Positions 1 through 64,000 of a stretch of DNA of 64,000 bases are shown here, in pieces. The translations under genes were made by a program, and so were the position numbers. Within the stretch, counting starts at the first letter, position 1, and each line of letters starts with the position of its first letter. Under the pieces are notes generated by a model. That model did not search any database, was not told the DNA's origin, and worked only from the letters and a program-made list of their open reading frames with translations. Source of the stretch: Lineus longissimus (lineage: Eukaryota; Nemertea; Pilidiophora; Heteronemertea; Lineidae); assembly GCF_910592395.1 (NCBI RefSeq), contig NC_088320.1, positions 16,244,501 to 16,308,500 on the forward strand, read 5' to 3'.

Positions 1-364
1 TCGCTTTCGCTAGAGACATGCACACGGTGCACTTCAAAATATATTGCGAGAAATTTTAATTTAAGTCTTCGTTTCAGCTAGGGATCAATAGCATAATGAT
101 CTAATTAATTTACAAGATTTTGTTGGGACTGACTATTACCGTGTTTTTTGTAGTTTTCAGCACTCAATGTAAGAACTATATTATATGACATGGATGCTCT
201 AGTAGTTTTTGCTAGGTTTTATAGCCACAACATGGCACATGACACACGATGGCGACCAACACCTGGCCTTTGAAAGGAACATGCCGCATCGAAAGGCAGC
301 ATCAAACCAAACCTCGCGAAGGTCAATTGAATTTCCCCTGATGAAGACATCCAGTCATACTCAC

Positions 365-2609
365 GAAGGTTCAGGTGAAATGATAAAGCTGGAAGAAATA
401 ACGGAACGTTATATTTTAAATATTTCATCCATTATCCCTGTAATCGTCAATAGAATATCTAAATTACTCGTCTAAATATTTTCGAGGATCTTTTGACCTC
501 ATAAGCTTTTATACACTCGTAGAAATAAAGGTTTTAAGGCTGTTGAAAAAAACAGTTTAAAGTCTTTCCGACCCAAACAAAAATGCACCATTTTAAGCTG
601 AAAAAAATTGTGGTTTCTCAATCATTTTGCAAAAATCTCCTCTCTGTGTGTCAATGAATTGACTGTAAACCTAAAACGACCAAAACCGGCTGTAAATATT
701 CGCCTGTGTTACATGTGAAGTACATGTTTGGTTCGAAATTTGCAAAAAAAATTAACCGGTTCAACAGAAATTCTACAAATTTCTCATGAAGTAGGCTAAT
801 GTGTGTGCGTTTCTGTGTTAAATCATGAAATTGACTATATATATAGGCGAATAGCTTGTTATACGATACATGTATGTCCAAAGTCACAAATTATATGTTG
901 ATTGTACATTGTATATATAGCATACGATATTCTTTTCTACCAAATTCTCTAAATTGTATACTTACTCCAACTTTGGAAACTCTGGAGACTCGTGACTGCA
1001 AAAGAGAACGAGCCGAATCGCTTGTTATTCATCATCAAATGCCTCTACAAATTGTGATATGCATAACAAAACTAATACAAAAATATCAATACCCTTTTCC
1101 CTGAAAATGATCAATTTCTAAAAGCGCTTACTCGAACGTCATATTTAGCTTGTCACACATTGATGCACACTATCAAAAATCAGCGCAAACCTGTCATGAC
1201 ACAATTTGTTGCTTGCCTTCGCTAAATGCGGGAAAAGAATCGTTCAATCTGCTCACCTTGGCACCAGCCCTGGGTTGACGCATCCATTGTACCAAGCGGA
1301 CAACTTCCCTCTGGATTGATATTCTTAGACACGTACAGATATCCTCCGTGGACAATGAACTGAACTGAAAAAAATTCTTTTGAACTTAAAAAGGAAATAG
1401 TTATATTGGAACTCGGGTTGAAACAAACATGTACTGTCATAAATTTCTGGGGACATTTCGTTTTTGCGGATTTTGCAAATAATAGCAAATATTCCTTGAT
1501 TGGAGTCACAGTATATTCAGTCACAATAAAATCGTGATTCCTTCACTAATTCGAAAATATTGAAATGGTGCGAATAGTTTCAAGTTTACAGTTAGGGGGT
1601 TGGTTAATATCAAAATTGACGCTACAAAGCCTGGGACTGAGCTTCGCCACTTCACTCGTCTCGTTGCATCCAAATATTTCATGCAACAAAACCCTTGGTC
1701 AAGAACAGGACGCCAAAACTGTAAAACTTGATGATACTAAGAAGTACTTTCAACATGGTATCTAGTTAGATAAAGACGAAAACATTTATCAATGTGTTTA
1801 TCGCCTGACTTTTGGCCATACCAAAGACTATTGAAGAGATTTAAGGACTTTATTGAAATGTTCTGCTCACACTTTGCTTCCATCCCTTAGAGGCCAATTT
1901 GAAACAACACCACGGTCGGCAAAATTCGAACCAAACTTTCAAGATTTTGCATCCGGTTAAGTATGCGCATTGTGAAAGGAGTATTCAAGGGCATGATCTG
2001 ATCTGCAGTGTTTCTGGACATAGATAGTCATATGAAAGAAAGATTTCTTTGACTTACCAGTAATCTGGTGTCCATTGATGATAACTGGAAGAGTAAGTAT
2101 GATATGGATGGTGATACGTGACATGTTGATGACACGTGATCATCACGTTCAAAATGGATGACCGGCGAGAGCACAAATGACTGCAGGATACGCTCTAGCT
2201 AGTCGTAAGCCGTCATCCTCGCCAATCTGGCTTGCGGGAGTGGACAAAATTTAAAAAATTAAAGGTGTAATATAAAAAATCGGTGTCAGATGTGTTTTCC
2301 TCGAAATTTTATCTCCCCTGGCAAATCGAAAATGATCTGTCAAGTTTCTGAAATTCATACCTTGAATCATAAATTCTGCAAACTAATGAAATCTTATGTC
2401 TTTTATGATATCTTATTTCTCGGTCTTCAATAAAAAATCATTCTTACGTGTATTTCCTCCACTCTGAATGGTAACCGTCTGACTGGATCCTGATGACGAA
2501 CCTCCAGATGACGACCCTCCTGAAGACGACCCTCCCGATGACGACCCTCCTGAAGACGAACCTCCAGATGACGAGCCTCCCACTGAAGACCCACCAGTAG
2601 TACCTCCGG
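365..2609 (-). CDS. gene 2 module 1: Gly-Ser linker plus beta-rich module, continuing off the window
   Basis: Exons: linker 2609-2448 (162 bp), I 2084-2058, L 1364-1257, M 995-966, N 388-365. The next exon (O-type) lies beyond the left edge, since each O exon sits in the neighbouring unit. The linker reads AGGTTGGSSVGG and GSSQTVTIQSGGNT at its ends. Exon L is VQFIVHGGYLYVSKN then INPEGSCPLGTMDAS. The array evidently continues to the left, so the total module number is unknown. In this unit a 97-bp intron deletion (junction near 1980) removes part of a splice-like region conserved in the other units, with no effect on these exons. Confidence 0.65.
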
Positions 2610-5600
2610 CTAAAAAAGAAGTTTAGAAAAGAATGCTTCAAACATGGTTGGCATTCTTGTTGTTGTTTTAGAGTTAATGATAAAATTATGCAGTAAAGGT
2701 GAGAAAAATACTGCATCGATTTTCAGTTTGGTGGAACGCCTGGCGGACACTGCCTCGTAAACCGTTACATATTGGGTTATAACTGATCGGCTGTAGGCGT
2801 CCACTTGCTTGGGTTATGTTCGAAACATAGCGGACGTCCATGGCGGTTCACTGTCAATACATTTACTGCCATTACATGTATAGGAACGCTTTGTAATGAA
2901 CCAAAAGGAACAAAATGGCTGGCCGTATGGACTGTACAGAATGTTCATACCTCATCAAAAGCGCCTGATATATGCTAATTTATGCATAATGCCGTCATTA
3001 CCCTGATCTAATTTCAGGTCAACAAGCATGACGTCATGTAAAGGCTCCTGACCTATTTTTTATATCTTATAATCAACTTATGTCTAAGTTAACACTCATT
3101 CGACCGCCACATTCATCAACATAATTTACCTCTAGTTACCACGCCACCTTTTCATTTTTGCATGCACGTATTTTATAGCAGTCCAGCTCGTCTCAATCGT
3201 GGTTAAACTGACATCATAAACTATTTGTGTTTGCTGCCGCCTATCGGTGGTTCCAGGAATCAGTGTGTCAGGAATCTGCATTCCACACACATCCCGAAAG
3301 CGGTGCGAAAGGTGCTATATTTTCTAAAGCAACCGAACTATTGTGTACAAATGTACCATATCATTAGTTTACTGCTGATTTCTGAAGATGACCCAATTCA
3401 CTATTATTTCTTTTTACTCACCAAGCATGCTTTCGGGGAAATCTGCAAGAAAGAAAGTCAGTTATATATCTCAGCCGTCCGTAGCTTCTATAATTAGGTC
3501 TGTCGCAGGGCCACAAGAACTACTGGCAAGAGAGAATGGGGGGCCTTAGATGCAACACTCTCCTACACATGGACAGAAAAGAGGCGACCACCATATTTCG
3601 TCAAAGGACTGGCCATCGCAGACGAAAGGCCAGCCCCAAGAGGATGAGCATGGCCGAGTCCGGAAGGTGCCAGTGCGGCACATCTGATCAGACACCAGAG
3701 CATGTACTCCAGAGCTGCTCACTCTAGGATACTGAGAGATTGGCCACACGGTGCATTATTTGAGACCAAGTTCTGGGGATCAAGCGATGAACAAGAGACG
3801 ACAGCCCGGTTTATAAGAGACATAGGCCTGGTTGTGTAGTATAGCCATCAATAGTAAATCGAACGCTTAGAAGATGAAGAAGAAAATCTGTCGCTTTCGC
3901 TAGAGACATGCACACGGTGAACTCCAAAATATTTTGCGAGAAATCGAACCAGGCACCTTCGTTTAAGCTAGGGACCGATAGCATAATGATCTAATTAATT
4001 TACAAGATTTTGTTGGGACTGACTATTACCGTGTTGTTTGTAGTTTTCAGCACTCAATGTAAGAACTATATTATATGACATGGATGCTCTGGTAGTTTTT
4101 GCTAGGTTATATAGACACAACATGGCACATGACACACGATGGCGACCAACACCTGGCCTTTGAAAGGAACATGCCGCATCGTCAAAGGCAGCATCAAACC
4201 AAACCTCGCGAAGGTTAATTGAATTTCCCCTGATGAAGACATGCAGTCATACTCACGAAGGTTCAGGTGAAATGATAAAGCTGGAAGAAATAGCGAAACG
4301 TTATATTTTAATTATGTTGTCCAATATCCTAGTAATCGTCAATAGAATATCTAAATTACTCGTTTAAATATTTTCGAGGATCTTTTGACCTCATAAGCTT
4401 TTATACACTCGTAGAAATAAAGGTTTTTAGGCTGTTAAAAAAAACAGTTTAAAGTCTTTCCGACCAAAACAAAAATGCACCATTTTAAGCTGAATAAAAT
4501 TGTGGTTTCTCAATCATTTTGCAAAAATCTCCTCTCTGTGTGTCAATGAATTGACTGTAAACCTAAAACGACCAAAACCGGTTGTAAATATTCGCCTGTG
4601 TTACATGTGAAGTACATGTTTGGTTCGAAATTGGCAAAAAACTCAACCGGTTCAACAGAAATTCTACAAATTTCACATGAAGTAGGCTAATGTGTGTGTG
4701 TTTCTGTGTTAAATCATGACATTGACGATATATATAGGCGAATAGCTTGCTATACGATACATGTATGTCCAAACTCACAAAATATATGTTGATTGTACAT
4801 TGTATATATAGCTTATGATATTCTTTTCTACCAAATTCTCTAAATTGTATACTTACTCCAACTTTGGAAGCTCTGGATACTCGTGACTGCAAAAGAGAAC
4901 GAGCCGAATCGCTTGTTATTCATCATCAAATGCCTCTACAAATTGTGATATGCATAACAAAACTAATACAAAAATATCAATACCCTTTTCCCTGAAAATG
5001 ATCAATTTCCAAAAGCGCTTACTCGAACATCATATTTAGCTTGTAACTTTGATGCACACTATCAAAAATCTGCGCAAACCTCTGATGACACAATTTGTTG
5101 CTTGCCTTCGCTAAATACGCGAAAAGAATCGTTCAATCTGCTCACCTTGGCACCAGCCCTGTGTTGACGCATCCATTGTACCAAGCGGACAACTTCCCTC
5201 TGGATTGATATTCTTAGACACGAACAGATATCCTCCGTTGAAAATGAACTGAACTGAAAAAAATTATTTTGAACTTAGAAAGGAAATAGTTATATTGGAA
5301 CTCGGGTTGAAACAAACATGTACTGTCATAAATTTCTGGGGACATTTCGTTTTTGCGGATTTTGCAAATAAGAGCAAATATTTCTTGATTGGAGACACAG
5401 TATATTCAGTCACAATAAAATCGTGATTCCTTCTCTAATTCGAAAATATTGAAATGGTGCGAATAGTTTCAAGTTTACAGTTAGGGGGTTGGTTAATATT
5501 AAAATTGACGCTACAAAGCCTGCGACTGAGCTTCGCCAGTTCACTCGTCTCGTTGCATCCAAATATTTCATTCAACAAAACCCTTGGTCAAGAACAGGAC

Positions 5601-8600
5601 GCCAAAACTGTAAAACTTGATGATACTAAGAAGTACTTTCAACATGGTATCTGGTTAGATAAAGACGAAAACATTTATCAATGTGTTTATTGCCTGACTT
5701 TTGGCCATACCAAAGACTATTGAAGAGATTTAAGGACTTTATTGAAATGTTCTGCTCACACTTTGCTTCCATCCCTTAGAGGCCAATTTGAAACAACACC
5801 ACGGTCGGCAAAAGTCGAACCAAACTTTCAAGATTTTGCATCCGGTTAAGTATGCGCATTGTGAAAGTTTACCTTTGTTATGGCTTGGTTACCGTGCTTA
5901 CCTATCAATGCGAATGTGTAGCCGAATGCACAATCTGTGCTGTTTCAAATGCCTCACAGGAGTATTCAAGGGCATGATCTGATCTGCAGTGTTTCTCGAC
6001 ATAGATAGTCATATGAAATAAAGATTTCTTTGACTTACCAGTAATCTGGTGTCCATTGATGATAACTGGAAGAGTAAGTATGATATGGATGGTGATACGT
6101 GACATGTTGATGACACGTTATCATCACGTTCAAAATGGATGACCGGCGAGATCACAAATGACTGCAGGATACGCCCTAGCTAGTCGTAAGCCGTCATCCT
6201 CGCCAATCTGGCTGACGGGAGTGGACAAAATAAAAAAATTAAGGGTGGGCATAATCTGAATTACTGCATTGGATTAATCACCAATCAGTACCTCGGATCT
6301 CCTGAATTATGCCCCACCATAAGCAAAATGGTGGTGTTCGTTTATTCCGCAGCCGTGAATTGTGGACCCCGGAAGTTTGATTTTGCAACGTATGTCATAC
6401 CTTTGATACAAGGAAATGTCCATGTCTAATAGGTCGAATTATGGCGATGCATAATTCAGCTTTATGGCGGGGCCTAATTCAGCTTTATGCCGGGGCATAA
6501 TTCAGGAGATCCGAGGTGTTGATTGGCTGATTTAATAAGCGGTCATCACCAGAATTTGGAATTATCCATGCAACAATTCAGATTTACCTTATAAATATTA
6601 ACGAATATGTATAAGGTTGGAGGGAACCACGTCATCCATCAATTATGGGAAACATATTTTTAGACGTGGGTATTTTATTTGGACTGAAATCGAAAAACAA
6701 TTCTGGCGTGTATCTTTTTTGCGATCAATTCAAAAGTTAAATAAACAAATTTGAAAGTATTTCACCTTTGTGCTCACATTTCGAATTGAAACTAGCACAA
6801 TTTTTCTGAAATTCCTTTTTTTCACATTTAGGATAATTTTACTCCAAATCTATAGGTGGTGACAATATTTTGTACTTCTTGTTTCTGAATGGTCCAGACC
6901 AAGTAGAAAAACATATGAAAAGCACATACCCCAAATTAGACATCTAGTTGAGGAGCGAGATGGGGTCCAATAGAAAACGTTTTGAAAAGCAAATGGTAGC
7001 GTCGCCTCATTGACAAATTTTGGCCCAAAAGGTCGAACAAGCTGTTGCGTTGCACCTTAATCATTCATCATCTGAGTCATTTGTGTCCACCACACCAGAC
7101 CACCACTGCTTGATCAAAACGTAAGTCTAGGTGGCGCGGTCAAAATTACAAAAACGAATACCATTACGTACATTGTACACAATGTAATATAAAAAATCGG
7201 TGTCAGATGTGTTTTCCTCGAAATTTCATCTCCCCTGGCAAATCGAAAATGATCTGTCAAGTTTCTGATATTTATACCTTGAATCATGAATTCTGCAAAC
7301 TAATGAACTCTTATGTCTTTTATGATATCTTATTTTTCGGTCTTCAGTAAAAAATCATTCTTACGTGTATTTCCTCCACTCTGAATGGTTATCGTCTGAC
7401 TGGATCCTGATGACGAACCTCCCGATGACGACCCTCCTGAAGACGACCCTCCAGATGACGAACCTCCTGAAGACGACCCTCCAGATGACGAACCTCCTGA
7501 AGACGAACCTCCAGATGACGAACCTCCCGACGAGCCTCCCACTGAAGACCCACCAGTAGTACCTACGGCTAAAAAAGAAGGTTAGAAAAGAATGCTTCCA
7601 ACATGGTTGGCATTCTTGTTGTTGTTTTAGAGTTAATGATAAAATTATGCAGTAAAGGTGAGAAAAATACTGTATCGATTTTCAGTTTGGTGGAACGCCT
7701 GGCGGACACTGCCTCGTAAACCGTTACATATTGGGTTGTAACTGATCGGCTGTAGGCGTCCACTTGCTTGGGTTATGTTCGAAACATAGCGGACGTCCAT
7801 GGCGGTTCACTGTCAATACATTTACTGCCATTACATGTATAGGAACGCTTTGTAATGAACCAAAAGGAACAAAATGAATAGCCGTATGGACTGTACAGAA
7901 TGTTCATACCTCATCAAAAGCGCCTGATATATGCTAATTTATGCATAATGCCGTCATTACCCTGATCTAATTTCAGTTCAACAAGCATGACGTCATGTAA
8001 AGGCTCCTGACCTATTTTTTATATCTTATAATCAATTTCTGTCTAAGTTAACACTCATTCGATCGCCACATTCATCAACATAAGTTACCTCTAGTTACCA
8101 CGCCACCTTTTCATTTTTACATGCACGTATTTTATAGCAGTCCAGCTCGTCTCAATCATGGTTGAACTGACATCATAAACTATTTGTGTTTGCTGCCGCC
8201 TATCGGTGGTTCCAGGAATCAGTGTGTCAGGAATCTGCATTCCACACACAGCCCGAAAGCGGTGCGAAAGGTGCCATATTTTCTAAAGCAACCGAACTAT
8301 TGTGTACAAATGTACCATATCATTAGTTTACTGCTGATTTCTGAAGATGACCCAATTTAGTATTATTTCTTTTTACTCACCAATCATGCTTTCGGGGAAA
8401 TCTGCAAGAAAGAAAGTCAGTTATATATATCAGCCGTCGGTAGCTTCTATAATTAGGTCTGTCGCAGGGCCACAAGAACAACTAGGAAGAGAGAATAGGG
8501 GGCATTAGATGCAACACTCTCCTAGACATGGACAGAAAAGAGGCGACCACCATATTTCGTCAAAGGACTGGCCATCGCAGACGAAAGGCCAGCCCCAAGA

Positions 8601-11600
8601 GGATGAGCATGGCCGAGTCCGGAAGGTGCCAGTGCGGCACATCTGATCAGACACCAGAGCATGTACTCCAGAGCTGCTCACTCTAGGATACTGAGAGATT
8701 GGCCACACGGTGCATTATTTGAGACCAAGTTCTGGGGATCAAGGGATGAACAAGAGACGACAGCCCGGTTTATAAGAGACATAGGCCTGGTTGTGTAGTA
8801 TAGCCATCAATAGTAAATCGAACTCTTAGAAGATGAAGAAGAAAATCTGTCGCTTTCGCTAGAGACATGCACACGGTGCACTCCAAAATATATTGCGAGA
8901 AATCGAACCAGGCACCTTCGGTTAAGCTAGGGACCGATAGCATAATGATCTAATTAATTTACAAGATTTTGTTGGGACTGACTATTACCGTGTTTTTTGT
9001 AGATTTCAGCACTCAATGTAAGAACTATATTATATGACATGGATGCTCTAGTAGTTTTTGCTAGGTTATATATGGCCACAACATGGCACATGACACACGA
9101 TGGCGACCAACACCTGGCCTTTGAAAGGAACATTCCTCATCGTCAAAGGCAGCATCAAACCAAACCTCGCGAAGGTTAATTGAATTTTCCCTGATGAAGA
9201 CATCCAGTTATACTCACGAAGGTTCAGGTGAAATGATAAAGCTGGAAGAAATAACGGAATATGTTATCCAATATCCCAGTAATCGTCAATAGAATATCTC
9301 AATTACTCGTTTAAATATTTTCGAGGATCTTTTGACCTCATCAGCTTTTATACACTCGTAGAAATAAAGGTTTTAAGGCTGTTGAAAAAAACAGTTTAAA
9401 GTCTTTCCGACCAAAACAAAAATGCACCATTTTAAGCTGAATGAAATTGTGGTTTCTCAATCATTTTGCAAAAATCTCCTCTCTGTGTGTCAATGAATTG
9501 ACTGTAAACCTAAAACGACCCAAACCGGCTGTAAATATTCGCCTGTGTTACATGTGAAGTACATGTTTGGTTCGAAATTGGCAAAAAACTCAACCGGTTC
9601 AACAGAAATTCTACAAATTTTTCATGAAGTAGGCTAATGTGTGTGTGTTTCTGTGTTAAATCATGAAATTGACTATATATATAGGCGAATAGCTTGCTAT
9701 ACGATACATGTATGTTCAAAGTAACAAAATATATGTTGATTGTACATTGTATATATAGCATACGATATTCTTTTCTACCAAATTCTCTAAATTGTATACT
9801 CACTCCAACTTTGGAAGCTCTCAAGACTCGTGACTGCAAAAGAGAACGAGCCGAATCGCTTGTTATTCATCATCAAATGCCTCTACAAATTGTGATATGC
9901 ATAACAAAACTAATACAAAAGATCAATACCCTTTTCCCTGAAAATGATCAATTTCAAAAAGCGCTTGCTCGAACGTCATATTTAGCTTGTCACACATTGA
10001 TGCACACTATCAAAAATCTGCGCAAATCTGTGATGACACAATTTGTTGCTTGCCTTCGCTAAATGCGGGAAAAGAATCGTTCAATCTGCTCACCTTGGCA
10101 CCAGCCCTGTGTTGTCGCATCCATTGTACCAAGCGGACAACTTCCCTCTGGATTGATATTCTTAGACACGAACAGATATCCTCCGTGGACAATGAACTGA
10201 ACTGAAAAAAATTATTTTGAACTTAGAAAGGAAATAGTTATATTGGAACTCGGGTTGAAATAAACATGTTCTGTCATAAATTTCTGGGGACATTTCGTTT
10301 TTGCGGATTTTGCTAATAAGAGCAAATATTTCTTGATTGGAGACACAGTATATTCAGTCAAAATAAAATCGTGATTCCTTCTCTAATTCGAAAATATTGA
10401 AATGGTTCGAATAGTTTCAAGTTTACAGTTAGGGGGTTGGTTAATATTAAAATTGACGCTACAAAGCCTGCGACTGAGCTTTGCTACTTCACTCGTCTCG
10501 TTGCATCCAAATATTTCATTCAACAAAACCCTTGGTCAAGAACAGGACGCCAAAACTGTTAAATTTGAGGTTACTAAGAAGTACTTTCAACATGGTATCT
10601 TGTTTGATCAAGACGAAAACATTTATCGATGTGTTTAATGCCTGACTTTTGGCCACACCAAAGACTATTGCAGGGATTTAAGGACTTTATTGAAATGTTC
10701 TGCTCACACTTTGCTTCCATCCCTTAGAGGCCAATTTGAAACAACACCACGGTCGGCAAAAGTCGAACCAAACTTTCAAGAGTTTGCATCCGGTTAAGTA
10801 TGCGCATTGTGAAAGTCTACCTTTGTTATGGTTTAGTTACCGTGCTTACCTATCAATGCGAATGTGTAGCCGAATGCAAAATCTGTGCTGTTTCAAAGGC
10901 CTCACAGGAGTATTCAAGGGCATGATCTGATCTGCAGTGTTTCTCGACATAGATGGTCACATGAAAGAACGATTTCTTTGACTTACCAGTAATCTGGTGT
11001 CCATTGATGATAACTGGAAGAGTAAGTATGATATGGATGGTGATACGTGACATGTTGATGACACGTGATCATCACGTTCAAAATGGATGACCGGCGAGAG
11101 CACAAATGACTGCAGGATACGCTCTAGCTAGTCGTAAGCCGTCATCCTCGCCAATCTGGCTTGCGGGAGTGGACAAAATTTAAAAAATTAAAGGTGTGAT
11201 ATAAAAAATCGGTGTCAGATGTGTTTTCCTCGAAATTTTATCTCCCCTGGCAAATCGAAAATGATCTGTCAAGTTTCTGAAATTCATACCTTGAATCATA
11301 AATTCTGCAAACTAATGAAATCTTATGTCTTTTATGATATCTTATTTCTCGGTCTTCAATAAAAATCATTCTTACGTGTATTTCCTCCGCTCTGAATGGT
11401 AATCGTCTGACTGGATCCTGATGACGAACCTGAACCTCCCGATGACGACCCTCCTGAAGACGACCCACCCGATGACGACCCTCCTGAAGACGAACCTCCC
11501 GATGACGAACCTCCCGACGAGCCTCCCACTGAAGAATTTAATGCTAATTTATGCATAATGCCGTCATTACCCTGATCTAATTTCAGTTCAACAAGCATGA

Positions 11601-14600
11601 CGTCATGTAAAGGCTCCTGACCTATTTTTTATATCTCATAATCAACTTATGTCTAAGTTAACACTCATTCGACCGCCACATTCATCAACATAAGTTACCT
11701 CTAGTTACCATGCCACCTTTTCATTTTTACTTGCACGTATTTTATAGCAGTCCAGCTCGCCTCAATCATGGTTGAACTGACATCATAAACTAGTTGTGTT
11801 TGCTGCCGCCTATCGGTGGTTCTAGGAATCAGTGTGTCAGGAATCTGCATTCCACACACAGCCGAAAGCGGTGCGAAAGGTGCCATATTTTCAAAGCAAC
11901 CGAACTATTGTGTACAAATGTACCATATCATTAGATTACTACTGATTTCTGAAGATGACCCAATTCAGTATCATTTCTTTTTACTCACCAAGCATGCTTT
12001 CGGGGAAATCTGCAAGAAAGAAAGTCACTTATATATCTCAGCCGTCCGTAGCTTCTATAATTAGGTCTGTCGCAGGGCCACAAGACCAACTGGCAAGAGA
12101 GAATGGGGGGCCTTAGATGCAGCACTCTCTTAGATATGGACAGAAAAGAGGCGACCACCATATTTCGTCAAATGACTGGCCATCGCAGACTAAAGGCCAA
12201 CCCCAAGAGGATGAACATGGCCAAGTCCGGAAGGTGCCAGTGCGGCACATCTGATCAGACACCAGAGCATGTACTCCAGAGCTGCTCACTCTAGGATACT
12301 GAGAGATTGGCCACACGGTGCATTATTTGAGACCAAGTTCTGGGGATCAAGGGATGAACAAGAGACGACAGCCCGGTTTATAAGAGACATAGGCCTGGTT
12401 GTGTAGTATAGCCATCAATAGTAAATCGAACGCTGAGAAGATGAAGAAGAAAATCTGTCGCTTTCGCTAGAGACATGCACGAGGTGCACTCCAAAATATA
12501 TTGCGAGAAATCGAACCAGGCACCTTCGTTTAAGCTAGGGACCAATAGCATAATGATTTAATTAATTTACAAGATTTTGTTGGGACTGACTATTACTGTG
12601 TTTTTTGTAGTTTTCAGCACTGAATGTAAGAACTATATTATATGACATGGATGCTCTAGTAGCTTTTGCTAGGTTTTATAGCCACAACATGGCACATGAC
12701 ACACGATGGCGACCAACACCTGGCCTTTGAAAGGAACATGCCGCATCGTCAAAGGCAGCATCAAACCAAACCTCGCGAAGGTTAATTGAATTTCCCCTGA
12801 TGAAGGCATCCAGTCATACTCACGAAGGTTCAGGTGAAATGATAAAGCTGGAAGAAATAACGGAACGTTATATTTTAAATATTTCATCCAATATCCTAGT
12901 AATCGTCAATAGAATATCTAAATTACTCGTTTAAATATTTTCGAGGATCTTTTGACCTCATAAGCTTTTATACACTCGTAGAAATAAAGGTTTTAAGGCT
13001 GTTGAAAAAAACAGTTTAAAGTCTTTCCGACCAAAACAAAAATGCACCATTTTAAGCTGAATGAAATTGTGGTTTCTCAATCATTTTGCAAAAATCTCCT
13101 CTCCGTGTGTCAATGAATTGACTGTTAACCTAAAACGACCAAAACCGGCTGAAAATATTCGCCTGTGTGGTAAAAAACCGGTTCAACAGAAATTCTACAA
13201 ATTTCTCATGAAGTAGGCTAATGTGTGTGTGTTTCTCTGTTAGATCATGAAATTGACTATATATATATAGGCGAATAGCTTGCTATACGATACATGTATG
13301 TCCAAAGTCACAAAATATATGTTGATTGTACATTGTATATATAGCATACGATATTCTTTTCTACCAAATTCTCTAAATTGTATACTTACTCCAACTTTGG
13401 AAGCTCTGGAGACTAGTGACTGCAAAAGAGAACGAGCCGAATCGCTTGTTATTCATCATCAAATGCCTCTACAAATTGTGATATGCATAACAAAACTAAT
13501 AAAAAAATATCAGTACCCTTTTCCCTGAAAATGATCAATTTCAAAAAGCGCTTACTCGAACGTCATATTTAGCTTGTCATACATTGATGCACACTATCAA
13601 AAATCAGCGCAAACCTGTGATGACACAATTTGTTGCTTGCCTTCGCTAAATGCGGGAGAAGAATCGTTCGATCTGCTCACCTTGGCACCAGCCCTGCGTT
13701 GACGCATCCATTGTACCAAGCGGACAACTTCCCTCTGGATTGATATTCTTAGACACGTACAGATATCCTCCGTGGACAATGAACTGAACTGAAAAAAATT
13801 ATTTTGAACTTAAAAAGGAAATAGTTATATTGGAACTCGGGTTGAAACAAACATGTACTGTCATAAATTTCTGGGGACATTTCGTTTTTGCGGATTTTGC
13901 AAATAAGAGCAAATATTTCTTGATTGGAGTCACAGTATATTCAGTCAAAATAAAATCGTGATTCCTTCAGTAATTCGAAAATATTGAAATGGTTCGTATA
14001 GTTTCAAGTTTACAGTCAGGGTGTTGGTTAATATCAAAATTGACGCTACAAAGCCTGCGACTGAGCTTTGCCACTTCACTCGTCTCGTTGCATCCAAAGA
14101 TTTCATTCAACAAAACCCTTGGTCAAGAACAGGACGCCAAAACTGTAAAACTTGATGATACTAAGAAGTACTTTCAACATGGTATCTGGTTTGATCAAGA
14201 CGAAAACATTTATCAATGTGTTTATTGCCTGACTTTTGGCCACACCAAAGACTATTGCCGGGATTTAAGGACTTTATTGAAATGTTCTGCTCGCACTTTG
14301 CTTCTATCCCTTAGAGGCCAATTTGAAACAACACCACGGTCGGCAAAAGTCGAACCAAACTTTCAAGATTTTGCATCCGGTTAAGTATGCGCATTGTGAA
14401 AGTCTACCTTTGTTATGGCTTGGTTACCGTGCTTACCTATCAATGCGAATGTGTAGCCGAATGCAAAATCTGTGCTGTTTCAAAGGCCTCGCAGGAGTAT
14501 TCAGGGGCATGATCTGATCTGCAGTGTTTCTCGACATAGATGGTCACATGAAAGAACGATTTCATTGACTTACCAGTAATCTGGTGTCCATTGATGATAA

Positions 14601-17600
14601 CTGGAAGAGTAAGTATGATATGGATGGTGATACGTGACATGTTGATGACACGTTATCATCACGTTCAAAATGGATGACCGGCGAGAGCACAAATGACTGC
14701 AGGATACGCTCTAGCTAGTCGTAAGCTGTCATCCTCGCCAATCTGGCTGGCGGAAGTGGACAAAATTAAAAAATTAAGGGTGGGCATAATCTGAATTACT
14801 GCATGGGATAAATCAACCAATCAGTACCTCGGATCTCCTGAATTATGCCCCACCATAATTTAAATCGTGATGTTTGTTTATTCCGTAGCCGTGAATTGTG
14901 GACCCCAGAAGTTTGATTTTGCGACGTATGTCATACCTTTAACAAAAGGAAATGTCCAGTTCTAATTGGTCTAATTATGGCGATGCATACTTCAGCTTTA
15001 TGGCGGGGCCTAATTCAGCTTTATGGCAGGGCCTAATTCAGCTTTATGCCGGGGCATAATTCAGGAGATCCGAGGTGTTGATTGGCTGATTTAATAAGTG
15101 GTCACCAGAATTTGGAATTATCCATGCAACAATTCAGATTTACCTTATAAATATTAACGAATATGTATAAGGTTGGAGGGAACCACGTCATCCATCAATT
15201 ATGGGAAACATATTTTTAGACGTGGGTATTTTATTTGGACTGAAATCGAAAAACAATTCTGGCGTGTATCTTTTTTGCGATCAATTCAAAAGTTAAATGA
15301 ACTAATTTGAAAGTATTTCACCTGTATGCTCACATTTCGAATTGAAACTAGCACAATTTTTCTGAAATTCCTTTTTTTCACATTTAGGATAATTTTACTC
15401 GAAATCTATAAGCGGTGATAATATTTTGTACTTCTTGTTTCTGAATGGTACAGACCAAGTAAAAAAACATATGAAAAGCACATACCCCAAATTAGACATC
15501 TAGTTCGAGGAGCGAGATGGGGTCCAATAGAAAAAACGTTTTGAAAAGCAAATGGTAGCGTCGCCTCATTGACAAATTTTGGCCCAAAATTGCGAACAAG
15601 CTGTTGCGTTGCACCTTAATCATTCATCATCTGAGTCATTTGTGTCCACCGCACCAGACTACCACTGCTTGATCAAAACGTAAGTCTAGGTGGCGCGGTC
15701 AAAATTACAAAAACGAATACCATTACGTACATTGTACAAAATGTAATATAAAACATCGGTGTCAGACGTGTTTTCCTCGAAATTTCATATCCCCTTGCAT
15801 ATCGAAAATGACCTGTCAAGTTTCTGAAATTTATACCTCGAATCACGAATTCTGCAAACTAATGAAATCTTATGTCTTTTATGATATCTTATTTCTCGGT
15901 CTTCAATAAAAAATCATTCTTACGTGTATTTGGCCCATTCTTAATGTTCACCCTCTGAATGGATCCGGATGAAGAACCTCCCGATGATGAACCGCCTGAA
16001 GACGAACCTCCCGATGATGAACCTCCTGAAGACGAACCTCCTGATGATGAACCGCCTGAAGACGAACCTCCCGATGATGAACCTCCTGAAGACGAACCTC
16101 CCGATGATGAACCTCCTGATGACCAACCTCCCGATGATGAACCTCCTGAAGACGAACCTCCCGATGATGAACCGCCTGAAGACGAACCTCCCGATGATGA
16201 ACCGCCTGAAGACGAACCTCCCGATGATGAACCTCCCGATGATGAACCTCCCGATGATGAACCGCCTGAAGACGAACCTCCCGATGATGAACCTCCAGAA
16301 GACGAACCTCCCGATGATGAACCGCCTGAAGACGAACCTCCCGATGATGAACCTCCCGATGATGAACCTCCCGATGATGAACCGCCTGAAGACGAACCTC
16401 CCGATGATGAACCGCCTGAAGACGAACCTCCTGATGACGAACCTCCCGATGATGAACCTCCAGAAGACGAACCTCCCGATGATGAACCTTTGTGGGTGAG
16501 AGAAGGCTACCTGAGTGAGTCATTACTTGGTACCGAAGTATAAGTTTTACCCGAGACAAGGAATGGACTTCAGAAAGGGATCAGTTTACTCAGTGGACTA
16601 GAACAGAGGTAAGTGCATGCTGGCCTAAAATAAATTAGAACAAATACTGGGAGAGATCTAGAGCGTTGTGTTACCAATTTGAACCTGGGTCTTTAACGAT
16701 GAGTTTATTACATACTAGTAATTATAAACAGCATGTCAAACCGTGGGGAACAAAAGCTTAATGCCCTTGCTCCTCTGACAATGTCTGCTGGCCAAGTGAT
16801 CAAAAAAATGACGAGACCTGTTATATTTTTGGATGAATACTGTACCTACCACTAACACTGCTGATGACCGATGTCACGGTTGGTCCTGGAATGAAATAAT
16901 GATGGGATCGCGTGTTATCAAAACGATCCAAAGGAACGGTATGATGTATGGTTATATAGTAATAGTAAAGTCGAAAATTTAAGATTTCTTTGACGAGTTG
17001 ATTCGTTGAGAAGGTTTAAACAGCTTCTTCGCCCTCAGTCAATGTTGATTTGTCTGGCTGGTGATGCAAATGAGTAAAGATGCTGGGCTCCAAAAACATG
17101 GTGCATAGAAGGTGGTCTTTACCTGAAAGATTGGTGACTGTCTGAGTGACAGTAGTAATGATGCGATCCACGAACGTGGAGGTGACGCCAAAGTCCGTCT
17201 TGACGAAGGTATTCCCTAGTGCCTGTCTCCAGTAAGTCGTGTCTGTTTGGACGCCCATGACGTAGTAGTAGAAATAAACCTTCAGCCTCACTTGTAACTG
17301 GTAGAGGATGAGGTTCACTTGCTCTTGGTTTGACACTGCCATCCCGCCGCACAGCCACACCGTCCTAGGCCGAGTGGTAGCAAAATAAGTCTCGACCACC
17401 CATTGGACCTTCTGCAGGAGAATGATGGTGTTGCTTGGGGCGCTTGGGTAACTGACGGAAGTGGAAAGAATGGCGAGGTTGGAACTGAGATCTGATTCTG
17501 ACGTGAACCGGACGACGCTGACCTGATTGCTTCGATGGACGCAAACGTAGAGTTGGAGGTTGCCATTGCCCAGTGTGTACGTCCGTAGAAGGGTCAATAT

Positions 17601-20600
17601 CATGTATAAGGTCTTGTAGTAGCCATCTTTCCCGGTGGCTCCAGAGCCATCAAGGGTCAGCACGAGTTGGAGATTCACCTTCTTAGTGTTTCTCCTTAGA
17701 CCTAAAAAGGGAAACACGCATGCTAAAGCTGCATTGTAAAATCTATCAAACAGTTAACAATTATTTTCTAACGGCAGGAAAATAAAGACATTGCTGCTTA
17801 GTAATGTGACCAATCGCGACACAGGGAGAATATATTTGGGTTCTGGTTAGATTTCTGAAATACACCTTCTTTTGTCAAAAACATTGGTAATGAGGAACCG
17901 GCGCGATTTATTCGCCGCGTGGCGCTGCAATCGATCATACCAAAACTCTCCATTTCCAATGCATTATCATGTTATTTCTGAGCCCGAAAACGATCGCTTA
18001 TTTTCGACCGATTTTGGCGACGTTTGCATCTTCCTGTTTTAAATCTATTGAGCTATCAGTTTCTGAAGATAATTTTGCGGAAAATATGCGCGATGCCAGT
18101 TATTGGGCACGTTTTCTGTTGTTGAAATCCTGTGCAAAAATGTACGCAATGGTTTCCCGTGATTGACCTCATGCGACGTCAACAGACCAGAAAATGGCGT
18201 CATGGCGTCAGAAGGTACGATCGATTGTGGCGCCGCCACTGGCATTTATCTTAACGCCGGTTCCTCATTGATGATGTCTTGGAGACACATTACAAAATAC
18301 CGCACCTGGCATCAAAAATTAAAAAGAAACTAGTCTTTATCAAGTCTTGTTTGCATGCGTTCTTGACATGATGTAGGTCATGAACATGTCTAACACTTCT
18401 CCTATCTCTAAAACAGATCATGAATAGGCCTACAACAAGATAAATATTCACAAGTAGAAAACGGACTTACCATAAACTGTGAATGTGTTCATATTTTGCT
18501 GGAACCAGCTCGAAGTGATGCCGACGAATGATCCAAGCTGGATGATATAGGCCTCATCCACCAGATCCCGCCAGAAAGTTAGGCTCGTCTGAGAGCCAAT
18601 CGCGAAATAGTAGAATCGGAAGTTAATACTGATGGTCTGCATATAGAGGGCGATCTTCGTCTGTATCTCCAAGTCGCTCCCAACACTAAAGCCGCCCATT
18701 AGGAAGAAACACCTGGCGAAAACAATATATACTGACATTATGGTGACACCATTCCTTCCGAGTAATTACCATCTGCCGTTGAAAATATTCATTATCGAAA
18801 TAAGCGTATCTATAAATTCTATCTTATCAATTCATTGAAGATGGAGTAACTGTCAGGATTTTGTCGTACTGTTTTTCGGCACTAAAAAAAAATTTAAAAA
18901 TGGTCCATTCATATAAAAATCACTAGTCTTAGTTTCTATAGCATTTTTTACTGGCAATGGCATTCCGCGAAGATGACGTCACTGCAGCTGCTGCCCTCTA
19001 TTTCTCCATCGCTGAATTACAGGCAATGTCGGACAAACATGCGGTTTCGTAATGGATTCAAGCTTTCTAACCAGGGCAGTTAGATTCAATCTGGCACATG
19101 TCCGAGTGTTGGAAATACTACATAATTGTTCTGAATATTTCTCTCTCTGACTCTATGGTATCATTCATGCTAAAAACAATGCAGGGTCAAAGATAACTGA
19201 CTTTGAAATAAGCTCAAATGCGTAGAAATAAGTGTCGATGTCCGACTGTCACGTGACTAAAACGTCATCAATATCTTATTCAAATGACCTTGTGAGCTAT
19301 AAATAGTAACGTCGCGGAATGCTATTCAATGAAAATATTGCCAGATGTCATCAGTGTATTTTGAAATTAGGATTAATAATTCAAGAAAGAGGAAAGACAT
19401 GGTTGCGCATGCATAATTAATTCTCATTTAAAATAGAGTTGCTAACAACTGTCCTTCAATAATTGCCAGGAACAAGCTTTTGTTATTTTTGAAACCAGCC
19501 CTGTTTTCTATATTTGAGGTTCATACATGCGTAATAATGCTACCGCTCATGTCAATTCTATCAATTAGGGCTCCGAAAATAGCGATGATAACATTCATGA
19601 CAATTTATCGCAATGAGTACTTTTTAACATTTGAGCAATGATTCAGGGGAACCCATCACTATTGTCAAAGCGTTTAGCAAGACTTGTCAAAGCGTTTCGC
19701 GAGACTTGTCAAACCATACCTTCCGGCACCAGATCGTTGGAAGCTAAGGTAGAACGAGTTAATCCTTTGGAAGATCAGATCAATGTTGAGGTTCGCCCCG
19801 GAATATGAGCAGCCTTGTATCTCTGAGATGTAGGCCTGGGTCTCCGCATCGCGGTCGAAGGTAAAGACCTGGATACTTGCGCCTCGGGAGTAAACCACCT
19901 TCAGTCGGAGACTCTCACCGCCAAGCTTGTATGTCTGTAGAACGATAGAGAAGTTGAATAGATCATCAGAAATAGAGGTTCGTATACAATATTATTCGTA
20001 CAAAGTGTGTGAAATCGTTTTCCTATTTCATAGTAGAATAATTAACGTCACTGCAGCTGCTGCCCTCTATTTCCCCATCGCTGAATTACAGGCAATGTCG
20101 GACAAACATGCGGTTTCGTAATGGATTTAGGCTTTCTAACTAGGGCAGTTAGATTCAATCTGGCACATGTCCGAGTGTTGGAAATACTACATAATTGTTC
20201 TGAATATTTCTCTCTCTGACTCTATGGTATCATTCATGCTAAAAACAATGCAGGGTCAAAGATAATTGACTTTGAAATAAGCTCAAATGCGTAGAAATAA
20301 GTGTCGATGTCTGACTGTCACGTGACTAAAACGTCATCAATATCTTATTCAAATGACCTTGTGAGCTATAAATAGTAACGTCGCGGAATGCTATTCAGTC
20401 ATATTTTGAATTTTTCCTTTTTTGTGCAATTTGTTGATGGAAACTACTTATGTAGAATAGGAGGTGACTGGGCAGCCGACAGCGGGGTAATATTGCCCTT
20501 GATAGTGCCAATGGTCCTTTAAGGAGTGGTTAGATGATTTCATATAGTGAAAACCAACAATTAAACTCGCGGATGCATTATTAGGAGATTTTATTTGGTT

Positions 20601-23600
20601 TGGCCAATACGCTCGTGGTACAAATAGTCGGATTTGAAGAATATCGTTTAATCATGACTTATCGAGTTGGTCGAACTTTCATTAAAACAGGTAAATGGAT
20701 GGGCTGGGTTGATTACTCAAAGCTGCCAGACCGTTTTTCCTTTAGACAGCGCCCTGGATAATGAATTCCTCAGATTTCCAAGCATCGCATAGGCCTTTCA
20801 TCTTACTGAGCAGACTGCATATGGTGACATATCGTCTATATGACTATATGACATATCGTCTATATCAGAATGACACAGCCATTCTCCCATGGCTTGAGAC
20901 CTAGGAGAATGGCTGCCTCACAAGAAAACCATCCAAAATGTACGTTCGTTGATTAATTTTCAGAAATATCAACTGTGTCCATCTGGTAACATGGACAATA
21001 ATCAGATGCTCTAAATTTTGAGGTTATTAACCAGTGGGTACAATGTGTCCTCTTTCCGAAGGACAAATCAGCAGGACACTTTTCTGTTTTTTGAGGCATA
21101 TCATGCTTGAAGAATCTTATCACCTGATAAACACATGCAACAATATTTCGTTGAAAAACCCAGCAACCCAGTTTTTCTAACTTGATTAAATGAATTTGCC
21201 TTTCCCAGGACAGGCAAGCACGGCACACTGGAAGGCCTGATAAGGTGCTCGGCAATTTGGGGAATTCATGATTTGAGCAAAAGTAGTCAACGTGAGAGGT
21301 TATGAATTAACAAAATTGCGAAAAAGAGTTTTAAGCTTAGAATACGGACCGCGAGTAAGTGGACTACTTGTATTTACCTGAAGGAGCATGATGATGAATT
21401 GCTGTGCCTTGACGAAGCCAGATGATCCGGTCGCTGAGGAGGCATCCAGTGTGAGGATCAAGTCCAGGAACAGAACTCGGGTCTTCTCGGGGCCTGAAAG
21501 TACGCAACATCAGTTGTCACTCTTACTCTTGCAGGTAACCAGAAGAAAGGCATTGCAGGGGAAGGTAGTATTATTTTTCTTTTAATACAGTGAAGAACAT
21601 CAATGAAAGATAAGGGTACTCACCAGCGACATATCCTCCCGTATTGCCACACTCCTTTGCGTACTGGGACACAGTCTCGGGTTCGGTTTTGCCAGTCGAC
21701 GCGCTCGTGACTGGAATGCGAGTGAACTTCTGTTTGTGCACGAGACACGTCTTTTCCTGGCCGACGAAATCGACCGCTAGACAGTCTGCATTGCTTGCGC
21801 ACCAATCCCGGCATTCGGCAGAGGTCCACGTGTACCAATCACCGTTACTCTTCTGCACCCAGCTAGCTCCATGGGCGTGTTCGTTCTTGTACAGAACCAT
21901 GCAGCCGCTGCTCGGGGCAAATTCTGGAAGTTGCATGAACGAGTTTATGTGAGGAGACGGAATGAAACTACGCCCAAGAAGGTTAACGGACGAGTTGAGG
22001 AGACTGAATACAACCCTTAGGGACTGAAATCTCGCCAAAATTGGTTCAAGAACGTTGTTATTGAGAAGACGTAATGCATGTATCTTCTTGACTGAAACTA
22101 AGTATACGAAGGATTAAGTTTCAAGACACACGTCAAGTAAAATACTCGGCGCTTTCATGCCCACAGAAGCCTCGCAAATGCCTTCGTGGTAAAAGAATCC
22201 TCTCGAACACAGTTGGAGGATCACGGTGAATAATGATACAATACATTGATGAAAATGTATATTCTTCTGTTTCTGCAAGAGATTTGGGTGTGATCTTGGA
22301 CCGTGATTTCAATTTCAAAGAACACATTAACACCTGTGTACGGGCCACCAATTTTCACATTCGTAACATCGGGAAAATCAGAAAATATCTAACTCCAAAT
22401 ACCACCAGGTTATATGTCCAGGCTCTTGTAATATCTCGCCTGGATTTCTGTAATTCCCTTTTCCTTGGTTGTCCCAATTCAACAATTATACCCCTACAGA
22501 AGTTACAAAACTCTGCCGCTCGCCTAATTACCAAGACCAAGAAACGATCTTCCATTTCCCCAGTACTCAGGTCTCTACATTGGCTTCCTGTGCAACAGCG
22601 CATCAAGTACAAGGTTCTCCTTCTAACTTACAAGTGTTTTCACCAACTTGCTCCCCAATACCTTTCAGAACTTCTCTCCGTTCATACCGTTTCTCGAACT
22701 CTGCGCTCTTCATCGGCCGTTCTTCTGTCTATCCCAAAGGCCAATGTCATGTCAGTCGGTGGTAGAGCATTTTCAATTGGAGCCCCTCAGCTGTGGAACA
22801 AACTTCCTTCAACTGTTAGGAACTGCAGCTCTCTGTTATCTTTCAAGGGACAACTTAAACATTTGCTTTTTAAAGAGGCCTATCAAGCGCTTTGAGCGGC
22901 CAGTTAATGGTTGGATACTGCGCTATATAAGACTCGTATTATTATTATTATTATTATACAAAAACGGTTGCTTCTTTTGTTACGCAAAATGAGCCCTGAC
23001 GTCGATCTATGCTGCAGCAGCCGGTAGGAATATTGCAAACGTGGCAAGCGCAGTATCCAAGCCGAATGAATGATATTGTCTTTGCCCGTACTGACTGCCA
23101 TTAAAACGTAATGTCCCGGGTTTTGCACATTTACAGGTGCGTGATGATATCTGAAGCGACAAATCTATGGTGACCGCTCATTACCCACAAAACTCTAGGA
23201 CAACCCGCCTTTAATCATGGACATGAGACAAGTGATGTGTTTATTGTTTCCCGATTGTGTGTATCAAGTTATTGTGGCTGATCGATCGCTATGATTTTGA
23301 CATCCACGCGCACCCGTGATCTAATCTATGAATCGTGGAGTGGTGGATCAAAAATGGCAGTCTATGTTGGTAGTCACGTAACAAGGTAGATTTTACGTCT
23401 CGGTTTCGGTCTCCATTTCAGCTCTACCTTCGCGGTTTTGGTGAGCCAACACACCTCCAGTTCGGTATGAATTTCTATTCTAAAACATCTCAAATTCTAT
23501 AACGAATTATGTGGTTTTAAATGCTTTTTGACTTCTTCCATATTTTGCACCAACCCAAGCGGTAATGGTTGCCGAACCATAACCGCTGAATTCAAAACGT

Positions 23601-23923
23601 GGCCCCGTAGGCGCATAGTGCATTTACACTTTAAACTGCGGTTCATTATCAATCTAGATGTTATTTTAGAATAAACGACTTCAGATACATCTTGACCTTA
23701 TGTTCCGCCGACGGCACCGTGGGGCAAACGTTGGTTGGTAAGTTTATTATTGGCAGTTCAATTGTTGAGAGAGTTTAAAGCAGCGTGCATGCATCGATAC
23801 TTTATGCACAACAGTACAAATGTAGGGAATAAAAGAGGCTGTCGGCATATACGTACCGTATGATGCTGCACATCTCATCATCCCGAGAACGGCAACAGTG
23901 AGGACGAGCATCACATTCACCAT
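365..23923 (-). CDS. modular secreted protein: PAN domain, two vWA domains, repeated Gly-Ser linkers and beta-rich modules (3'-partial)
   Basis: Joined minus-strand exons: 23923-23857, 21923-21624, 21493-21378, 19934-19720, 18712-18471, 17701-17123, 16885-16850, 16487-15924, 14600-14574, 13788-13681, 13419-13390, 12847-12824, 12009-11989, 11528-11376, 11013-10987, 10201-10094, 9833-9804, 9241-9218, 8401-8381, 7568-7365, 6065-6039, 5253-5146, 4886-4857, 4280-4257, 3442-3422, 2609-2448, 2084-2058, 1364-1257, 995-966, 388-365. All have AG/GT ends, phases agree throughout, and the model is open for about 1152 codons before leaving the window in phase 1. Order: signal peptide, PAN/apple-like domain, vWA-1, vWA-2, then at least four linker-plus-module repeats. 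I do not recognise the whole architecture. A secreted matrix, adhesive or mucus protein is an inference from the domains only. Very short exons (21-36 bp) are the least certain part. Confidence 0.72.
3422..7568 (-). CDS. gene 2 module 2: Gly-Ser linker plus beta-rich module
   Basis: Exons: linker 7568-7365 (204 bp, acceptor CTTTTTTAG), I 6065-6039, L 5253-5146, M 4886-4857, N 4280-4257, O 3442-3422. The linker starts A-VGTTGGSSVGG, runs about nine GGSSS units, and ends GSSQTITIQSGGNT. Exon L varies most here (VQFIFNGGYLFVSKN). Exon M reads VTSIQSFQSW. Substitutions between copies fall in the exons without breaking frame, splice sites or the two cysteines, as expected if the modules are translated. 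The intron between linker and exon I carries the extra 0.95-kb segment. Confidence 0.65.
3501..3839 (+). mobile_element. non-LTR retroelement C-terminal tail, unit 1
   Basis: Reads MDRKEATTIFRQRTGHRR, then RCQCGTSDQTPEHVLQSCSL and, after a frameshift, LRDWPHGALFETKFWGSSDE to GLVV and a stop. The 'RTGH...CPCG...QTPEHVLQ.C...LWP' pattern is the usual end of many LINE-type polyproteins downstream of the reverse transcriptase. It is a decayed fragment without RT or endonuclease, antisense to gene 2 in an intron. Confidence 0.75.
6240..7183. repeat. 0.95-kb intron segment specific to long units, with an inverted-repeat element inside
   Basis: Absent from units 1 and 3. At 6246-6590 it holds an inverted-repeat element: ACCTCGGATCTCCTGAATTA (continuing TGCCCC) at about 6291-6316 pairs with its exact complement at about 6495-6520. 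The pairing extends imperfectly outward to AATCTGAATT near both ends (about 80 bp arms), a MITE-like structure. The rest of the segment shows no gene. Confidence 0.7.
8381..11528 (-). CDS. gene 2 module 3: shortened Gly-Ser linker plus beta-rich module
   Basis: Exons: linker 11528-11376 (153 bp), I 11013-10987, L 10201-10094, M 9833-9804, N 9241-9218, O 8401-8381. The linker exon has lost its usual start: a roughly 380-bp deletion joins intron sequence to the middle of the exon, and the nearest acceptor is now TTAAATTCTTCAG, which still gives phase 1 (V-GGSSGGSSS). Exon L has MDATTQGW in place of MDASTQGW, exon M reads VTSLESFQSW, exon O reads HFPESMI. Intron 1 of this unit is of the short type. 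If the new acceptor is not used, the linker would be skipped without loss of frame because the exon is symmetric. Confidence 0.6.
8461..8799 (+). mobile_element. non-LTR retroelement C-terminal tail, unit 2
   Basis: Duplicated copy of the fragment at 3501-3839. It has an extra nonsense change near the start (GGCATTAG) and shares the same frameshift, so the insertion predates the tandem duplication. Confidence 0.75.
8850..12457. repeat. tandem duplicated unit 3 (short type, about 3.6 kb)
   Basis: Matches unit 1 in lacking the 0.95-kb segment, and additionally has a deletion at about 11536 that removes the 5' part of the linker exon and about 380 bp in all. It carries a retroelement tail at about 12068-12406. 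Confidence 0.9.
11989..14600 (-). CDS. gene 2 module 4: beta-rich module in five small exons
   Basis: Exons I 14600-14574 (27 bp), L 13788-13681 (108 bp), M 13419-13390 (30 bp), N 12847-12824 (24 bp) and O 12009-11989 (21 bp). All run phase 1 to 1 with strong polypyrimidine acceptors (CTTACTCTTCCAG, TTTTTTTCAG, CTCTTTTGCAG, TTATTTCTTCCAG, TTTCTTTCTTGCAG) and GTAAGT, GTGAGC or GTGAGT donors. The peptide reads LIINGHQIT, then VQFIVHGGYLYVSKN, INPEGSCPLGTMDAS, TQGWCQ, VTSLQSFQSW, TLSFHLNL, HFPESML. It has two cysteines and alternating hydrophobic residues, suggesting a small beta-fold with one disulfide. I do not recognise the family. Exon O sits physically in the next duplicated unit. Confidence 0.65.
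12068..12406 (+). mobile_element. non-LTR retroelement C-terminal tail, unit 3
   Basis: Third copy of the same fragment with the same frameshift after QSCSL. It is slightly more diverged (RRLKANPKRMNMAKSG). Confidence 0.75.
13989..14384 (+). pseudogene. plus-strand ORF with a CCHC zinc-knuckle-like motif, in an intron of gene 2
   Basis: A 131-codon frame starting at an ATG contains CVYCLTFGHTKDYC, a C-x2-C-x4-H-x4-C spacing as in zinc knuckles of retroelement Gag and nucleic-acid-binding proteins. In the matching places of units 1-3 the same frame is cut by stops (1565-1765, 5454-5723, 10402-10638). I regard it as a relic of a retroelement or a chance frame; no neighbouring pol sequence is seen. 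Confidence 0.25.
14770..15745. repeat. 0.95-kb intron segment in unit 4, second copy
   Basis: Same content as 6240-7183, including the inverted-repeat element at about 14782-15147 with the 26-bp arms around 14825 and 15050. The presence of the segment in alternate units implies either duplication of a two-unit block or parallel loss. Confidence 0.7.
15924..16487 (-). CDS. gene 2 exon 8: long Gly-Ser linker (GGSSS repeats)
   Basis: This 564-bp exon reads (GGSSS)n for about 176 residues, then GSIQRVNIKNGPNT, and ends at the donor C|GTAAGA in phase 1. The DNA repeat is 15/30 bp and near perfect. The three homologous exons in the units to the left end in the same way (SSQTITIQSGGNT and GTAAGA), which selects this frame: the competing frame (HHREVRLQ repeats) meets a stop before the donor. 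The acceptor CCCACAAAG is weak (A before AG). One unit has Trp for Ser (GGWSS). A flexible extracellular spacer is the natural reading. The array also lies open in several other frames, an effect of repeat composition. Confidence 0.7.
16850..16885 (-). CDS. gene 2 exon 7: 36-bp linker exon
   Basis: Acceptor TTTCATTCCAG and donor G|GTAGGT bracket 36 bp reading G-PTVTSVISSVS-G in phase 1 to 1. It bridges vWA-2 and the first Gly-Ser exon. The short length is the main doubt. Its TVTS resembles the VTSLQSFQSW exon of the downstream modules, which may mean a common origin. Confidence 0.55.
17123..17701 (-). CDS. gene 2 exon 6: second vWA domain in one exon
   Basis: A 579-bp exon (acceptor CCCTTTTTAG, donor G|GTAAAG), phase 1 to 1, residues 315-506. 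It starts LRRNTKKVNLQLVLTLDGSG, then ATGKDGYYK. The metal loop is D-G-S-G-A, again lacking the second serine, and the later strand reads TVWLCGGMAVSN where a MIDAS aspartate would be expected. YFYYYVMGVQTDTTYWRQAL parallels FRFYYFAIGSQTSLTFWRDL of vWA-1, so the two domains are paralogous. The single-exon form may derive from retroposed or intron-less duplication, or the introns of vWA-1 may be later gains. Confidence 0.85.
18471..21493 (-). CDS. gene 2 exons 3-5: first vWA domain
   Basis: Exons 21493-21378, 19934-19720 and 18712-18471 join in phase 0 then 2. The first gives VLFLDLILTLDASSATG, the vWA first strand with a D-A-S-S-A loop in place of the canonical DxSxS. The second gives LRLKVVYSRGASIQVFTFDRD. 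The third gives CFFLMGGFSVGSD, corresponding to the strand that normally ends in a MIDAS aspartate (here GG), then NFRFYYFAIGSQTSLTFW. So the fold is recognisable but metal binding is doubtful. A copy of the 367-bp MITE lies about 110 bp upstream of the middle exon. The domain is encoded by three exons, whereas the second vWA domain is in one. Confidence 0.8.
18958..19324 (+). mobile_element. 367-bp MITE, copy 1
   Basis: Ends are GGCATTCCGCGAAGATGACG and a right end reading CGTCGCGGAATGCTA, an inverted repeat of about 14 bp. Full-length copies here are all exactly 367 bp counting a TA at each end, which may be the target duplication. No coding capacity. Confidence 0.85.
20045..20393 (+). mobile_element. 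367-bp MITE, copy 2 (left end missing)
   Basis: Begins at ACGTCACTGCAG, 18 bp inside the family's left end, and is otherwise nearly the same as copy 1, with the right end intact. It ends the intron upstream of the first vWA domain's second exon. Confidence 0.85.
21624..21923 (-). CDS. gene 2 exon 2: PAN/apple-like domain
   Basis: A 300-bp exon (acceptor CAACTTCCAG, donor G|GTGAGT), phase 1 to 1, encoding residues 24-122. The cysteine pattern is SSGCMVLY, then SAECRDWCASNADCLAVDFV, GQEKTCLVHKQ and AKECGN. The C-x3-C-x5-C core followed by a hydrophobic strand and a further Cys is typical of PAN/apple modules, which bind protein or carbohydrate in secreted proteins. Ligand cannot be told. The exon is a symmetric phase-1 domain, the kind favoured in exon shuffling. 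Confidence 0.82.
22233..22950 (+). mobile_element. CR1/L2-like LINE 3' end with reverse-transcriptase C-terminal part
   Basis: An uninterrupted 220-codon frame reads DLGVILDRDFNFKEHIN, then ALVISRLDFCNSLFLG, LQNSAARLIT, LHWLPVQQRIKYKVLLLTYK, and GAPQLWNKLPSTVRN. This is the standard thumb/C-terminal region of LINE polyproteins. The tail GCGCTATATAAGACTCGTATT then (ATT)n is typical of CR1/L2-type 3' ends. It is 5'-truncated and sits antisense in intron 1 of gene 2. Confidence 0.88.
23857..23923 (-). CDS. gene 2 exon 1: signal peptide
   Basis: Starts at ATG 23921-23923 and reads MVNVMLVLTVAVLGMMRCAA, then SYG, before the donor G|GTACGT. This is a textbook short N-region, hydrophobic core and small-residue cleavage site. 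An AG at the end of TGCGATGCAG, 10 bases upstream, could be the acceptor of a 5' UTR intron. Twenty-two codons plus one base are encoded, and the following PAN exon begins in the matching phase. Confidence 0.8.
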
Positions 23924-24661
23924 CTTGAATCCTGCATCGCAAAACAATCACTATCACGGTTTGGAAAAACCTCCTTATCGCAACACCCTACATACATATA
24001 TACGCATATACAGGGAAACCATATATCAGAGCATGGACACATTTGTGTGGTAGAGTTTCCTTTGCGGTCGTCTCACTCATTTTAGGGAATCTTAATGGCA
24101 TTTGCTCACAAAGCTTAGAGGTGACAGCAATATGCTAAATTATTGAAGCGAATTCTTGAAGGAGTAAAAATACGGACTGATTGATATACGGTAATTTGTC
24201 GTTTCGTCGAAATTCTAAATACAAAATATTCTGCAGGCTGCAAATTGCTGCGTCCTTTTGCCAAAACCTCCCTCCGTGGAGTAAGTCCATTATACATAAA
24301 CGGACATGGTCTTTGCATGGCGTGATAAATAAATCTTACCTTGGTGCGGTGACGATCAGACCAGCTGTAAATATTGCAGGGCAATGACGGAAACGCTACC
24401 AGCAAGTGATATAATTAATACCAGGCAGATGGTGATATTTGTCATTTGACGTTTCCTTTTCGAGCCTAGGAATTTATTGTTTTCCATGAAGCATAAAGCT
24501 TTAACTAATTGTGTTTGAACATGTGTTTCTGACAATTGGATGTTTAATGAAGATGTCAACAGCCAGTGACATTGATTGCACGATAATTGATTGATATTGA
24601 CAGTTTTCCTAAGCTGTTCAATTATTTTGCGAACGTGTTGTGTTAAGGACTAATTCCACTT

Positions 24662-24879
24662 AAAGGAGGACTATAGGCAGGAGGAGAGGAGTTAATTTAA
24701 CCATCTTCGAATGACCAGTATACACAGTAAAGGGCCCATGGTCATGTCAGACTTAACACTCAATATATCCTTCGTACAAACGTGAATCATTACGACTAAT
24801 GTGAGATGTGAGAGACCCCTATTGGCGACTTTTTGTAACTTTTTCTTGCCTGCCTAGCTGCTGCCTATAGTGTCCCTTT
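24662..24879. mobile_element. MITE with AAAGG...CTATAGGCAG inverted ends
   Basis: Left end AAAGGAGGACTATAGGCAG and right end CTGCCTATAGTGTCCCTTT form imperfect inverted repeats around a 218-bp AT-rich body. Related sequence occurs at 62969-63745. Confidence 0.65.
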
Positions 24880-25129
24880 GATAAGCGGTTTTGTTTTGAG
24901 GCTGTTTGCTTCCGGTGTTCGTTTTCTCTCATTGGACAATTCGCGGCAACGGCAAACCGCGGCGATTCCCCTCGGCGATGGAATCATTCTTTTGGACAAA
25001 AATCAAGTTCTGTTCTTTTGGGGCTTGATAATAAAAAATACCTCAATTAGGAACGAACCGCACTTTATAGTGTAATGCACGATGCGAAAAAAACCTCGGT
25101 TTGACTTCAGCGGTTATGGTTAGGAACCA

Positions 25130-25772
25130 TCCAAGGTTAAAGGAGACTTGGCCCCATCCAAGGATAAAGGAGACTTGGCCCCATCCGAGGATAAATAAGA
25201 CTTGGCCCCATCCGAGGATAACTAAGACTTGGCCCCATCCGAGGATGAAGGAGGCTTGGCTCCATCTGAGGATAAAGGATACTTGGCTCCATCCGAGGAT
25301 AAAGGAGCCTTTGTCCCATCCGCGGTTAAAGGAGACTTGGCCCAATCCAAGGATAAAAGAGACTTGACCCAATCCGAAGATAAAGGAGACTTGGCTCAAT
25401 CCGAGGATAAAGGAGACTTGGCCCCATCCGAGGATAAAAGAGACTTGGCTCCATCCGAGGATAAAGGAGACTTGGCCCCATCCGAGGATAAAGGAGACTT
25501 GGCCCCATCCGAGGATAAAAGAGACTTGGCCCCATCCGAGGATAAAGGAGACTTGGCTCCATCCGAGGATAAAGGAGACTTGGCCCCATCCGAGGATAAA
25601 GGAGCCTTTGTCCCATCCGCGGTTAAAGGAGACTTGGCCCCATCCAAGGATAAAAGAGACTTGGCCCAATCCGAGGATAAAGGAGACTTGGCCTAATCCG
25701 AAGATAAAGGAGACTTGGCTCAATCCTAAGATAAAGAAGACTTGACCGAATCCGAGGATAAAGGAGACTTCG
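25130..25772. repeat. 27-bp minisatellite, about 24 copies
   Basis: Unit AAAGGAGACTTGGCCCCATC then CGAGGAT. Because 27 is a multiple of 3 and the unit has few stops, several frames stay open on both strands (e.g. SEDKGDLAP on plus, SFILGWGQV on minus). No splice or start context supports translation. Copies diverge at both ends of the array. Confidence 0.9.
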
Positions 25773-27739
25773 CTTGTTTAAAAGATATTAATAGTAACTA
25801 GCAAATACCCGTGCTCCGCACGGAGCTACGACTATAGGCAGCACACTTACCAGTCAGTGTACCCAGGCCGGTGGTAATGTGGTGGCCCGGAATGAAGGTT
25901 ACAGTATTTCTTTGAAGACAACGTTCGCGGTAAATTTTTTTTCCTTTCGGTGGGCATGTGTGTTTCTGCCGTCTACTTTGACGAAAACGCTATTGTTTAT
26001 CATAGCACGGGAAAGGCAACGTACAGTTGGCCATGTAAAAAAACAGGGGCAGGTAGGTAAATGCCGAGTACAAGCAAATGTTTGTCCATGTGCCTAATTA
26101 ATTGTCATAATGCAATAATCCGAAGCGAGAACTGTTAGGGTGACGGGCTAGTTTAATTCGGGGTATGAATCTGGCGGTGCGTTGTTTACTTCACTGGCTT
26201 GAACTGGGCTTTCCGCTCTGTTTTCTGAGGCATAACATTTGTGACCCGTTCCAGCAAAACCTGGCGCATGTTGCTCTGAGCTTGGCAGGTTGAGACAGAC
26301 TGTTTGTTCATTTCACAACTGTCTGCCTTTTGCGAAATCTTACGACATCAATTTCTTCTATTATCTCCTGGTGTCATCTAGGCTCATCTTATGCGCGACA
26401 TGTGCCTGGTTTTGCTAGGACGGGTCACATTTGATCGTAAGCCCTACCCCTATTGTATAAGTCATGAATGGAGAGACAATGACGGATGAAATGAACCGAT
26501 AAAAGTCATGTTACTTTACATTATGAATGTACCTTTTTATTTGGAAATTTAAAGACCACGAGTAGGACATGTTCCGAGGGGGGCGGGTTTAGATGGCATC
26601 ACCGCCCTTTAGCCTGGCCACTTTAGCCTGTTAACCTGGCAAGTTATTTATACGAAAAAACATACAAAACCACATTTCGCGCTGAAAATATGGATTGGAG
26701 ACAAAGCTGAATGGCTTCACGGGTAAAATCTACATGCGCATGCGAAAAAGTAGGCGATTCCATCTAGCAGTTAAGGCGGTGGTACACAAGAGACTGTTAC
26801 CAGTTCTAGTATTAATATATACATAGTACATGTCTTGATAAATAATACTTAATGAGCGTGCTCTGTCAGGGGAATTTATACACCTTTAATTGTTTCATGA
26901 AGAGGAATTACAAAAACTACAGTTACTGCATCATCACTACTATAATAGACTTGGAGGTGTAATATTTGTAATGTAACTCCTCCGTCAGTTAAGATCGGAT
27001 GACTACAAAACGTCTCCTGAGAGTCGAGATTCATACAGAGCCCGTCCTAACGGGCTCAAATATTTGAATTCTGGAGCGAAGATGCCTGTTCGGCGAGCGG
27101 CTTGCCAAATAGACCCGGTGTAACATCTGTGGTTGTTCCCCATGTGTCAGTGTTTCCAAACAATAGGCAGCTAGAGAGACCACGACTTTTCAATAGGGGG
27201 ATACACAGAAAAACTTGTCAATCTATTTTTCCTAGCGTTCCCAAACAATGAGGGGAAACACTCAAAAACAGAAACACTCAAAAACATTACACCGGCCTTA
27301 TCTTTAACACTAAAAAACTCCTAATCAAGATTTCATTATTTATGCTAAGTGTGGGTGTGAGTAGATTGGGTTCGTTGAGAAAATGTCAAGTTCCGTTTAG
27401 GACCACCAAGAGTTTACAATCGCACAATTACTTATCGGTAAATATAAATCAAAGTTACTTATTATATAACAGAATTCATCCACCTACTCAAGAGGCAGCC
27501 ATGGCACAGTCAAAGTTATCCAATCTTTACAATATGCTGCAAAGCCGAGTAAAAAAATGACCATAGAATACACTCGCATCTTCGAATCGATTCTTGAAGA
27601 GAATCGACTTGAACTCCAGTGCAAATCCACCATTGGCGCCAAAAACGATTTCTCTTGACTTCTATTCAAAAAGCTTTTTCGAAAAATGTTATTCAAACGA
27701 TAAAATCAGCTACAAACATTGTTTATCAGCTCATTCAAC
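25773..27739. other. intergenic stretch without recognised genes
   Basis: Between the two large genes. Apart from the solo MULE-like end at 27081-27118 I see only short frames, AT-rich sequence and A-rich tracts (e.g. 27260-27290, with two CTCAAAAACA repeats). Confidence 0.5.
27081..27118. mobile_element. solo right end of the MULE-like element
   Basis: GATGCCTGTTCGGCGAGCGG followed by CTTGCCAAATAGACCCGG equals the right end of the elements at 42513 and 58102. I could not find its left end nearby. Confidence 0.55.
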
Positions 27740-28397
27740 AATAATAATAATAATAATATTTATTGCACCCCCATAATTGTGGAAAAGAAATATACAAGTA
27801 CATTCAAAGACAGTATAGTAGTTTAACTTATCAGTACATACTATAGTAAATCACTTGAGCAAAGGCCTGGTCAGCGCCATATACATAAAAGATATATAAT
27901 GAAATTTAAAAACTCTTCAGTAAGAGCCTGGTCAGGGTCAACTCAGTGCCCCCATTATTGTAAGTAGGGGAGCGGAGGAGAGATCGAAGAGAGTCCACGA
28001 CTCCGTCAGACATGGGCGCGGGCTCTCCCGCTCTCTCCTCCCCACCCCTGTTAAATAAAATGTCCACTGGGGAAACACCTGCTTTTAGAATACGCCCCAG
28101 CAACGTTCCGGGGCAGGCAGCACCAGTTAAAATAGATCTGGACAGAAGGGTCCGATAAAAGCTTGAGCAAGTAGATTCACCGCGCACCATGCGTCTAAAC
28201 AGGTTACATTGTCTTTGTAGTAATAGGTCCGATGTATTTGGGATGCCCAAGGCTCTTAACAGGTATGTCGTCCGGCATCTTCTACTAAGACCTAAAGTTT
28301 GTTTAATCAGGGTGCCCTGTAGAACAATATAAAAACGATATAATGGAGAAAAGAGAGCACAAATATCGAAATGTAAGATTATTTTGAGGAGAATCAT
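27740..28397 (-). mobile_element. LINE 3' end, different family
   Basis: The minus-strand frame reads IKQTLGLSRRCRTTYLLRAL, then GIPNTSDLLLQRQCNLFRRM, and ends before GGTGCAATAAATATT(ATT)n. These motifs recur at the C-terminus of non-LTR reverse transcriptases. The 5' end is truncated or frameshifted near 28400. Confidence 0.75.
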
Positions 28398-28617
28398 TTT
28401 GGCCGATTCAATCTACCACTTGCACGACCTCGTCACAATCGTCATGCGGTGGTGACGCGGATTGATTACATGGCGACGTCGAATGGCATAAGAGAAGTTT
28501 TCTGTAAATTTGCTGTCAGAACTTCCGGTAAAGATAAAGCCTAAGCGACGAAGGTAGAATGCGCGGGAACAAACATAATTATATCGGGTGTCCCTAAAAG
28601 TCGTAACTTTGTAATGT

Positions 28618-28623
28618 TTTATT
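28618..28623 (-). terminator. candidate poly(A) signal for the CLCA gene
   Basis: AATAAA on the minus strand, about 354 bp downstream of the CLCA stop codon. It is the clearest canonical hexamer I noticed between the stop and the LINE fragment at 28397. The 3' UTR length is an inference. Confidence 0.3.
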
Positions 28624-28976
28624 TTTGTTAATCTCCAGACATCATTTTTAGAAAAAGCTAGCCTTGAAAACATCAACGCAATCCAATATATTATATCCTA
28701 CGAGTACTGATCGACCAATATGAAATAGCATTTCTTTGCTAATACACCATAACAAATAAAAACGCATGCGAATCGGCTGTCTTATCTATTGTCATTTGAA
28801 TCCGGAATGACACGGATGGATGCATTTGATCTTTAATGTCTAATGCAAGGTCTCCAACGTTGAAAGCCGTATTTTAGGTAAAAGGTAATTCTCAACCCTG
28901 CCCTACATATAACACCCTACATATAACAACTTTCGATGAGTTTGAGACTGTTTTTTCCTGACCTGTGTGTTGATTG

Positions 28977-29437
28977 CTAGACACATTCTATACGATGTGG
29001 TGGAGATGTTTTGTTCTTCTTGATGTGATAGACAATGCCAATGACCACAACAATGAGAATGGTTTCAAGAGCAGCCAAACCAAAAGGTACGATCAGCAAA
29101 TTTGGAGACTCGGTTGCAATAGCATCCGAAATGTTGTCTGGAAGGTTCGTGGAACTGGTTTCAGACTCGGTTACAATTTCATCGCCATTTGAAAACTTGG
29201 TTGGAAGAGTCATAGAAATGCTGATGATGTTTGAAGGATCGCCCTCGTTTCCCACTTCATCTATGGCACGGATGGCTAAGAAGAACGTAGCTTTCTTGTT
29301 GTAGTCTGCCATGTTAATTTTATGCTTCTCTTCTTCACCAGCATTCTTCGGGGTTCCTTCCAAGTGGATTCGAGAGCAGTTCTCAAATCGTTCACTGATC
29401 TCTTCGAAGGTTCCAATGCGGAGGTCATAGGTTGTGT
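28977..29437 (-). CDS. CLCA exon 14: FN3-like end, C-terminal membrane segment and stop
   Basis: The terminal exon follows the acceptor TTATTTTGCAG and encodes residues 818-969. It includes YDLRIGTFEEISERF, a FFLAIRAIDEVGNEG strand typical of fibronectin III folds, an acidic Ser/Thr linker, then a hydrophobic helix from about 929 (LLIVPFGLAALETILIVVV and on) and a short basic tail ending HRIECV. A C-terminal membrane segment is found in some CLCA proteins (human CLCA2-like), whereas others are GPI-anchored or soluble. The stop TAG is at 28977-28979. Start-like shadows on the other strand are not supported. Confidence 0.9.
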
Positions 29438-32400
29438 CTGCAAAATAAGCAGTGTTTGACATTCAATGCAGTATTTCGTTCAATGTTTAGGCAAAGGCTG
29501 ATGTTAACAGTGCAGTCGTCCGAACAAGACAGGCAATGTTCATGTATTCCTCTCTGTAACGTCACATTTGCCTGACAGGAAGATTCACTTGACTGAAGAT
29601 AAAGTTCGGCGGCCAGCTCATCGATGAAAAAATTAAAAGATTGCTCTCTATCACCGTGGACTATCCTACGGTGGCTGGGTTTGGACATCGATTTGTTTTG
29701 TCAGGGGGACAAAGAAAAAAAATTCAAGATTTTTTTTTCCTTGCATTTTTCCTTGCATTTTTGTATTATCTGGGGGGACGACTTAGTATAAGTTGGGGTG
29801 ACGACTTACGCAAACGAGACTGGGCTTACTCGTCGTCGTCGTCGTCATCATTTCTGGAAGTTGTTCATAACCCTCGCGGGCCTTCAACTCATGATACGAG
29901 GTACATTACTATATACATGGTGAGTAAAAAAAATTAAAAGTCATTTCCATCGCGATGGAGACAAAATGATATAAAGAGTCGTACTAAAAAAATGACTGGT
30001 GACTCGTGACTGGTGACTGGCGAAATTAAATGACTGGCGGAATAGCCACACTCCATGCTAATACCTGACATGTAAGGTGATTACGCCGAAATCGTTTGGT
30101 AAAGTTAAATGAGCCCAGTCTCGTTTCCATAAGTCGTCTCCCCGAGAAAATAAAAAAGACGGCAAAATGCAAGAAGATAACATTTCTTGAACAATTTCCT
30201 TTTTTTGGCGTAAGTCGTTCCCCCGACTTAATAAGTCGCCCCCACGATAATAAGTCGTCCCCCGTCTTTTTAAGTCGTCCCCTTGAGATAAAAAATCGTC
30301 CCCCGCCCCCGATTGAATAAGACGTCCCACCCAGAAAAAAAATCTATGTCCTTTCCCAGCCACCGTACTATCCTGCTTTCATTTTAGTAATTTGTAGTGT
30401 TGTATTCGCGACTGAAAGTAAACTTAGCATTCAGTTTGGTAAACATAAAGGGCAAACAACAACACTTACTGACACTTTGGCTGACGTCGTCGCCAACAGC
30501 AGTCCAGTTCAGAGTCACCTCGACCTTTGCGGTATCAAGGAAGACAAGTTGCAGGTCTCTTATCCTTGGTGGGGGTAGGACATCCACTAGAGTTGGGGAA
30601 GATGGGCGCTCGACTCTCAGTTCACCAGCGCTCGCAACGCGCTGTATTGGCCCAACTGTTTGGTACGTGGCCACAGGTTCATCGGATCCTGGGAATTTTT
30701 CAAAGATTTTGTGTTATTTGAAAGAAGATCTGTGAGTGTGGTGTTAAAGAAAATTGGTCAAAATGATGTACTTTTATAGAAAATTGAGAGGCTTTGTGAC
30801 TTACATGCTAAACCCTTGGAGAAGTCATTTGATGACACGTGAAACATTCACGCTGAGAGACGGCTCTTGCTCTTTGCCAAACGCGATGAGGGGTACAGAG
30901 CGACATTAATCCTAAGGAAATGTACAGTAGGATGTACAACGTACAACGTTGTATGAAAAGCCAAGATTAAAGGGACCTACATTGTATTCCCCTAATGCAC
31001 TTTGCAATTCTCCGAGGGCAAGTTTATTTTCATGTGAAATTATGTGAAAATATATGTGCCAGATTACAAGGTGTTTTTTCAACAGATTTACATTCATTTT
31101 CCTACCTGTTCCTATGATGGGTGCACTAGACGCCTTGCTGAACTTGGCAATCTTCCCCGTGTTCTCAGGATTATCAACTAGGACGGTGACACTGTGGCGA
31201 CCCTCGGCATTAAGCAAGGACCTTCCGAACTCAACTGAATAGACGCCATCACTGGCTTCAAGGTCAATACCTGAAAGGTTTGCAGACAAGGAATAAGACG
31301 TTTCATTTAAAGGAGGACTAGGCTTACCTTTGCACTGTCGCTGCCTAAATGAATATAGCTGAAGGAAACTATGTAGGTAATAGCATTCCGCGAAGATGTC
31401 GTCACTGCAGCTGCTGCCCTCTATTTCCCCATCGCTGAATTACAGGCAATGTCGGACAAACATGCGGTTTCGTAATGGATTCAGGCTTTCTAACTAGGGC
31501 AGTTAGATTCAATCTGGCACATGTCCGAGTGTTGGAAATACTACATAGTTGTTCTGAATATTTCTCTCTCTGACTCTATGGTATCATTCATGCTACAAAC
31601 AATGCAGGGTCAAAGATAATTGACTTTGAAATAAGCTCAAATGCGTAGAAATAAGTGTCGATGTCCGACTGTCACGTGACTAAAACGTCATCAATATCTT
31701 ATGCAAATGACCTTGTGAGCTATAAATAGTAACTTCGCGGGATGCTATTATTTGAATTATACACGTATAGGTGGAGAAACATGTCGACTCTGTCCTCTCT
31801 CCCAATTGTGTCGTCAATAGTCCGATAGGTTCTGCGGGCCATGCCTCGAAAGTAATTATCGCGACTCTGTACTCACTCATATTTGGATCACTTTTGGAGT
31901 ATAGGCCTAGTGCAGAAAATTGAAGAGGATTTGCCGCCTTGGGTGATATGAATAAAGACTAGCAATTGCTTTTACTGAAAACCCCATGTACATTTACACT
32001 AGGCCTTTCTGTACAAAACTGAAGTAAAATCATTTACTTGTCTTTATTCATATCACCCATGTTTCGGAAGGGAAAATGGGGGCTCTGACCTCAGTCATTG
32101 CCGGGGCTGTGTCAGTAAGGGATCTTGCAAGCAATGTTTCAGAGGAAAAGCTGGCATTTCAGCTCACAGGCATATGAATAAAACGGCTCTAGGGTTGTGC
32201 CAGACTTGTGGGCCTAATAACGCATCAGCTGATGACGGAATCATTTTGGTAAACGAAAGTTCGAAAATTTTACATAAACCTGTATGTTAGTCTAACACAT
32301 TTTCATCTCTTTGCAGTACTTACCAAAGCCCTTGTCTTGTAGACCCACATGAACTGTTTGCAACCGCCCGGCACGTGTACGACCTGATATTGCTGCAGTA

Positions 32401-35400
32401 ACATTTAAGCCAATGACGGTGCTGTAACCTCTGGACACCTAAGACGGAATGCATTTTTATAAGCATATTGAGACGAATAAAGCTTTCATACAAATTATCT
32501 AGTCGTAAGGAACTGGCCGCGGTATTTCTAAGGTATCCAGATTTCCCCAAAGTCCTCCCTTTATTGCACCTTGGTCCATAATGGATCGAGCCCCGGGTAT
32601 GGCAAGCCAAAGCGGAATTTATTCAAGACTTTAGAATTACTATTCTTGAAGTTAAATATAAGTTCAAGAAGGAAATATATGTTCAAGACTAAAATATGTT
32701 CAACCTTGAATCAAATGTTTTCAACCTTGAATAAGATATGTTCAACCTTGAATCAAATATGTTCAACCTTGAATAAAATATGTCCAACCTTGAACAAAAT
32801 ATATTCAACCTTGCATAAAATATGTCCAACCTTGAACAAAATATATTCAACCTTGAACAAAATATATTCAAGACTCACGTGACCATATTCAAGACTCACG
32901 TGACCATATTCAAGACGCACGTGACCACAAAATTGATGACGTAGAATCTGTGGTACTTCTGATGCGTTCTGTTTCACGACATGATTGATTGCCTGTATAG
33001 CCTAAACACCTGTCAAACATGTGTCAAAACCTCGTGCGAACAATTCGAGCTCCGAAACGCAACACAAGTACCATGGGTTCGGGAAAGTCCGGACGCGGGT
33101 TCGGGAAAGTCCGTAAAGCATCAAAACATGAGCAACTACGTCATCAATTTTGTGGTCACGTGCGTCTTGAATATGGTCACGTGAGTCTTGAATATGGTCA
33201 CGTGAGTCTTGAATATATTTTGTTCAAGGTTGAATATATTTTGTTCAAGGTTGGACATATTTTATGCAAGGTTGAATATATTTTGTTCAAGGTTGGACAT
33301 ATTTTATGCAAGGTTGAATATATTTTGTTCAAGGTTGGACATATTTTATTCAAGGTTGAACATATTTGATTCAAGGTTGAACATATCTTATTCAAGGTTG
33401 AAAACATTTGATTCAAGGTTGAACAAATTTTAGTCTTGAACATATATTTCCTTCTTGAACTTATATTTAACTTCTTGAATAGTAATTCTAAAGTCTTGAA
33501 TAAATTCCGCTTTGGCTTGCCATACCCGGGCTAATAATATGGAGGTCGTGGGTTCTCTCAGAAGAATTACAGCTGTTTCGTCTTTGTGATCTTGAGCAAG
33601 ACACTCAACCCTTTCAATTGTTTCTTTCTTCAAATGAGGGACGTAAAACCGAAGCGTCTTGTACTCTGTGTCTTCGCTCGGCGTACCTGGTGTCTCTGAA
33701 GTTGTTCCTGGTGAGTTTGCCAGGGCAGTAAATACCCCACCAAGTGAGAAAAAAACCAATAAACCAAATTGGTGCCTAAAAAAGCCCAAGAGGCATGTGA
33801 AAACGCTCTTCCCGCCTTATAATTGGAGGAGGATTCCCTGGGACCGCTAAAGAGTTGAGCAAACCATGGGACGACGAGGAAGCCTAACCAAGGTAGCTCA
33901 AAAAAGATGACATAACGTGGTGGAGGATTCGCGGAGGCCAGCCTCATGTGACCCGTGCCCCCCCCCCTCCCGATATACCAGTTGATTAAATGGAGGGTCT
34001 GAGAGAGAAAACGACTATTTCTTGATCAGATATATATAACGGTCCTAACGGACAGCTCTACTTTTGGCAATGCACTCACACTTTCCAAGAGGACTACTTA
34101 AAGCTTAACACGATCTTAATGATGTAATATGGTATGATGATAATGATGATCACGAAGGTAAATTTACTAAAATGAGAAAAAGTTTCATTCTGTGTTTGTT
34201 TCAAACAAAAAGGCTACTATGTGTACCAACCTGAGCAAATATAGACGTTTGTGCGGCTGGACCAGATGCTAGGGTATTGTTGTCGCCTCCGAACCAAGAA
34301 TTAACAATGATTGGGCCCGTATCCTCCCCTACGCTAATTGGCTTCGAGAGTACGTTAACCAAGCAAGGCGTGTTAAGGTTTGAGTTTACTGTGTATTCCC
34401 ATTTACCTTTCTGAAGTGGAAATGTTATTTTAAAGCTGATACTTGTAAAGTTCAACCACTGGCACTATCATTAGGATGACGATGCAAGCCTGTGCCATGG
34501 GCGTCACCTGGGTCGTCAATATCTAAGAAACCTTTTATCATTCCTGCATGCATTCCAAGCGAAAGTTTTGTGCTAATAATTTTTGTGTATGCATGTACGT
34601 CAGGCAGGTCGTATATACGCCTGGCTGATTCTTTAGCTACATATATAATATAATAATACGAGTCTTATATAGCGCAGTATCCAACCATTAACTGGCCGCT
34701 CAAAGCGCTTGATAGGCCTCTTTAAAAAGCAAATGTTTCAGTTGTCCCTTGAAAGATAACAGAGAGCTGCAGTTCCAGCAACTGGCCTCTAAAATGGCCT
34801 ATACGATTATGTAAAAATTTTCTAATACCGAATTTTGAATGTAGCTGTGACTAGCAATATATTGTAGGAGGTCATTAGACAGACCTGCGTGATATTTTCC
34901 ACAAAGCAAACTTGCCAAGCTTACCAATGCAGTTCCAGGAATGTCAATCTGAATGATCTGATTATCCCTGTCCTCTCGATAATTTGCGATGTCGCTCTTG
35001 TCGATGACAGACCCATCGGGTGCCTCAATACGAGCCTCGACCACAGCACTTTTAGACAAGTAGTTGAATGTGATGGTCGTGTCCTTGCCAATAGTGAAGT
35101 CAATAGCAAAGTTACCTTGCAGTCCCTTCGTCTTTTCCACATTGTTTGCAACACTCGCCACCTAAAAAATGATCTGACGTCTCTGAATAATGAAGGCAAA
35201 TTCTGATAGGGATGATTTCACATTCTCTAATCTGTCAATGGGTGGCACATCCTGGCACACAAGTTCTAAGATCGCAACGTCATCCCTACTGTTTTTTCAG
35301 AATCAGGGCCTGTACCTGAGGATTTTCTATTCGGCGTGGCGGGGTGAGCGCCACATGAAGCTTTTAAAATTACCATTCTGAAACGATGTGATTTTAAAAC

Positions 35401-38400
35401 ATCATCAAGTGCAGCAAAAATTAAATCCGTGTAGATTTGAGAAGGTGGTCGCTTGAGCGTAACTTGTGAATCCACAATATATTTCAAAGCATTATTGTCT
35501 TCACGTTGCTATGAGAACTGAAGGCCGCTAAATCCCTCGTTTGCAAAAAGAGTATCATTGATTATGCCGTTGAAATTTCGATCAGCAAAACATCGTACTT
35601 AGTTGTTCTTGGTCGTGGACTCAATCATGCTACTTTTTAGCGGGAGACGGCAAATAATTATGGTAAAGTGTCGCTTACCGACACCGAAGAACTGGCTGTC
35701 CACGTGGATTCTCTGCTTGTGATGTCAGCAATTGAAGACATTGCAGTGAAGAGATCTGCTGATGTGGCACTGCTCGTAGAGAAGAAGGGCTGCCCGCCCG
35801 TACTTTTGGCTATTTCTACGAGGACTGGATCAGATGCTTTACTGTATCCGATGGTATGGAAGGTTACTCCCAATTCCATGGCCACGGGGACCATAGACAA
35901 TGGGTTTACACCAGCAGTATTCTGGCCATCAGTCATTAGGATGACACTAGCACCCTTAGCCCAAGCTCTACCAGCAGATGTCGATGTTAGAACCTGCAAG
36001 AGAATCGGTTGTCATAAGCCACGGTCCTGGTATACTTTGAAATTTGAAATTTAAAGCTACTGGTTCAATAATATATTGTCGATGACATAATGAAAATACC
36101 GGTAGTAATGTATTTGACGACTTTTGCACATTACTACAAGTACCAGCGTCATGTCCCCTTGGCAAGATCTAGGAGATGGACTTGCGTGGTAAGGTATCGC
36201 CGAAAGAGCTTGGTCTTGCCTGATTCATGCAGACTCGTACAAGTGTGGGACCTACCAGCGGTAGGCGAACTTGTTCCGAGATTTTTTATCCACTGGACAG
36301 CTTTTCCGTCCAGAGAAAAAAATTGAAGACCTTTGGAAAAATATGGGCCAGCACCAGAAACGAATCATAGCTTACGCTAGGCTGAGCATTTGCTAACGAA
36401 GACGACAAAACCACTGGGATTCAGAATAAAGGCAAAATGAGACATTGCATTTGTGTGAAATCCAAGATTTTTATGCAAGAAGTACTTAATAGGTATCCCC
36501 AAAGTAAATGCCCTGTCCATTTAGGCCACTGTGCAAAAACTAATTTGCCGATTCTTAGAATTACTTTTTTGGGACCCGAAATGGTTTACATATTTCAGTA
36601 AGCATGGTTTATACGAAAACAAATCGTTGTAGATAATGTATGTACTCACGTGCAGTGACATAGTGCATTGATTCTGACATTGTCTCTTCTGTACTGCATT
36701 CTTTTAGATGAACATTGATGAAGTATTCAGGTTATAATTTGTTTTTCATGTACATCTTCGAATGTGCCAAGTTTCGTTCAAAACTATCAGAAAAAAGCCG
36801 CCACTATTTAGAAATAATTTGTGTACTTGATTTGGAAGGTGTCTTACCTGGTAATTTCATTGGGTCCCAAAATTAGATTGAAGAAAAACCAAACTTTGAA
36901 AATTGGCCCAGGAGATTTTGCACAGCGGCCCAAAAGGACTATAACATTCATAGTCCAATCGTAAATGTGATGCCCGGATCGTTTGGTGCTCTGGAGGGCT
37001 AACTACAAGTCGGATTTCTTTTGAAATTGGTTTTTATTGGTCGCCACCTCAAAACCAAGCAGGATCTTTTCATTTTAGTAACCAGGGTAACGATTTGTTT
37101 TGCATGCATTTGTGTACAGTGACGTAGTGCACTGAATTCAGACATTTTCAGCTCTGTACGGTTTATTTCTCGACTAATCTTGACAAAATGTTCAGATTGT
37201 TATATGTTTGTGTCCATCTACACATGTGCCAAGAATGAATCAAAACTATCCAGAAACAAAATATGGCCAATCCAGGTACCCCACAAAAAGACAATTGGAC
37301 TTCGTTGAAGAAAATGCTTTATTTCTGCACTGGGAATTCTAAAACTACAAAACACCAATTGGTTTTGTGGCGCAGAATCAATAAAAAGAAACTTCAAAGG
37401 AATCCAACCAGCAGTTTGTCCTCCAGGGCCCCAGACGATACGGACATAACATTTACAAATATACTTTACATGTAGCAGATATAGTGAAGAAGTCTATGTT
37501 ATATACATGTAAAGTGTGTTCATTTTTCGATCAAAAATCCTGGGTAATTAATGAGACTAAATGCAAAAAATTAACGTTCCCATTGAGAAAAGGATTTTTG
37601 AGGAAAACTTTCAGCGTCACCCATCACAGAAGACGCTTGTAGTTTTTGCACCGACGTCTTCCATTGACGACAGAACCGAATAGAAAGTCAGTTGCTCGTT
37701 ATTTACTTACATTCATAGCATGTTGCATTCCAGTTCCAATTGCTGTTCCTCCATTCGTCGTTTTTGGAATGTAACTTGCCACCTTCAGTTTGTCTGCCCG
37801 ACTCTGTATCCTAGTCATCTCCAGACTGGTCCTTGCTGTATTTGAAAATATCACGATGCCAACGTAACTGCCGTTCTTGATAATATTCTGAATGAAGTTG
37901 TTTGCTGCTTGCTGCATCATTATTATGGGCGTTCCCTGGAAACAACTATGCTTTAAACCCACAATAGCGAGGTTTCGCAAGCTAACGTTTTCCGTTAACG
38001 ATTACATTTTCTATGAGCCTCTGCGGGATACTTTTACGCATAAATCGCTTGCTGCTCGTAAGTGAAATTATGATTTAGTAAAAGCCCAGCCTTATACCTT
38101 GTGATCAATGGATTCAATTGGAAACGTATTCTTACTTATATGAGTATATTACCTGTAGGGTCCTATAATTTCAAGAAAGCATGGCGCATATATAATTTAG
38201 CGGTAGTCAAACTTGAGTGATAGATCAAAGAATTTTCAGCTGTACGGGAAGCTTTAATACGAGAGTCGATGACGTCATTGCGTCAAGTCCTATGTCGGCA
38301 GGAAATTTCGCGTCAGGATGGCGTCAAATCGTAATCGTAAAGGTAAAATGTAAGGTTGCAAAACCTGCCTAATGATCACTCTTTACGCCGACGACGCATC

Positions 38401-41400
38401 TGCACCCAAATTTGAAATGAGCATGGCTCATTTGAATCTTGCATTAATTGGGTATGCATTCAGATATTGATAGGTCGCGCCGTACTTTCACACTGTTGGT
38501 ACAATTACATCTATTTCCTATTTCTGCCGCCAACAGTCAGCCAAAATCATTCAAATGCACGCATGCTCGCACGTTATCTGTATTATACCATTGGTGCGTG
38601 TATCAATTTTCCCCATCGCTGCATGTTGATTTAGCATAATAGTGTCGATTCAGAGTTATAGGATCAGTACAACTGACAAACTCACTGTACCGAGAACACC
38701 CTGACAAGATTAAACACAGTTTTCCCCGGTTTAGCCATGTCTATTACTAGCCTTGCACAATACTTACCGCCATACTTCCTGATACATCAAACAAAAGAAC
38801 GACCTTCGTAAAGTTACCAGCCTGAATTAGTCTGAAGCTAGGGTTGGTGTTCAACCCCCTTCTAGCATTTGTAGGATTATTGTCTGAAATAGCAAAAATG
38901 TTACATACTACATTGATGAGTATTCGTTTTTGAATGTGTTTCTCTGACCGATTTACATGTATGTCGAAGTTGGTGTACAGTTACTGTAATTGTTGTTAAC
39001 TGTACTCCTTATCATGATTCGTGCAAATGTCGCAGGGTATTACCAGACTCTGGTATTACCACGAAGTGGACACCGACACATCCAAGGCCTACCTTATATT
39101 GTCTACGAAACATGGCAATGACATAGAATTCTGGCTAAAAAATATTTTGTGAGCATGCGCGACCTATTCGCGAAATTAATTAAAATATTCTACAGGCAAA
39201 ACTGTTTTACAGTATCTGACTGTTTCGTGTCGGTTGGTTTATGGGCTAAATTCAACCTCAAAGCCGAACCCCAAAGGTTCAAAAGCTTCTCTAAGCTGAC
39301 TGGATCGGAGAACTTTGTCACTCTCTGGTTGGCAAGCAATCGAACCTCGATATAAGGTGATGTATTTTCGTACAAGCACGACAATGATTTGAATTTCGCC
39401 AAACTCATTCAGTGATATCGCCTAAGACAACACGATTGAATCACCTTGCAAAACTACATCCCTAAAGATCGATAAAACGACGTCGCAAAGTCCATTTCCG
39501 CCATGCGGAAATTTGAGAAAACTCTTGTAAATTTTCTAATGAATAAAAACAAAATTTTGATAAAGCAAACACGTTCTCTCGAAAATGCTATTTGCCACCC
39601 GATAAAACAATGGCAACGGCGATAGAGTTGAGATACATACTGTTTTTGAAGTCGACGCTCTGCCGCATCACCTCCCAAGCGCTCTTGCCATTGCATTTTG
39701 AATTCTGTTCATTTGGAGCCTTCTTATTGTGTACAATACTGTCATCCCCGAGGGTACCATCATCACAGAAATCGTCAATCTAAAATACACAAATCAGTGC
39801 ATGCATAATCACCAAAACACTGCAGTTAAACAGAGAGTGGTTCTTGGGTCTATCGACGATATTCGTCACGGCCAAATCGACCAATGGAATTCCGTGGAAA
39901 TTTGGTATGAAATTTGCCGAGCGGCCAAGATCGATAGAGAATTGCTTTGGGAACACGACAAAGATTGTCTGCAATGCGGCAATTACGCCTGACAGCAGTT
40001 ATGGCCGTTACCATGGCAACGAGTCGTAAACAGCGTCATTTTTTTGTAAAATACACAATTTTGGAAATACACAATTTATGAGCCCATTCGTATGTGTCCT
40101 TGTGTCGGCTATCGTTTGAGCATAACAATACATTTCTTCAAGGTCAAGGTCTTTGGGAAGGTAATACACAAACGTTTTACGTTTTAAAGCGTGCACTTGC
40201 GGGCAAGAACCTTCTCGTCACCCCACGGTTCCAAAGCTCGAGTTTTGGCGGGAGAGCTTTCAGCTCAGCGGCCGCATTGGCTTGGAACTCTCTCGGCCAA
40301 TGCCTACGCCAGGAGGACACTCTGAACAAGTTCAGGAAGGCTCTAAAAACTGAGCTTTTCAGAAAACATTTCTAATGACTGTCAACTATAGTGGGGAGCG
40401 CTTTTGAACATTTTCAAATGGAAACAGCGCTTTATAAATTTAACTTTATTAACTTTATTATTATTTACAAATTAAAACGGTGTGAGCAACCTCAGACGCA
40501 CGGGATTTCGTAAATATATTCAATGCAAACCATAGGCCTGATTTATATTCAATATATACTAATGTTTGCATCTATACGAGCTAGCTTTGGAAGAAACACA
40601 TTAGAAAAATCATATGTTGATGAGACGATTAACTGATATTTCTAGGGTGGTGAGATTTTTGCCGTTCACTGCGTAGGAACTGGTGACAATCCCATTATTG
40701 TACATAGATGCATCCACAAATATTATCGCAGGCTACCAGCAGGCGAGCCTGCACAGTATCTTGTTTGGTGATCCTCGACTCTATGTCATGGTAAGCGCCA
40801 CGGATAGAAGCCCAGGGTGGAAGTATGTAAATGCTGAAAATCTAAATGAGAACTGGCCTCTCCACCACCTCGAGACATTGACCTCCTTCTCCTCCCATAC
40901 TTACTTTCTCTATAAACGGCAAGTACATGTATGACGCCGTAGTGACATTTTGATTCAAATCCGGTTCGAAGCGGCAATTCTTGTCCGGAAGACCTGTCTG
41001 CCCAATCTTGCAAATTCCTTTCGTCACCTTGTCCCTCTGCTGACCGGGAATGCTGCCGGGACATCTGCCGAATTATGTGGTTAATGAAAGTTAAATTAGT
41101 GGTCGCGAATACTTAATTAAGGGGGCCTCGACCAAAATCGAAAGGTCCATGTCCTTGTTTGCATGTATCTCCGCTGGCGTCATCCCATTCAATGGGTAAT
41201 TTTGAACAGCCAAAATTGTTAACTCTAATGCAAGTATCAATTCGTTTCTTGTACCCCCCTCCTCAAGGGTAGTTGAGCTATCACCACTAATCTTTGCCGA
41301 TGCTTGAGTAGTGTTTATATTTCCTTCAGTGAAAATTTGGCGAAGCTGGAAAGAATAAGGATGCTAATGTGTCGATGTCTTGTCGAACATACAGCCTTAC

Positions 41401-44400
41401 CCAGTAAAATTAGTCCGGTTACTTTATATGATGGTGACAACTGATATATTGTTGATGGTGATGTCTTGACGAAAGAAAAAGTAGCCTTGGTGAAAAAAGG
41501 GTGATGCTTGAGCATTAAGATGTCGTTATAGGGTGATAAGGTGTCGTACCCTTGAGGAGGGGGGGTACAAGACACGAATTGATACTTGCATAAGAACTGC
41601 GCTGCTCACGTTAACCCTCGCCAACACTTTGGGACACAAACAACCCGGGACACATAGGGCCAAGAACAGGCAAATCAATTTGAATTACTCCAGTTAACTG
41701 TCTACACTGAGTTCGTAAACATGCTCGAATCATCCAGCTTCGGTTGCAAACCACAACAATATGTTCTTAAAGTTGTACGCCTTTCGTATTTGATGGTGGG
41801 CCAGTAAGAAAGAAATACAATTTTATACAATTCCGTTGCGCAGTTAATGTGAATGCGACGTTGTTGCTGAAACTTAGAGTATATTGTATATCTGTCAACG
41901 GCAATGTTGAAGTTTCTAATCAGTATATAGATACATATTTACGCATTTGGAGATTTTCAAATTCATCTACAATTTTCGAATTTTTTACTAACGGCATGGG
42001 CCATTGGTGTACAGGCACTTGTATGTATTTGGAGCATGAACTTGAGAAGCGCGATGTCATGATCAACTTACTGAGTTTCGTGGTACTCTCCGTCTTCAAT
42101 ATAGTAGTGGGTTGAAGTAGGGTATTCGTCAAACAAACCCCAGCGGAAATGGCCCCATTCGTGGACAAGAGTTTTACCTAGAAAGGAAGATTAGAATACG
42201 GTTTCATGAATGCACGGAATCTATGAACGTGATATCACTCCATTTACCACTGCATCGCGACCAGTTCACCACTGCATCACGACATGCCTAAATGGGATTT
42301 CTCACGGCCAGCGATTCAGCCTACTTTTTTCATTTTCTCGGGCGGTAAAAATGAATCTTCTCCTTTCCTGTTTAAAAGTCCGGCGCAAATCAGTTAGCTA
42401 GATAGATTCGGTGGTCTAACTGCAGATGTAGTAAGTGACATAATGACGCTAAAAGAGACTCAAGGGACTTCTCATTCTTCTCCTTAAAGGTTATCAATGC
42501 AATGATAAATAAGGAAGTGACTACTTGGCAAGCCCGGCTTACCAAACAGCGACTTTTTCTTGTCCTGAATGGAGAGCCGAACTCATTAATGTTAAAGTAA
42601 AGTCTCCAGCTTGCCAAACAGGGTAGATTTTTACCTGTTTGGCAAGCCCGGCTGGCCGAACAGGGTGGCTTTTTAGTGCTGTTTGGCAAGCGGCTCTCCA
42701 AACAGGACAAAAAAGATGCCTGTTCGGCGAGCGGCTTGCCAAATAGACCCGGCCAATAAATAAACTGCATGCGTATTCTTTAGATGTGGCAGATGATATC
42801 GTAGTCTGTAACTTAATTTTAGTTAGTATACCTCGCACATTGTCCAAAGTCTTTGCTGCCTGCACCTGCACTCCTCATTGTAAATGTACCGCATGTATAC
42901 GAATAAATAAATAAACAATGAACATGCTGACAATAGGGCCCGTAATAGGGTTCTGTTAAGAAAATCGAGTATGAATTGACGATGCAACTAATGCTTTGAG
43001 ACCGACTGAGGCGCGTTAAGGGCACTGCATTGCTCCTGCGAAATTAGCTTTAAGTCAGGGGTATAATGTTGCATGAAGTTAGTGCAACAAACCTATCGAT
43101 CCGGAAGCAGAATAATGATATCGTTGTTAGAATCTTCATCCTGAAGTCGATTCTATTCAAATACACTTTCACTTCAAGGTAACCATTTACCTTCATGGGA
43201 TTACAATTGTCCTTTGAAGAGAACAGACCCGTCGTGTCAACATGATATAGGCACATGTCTGATTATATGTCACTGTTGTTTAAGTTAGGTGATGTCTTTT
43301 TCATTGCAGTTTATGGTTATAAATGTCCAGAGATATGCCAACAAAATGTAAGGTAGAATGGGGTATTTGTAGCCCCTGTTTATTTGTAGCTCCAGCTGCT
43401 GCAGCATTGCATGAGGATATCAATCAATATCATAGGTAGGGGCTACAAATACCCCAATCTCCCCCAATCTCCCCTCAACTGAATTGCAGGAGCTGAATTT
43501 AAGGAGCCTCATGGCCTAGTGGTTACACTGCTGGCCACCACGCAATAGGGCCCGGGTTCGATCCCGGGGAGAACCCAGGATCGTATGTCTGGATGAAACG
43601 GCGTGGCTTTCAAGGAACTAAAATTCCTGGCTCTTCACAGTCCTTCGAATGAGACTCAAAACCGAGGTTCCTTGTACCTGGTGTCTATGCCAGGGCAAGC
43701 TAAGACCCCACCAAGTGAGACACATGAGTAGCTTGCGTGAACTCTATCTCTCGCCAAAGTCGGACCACTAGGCCAATAAACCCAATTGGCGCCTAACCGT
43801 GGCACGCAGGATACGCTCATCCCGCCTTGGAGGAGGATTACTCCATGGAGAATGACCCCTCCAAGTGCAGAGCGAACGCTGAAGAAGAAGAAGAAGAAGA
43901 ACTGAATTGCAAAGGAATGTAGTCTACCCGCAGGTTTGCAAAATGGATATGCCAGTCTGTAGGCCATTGGGTTTGAAGTAATTTTTCAGGTGTTATCCGA
44001 CATGACAATTTTGATTGCTGCCCTTGTCAATGGGAATGAATCAGTTAGGGATATTTTCAGCGGATCATTCGGACGTTTTTATACACCAAGAATTGGGAGA
44101 GATGTTGTTCAATTTCTGGTCCAGAAGCCGAGGTTTTTTGGACGTTAACGGGATTTACAGTCGATGCATTCAATAATATCTTTGACGAAGTTGGCAAAGG
44201 TTGCCTCATAAGCCTGTATCTCTTCTGAGGTGATGCGGTCATTCCTCACTGCCATGGTGTTGGCTGTCGATTGGAACAGTTCAAGAATAGTTCAGACCTT
44301 TAGAATTGTTGAACAGTACCGATGGATCAGGACTGTTCCAGCAAGACAAACGAGGAGAATGTTCTGTAACTGTTCTACAGTAATACAGATCATACAGACA

Positions 44401-47400
44401 TGATGGTTATTGGAAGAAAACCAACATCTCAATTTGACCAGCGTGTAGTTGCCTATACTGACCCACCTTCATCAAAGCGGCATTATTTTACGTATTACAA
44501 AATTGAATCAGGCCCATTTCACTGAATACCTCGCCTGTCAAATTAAATGATGTATCCTGGCCTGGCACTTTCGGACTGTCGAACTCGGATCCGGAGTCGG
44601 GTAGCTACAAATCCTGCCAAAAAGCTATATACCCCGTTCGTAATTCGTGAAGGAGAAATGCAGTTATACACAATGCAAATTACCTTTGTATTCACATTAA
44701 AGTTATCTTGGCATTCGCATTGGCATTAACCTTCAAAGTTGATTGGCATGGCATAATGCATCTTTTCTGTTCAACAAGTATTTTACAAATACCGTAATCG
44801 TTTATGTTGGTGTACGACTTATCGGATGAAGCCGCTATAGACTAACGGCTCGGATCGGACGCCGGCCGGCTAACGCCGGGTCAAGAGGACGCCCACATTT
44901 TAATTGGCGTGACATCCGGCGGATGTCATCGTCTACTTGCCTTATTTGCCATACTCCATAAAGGTTCCTGTCAGTGCTTCTCATGTGGTTCAGGATAAAT
45001 CGTTGATAACTTACCTGGCGGGCCAAACTTCTTTGTAGCGAATTCTACATCGGTGAGGAACCTGCGCGTCAGGTGGATGTACTTAGCCTGCTCGCCACAC
45101 AAGGCATACTGCATGGTATACGGGACGTCCCCTTTTTTAGGGTTTCGTTGGTCAACGCGGATGGCAGCTTTTGTGAAGGTCTCATCATTGCTTGGTGCTT
45201 CATACTCCGGTTTTCTCATCCACGTAGCTGGCACAAGAATGGTAATGCTGCGGAAATAGGCCCTGTAGCGAGTAGCTCGGAACATGTTACTGGACCCCTC
45301 GGTAAATATCGCCTGAAAAACAAGGTAAAATGTGGACAACCGTGCACTAGATGGCGAGTAACTATACAGATTGTAGGAAAGAGCAAATAGTGGATAGGCA
45401 ACAGTGCAGATAGTCGGAAAGAGCAAACTATTTAATACTGTTGGCATCAGACAAATGGTGAAAACGAATAATGATGGTAGGCAACTAATATGCAGATGGT
45501 GGACAAGAATACCGATGGCAGGCAACAGGAAAAAATGTCGGCAAACTGCAGATGGTCGGTAACAATACAAATGGTTTGAGAGAGTAAAGATCGGCAACAT
45601 GACATAATTTGATGGAAAGAGGGTCGGCAACAGTACAGATGGTGGGGAAGAGGAAATATGGTAGGCAACAGGACAGCTGGTGAACACGAGTACAAATGGA
45701 GAGTAAGAGTACAGATGGTGGAGAAGAGGAAATATGGTAGGCAACAGGACAGCTGGTGAACACGAGTACAGATGGAGAGTAAGAGTACAGATGGTGGAGA
45801 AGAGGAAATATGGTAGACAAAGGGACAGCTGGTGAACACGAGTACAGATGGAGAGTAAGAGTACAGATGGTGGAGAAGAGGAAATATGGTAGACAAAGGG
45901 ACAGCTGGTGAACACGAGTACAGATGGAGAGTAACAGTACAGATGGTGGAGAAGAGGAAATATGGTAGGCAAAGGGACAGCTGGTGAACACGAGTACAGT
46001 TGGAGAGTAACAGTACAGATGGTGGAGAAGAGGAAATATGGTAGGCAAAGGGACAGCTGGTGAACACGAGTACAGTTGGAGAGTAACAGTACAGATGGTG
46101 GAGAAGAGGAAATATGGTCGGCAAAGGGACAGCTGGTGAACACGAGTACAGTTGGAGAGTAACAGTACAGATGGTGGAGAAGAGGAAATATGGTAGGCAA
46201 AGGGACAGCTGGTGAACACGAGTACAGATGGAGAGTAGGATGCAGATGGTGGACAGCAACACATACAGGGTGGTACACATAGAGCAGATGGTAGGCAGCG
46301 AAGCAGATAGTGGGCAATCCCAGACTGTCGGCAACCAGTGCATATAGCTAGTACCAATTTAAAGCATGTGGAATGCAACAATGCATACGGTGAGCATAAA
46401 GCATGTAGGCAACAGCTGTAGAGGTAATCTAGCGGATTCTACAAATTATCACGGCATTCTCCCTCAAGGTACCATTAGCATTAACCTCAACGTTAATTAA
46501 CATCGTGTCTATTGTTTTTGTTCAACTAGCGCTTTTCCAATAGGCAAGTTTGCAAGTGTTACGAAGAGCTCCAAATTACAGAGTACCATATATTTCGGTC
46601 CTAAAACAAGGATTTTCTTTGAATGACCCGGGTATGATGATCGGGACATTGTTTCCAAAGCAGCTAATTCGATGACAACATTTATTATTGTAAGACATGT
46701 TTTGTTTGTGACCAACCCTTTATAAACCGACTGCATTAATTTGCAGAGATATAAAACTTCATGATTAAGCCAGTTAATTATATTGGCTAGCACTGTGTGT
46801 TTGACCTTAGAATGTCATGGGGGAAATTCCCCTTTGCCAAAATAGTACATGATTTTACTTGGTTGGCAGAAGAGGTTGTAATTTACGCCATACACATAAT
46901 ACGATACCATTCGTAACGATCACAATTCCAACTAAAAATAAGTAATTGCTTTAAAGATAAGGCCGGTTAAAGTTCGGATCTTTTATCCACCCAATATTAT
47001 TGACGATTTCGTTCATACGATTCCACCTAAAACTACGCATCAATGATGACCTTCGATGTAAAACTAAAATGAATTTGCACATGACATGAAAATACTGACA
47101 TTCGTTCGTTATCATTCATACGGACTGCAAAACCTGCCTTTTATCATATACGTTCAAGGCAGAAATGGCTTCCATGGCACGTATATATACTGCATCGATG
47201 AACACTAATGTACGCGGCATTTATGTCTGAAAATTTCCGTAAATGTGGCGATTTACTCAAGATCTTCGAGTTTGCTGTAAGGTAACCTTGTTTAATATTA
47301 CTAAAGTTAATACATTACCATTTTGAGCCGATTAAAATTGTTCAAGGGCCAAAACTAAACTCGCTTAAAACCATCGTTTGCACCAACAAACTTGATCACA

Positions 47401-50400
47401 CAGCAGTTTTCCATACGCTACCGATATAGTGCGCATAAAACCCCTCAAAATCACTTTGTTTAAAGCGGAAGGTTTTCGTATGTGAAGATGCCTGTGGCGG
47501 GAGATAGAGAGATACAAGAGCAGTAAAAATAAGAAAGACTGCCACACTGTGAGTGTGTGGCGGTCTTAAATAGGAACTCATCAGAAATACACACTGTAGA
47601 TTAGACTGTCGAGATAGATTGAAACCCAAAGCTCTTCTACACCGAATATGCGACAAGACCACAATTGATTTTCCAAGCCATTTCCAGTTATTTCAAATGC
47701 CCGCCACCAAATACTGCGTGGGGTTGTGAAACTGAAATTCGGATATGATATACGGGTGAGTCTCGGGAGTAACTGGTGCGATTTAAACTGGTAGTTGACC
47801 ACGGAATTTTTTTTTAAATTGACAAATTTGACACAAGTGGACATTTTTACCTATTTCGGCCATTTTCACTCCAAATTTGAATCACCCCGATGGCCAGGTT
47901 GTCAAAATTCAAAATTAATTTTTTACCAAACAATTTATTTATATCTGCAGACTTGCCACAGCAAATATTTTTTCAATACCTCTCCAAATATGTACTTGAG
48001 AGTTAAAAACATGCACTCGTCTAATTGATAGGCCTGGACCCTCCAACCTATGAATATTCATTAGTGGTCTTGTCTCATATCTCTGACCAGACTATATGGG
48101 GCTACCATGATATGCTGTTTTTAGCCCGAGCTGAAGTCAGCTGATTGATATATGGTTGCCCTGATAATTCTCAGTACCAGCAGAGACTTTCAAATTAATT
48201 TGAAAGGCTCTGGTACATTACCAGCGCACGTGGTTGCCCTTGCCGCCATCTCTCTGGTAATAGACTCAGCTCTAAACGTCTTTAAGTGTGTCAGTTGGAC
48301 ACGAAAGTGGGTTATCTGTAATTCATCCTTATGACATTCTCGGTATTGATCACACATATAACGACATGTGATAAACATGCTGGTCTTTAACTACTAAACA
48401 ATGAGTCATATGGCCAACCAAATAACAACGTACAGCAACCAAGGAGACCAATAGAATTAAAAAGGACCATTGGCATTATAAAGGGCAATACGTATAAACC
48501 GATGTTTGGCTGCCCAGTCACCTTCTTTCTACATATATAAATAGTTTCCATCAACAAATTGCACAAAAAAGAAAAATTAAAAATCGGACTGAATTATCGC
48601 GCTTTTCCGATGTTGACTCCGTTTTGACCAGAGATAGCTCTCCACGCATCGTCTCTTTCCACGTGAAACAATGCACTAGTAAGGCATTTCCTGGAGCTAG
48701 GATCTACCCCTTGACGGAGAGGGGTGACGTGAACTCGGATCTCGGCAAGCATCCACGTAGCAGGAAAGGTATTTCCCGCCAGGACTTGCGCATACTGAAA
48801 ATAACGAATAACGCGTTCATTCTACTCATCTAAAAGTTGAAAAATATGGAAATGCATCAAACACGTTCAGAAAAATAGTTTACTAATGAACCAGAAGAAG
48901 AACAAAATACTGCAATAAGAAGCCGACTTTTACTTTAAGTTAACGGATTATCAGTTTCTTGCAGTAGAGTGTCAGACCATTTGGCCTCCAGCTAAAGCTC
49001 GTGCAAGTCATTGCGCAGTTTCAAATTATTTATGTCGTCAAAAGACATTATCCGAGAGCTGATCGACTCTTATTTAACAAACAGGCTACAAATGATTTGA
49101 ATGTGCTGTTGGGTCGAGTACGCTTACCTGACCAAATTCTTACGTTTTTCCAGCGTTGGGGATTAGAATCATCATTGGATTACGAATGGGAGCACTGACC
49201 AGGAGCACAAGCATCAATGTACACGTAAATCGTGAACAGTTGGATTTATGTATAAATAAATGGATAAATGTATAAATGTATTACCAACATATAGAAACAT
49301 GGTGCCTCTGAGTGAGATAAGTATTTTATTTTTCGTTTTAATTGGCAGTTTGGTTGGAAATGACTTTTTTATATATTTTGCCATGATTTGCCTTTATTTC
49401 CATAGAAACCAATGTGAAATGTCATTTCCTATAGCATATCAAAAGGAGGCGTTTAAAATATGCTTATCTCACTCAGAGGGACATTGTTTCTATTATGTTG
49501 GTAATACATCTATAGGGTCTAAATCCAACCGTTCATGATTTACGTGTACGTTGATGTTTGTGCACCTGTACTGAGCTCCTATTTGTGGTCCAATAATGAA
49601 GTCATTAACAAAAATTCTAACTCCTCTATCTCTTACACCCACCACTGGAAAAACTTAAGAATTTAGTTTTTATGGTCAGGTAGGCTTCCCTCAACACATT
49701 CAAATCATTTGTAGCTTGCATGTTAGATAAAAGTCGCTCAGCTCCCGAACAACAATGACATATATGCTAAAATCTCACAATTGATGCATACATTTGTGCT
49801 AGAAAACCACATTTTGAAGGAGGGAACATTAAGCTATTTGTCAAGGTTCTGCAAGGAAGCAGTTAGCCGACATCTAAAATCGAAAACTTGGCGGAATGTG
49901 CTGCAACAATCTACAGTCCAAATCACTATTGTGAGCCTTGGCCGCCATTGTAAGTCGCGCGAAATTTTCATTACGTTTCTCTGCTCTGATGATTTTTCCG
50001 TAAGGACCCCCCGTTTTAGCCCTTTTGGTGGGTCCATTTTATCAATATTGGCCTGATTACCCTTGGGATGAGCGGTTCAGTTTGTGTATCTCGGGAATAT
50101 TTCCTCCCCGCTAAAGAAATAAAAGATGAAATATTGTGCAGCGTCGCTTTTGGGAACGAAACAATTCGCCAACAAATATATCTCTATCACAAATTTTGAA
50201 ATTTTTCCAGGTAAAATTAAATTCGTGTTTATTTAGACACAAATCTCTTAGTGTATGGGGACTGTTTGATATGTCCCCTATATAACATAATATCAGCAAT
50301 AATAAAGCAAAAGTTTTTAAAAAGGTGTGTTTGAGTGGTGTAATTAGGTTAAGTGCTAATTGCGCTGGGTATACAAATACAGTCCTACCAGGAAGTAAAT

Positions 50401-53400
50401 GTTCACCGTTTTTTAAAAACATCGCAGAGATAAAATAAGATATTTGAAAGCGGTTTGAAGCAGGGTATGGTATATCAAGTTGGTCATGTATCAGTTGTAT
50501 TTGGATGCACCTAATTCCATACCTTCATCATGTAATAGACATTTCAAAAGAGGCGCAAAAATCACCTTTTTTTATTTCATGTGCCTTTTCAAAAAATCAC
50601 ATCAGCCCATGAACTGTGCTTTATGACCATCATATTTTGGAACTTGCAATTCCATAGAATGTGTTCAATAGTGACAAATGCCCATTTTTGCTTAGGATTT
50701 TATGTTATGATTTTAATATCTTCCAATACCTCTGATAAAGGCCCCCATGTATGAGTTCATACTATACAGTGAAATTAACTCACATCAGCTGGTTAGTGTT
50801 CAATGGGTTTCTAAGTAAGTAAACACCGCCCACTTTTGTGTGCCCATCCAAAATTTTAAACCGTTTGAATCATTGGCATGTTAGGTTTGTTTGGGAATCA
50901 GTTGCAACAGAGGAATGTAGGTAATAAAGGCACTGGAAAAAAGGCACTGGAAAAAAAGTACGGAAAAAATAGCACTAGGTAAAAAAGGCACTGGAAAAAA
51001 GGCACTAGGAAAAAAAGGCACTAGGTAAAAAAGGCACTAGGAAAAAAAGGCACTAGGTAAAAAAGGCACTAGGAAAAAAGGCACTAGGTAAAAAAGGCAC
51101 TAGGAAAAAAAGGCACTAGGTAAAAAAGGCACTGGAAAAAAGGCACTAGGTAAAAAAGGCACTAGGAAAAAAAGGCACTAGGTAAAAAAGGCACTAGGTA
51201 AAAAGGCACTGGAAAAAAAGGCACTAGGTAAAAAAGGCACTGGAAAAAAAGGCAATGGAAAAAATGGCACTACAAAAAATGTATGGGAAATCTCTGAGAA
51301 ATCTCTACTACATAGATAAATGAAACGGCCAGGGGCCATTGTGCTCACCGTATAGATATTTGGTGCTTTGGAATTCATCCAGGTTAAGAAACATTGTACA
51401 TGTATAGTACATAGGTCAAACCAAAGTCGGTATGACATGTGATGTATCGTTGCTTGGAGTAAGTACCATAAGAATATCATCAAAAACGAGTCACTAATAA
51501 ACGAGATATTGCACTTTTTACCTAGTTTAGTTTTGGCCTCCTGGTGGCCGAGTTTAGTACCAGATCAGATCGAAATTCGGTGTCCGAGGTTACATGACGA
51601 ATGGAGTCATTGACGTAGGGAGTCATGTGTACCAAATTTCAAGTTCATAACTTTAGTGGTTAAGAAACATGCAATTTACGCCATTTGACCTCTGTGACCT
51701 TGAAAAGCAGGTCAAATCAAAAACTCATATGATATGTGATGTATCCTTGCTAGGAGAACCTACCATAAAAATGTTATTGAAAACGAATCACTAATAAGCG
51801 AGATATCACACTTTCTAGGTTTTCACTTTTGGCCCCCTGGTGGCCAAGTTGAGAACAAGACCGGACTGAAATTCAGGGTCAGAGGCCAGCTGACCTAGGG
51901 GGTCCTTTGTACAAAGTCTCAAGTTCATAGCCTTAGGGGTTAACAAACGTGCCACAGTTACGCTCAAATGCCCAATTTACGCCATTTGACCTCTGTGACC
52001 TTGACAAGTACGTCGAATCAAAAACCCATATCATATGTGATGTATCCTTGCTAAGAGTATCTACCATAAAACTTTTACCAAAAACTAATCAGTAATAAGC
52101 GAGATATGGCACTATTCAATTTTTTGGTTTTGGCCCCCTGGTGGCCAAGTTAAGTATCGGACCGGACTGAAAATCAGTGTCACAGGTCATCTGACCAAGG
52201 GGGTCATGTGTACCAAGTTTAAAGTTCATAGCTTTAGTGGTTAAGAAACGTGCCATAGTTACACACAAACGGCCAATTCACACCATTTGACCTCTGTGAC
52301 CTTGAAAATAAGGTCAAATCAAAAACCCATAGGATATGGGATGTATCCTTGCTCTAAGTACCTACCATAAAAATAAAATTGAAAACAAGTCATTATTAAG
52401 CGAGATATTGCACTTTTTACTACTTTTTTTAGTTTTGGCCCCTGGTGGCCAAGTCGAGAATCAGATCAGACCGAAATTCGTGGTCAGAGGTTATATGATG
52501 TAGGGAGTCATGTGTACCAAATTTCAAGTTCACAGCTTTATTGGTAAAGAAACGTGCCACAGTTACGCTCAAATGGCCAATTTACACCATTTGACCTCTG
52601 TGACCTTGAAAAGTAGGTCAAATTGAAAACCCGTAAGATATGTGATGTATTCTTCCTAAGAGTACCTACCATTTTATCGAAAACAAGTCACTTATAAGCG
52701 AGATATCACACTTTTTAGATTTCCACTTTGGCCCCCTGGTGGCAAAGTTGAGAATCAGATCAAACTGAAATTCAGCAGCAGAGGCTATGTGATATAGGGG
52801 GTTATATGTACCAAGTTTCAAGTTCATAGCTTTAGTGGTTAAGAAACGTGCCATAGTTTACACTCTAACGGCCAATTTACGCCACATGACCTCTGTGACC
52901 TTGAAAAGTAGATCAAATTAAAAACCCGTACAATATAAGATGTATATTTGCTATGAGTACCTACAACAAAAGTTTCATCGAAAACAAGTCACTAATAAGC
53001 GAGATATCACACTTTTTAGATATCGACTTTTGGCCCCCTGTTTGCTAAGTTGAGAATCAGATCGGACCGAAATTCAGTGTCAGAGGTCACCTGACCTAGG
53101 GGGTGCTGTGTACAAAGTTTCAAGTTCGTAGCCCTAGCGGTTAAGAAACGTGCCACTGTTTCTGAAACAGGATACGACGGACGACGACGACGACGACAAC
53201 GACGACGCCACCGCCGCCGCCGACGGACACAGCGCTATCGTATAGACTCCCCTTACGGTCAGCCAAAAATAAAAATAAAAATTTCTATATGCATTTCTAT
53301 GTGTAGTTTTTTTCTACATCAACAGAATACTGGGTGGTCCAAAAAAACGAAACAGCCTATTTTCAGTACCCTCCGACCAGAAAAACTAGCTGGGATAGGC

Positions 53401-56400
53401 AGGGAATCCTTATAAAAAATAATACAAAGATCATCCGATTCGGTCCAGTAGTTTAATCAAGTTAGATTCAGGGTTCCCTCACCAATAACCTATTTCTACA
53501 AGATACAATAGTTTCACAAGAGTGGCTATTGACATCTAGCAAAACATTCTTGATGAGTCTCATTGCAGTTTTATTGGTGAGAAAGACTTGGAAGCACATT
53601 ACACATAGTACATTACACATATAGAAATGCACGGGGGGGCACCCCAAATTCAAATTCAAATTCAAATTGTTTATTACTCCTTATAAAAGGACATTTACAT
53701 TGGATTTTTATGAATAAACATAGAAGACGATTAAAAGAACAAAACATGAATAATGAACATTTTACAAAAGCTACCAAAAAAAATAATTATAAGCAGATTA
53801 GACCCATTACTCATACATTAAATTGCAAAATTTTGCTACCTTCTTAATTACTTCCCCTTCAGATGACATCAAATAAATGAAAATATCTTTTTGTGATAAA
53901 CTTGACAAATTTGGATATAGTCAATAACAGTATTTAAGTTATGAATTTTTTCCAAATGAATTTTTAACCTAGAGATTTCCTGGTGCCTTTTTTTCCAGTG
54001 CCTTTTTGACCTAGTATAGCGATTTCCTAGTGCCTTTTTTCCAGTGCCTTTTTTCCCTAGTGCCTTTTTTACCCAGTGCCTTGTTTTCCTAGTGCCTTTT
54101 TTTCCGTACCTTTTTTTCCAGTGCCTTTTTTTCCAGTGCCTTTATTACCGTCTACCGTCTAATGTAGGTAATAAAGGCACTGGAAAAAAGGCACTGGAAA
54201 AAAGGCACTGGAAAAAAAGGTACGGAAAAAAGGCACTAGGTACAAAAGGCACTGGAAAAAAGGCACGAGGAAAAAAGGCACTAGGTAAAAAAGGCACTGG
54301 AAAAAAGGCACCAGGAAAAAAGGCACTAGGTAAAAAAGGCACTGGAAAAAAAGGCAATGGAAAAAAATGGCACCAAAAAAAATGTATGGGAAATCACTGA
54401 GAAATCTCTACTACATAGATAAAAAATAAAAATAAAAATTTCTATGTGCATTTCTATGTGTAGTTTTTTTCTACATCAACAGAATACTGGGTGGTCCAAA
54501 AAAACGAAACAGCCTATTTTCAGTACCCTCCGACCAGAAAAACTAGCTTGGATAGGCAGGGAATCCTTATAAAAAATAATACAAAGATCATCCGATTTGG
54601 TCCAGTAGTTTAATCAAGTTAGATTCAGGGTTCCCTCACCAATAACCTATTTCTACAAGATACAATAGTTTCACAAGAGTGGCTATTGACATCTAGCAAA
54701 ACATTCTTGATGAGTCTCATTGCAGTTTTATTGGTGAGAAAGACTTGGAAGCACATTACACATAGTACATTACACATATAGAAATGCACGGTGGGGGGGC
54801 ACCCCAAATGAATTTTTAACCTAGAGATTTCCTGGTGCCTTTTTTCCAGTGCCTTTTTTACCTAGTGCCTTTTTTAACCAGTGCCTTTTTTTCCAGTGCC
54901 TTTATTACCGTCTACCGCATGTAATAGAGAGGGTAATTCAATAGAGAGGGCTGCTAGCCTCCTTGCTGTTGTTGAGGAATTAGGCTCATGCTCGGTCGGG
55001 AACAATGGACGATCTTTAGGGAAGATATAACAAAATCCGAATCGGGATCAATGGCTCTTGAAACATAATCTACGCGAACCAGAGAGATAAGTGCGTCACT
55101 TGTGCGTCATGCGTATCTCGACGCGCAACTAGCGCGTCCGTTGCCCGTCACTGACGCGAAGCAGGGCGGATATCACTTATGACTTGGACTGTAATAATCG
55201 GGACTTGCAAACTAGACAATGTACAGTCATCTTGACCCTCAATGTTTTGAGATTGCTAAACCCCCCCCCCCCCCCCCCCCCCCCCCCTTGACATTTCCGC
55301 GTCAGAGGCTGTAGCCTAGGCAAGTAGCCTCGACTCGGCAACTGCAGGAGAATCCGGCAGCCTGCAACCTTGGGCCCATTCAGCGGATTCTAAAAATGCA
55401 CTACACTTGCATTAGTTGGACTTTTGCCAAAACAGGCAACGAGGTTGAACACCTGCGATCGGCGTTGACTTTTGAATTTTGATACATTTCTCCTGGCTCT
55501 ATTTTACTGAATGGTTTCAGTACAACACCAAACCCCCCCCCCCCCCGGACAATTGCCTCCCGGAAAATTGCCCCACTTTAAGATTGGCCCAAGTAAAATC
55601 CCCCCCCCCGCCCCAGTAAAATTTACCGTAAAATCTTCCCCAACAGTATTGCATCTAGAAACACTTCATGAGTTCATCCGTTAATTAATTACACATTTCA
55701 CGGTAGTGAAAGATCACTTTCCCCAAAATGATTCAAGGAATCTTTGAGTTTCATCGAATCCATCATTCAGTGGTTAAAGATCCCTTGTAGTCATAGCAAC
55801 AGACAATTACGAAAAATGGATACGACTGGTCGAAAGCTTCTCTTAGATGGGTTTGCACAGGACTGAGGAGAAAACACCATTGTAAAAAAAGAGTTAAGCT
55901 CCAAAGGGATCTTTTTCAAAAGGGGCAATAGCATTCCGCGAAATTTCTATTTATAGCTCACAAGGTCATTTGCATAAGATATTGATGACGTTTTAGTCAC
56001 GTGACAGTCGGACATCGACACTTATTTCTACGCATTTGAGCTTATTTCAAAGTCAATTATCTTTGACCCTGCATTGTTTTTAGCATGAATGACACCATAG
56101 AGTCAGAGAGAGAAATATTCAGAACAATTATGTAGTATTTCCAACACTCGGACATGTGCCAGATTGAATCTAACTGCCCTAGTTAGAAAGCCTGAATCCA
56201 TTACAAAACCGCATGTTTGTCCGACATTGCCTGTAACTCAGCGATGGGGAAATAGAGGGCAGCAGCTGCAGTGACGTCATCTTCGCGGAATGCTATTAAA
56301 CAGGGGTTAATTGACGGGGGGGGGGGGGCCTGAACCAATCTGAGCAACTGCGCACAAAATCTCTCTGGCTGTCAGTTAGTCACTTCCTTGTTATAATTTG

Positions 56401-56598
56401 TGAATGCTTCTGAAGACACTCTACCTTTATTCTCTCAATTATCCGGGAGTCTTCCTGCACAGCATCCGATATAGCAACCAGCACGTTCTCGTAGCCATTG
56501 TTTTTGAGAATGATTTCAGCCGGATGAACATAAAATTCCTCCAGATAGAGAAACAACAAAATCGTACCCACGAAGATATTCATCGTATCAAATCTCAT
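28977..56598 (-). CDS. CLCA-family protein (calcium-activated chloride channel regulator), 14 coding exons
   Basis: Joined minus-strand exons: 56598-56425, 45312-45015, 42177-42072, 41064-40905, 39779-39641, 38883-38768, 37935-37711, 35993-35679, 35161-34925, 34410-34231, 32438-32324, 31270-31106, 30688-30470, 29437-28977. Every junction has GT-AG ends and matching phase, giving 969 residues plus TAG, close to the usual CLCA length of about 900-950. Domain order: signal peptide (1-27), N-CLCA metalloprotease domain (about 28-300) with HEWGH at 163-167 and DE at 174-175, vWA (about 317-500) with MIDAS residues D325, S327, S329, T395 and D428, a beta-rich region, an FN3-like segment (about 745-895) and a membrane helix (about 929-955). 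Known family members are self-cleaving secreted or surface proteins that modulate calcium-activated chloride channels. The family call is secure; the exact paralogue and any channel partner are not visible. I see no frameshift or missing catalytic residue. Confidence 0.92.
29667..30367. mobile_element. non-autonomous DNA transposon with perfect target duplication
   Basis: The ends TACGGTGGCTGGGTTTGGAC and GTCCTTTCCCAGCCACCGTA form an inverted repeat with a few mismatches, flanked by ACTATCC on both sides (29660-29666 and 30367-30373, sharing one terminal A). A 6-8 bp duplication fits hAT-like or similar classes. The interior holds repeated TAAGTCGTCCCC-type motifs in opposite orientation towards each end. 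It lies in CLCA intron 13. Confidence 0.7.
30470..35161 (-). CDS. CLCA exons 9-13: beta-rich C-terminal region
   Basis: Exons 35161-34925, 34410-34231, 32438-32324, 31270-31106 and 30688-30470 keep phase 0, 0, 0, 1, 1 and 1 across their junctions. Recognisable family features are GKDTTITFNYLS, APDGSVIDKSDIANY, IIQIDIPGTAL then KGKWEYTVNSN (the '..IPGTA..G.W.Y' motif), VSRGYSTVIGLNVTAAI, ASDGVYSVEF, and LNWTAVGDD, a fibronectin-III-like strand. Introns here hold a LINE fragment (34648-34776), a SINE-like copy, the large foldback element (32589-33532) and a 367-bp MITE. Exon 11 lies only 151 bp from the foldback element but its splice sites are undisturbed. Confidence 0.88.
31381..31747 (+). 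mobile_element. 367-bp MITE, copy 3
   Basis: Full length, from TAGCATTCCGCGAAG to CTTCGCGGGATGCTA, in CLCA intron 11. Confidence 0.88.
32589..33532. mobile_element. large foldback element with TTCAAGGTTGAA repeats in its arms
   Basis: The left arm (AGCCCCGGGTATGGCAAGCC at 32589) and right arm (ending GGCTTGCCATACCCGGGCT at 33532) are inverted copies of about 350 bp. Each arm contains tandem units of about 22-30 bp built on TTCAACCTTGAATAAAATAT and then TATTCAAGACTCACGTGACC. The spacer of about 190 bp holds GGGTTCGGGAAAGTCCG twice. Flanks ATAATGGA and ATAATATGGA may be a diverged target duplication. No transposase is present. It lies in CLCA intron 10. Confidence 0.85.
33533..33960 (-). mobile_element. 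SINE-like copy, diverged, next to the foldback element
   Basis: Shares with the SINE at 43502 the stretch from GTACCTGGTGTCT through CACCAAGTGAGA and CCAATTGGTGCCTAA to CCCGCCTTATAATTGGAGGA. Its head (ATGGAGGTCGTGGGTTCTCT) resembles a worn B box. The shared text reads in the same direction as at 43502, so the strand given is uncertain. Confidence 0.5.
34648..34776 (-). mobile_element. short 3' fragment of the same LINE family
   Basis: Reverse complement of the last about 130 bp of the element at 22233-22950, including the (AAT)n tail and AGTCTTATATAGCGCAG. It is heavily 5'-truncated, in CLCA intron 9. Confidence 0.85.
35679..38883 (-). CDS. CLCA exons 6-8: von Willebrand factor A domain with complete MIDAS
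   Basis: Exon 6 (38883-38768) ends KVVLLFDVSGSMA, giving the DxSxS metal-binding motif (D325, S327, S329). Exon 7 (37935-37711, 75 codons) includes VGIVIFSNTARTSL and TTNGGTAIGTG, with the MIDAS threonine T395. Exon 8 (35993-35679, 105 codons) includes ASVILMTDGQN with D428, then GVTFHTIGYSKASD. All three boundaries are phase 0 apart from the phase-1 entry into exon 6. In studied CLCAs the vWA MIDAS binds a divalent metal and mediates contact with the TMEM16A channel; here only an intact metal site can be claimed. Confidence 0.92.
36600..37260. repeat. diverged tandem duplication of about 480 bp
   Basis: The stretch from about 36610 (CAAATCGTTGTAG, GTGACATAGTGCATTGATTC) to 36790 (ATGTGCCAAG) recurs at about 37090-37260 (AACGATTTGTTTTGCATGC, GTGACGTAGTGCACTGAATT, ATGTGCCAAG) with many differences. 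No gene is seen in it. It lies in CLCA intron 7. Confidence 0.5.
39641..41064 (-). CDS. CLCA exons 4-5: cysteine-rich end of the N-CLCA domain
   Basis: Exon 4 (41064-40905, 160 bp) starts A|TGT after TTCGGCAG and completes the split Gln codon from exon 3. It carries several cysteines (CPGSIPGQQRDK, GICKIG, KNCRFEPDLNQ) and ends TASYMYLPFIEK at GTAAGT. Exon 5 (39779-39641, 139 bp, acceptor ATTTTAG) continues IDDFCDDG, then KKAPNEQNSKCNGKSAWEVM, matching the family's conserved 'FC...H/N..APN.QN.KC...S.W.V' segment before the vWA domain. The exon 5 donor is A|GTATGT. The pattern follows characterised CLCA proteins, where these cysteines stabilise the matrix-metalloprotease-like fold. Confidence 0.88.
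40095..40465 (+). mobile_element. LINE 3' fragment
   Basis: Reads PRFQSSSFGGRAFSSAAALA, then WNSLGQCLRQEDTLNKFRKA and LKTELFRKHF with stop, followed by GCGCTTTATAAATTTAACTT and a TTATT-rich tail. This parallels the C-terminus of the copy at 22233 but is a different family member. It lies in CLCA intron 4. Confidence 0.75.
41229..41590. mobile_element. MITE with TAA target duplication (PIF/Harbinger-like)
   Basis: Inverted ends of about 42 bp, beginning TGCAAGTATCAATTCGTTTC and continuing CTTGTACCCCCCTCCTCAAG, flanked on both sides by TAA (41226-41228 and 41591-41593). The 362-bp element has no coding capacity and lies in CLCA intron 3. The 3-bp TAA duplication is the reason for the superfamily suggestion. 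Confidence 0.75.
42072..45312 (-). CDS. CLCA exons 2-3: N-CLCA domain with HExxH zinc motif
   Basis: Exon 2 (45312-45015, 298 bp, acceptor TTTTTCAG, donor G|GTAAGT) encodes residues 59-157 and includes ATRYRAYFRSITILVPATW, a hallmark CLCA stretch, then PYTMQYALCGEQAKYIHLT and KFGPPG. Exon 3 (42177-42072, 106 bp, acceptor CTTTCTAG, donor CA|GTAAGT) continues as GKTLVHEWGHFRWGLFDEY. The zinc ligands H163 and H167 with catalytic E164, and the downstream D174/E175 of the HExxHxxxGxxDE signature, are all present, so the protease site looks intact. Known CLCA proteins use this domain to cleave themselves. Intron 2 contains the SINE at 43502 and an unexplained 36-residue reading frame at 44145-44255. 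Confidence 0.92.
42513..42754. mobile_element. MULE-like MITE with 9-bp target duplication
   Basis: The left end GGAAGTGACTACTTGGCAAG and the right end (reverse complement GGCCGGGTCTATTTGGCAAG) form an inverted terminal repeat. Flanks are GATAAATAA (42504-42512) and AATAAATAA (42755-42763), a 9-bp duplication with one mismatch, as made by Mutator-like elements. The interior repeats TTGGCAAGCC and GGCTTGCCAAA motifs in both directions. It lies in CLCA intron 2. Confidence 0.7.
43502..43901 (+). mobile_element. tRNA-derived SINE
   Basis: The head contains an A-box-like TGGCCTAGTGG and, 35 bp on, the B box GGGTTCGATCCC, spaced as in a tRNA gene. It is followed by an unrelated body (CACCAAGTGAGACACATG, CCAATTGGCGCCTAACC) and a (GAA)n tail at 43881-43901. 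The tRNA-like part cannot form a complete tRNA. A second body copy is at 33533-33960. Confidence 0.8.
44145..44255 (-). CDS. unassigned 36-residue reading frame in CLCA intron 2
   Basis: Reads MAVRNDRITSEEIQAYEATF, then ANFVKDIIECIDCKSR and stop. Its composition is protein-like (amphipathic helix, no low complexity) and an acceptor-like CAATCGACAG lies 8 bp upstream. It does not fit the CLCA reading frame, since exon 2 joins exon 3 directly within a conserved motif. It could be a lost exon, a fragment of another gene or chance. I do not recognise it. Confidence 0.25.
   Translation of the reverse strand: MAVRNDRITSEEIQAYEATFANFVKDIIECIDCKSR
45627..46240. repeat. 74-bp minisatellite, about eight copies
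   Basis: Unit AGTACAGATGGTGGAGAAGA, GGAAATATGGTAGGCAAAGG, GACAGCTGGTGAACACGAGT, ACAGATGGAGAGTA. Since 74 is not a multiple of 3, the three minus-strand frames cycle and all stay open, producing long spurious frames of 298-448 codons. Degenerate relatives of the unit extend to about 45350. It lies in CLCA intron 1, starting about 315 bp from exon 2. Confidence 0.9.
46241..48990. other. CLCA intron 1, part without recognised content
   Basis: AT-rich intron sequence. About 90 bp near 48505-48590 (CTGCCCAGTCACCTTCTTTC; CCATCAACAAATTGCACAAA) match 20395-20490 in inverted orientation, so it is a dispersed repeat fragment. No convincing exon. Confidence 0.5.
49000..49765. mobile_element. imperfect foldback element
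   Basis: The left arm 49000-49310 (GAGCTGATCGACTCTTATTT; CTACAAATGATTTGAATGTG; GTACACGTAAATCGTGAACA; ATTACCAACATATAGAAACA) recurs inverted at about 49455-49765 with about 80-85% agreement by eye. The central loop is about 140 bp. No coding capacity. Confidence 0.7.
50918..51290. repeat. AAAAAAGGCACTAGGT array, end of a transposon-like element
   Basis: About 22 units of 15-17 bp (AAAAAAGGCACTAGGT or GGAAAAAAGGCACT). It starts TGTAGGTAATAAAGGCACTG and ends AAATGTATGGGAAATC, as does the array at 54168-54385. Opposite-strand versions at 53978-54157 and 54826-54916 act as the other ends. Confidence 0.85.
51320..53266. mobile_element. inserted block with 300-bp satellite units and a (GAC)n microsatellite
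   Basis: The sibling repeat at 54410-54440 lacks this block, so it is an insertion of about 1.95 kb. It starts TGAAACGGCCAGGGGCCATT and ends CGTATAGACTCCCCTTACGG followed by TCAGCC. Inside are about 5.8 tandem units of about 300 bp, followed by a GACGACGAC tract at about 53170-53225. This build (core tandem repeats plus a short microsatellite, few features at the ends) resembles non-autonomous Helitron-like or 'pearl'-type elements known from bivalves; the resemblance is structural only. Confidence 0.6.
51410..53160. repeat. 300-bp satellite, about 5.8 copies, with TGACCT half-sites
   Basis: The landmark TTGGCC followed by CCCTGGTGGCC falls at 51535, 51831, 52132, 52437, 52730 and 53031 (spacing 293-305 bp). 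Each unit carries TGACCTCTGTGACCTTGAAA followed by AGTAGGTCAAAT, i.e. two direct TGACCT and one AGGTCA. Units differ by about 10-20%. Confidence 0.88.
53267..53647. repeat. body of the GGCACT element, copy 1
   Basis: From AAATAAAAATTTCTATATGC to GCACGGGGGGGCACCCCAAA, almost identical to 54421-54810. The two copies belong to neighbouring elements with GGCACT-array ends. Confidence 0.85.
53648..53955 (-). mobile_element. LINE 3' end with (AATTTG)n tail and 6-bp target duplication
   Basis: Absent from the second copy of the surrounding repeat (54421-54810), which gives an empty site. The insert is flanked by CCAAAT on both sides. Its minus-strand end reads GGAGTAATAAACAATTTGAA then repeats of AATTTG, a LINE-type tail. 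Confidence 0.6.
53978..54157. repeat. AGTGCC array, right end of the first GGCACT element
   Basis: Units of TTTTTTCCAGTGCCT, ending CCTTTATTACCGTCTACCG. Complementary to the array that follows at once (54168-54385), so together they form a strong hairpin. Confidence 0.8.
54168..54916. mobile_element. compact GGCACT element, uninterrupted copy
   Basis: Left array 54168-54385, body 54386-54825, right inverted array 54826-54916. The ends TGTAGGTAATAAAGGCACTG and CAGTGCCTTTATTACCGTCT are inverted repeats. No ORF of note. This copy supplies the empty sites for the two insertions in the first copy (51320-53266 and 53648-53955). Confidence 0.75.
55259..55289. repeat. homopolymer C run of about 31 bases
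   Basis: A C tract of about 31 bases. Shorter C/G runs occur at about 55533-55547, 55599-55607 and 56319-56328. Length may be unreliable because of sequencing error. Confidence 0.85.
55929..56295 (-). mobile_element. 367-bp MITE, copy 4 (inverted)
   Basis: Full length in reverse orientation relative to the other copies, in CLCA intron 1, ending 129 bp from exon 1. Confidence 0.88.
56425..56598 (-). CDS. CLCA exon 1: signal peptide and start of N-CLCA domain
   Basis: This exon gives 58 codons, ending at the donor AAG|GTAGAG in phase 0. The start MRFDTMNIFVGTILLFLYLE gives a short N-region and a hydrophobic core, as expected for a signal peptide; the second Met at residue 6 is an alternative start. 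The segment NNGYENVLVAISDAVQED matches the conserved first strand and loop of N-CLCA domains, which begin just after the signal. Intron 1 is about 11.1 kb and full of repeats, so this exon would be easy to miss without the phase match to exon 2. No 5' UTR or promoter could be fixed; a 367-bp MITE ends about 400 bp downstream of the start (55929-56295) and another begins about 400 bp upstream (57003). Confidence 0.85.
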
Positions 56599-57002
56599 GC
56601 AACGAATTACATCAATAGCTGAATATAGCTATCCTGTGATTATAGATATCTAGTCTGTCACACGCAGACAGACATTGCATCCTTACTGTATCCAGCGCAA
56701 TATTACGCTTAACGCAATGAATGGGGGAAAACCCAGTAAAGGGGGAAGTGGGAAAGTGGGAAAATACAGTAAGCCAACCTGATAGGCTCATACTCATACA
56801 TATCGCACCAATCATTTTAAACTTAGGACCTCTCTCATAATCGGTTGAGATAATGTGCAATTGGTTATCCTTTCTATGTTTCTAAACAATTCATCTCTTG
56901 CATACCCACAATTTCCGACGTCATTGTCAACCCCACCTGAATTTCCTCGAAATGGTCTCGCACAGTGGCCATTGAGTTGGCGATCTCTAGTCATGTACTC
57001 AA

Positions 57003-57369
57003 TAGCATTCCGCGAAGATGACGTCACTGCACCTGCTGCCCTTTATTTCCCCATCGCTGAATTACAGGCAATGTCGGACAAACATGCGGTTTCGTAATGG
57101 ATTCAGGCTTTCTAACTAGGGCAGTCAGATTCAATCTGACACATGTCCGAGTGTTGGAAATACTACATAATTGTTCTGAATATTTCTCTCTCTGACTCTA
57201 TGGTATCATTCATGCTAAAAACAATGCAGGGTCAAAGATAATTGACTTTGAAATAAGCTCAAATACGTAGAAATAAGTGTTGATGTCCGACTGTCACGTG
57301 ACTAAAACGTCATCAATATCTTATGCAAATGACCTTGTGAGCTATAAATAGTAACTTCGCGGGATGCTA
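57003..57369 (+). mobile_element. 367-bp MITE, copy 5
   Basis: Full length, about 400 bp upstream of the CLCA start codon. It contains GTGACGT/TGACGTCA-like and TATAAATA motifs common to the family, so an influence on the CLCA promoter is possible but untested. Confidence 0.88.
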
Positions 57370-58101
57370 GTATCAGAAGCGGTGCGAGACTGTCACTCTG
57401 AACTGTTATCTTTATAGAAACTGCGCAACACTGGAAAGATGGTTAACTAGAGGCCAAGAGGTCTCACACTCTGTTGCAAGAGTTTGACAATCCTAAAGCT
57501 TAAATGTTAATGGCATACCTGGTGCATTAAGCACTACTTTTGGTGACCTTATGACTTAAAGGAAAGTATACAGTTTTTTAAATGTTTGTTTATATCACAC
57601 CGCGGGCAGTGAACTGTAACCTTCATGATCTAGTGATTGGGCTTACCATTAGATAAGATAGTCGTGTGTGGTATCAACGTTTGGCTCATGGTGAATAGGC
57701 TTAAAGGAAACCTGTAGCGAAACGCTTATAAAAATGTGGGGTTTTGAACGGCCCGGTTAAAACCTAAGGCGGGAATAAGCTTCCATTAATAAAAGTCAGC
57801 AGTTTCGAGATCCCCTGTTAGTTGATTATGTCAGCGGGCCATCTAGGTAACATGGCATAACGTTGCATAACATTACCGACTCCAGTCAATGAACAGCATA
57901 AGAGGTAATCACCAATTTAGTTATATTTACTACGTTCAGCTGGTCTTAATAATTACTTGTGTAGCTGCTGATTCTCTCTAAGCTGACCCATTTTCGTGAC
58001 CCACTGACCTACTTATACCTGTAAGGCTAAGGTAATCTTGTTTGGAATCAAACTTTTAAACTTAGGATTAGTAGATTTGAACTGATGAGTGTAAAACCTT
58101 A
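57370..58101. other. upstream of CLCA, no recognised gene
   Basis: Between the MITE at 57003 and the MULE-like element at 58102. I saw no open frame, TATA-plus-initiator pair or CpG cluster that would fix a CLCA promoter. Confidence 0.4.
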
Positions 58102-58660
58102 GGAGGTGACTACTTGGCAAGCCCGGCTTACCAAACAGCGACTTTTTTGTCCTGAATGGAGAGCCGAACTCATTAATATTTATAAATGCCCAAGGGCTCA
58201 TTAATATTCATAAGTTAGTAATGCGCTGGAGAGGCTCAAGTAAGTGAGGCTGGAAAGGGAGAAGGGAAAAAATGGCGGAGCCCTCGCCACCTTTGCCGAT
58301 TTCGTCAGTAGAAAAGTTGCGCGTGGGGGCTTCGTATGGCTCTTTTGAAGATTTGGAGAAAGCTCTTGATGAATATCAAGAGACAAGCTTCACTGTTTTC
58401 ATTTCGCTTCAGAGGAATTTGGTTATTCTAAAGGAAAAACCGCAGTAACAGACCATTTTCAGATCAATACGCCATTATGCATATTCATGAGTAGGCGTGG
58501 TTTATTCATCGGCTTGCCAAACAGGAAAGAAATTTTGCTCTGTTTGGCAAGCCCGGCTGGCCGAACAGGGTGGCTTTTTAGTGCTGATGGGCAAGCGGCT
58601 CTCCAAACAGGACAAAAAAAGATGCCTGTTCGGCGAGTGGCTTGCCAAATAGACCCGGCC
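58102..58660 (+). mobile_element. longer copy of the MULE-like element, with a central ORF
   Basis: Has the same ends as the 42513 element but about 320 bp of extra sequence in the centre (about 58180-58510), which holds the ORF at 58272-58448. The internal TTGGCAAGCC and CCAAACAG motifs are the same. I could not find a clear target duplication. Confidence 0.7.
58272..58448 (+). CDS. 58-residue ORF resembling the N-terminus of MULE/ZSWIM-type proteins
   Basis: ATG in a good context (AAAAATGGCGG) opens MAEPSPPLPISSVEKLRVGA, then SYGSFEDLEKALDEYQ, ETSFTVFISLQRNLVIL and KEKPQ, with a TAA stop. The pattern 'VG..F.SFE.(L/F)E.AL..YQ...F' with a following hydrophobic strand is what I recall from the start of Mutator-like transposases and related SWIM-domain proteins. 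It has no transposase core or zinc finger, so it is either a first exon or a captured fragment. It lies inside a TIR element whose other copy (42513) lacks it. The family link is from memory of motif shape, not from a search. Confidence 0.45.
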   Translation: MAEPSPPLPISSVEKLRVGASYGSFEDLEKALDEYQETSFTVFISLQRNLVILKEKPQ

Positions 58661-59288
58661 TTAACTTTAACTTATGATTATTTTATAACTTGCTTTCATG
58701 ACCGACTCACCCATTCTAATAACGTTTGAGCTAAAATGGTGGGGTTTGGTATCAACCCTTAGCTGGTGAAGAGCAGGTTTTAACTGACCCACTTTCTCAC
58801 ACTGTCGACTTACATGAGGCCAGTAAAAGTGAACCCATGGCCTTTTTCATTGTAAACAATGGATGCAGGCGAAGCATAATTTTAGATGGCCTATTCCAGG
58901 AATTCTGATCTAATGGCCTAATTACTATCATCAACCCAAACACAGATCGTGTATTTTTACTCTGATTAGCCCAAATAAAATTCATTTATCTGTGAAGCCA
59001 AGAACTTCCACTTTTTAGTCGTTTCATAATATTTTACATTCTTGTTGTCGCCTGAAAACATTGTTGACATGAAAGTTTGTCGAATTTCAAAAGTAGTAAA
59101 AAATGTGATATCTGATTATTTCAATGAGGGGCTTCATTCACGGAGCAGTAAGAGGGATACAGACTGTACAAAATAGTTGTGAATATGAGAGGCCTGGTAT
59201 TGGTATGAGCATTACTCAGTTCCAGAACGACCAAGATTTTCCCCACTTTTATACTGGCTTAGAGCACATTGATGTCTTCAATGATGTA

Positions 59289-59466
59289 CAGTAGAACCTC
59301 TCTATTAAGGACACCTTCGGGACTGGCAAGTGTTGTCCTTAATAGAGAGGTGTCTTGATATGAGAGATAAAATTGAATAGAAACTACCAATTTGGGACCA
59401 AAACTAGTGTCCTTAATAGAGAGGTTGTCCTTAATAGAGAGGTGTCCGCTAAGGGAGGTTCCATTG
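59289..59466. mobile_element. pogo/Tigger-like MITE
   Basis: The ends CAGTAGAACCTCTCTATTAA and (reverse complement) CAATGGAACCTCCCTTAGCG, flanked by TA on both sides, match the CAGTNGAACCTC terminal motif of pogo/Tigger elements. The interior repeats GTCCTTAATAGAGAGGT. Length is 178 bp with no ORF. Confidence 0.75.
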
Positions 59467-59995
59467 TACATGTATTTTTCTCCTTCGGGGAAGCTGTTCA
59501 TGATATGTCGTACATAAATGGAAACAAACCCAGCCTCAATGCTAAGGATCAGTTGTTCTTAACACTCATATAGTTACGCCAGCATAAGTGTAATTTTGAG
59601 TTGAGTCGCTTGTTCAAGATCAATTTTGTGAAACTGATGTTTACACTATTTTCGTAACCTGGGTTCGCTGCATTTCCTTACAGTGGCATGAGGTATCACT
59701 TCGGCCATCAAGTGCTTTAGTGAAATTTTATGCACTAACTGGATTTAGATCGAAGTATCCAACCACTGGGGCAATGTTTGATGGAGCATGTCCTGTGAAA
59801 AAGCCCATTGCCCCTGCAGCGGCGGGCAGAAAATGCATGCTGCATACCGTCTGCAGACTATGAAGAAGCTAAATCCGCAGTAGTTCGCGTACGCTCAGGA
59901 AAATCTAATGAATATTAAATGAGGTCTAAAAATAGTTTTAGGAATACCATTATTATGACGCCAGCGATGGAATTTCCTGGTTGGACTTAGGAAAT

Positions 59996-60325
59996 TTATG
60001 ATGAAATGACTACGACTGTGGACTTGGGGGGAGGGGCCGTCCCTTCCCTTACTTTGTTACTTCGAGATTTTTTCCAAATGTACTGGAAGACCCCCAACGG
60101 CAGACGAATTTGGAGTTTGTTCTCGAAGTTGTGTTCCGGCGGAGCATCAGGAGGAGAAGATGAACCACCGGCTGGTGACCTCTTGACTCGAACTTCATGG
60201 TGACGGCCCGGTTCTTTGATAGGGTCAGGCCAGCCGAAAAGCCCAACACTTTCAGTTTTGCTGGTGTTGCCGCAAAACATCGCAGCACAACGCCACCCGA
60301 CAACCCTTTTCTTCTTCTTCTCCAT
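59996..60325 (-). CDS. THAP-like zinc-finger N-terminus, possibly a first exon or decayed
   Basis: A 109-codon frame opens MEKKKKRVVGWRCAAMFCGN, then TSKTESVGLFGWPD and HHEVRVKRSPAGG. C-A-A-M-F-C-G-N-T followed by V-x-LF-x-WP and a VRVKR segment is the shape of the first half of a THAP domain (C-x2-4-C, the FP/WP motif, then basic strand). The second half should hold C-x2-H; instead there is a Pro/Ser-rich stretch and HNFENKLQIRLPLG. The frame may therefore be shifted, or the true exon may end near 60190. THAP proteins bind DNA and often derive from P-element transposases. A CpG-rich region precedes the start. Confidence 0.4.
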   Translation of the reverse strand: MEKKKKRVVGWRCAAMFCGNTSKTESVGLFGWPDPIKEPGRHHEVRVKRSPAGGSSSPPDAPPEHNFENKLQIRLPLGVFQYIWKKSRSNKVREGTAPPPKSTVVVISS

Positions 60326-60414
60326 AATCTTCAGTTCTTATCGTGTATATATTGTGTAAGGACAGGATGGAATGTCAATGGTCAATGGCAGTTGTAAATA
60401 CACGAAGGAGATTT

Positions 60415-60545
60415 TGGTTTCGCGGGAATATAAACCACCGCGACCGCGAAAATGTTCATGTTGTGACGTCATCAACGAAAACGTCGTCGGCGTAGTGCGA
60501 TTTCAACGGCATCGAAGCGAGCCGTCCGGGCGGGATTAAAACCAT
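60415..60545 (-). promoter_or_regulatory. CpG-rich region with a CRE-like site, candidate promoter
   Basis: CpG density is clearly higher than in the surroundings (TTTCGCGGGAATATAAACCA, ACCGCGACCGCGAAAATG, GAAAACGTCGTCGGCGTAG), with a full CRE palindrome TGACGTCA at 60464-60471. It lies 90-220 bp upstream of the THAP-like start on the minus strand. The function is inferred from composition and position. Confidence 0.4.
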
Positions 60546-60559
60546 CAATTTCTAGAAAA

Positions 60560-62690
60560 TGTGCATTTCGATTCGAAAACCTTACCGATTTATGAGAAAG
60601 TGGCGTAGTCATTTGTCAAAAACAGCTAAAACATTATATGGTGAAATTTGACACGAGTTACCCTTTAACGGCACAATTCAACCTCACTACGTAACCCCAC
60701 CCTCACCCCTCAACACTTTAGAAACCAGGACAACCCCACTATTGGACAACATCCTACCCAGCACAAACAACTACCTTGACAACCAGGGCAACGCCAGTGC
60801 TCCATACCATACTCGACCCCACCTCCAAACCAAAGCCAATGAAGACAAATCCCCCCCCCCCCACCTATCAATACATATACCGTGATTGCCTCAAACATCA
60901 AAAGAAGACATAGTCACAACCCCTCAGACCAATCAACTCATATCACCCAGATTGTCCCAATCATCAAAATCAAGACAACATCACAACCCCGAGACATATC
61001 ATTTCATTTCATCAAAATTGCTCCAACCCCACAGTAAGCCAACACCCTAAAACAACCCGCGCCTCGGGGATTATGCTAGTAGATATAATGTTAGTTGTCG
61101 TTCGATGGCATTCGACGTTGTTCAATCGATCGAGATAGCTAATAGGGGGGGCGACTAAAAGTTGCCTTACATTTCTAATGGTCATGACATCATGTCCTGC
61201 CCGTGGCGTTTTTTTGTGTCGATTTCACAGCTTAGGTTTAGAATGACAGGCAAAAAGGCCCTAGAGACAATCAACAATGAAGGGGAGTGGGCCGTTCAAT
61301 GTGCATTGTGCTGCTGGCGATCATGCAATGAGATAATGAACCGGTATCAGACCGGTGTGTCTAGAGTAGGCCCCCTATGTACTTTTCCATGTTATGAAGT
61401 GAATCGGGGAGCGCCCGAATGAGCCACGGTGGCGGATGACGTCAGTTGCTGCTGGTTAAGCTGATACAAATACACCACGTACATTCGTCATCTTTTCCTA
61501 ACCTGGCTCCGAAAAATGGTGAAGTCGGAAAGAAATTACGTAATTTGCAAGGCGCAGCCTTCAAAATCTCGGCAAAACAACACTGCCTTCACTGCCCTCA
61601 GTAACACTGTTGACATGCTATAAACTTTCCGAAGTATAGTGTGCGAATGAAGTAGAACGAATAAACCGATTGAACCCATTCCGAGAGTACGACGCTACGT
61701 CATTGCCAGTGTGTGTGCCTGGACTTAATGAATTACCTGTTGAGCTAGGAATTCCTGGGCTTCGCCTGACTGATCACCTGGCAATGCTTGAACGTGACAA
61801 AGGCAAGTTTGCCAGTTTGCAAATGTGCTCAGCGAAGTAAGATAAGCATCCTGCCTATAACCGAAAACAGTCTCAGCCGTGCGGTATTAAGCCCTGGTTT
61901 GTTCTTTCTTCAGACGCTTGGAGTGTTAATATGTCTATAGAGTTGTTATTTCTCCGAAACTTGACCAGTACGGCTAGAAAATCTTGTCAACTTCATTGTT
62001 CTAACTGTCACCCTCACATGTCTGAAGGATTTATGAATTTATTTTTATTTGCTCTCTGCTGTAGTAGAAATAGATAGCCAGTGTCAACAACGACTTGCAT
62101 TATCGTTTATCGACTCAGATTTCTTATTTCTGCCGACTTATTTGTAGTACGGTATTCCTGGTTTCCGTGGAATCCTTTAAGACCTCTTATTGCAGAGCTC
62201 TTCCTTGTACCCAGGCATGCTGTAACTGCTAGCTAGCAAGGATACATCACATATCACACGGAGTTCTTAACTGGACACATAGGGAGGCAGGACTTTCATC
62301 TTTGGGAGGAAAACATTTTCCATTTTTTCAAAAACATTTTTCCCGAAATTATTACCTATATCATGAGACATTTTCTGTACTCCTCGTTATCAAGTTGGTT
62401 GAAAAATGTCCCTTTGTTACACCACATTACATCAGTTTTGGAAACAAATTATCTTTCGAGGGGTGGGGCATGTCCTCTTGAAGAAAATCTGGGATTTGAC
62501 TTCTCCGACTTGGAAAAGTAGGTCAAATCAGAATTCCGAGCGATATGTGATGTATCATTCCTGACGCGTCTGAGGACCCACATGAACCATAAAAAGATAT
62601 CCAGAAGTATTAAGGTAGCAGGAAGGGTTGGGCGTTTGTGGTTTCTGAGTCTGAGGGGGTTGGTGTCTGTTGACTGTGCTTTAAGAGAGA
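60560..62690. other. stretch without recognised genes
   Basis: Includes a CA-rich, guanine-poor tract at about 60660-61060 with many CACAACCCC and CATCA motifs. The text at 62500-62560 (AAAAGTAGGTCAAATCAGAA; GATATGTGATGTATC) is a worn fragment of the 300-bp satellite unit. Confidence 0.45.
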
Positions 62691-62693
62691 CTA

Positions 62694-63110
62694 GGCATGG
62701 CGCCAGTCTCTCTTAAAGCACAGTCAACAGGCATTTGGTCTCAGTATTTGGGTTTTGATTGCCATGACTGTACCCCTGTAAAAGTCAGAGGAGGAGAAGT
62801 TTGGAATGATGAAAGCATTGAAGAAGAAGAAATGTTATTATTGAGGAAAGCAAAATTTATTATGAGACGAGAAGGCAGTGTCCTGACTTGATTATTTAAA
62901 AAAAATGGCAGTCTGAACACATTAAAAGGTGGAACATGGCATTTTATCGACTTTGAAGTGTTCCGCAGTTAAAGGGAGACTATAGGCAGCAGCTAGGTAG
63001 GCAAGATAAAGTCATACAAATTTGCCAATAGGGGTCAGTCATATCTCTAGGCATGGCGCCAGTCTCTCTTAAAGCACAGTCAAGAGGCATTTGGTCTTAG
63101 TATTTGGGTA
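62694..63110 (+). repeat. direct repeat of about 60 bp, 357 bp apart
   Basis: ATGGCGCCAGTCTCTCTTAA and the following 40 bp occur at about 62694-62754 and 63051-63110 with a few changes. The first copy opens a 64-codon frame (MAPVSLKAQSTGIWSQYLG and on, 62697-62891); in the second the frame stops after 15 codons. The first copy also forms a hairpin with GTGCTTTAAGAGAGACTAGG at 62671. Nature unknown. Confidence 0.5.
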
Positions 63111-63745
63111 AGTACAGAATCAAGGCAGCTCAGAGAGCAATGATTGAACGATGCTGTGGACAAGTCCAAGGATACTGCATCAGTCACGACCAACTTCTCA
63201 TCAGAAAGCGTCACCACCAGCATATTCAATGTTCAGTTCCAACCTGTACCAGTCCAATGCACGCCTGTCATGGTCAGCAGTGGTCAGCTTAGCGCGATAT
63301 GGAACATTCTTCCGAAACTCAAGCGAGGGAAGTCTGCTCATTAGCCTATCTCGGGCACTGCTCCTTCTTGTCAAACATCGTAGTGAAATCGTGGTACAGT
63401 GGGGCGTCCTCGAGGATTGCAGCTGGTCGGACAGACGTGAGGTGGAATGTGGGCGGCTGCACTTCTTCGTTGATGTGCGATGGCAGATAGCACAGTTGTT
63501 GCGTTGCATGACAGCTGAAAGTGAATGTGATATCATAGAACTGAGGCGTTTGCAATGAGGCTATAGGTGAAGTAGAAGCAAGGAGTGAAATGGGCCATCT
63601 TCCAGTGACTAATATACAGAGTAAGGGCACTGGGTGTTGTTAGATTCAGCATTGAATGTATTCCTCGTACAAGCGTGAATAGTGTGGACATACAGTGAGA
63701 GGTGAGAGGCCCCTATTGACTACTTCTTGTAACTTTATCTTGGAT
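62969..63745. mobile_element. longer relative of the CTATAGGCAG element
   Basis: TTAAAGGGAGACTATAGGCA followed by GCAGCTAGGTAGGCAAG at 62969 matches the reverse complement of the right end of the 24662 element. The segment 63608-63745 matches its right half in direct orientation. Together they look like the two ends of a longer element, with the far terminal bases lost. The interior holds short open frames on both strands (63144-63344 plus, 63346-63630 minus). Confidence 0.4.
63346..63630 (-). other. unassigned minus-strand open frame, possibly an exon
   Basis: After an acceptor-like CTTCTACTTCACCTATAG, the frame reads QTPQFYDITFTFSCHATQQL, then CYLPSHINEEVQPPTFHLTS, VRPAAILEDAPLYHDFTTMF and DKKEQCPR before a stop. 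The composition is protein-like. A plus-strand frame (63144-63344; FNVQFQPVPVQCTPVMVSSG) ends one base away, tail to tail. Both lie between the ends of the CTATAGGCAG element. I do not recognise either. Confidence 0.25.
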
Positions 63746-64000
63746 ATTATATTAGTATTGAACTTCTAGCCATGGAATATGAAGAAATTGAAGTTGTAGG
63801 CATGGAATATGAAAAATGATTCAACAGTGAAAGACATTATTCCATGAGGCTTTGCCGTGATCGCAAAGGACGCGACGCGATTGGTTCACATGCTAATGAG
63901 ATATGATAATGATAATTACCTCTATAATGCTACTTGGATAGCGACTGTGTTGTTGATTGCAACAGTGGTCTATGTCAATGTGTGCCTGTAATGTCAATGA

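Follow-up and report, generated by a model that had tools for sequence, protein, structure and literature searches.

The unit repeated in the gene described here is predicted to fold as a domain tethered by a flexible linker, which sets it apart from the repeats of silks and mucins. Proximal thread matrix protein 1 (PTMP1) of the mussel byssus is a load-bearing matrix protein with two vWA domains (PMC4754843), and the secreted products of the schistosome micro-exon genes (MEGs) are encoded by series of short symmetric exons set within long introns (PMC5825161, PMC10526429). In nemerteans, the proboscis-upregulated genes of a species other than the one studied here include one annotated VWF (PMC9132205), and the mucus proteomics literature examined centres on toxins, to go by its titles. 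A protein of the present kind is not named in the accessible portions of the nemertean toxin and mucus literature examined, where von Willebrand is mentioned in PMC9132205 alone.

The gene resembles PTMP1 in its two vWA domains and differs in its Gly-Ser linkers and module array, which the accessible part of PMC4754843 does not mention for PTMP1. It resembles the MEGs in having runs of short symmetric exons within long introns, but symmetric exons of 6-36 bp make up about 80% of MEG coding sequence in the part of PMC5825161 available, compared with 18% here. Within Lineus longissimus, the paralogue P0001 (LOC135497960, 808 aa, chromosome 13 near 0.70 Mb) has a pair of vWA domains (65% identity to the head query across 75% of its length), a Gly-Ser-rich tail, and a C-terminal domain that is 67% identical with the same intron positions. 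P0001 differs in having no Pfam PAN match, no module array, and only the one C-terminal domain. Protein searches of about 8000 candidates each, over a limited length range, returned no relatives outside L. longissimus.

Results

Seven tandem units follow a vWA-containing head. The locus lies on chromosome 13 of L. longissimus, the bootlace worm, a ribbon worm, and all features given below are on the minus strand. Within the window, which is the whole 64,000-nucleotide stretch of DNA analysed, four near-identical tandem units occupy positions 365-16885. The preliminary description had proposed these four units, and all were recovered, but the array is larger, with seven units in total; units 5-7 lie left of the window and are followed by the exons of the C-terminal domain, to -22295. 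The splice model comprises 55 located exons and 1639 residues (4918 coding bases, no stop in frame), including 30 in-window exons joined in frame. Phase 1-1 applies to 51 of the 55 exons, and 33 are 36 bp or shorter. The spliced product is contained in 14 NCBI protein models from L. longissimus, each of which has its first 593 to 1101 residues in common with the splice model; the models examined stop one residue past the last located exon, the stop exon being outside the 55 located. We are virtually certain that the gene is real and that its seven-unit structure is as modelled.

The coding part of exon 1 (23857..23923) encodes a hydrophobic, signal-peptide-like N-terminus, MVNVMLVLTVAVLGMMRCAASY, in the splice model, and its start is the same in 14/14 NCBI isoform models examined. 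A PAN-like domain is encoded by a 300-bp phase 1-1 exon (21624..21923) whose Pfam PAN_1 score is just below the cut-off of 21.4 bits: the window protein scores 20.5 and P0015 scores 18.4. The first vWA domain is divided over three exons (21378..21493, 19720..19934 and 18471..18712), whereas the second is a single 579-bp phase 1-1 exon (17123..17701) that is 58.5% identical to P0001 over 200 residues. The head scores 34.4 bits against a Pfam VWA (PF00092) gathering score of 23.8. A 36-bp phase 1-1 exon, GPTVTSVISSVS (16850..16885), is also placed by the splice model, in which the array joins the signal-peptide-like exon, the PAN-like exon and both vWA domains in frame, as had been claimed. A vWA stretch is present in the neighbouring gene as well.

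The metal site of ligand-binding vWA domains consists of DxSxS plus a downstream Thr and Asp. Comparison of the sequence with this motif found no intact site in either domain, as both have DxSxA at the first motif (DASSA and DGSGA), MGGFSV and CGGMAV stand at the usual DG place, and the Asp after the fourth strand is absent from both. Because of the DxSxA motif and the missing Asp, metal-dependent ligand binding by these domains appears doubtful. In a PDB sequence search with the vWA region, the sole match at E 0.1 or better was the vWA array of collagen VI alpha 3 (4.8e-8 over the whole chain, with no single stretch significant), and PTMP1 was absent at that threshold. Collagen VI alpha 3 differs in being a collagen chain of 3061 residues that contains numerous vWA domains, and the comparison covers the vWA region alone.

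In each unit, a Gly-Ser linker exon is followed by exons of 27, 108, 30, 24 and 21 bp, all in phase 1-1 as first proposed, and a unit costs 3.6-5.5 kb of genome to code for 70 residues plus linker. In unit 1 these are the 27-bp exon LIINGHQIT (14574..14600), the 108-bp exon (13681..13788), the 30-bp exon VTSLQSFQSW (13390..13419), which holds most of the helix in the structure prediction, the 24-bp exon TLSFHLNL (12824..12847), and the 21-bp exon HFPESML (11989..12009). The corresponding exons of unit 2 are at 10987..11013, 10094..10201, 9804..9833, 9218..9241 and 8381..8401, those of unit 3 at 6039..6065, 5146..5253, 4857..4886, 4257..4280 and 3422..3442, and the first four of unit 4 at 2058..2084, 1257..1364, 966..995 and 365..388. 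The exon set reported earlier was thus seen, but the window includes the 21-bp exon for only three of its four units, that of unit 4 being at -450 to -470, left of the window. Start-to-start spacing of the 27-bp exon between in-window units is 3587, 4948 and 3981.

Splice sites are less uniform than the strong acceptors and donors that had been described for every copy. Linker 1 (564 bp, 15924..16487), a Gly-Ser repeat of SSSGG type, has a weak AAAG acceptor, and linkers 2 and 5 have lost their normal acceptor to a deletion of about 350 bp. In the splice model both begin instead at an in-phase TCTTCAG formerly within Gly-Ser coding sequence, internal to linker 2 (153 bp, 11376..11528); this form is present in 7/14 NCBI models for linker 2 and in 0/14 for linker 5. 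Linkers 3 and 4 are 204 bp (7365..7568) and 162 bp (2448..2609). P0015 is 22.8% Ser, 17.4% Gly (40% Gly+Ser), 7.5% Thr and 1.7% Pro.

The module is related to the C-terminal domain of the same protein. The fold of the module had been left open in the preliminary description, which suggested structure prediction as a check. Prediction gave a confident model of the module (pLDDT 91.3, pTM 0.81), in which it forms a compact alpha/beta fold. Pfam returned no match to the module, and the predicted structure had no significant fold match among solved structures in the PDB. When the C-terminal domain was aligned by Smith-Waterman with units 1, 6 and 7, the scores were 70, 60 and 80, each reached by 0/2000 shuffles. 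In the weaker comparison of the module with P0001, scores as high arose in 1, 9 and 0 of 2000 shuffles. Exon lengths of 111/30/24 in the C-terminal domain parallel 108/30/24 in the module, with introns at aligned places, and P0001 has the same intron cuts in its C-terminal domain. The module is thus homologous to the C-terminal domain that ends the same protein, and is a diverged copy of it.

A circular permutation of the module relative to the C-terminal domain was also considered. Moving the hairpin to the front raised the alignment score in 8/8 pairs (summed score reached by 111/3000 column shuffles), and both have an intron at the aligned place. However, the hairpin alone aligned poorly for the most part (best 11/5000 shuffles, in one of ten pairs), and hhalign scored both hairpin orders the same (64 vs 42 aligned columns). 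The permutation is left as a suggestion. It is possible, but on balance rather improbable, that the module represents a new and perhaps ribbon-worm-particular domain family made up almost wholly of short phase-1 exons, with a permuted exon block (hairpin exons moved from end to front) and an array length polymorphic between animals. If true, a lineage could adjust how long the secreted tether is through unequal exchange, with the frame kept.

Young and old units are adjacent. Units 1-4 diverge by 1-2.4% in splice-site flanks, 1.6-3.3% in exons and 3.3-4.3% in introns. Per segment, divergence is 2-6% for most pairs of units, with unit-specific indels; a few segments are closer, down to 0.3%. 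The closest partner switches along the unit among units 1-5, and these mosaic relationships would fit unequal exchange or gene conversion. Growth of module number by unequal crossing-over, as first put forward, is consistent with this pattern; copy number differing between individuals, though, is only hinted at by the gene models. Units 6 and 7 differ from units 1-5 at 30-38 of 210 module bases (exons 82-86% identical), and their introns, four compared per unit, are alignable over no more than 58 bases, where they align at all. Both units retain exon lengths and phase, the one exception being the last exon of unit 6, which is extended by 9 bp. By these divergences, units 1-5 are taken to be young and units 6-7 old.

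The dN/dS ratio is 0.34-0.48 for units 6 and 7 against units 1-5, and 0.57 for unit 6 against unit 7. Across all 21 pairs it is 0 in three; of the 18 with amino-acid change, 16 have a ratio below 1 and the other two give 1.56 and 1.03 on 7 and 5 differences. Since exons are 82-86% identical at these ratios while the introns are mostly unalignable, the module exons are judged to be real and constrained. Recent neutral expansion of the array, with in-frame units tolerated but without functional effect, would account for the small differences among units 1-5 and for exon divergence only somewhat below that of introns in units 1-4. Such an expansion would not account for the retention of two old units whose exon lengths and phase are nearly unchanged and whose dN/dS is 0.34-0.57, which suggests that at least some multiplicity is maintained, and we give it perhaps one chance in five.

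Discussion

The observation of a tandem exon array was confirmed, and the interpretation first attached to it was partly supported. The exon structure and NCBI models agree with a repetitive protein of extracellular type, and symmetric phase-1 exons do allow array length to change in frame. As a whole explanation, a secreted vWA/PAN protein of adhesive, mucus or matrix type, with an array of Gly-Ser-tethered modules shaped by unequal exchange, seems to us fairly likely. The ancestor would have resembled P0001, with two vWA domains, a Gly-Ser tail and a single C-terminal domain. The all-phase-1 exon block of this domain would then have been duplicated, with unequal exchange changing the length of the array, and repeat number may still be changing.

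A secreted structural or adhesive role, in mucus, glue or matrix, is somewhat favoured. The vWA/PAN head may dock to matrix, mucus or surface partners, with the Gly-Ser-tethered modules acting as repeated binding or cross-linking beads; we lean modestly towards this joint action. Since the modules would be repeated tethered beads beside a docking head, we propose that reach and avidity depend on how many there are, within an extracellular secretion such as epidermal or proboscis mucus.

PAN-like and vWA domains also occur in recognition proteins. An immune or recognition protein, in which the PAN/vWA head and repeated binding modules recognise microbes, prey or self, would suit these domains as well as the vWA stretch of the neighbouring gene, but it is rather unlikely given no general excess of amino-acid change between units (dN/dS below 1 in those 16 of 18 pairs).

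A similarly low probability is assigned to a MEG-like system in which alternative splicing mixes symmetric short exons into many secreted variants. The number of short and phase 1-1 exons would suit such a system, as would NCBI isoform names reaching X26 and an internal in-phase acceptor used in linker 3 in one model and in linker 6 in another. Free phase-1 skipping should, however, also give out-of-order products, whereas 14/14 NCBI models keep the exon-type order 27-108-30-24-21-linker, with only the source unit varying. Symmetric exons of 36 bp or less account for 873 of 4918 coding bases, well below the MEG share. The predicted isoforms have the appearance of copy-number alleles, or of ambiguous read mapping, rather than of combinatorial splicing.

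False tandem duplication of one unit in the assembly is very improbable. In 11/14 NCBI models linker 4 begins normally and runs into the end of linker 5, and 0/14 have both units 4 and 5 complete, as if transcripts had one unit fewer. Against this, most unit pairs are 2-6% apart with unit-specific indels, units 6-7 are far diverged, and the hand-curated assembly used 79-fold PacBio HiFi data sheared to 12-20 kb (PMC8593623, as accessible in part). An error of one unit is possible, but the complete array is no artefact.

The Gly-Ser-tethered array provides a clean natural case in which exon duplication has copied an entire folded domain, with old and young copies adjacent and a single-domain paralogue of the same exon structure. 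Predicted isoforms of such repetitive genes should be treated with caution, as they may be mapping products. A unit of 3.6-5.5 kb permits a domain to be added or dropped in frame, and the gene is named here as a candidate for a component, structural or adhesive, of the secretions of ribbon worms.

Gene structure and small-exon array

The preliminary description had proposed that four tandem units each supply the same set of short minus-strand exons. A repeat search recovered four unit copies in the window, and an exon search allowing few mismatches found the 27, 108, 30 and 24 bp exons four times each, every module exon copy being preceded by AG and followed by GT; the 21 bp exon, however, was found there only three times, and its fourth copy lies in the left flank. 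The same flank supplies three further units (units 5 to 7) and a separate C-terminal domain. Spliced together, the units, their Gly-Ser linkers and the upstream exons of the window give 30 exons that read in frame for 1152 residues, and the gene as located comprises 55 exons and 1639 residues and is stop-free. Thirty-three of these exons are 36 bp or shorter. Of the 55, 51 run from phase 1 to phase 1, the exceptions being the first exon and the three exons of the first vWA domain (vWA1).

Several repeats lie in the window. A stretch resembling a dispersed element (window 22250-22970) begins near a TAA run in the intron between the signal-peptide and PAN exons; similar stretches presumably occur in other marine invertebrate genomes. 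The repeat search also gave a 300 bp pair, 98% identical (18976-19275 and 20045-20344), in two adjacent introns of the vWA1 region, and about 24 copies of a 27 bp tandem repeat (25127-25770) lie upstream of the gene's first coding base, at a distance of approximately 1.2 kb. Pieces of a neighboring gene, which we take to resemble a CLCA-type protein, occupy 27906-36011 on the minus strand. These include a vWA stretch with a DG motif (35658-36011, minus strand; Pfam VWA, 33.3 bits) and an open frame with a hydrophobic segment (28977-29462, minus strand), while three other frames or pieces had no Pfam match above the cut-off. Two inverted 21 bp repeat arrays face one another at 32654-33479, a 76 bp tandem array lies at 45629-46253, and several arrays of the TAGGTAAAAAAGGCAC-type repeat lie at 50918-54909. 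The last repeat type also occurs left of the window, beyond the last C-terminal exon located.

Support for the array exons

With the spliced N-terminus as protein query, one relative was found at E 0.001, the L. longissimus paralogue P0001 (LOC135497960; 65% identity over 75%), which has two vWA domains and a single C-terminal domain. A later protein search with a longer length range returned 14 L. longissimus NCBI models, with 100% identity over 518 residues. All 14, which are the output of a single annotation pipeline and were compared as representatives of 26 member sequences, contain the spliced product, sharing a prefix of 593 to 1101 residues with the window splice model. Their names (autotransporter CRAC-like, sericin 1-like, mucin-19-like) look like low-complexity matches. 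A search of the worm's own genome with the P0001 head gave further vWA relatives on contigs C3, C4 (4739318-4741073), C5 (21557772-21600010), C10 and C13. On C13, the contig that holds the window (at 16,244,501-16,308,500), they recur near 1.13 Mb (1128820-1137304).

Of the 210 module bases, 30-38 separate units 6 and 7 from units 1-5, and 45 separate the two from one another; dN/dS is 0.34-0.57 in comparisons involving them. In the four introns compared per unit, those between module exons, units 6 and 7 mostly gave no alignment to the other units, and the remainder align over 33-58 bases only. Their module exon lengths are nevertheless kept, except that the final exon of unit 6 is 9 bp longer. 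Because the old units retain exon lengths despite diverged introns, and the NCBI models contain the product, the array exons are taken as real with near certainty. Among units 1-5, dN/dS ranges from 0 to 1.56 on 1-7 differences, which is too few exon changes for a selection test.

Probable origin and predicted fold of the module

Aligning the C-terminal domain with units 1, 6 and 7 gave scores of 70, 60 and 80, each reached by none of 2000 shuffles. For the C-terminal domain of P0001 the alignments were weaker, and 1, 9 and 0 of 2000 shuffles attained their scores. Exon lengths are 111/30/24 bp in the C-terminal domain and 108/30/24 bp in the module, and in both, introns fall one codon past a conserved G-[WY]-C and after a conserved W; the P0001 domain is cut at the same places. 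This agreement of exon lengths and intron places supports common descent of module and C-terminal domain. A module query of the 391-Mb assembly found at least seven places at E 0.001, all within this gene. The best reading is that one C-terminal domain was multiplied within the gene. There is also a hint of a circular permutation between the two forms.

The fold of the module, left open in the preliminary description, is now confidently modeled by AlphaFold2 (eight rows; mean pLDDT 91.3, pTM 0.81) as strands, a single helix mostly from the 30 bp exon, and a short final strand. The C-terminal domain (five rows) reached pLDDT 80.3 and pTM 0.67. With a threshold of E 0.001, Foldseek matched neither model to a PDB entry, which is no proof of a new fold.

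Possible exchange among units, and isoform models

Compared by segments, each of which begins with and includes an exon, units 1-5 differ by 0.3% to 6.1%. The closest partner of a unit switches along its length: units 2 and 4 after the linker (0.3%), 3 and 4 between the 27 and 108 bp exons (2.1%), 3 and 5 further along (2.0% and 1.1%), and 1 and 4 ahead of the next linker (1.5%). A mosaic of this kind would result from recurrent unequal exchange or conversion; growth by unequal crossing-over, as first proposed, fits, and so does conversion. Units 1 and 4 also share a deletion of approximately 350 bp. It lies ahead of linkers 2 and 5 and took away their normal acceptor, and a TCTTCAG remaining within the Gly-Ser coding sequence keeps the same phase. 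Seven of 14 NCBI models have linker 2 in this form and none has linker 5 in the genome's form; the same internal acceptor is used for linkers 3 and 6 in one model each.

Exon-type order is kept in all 14 models and unit identity alone varies; where exons are identical, their assignment to a unit is arbitrary. Eleven contain a linker that starts as linker 4 and finishes as linker 5, and none contains a complete unit 4 together with a complete unit 5. Skipping any phase-1 exon would preserve the frame, yet the order is regular, which on the evidence of the gene models favors copy-number alleles or read multi-mapping over combinatorial splicing. Linker 1 has 88 residues instead of 188 in one model, a shortening that may reflect variation in repeat length or the same multi-mapping artefact.

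Possible function

This gene was not named in the titles or opening abstract lines found in the literature, and no paper was found for the NCBI isoform names and the species when at least two of these terms had to occur. Both vWA domains of the head lack the usual metal-site residues, its PAN domain is a borderline match, and the tail is predicted to be folded modules on Gly-Ser linkers. PTMP1 of the mussel byssus matrix, as described in its paper, likewise has two vWA domains, and its vWF-like domains are called load bearing (PMC4754843). Ribbon worm proboscis glands are described as secreting sticky mucus (PMC11768458, PMC9132205), and in another species the genes reported to be upregulated in the proboscis include several mucins and one with the annotation VWF (PMC9132205). 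On these grounds, our best guess is that the gene product is secreted and serves as an adhesive, mucus or matrix protein.
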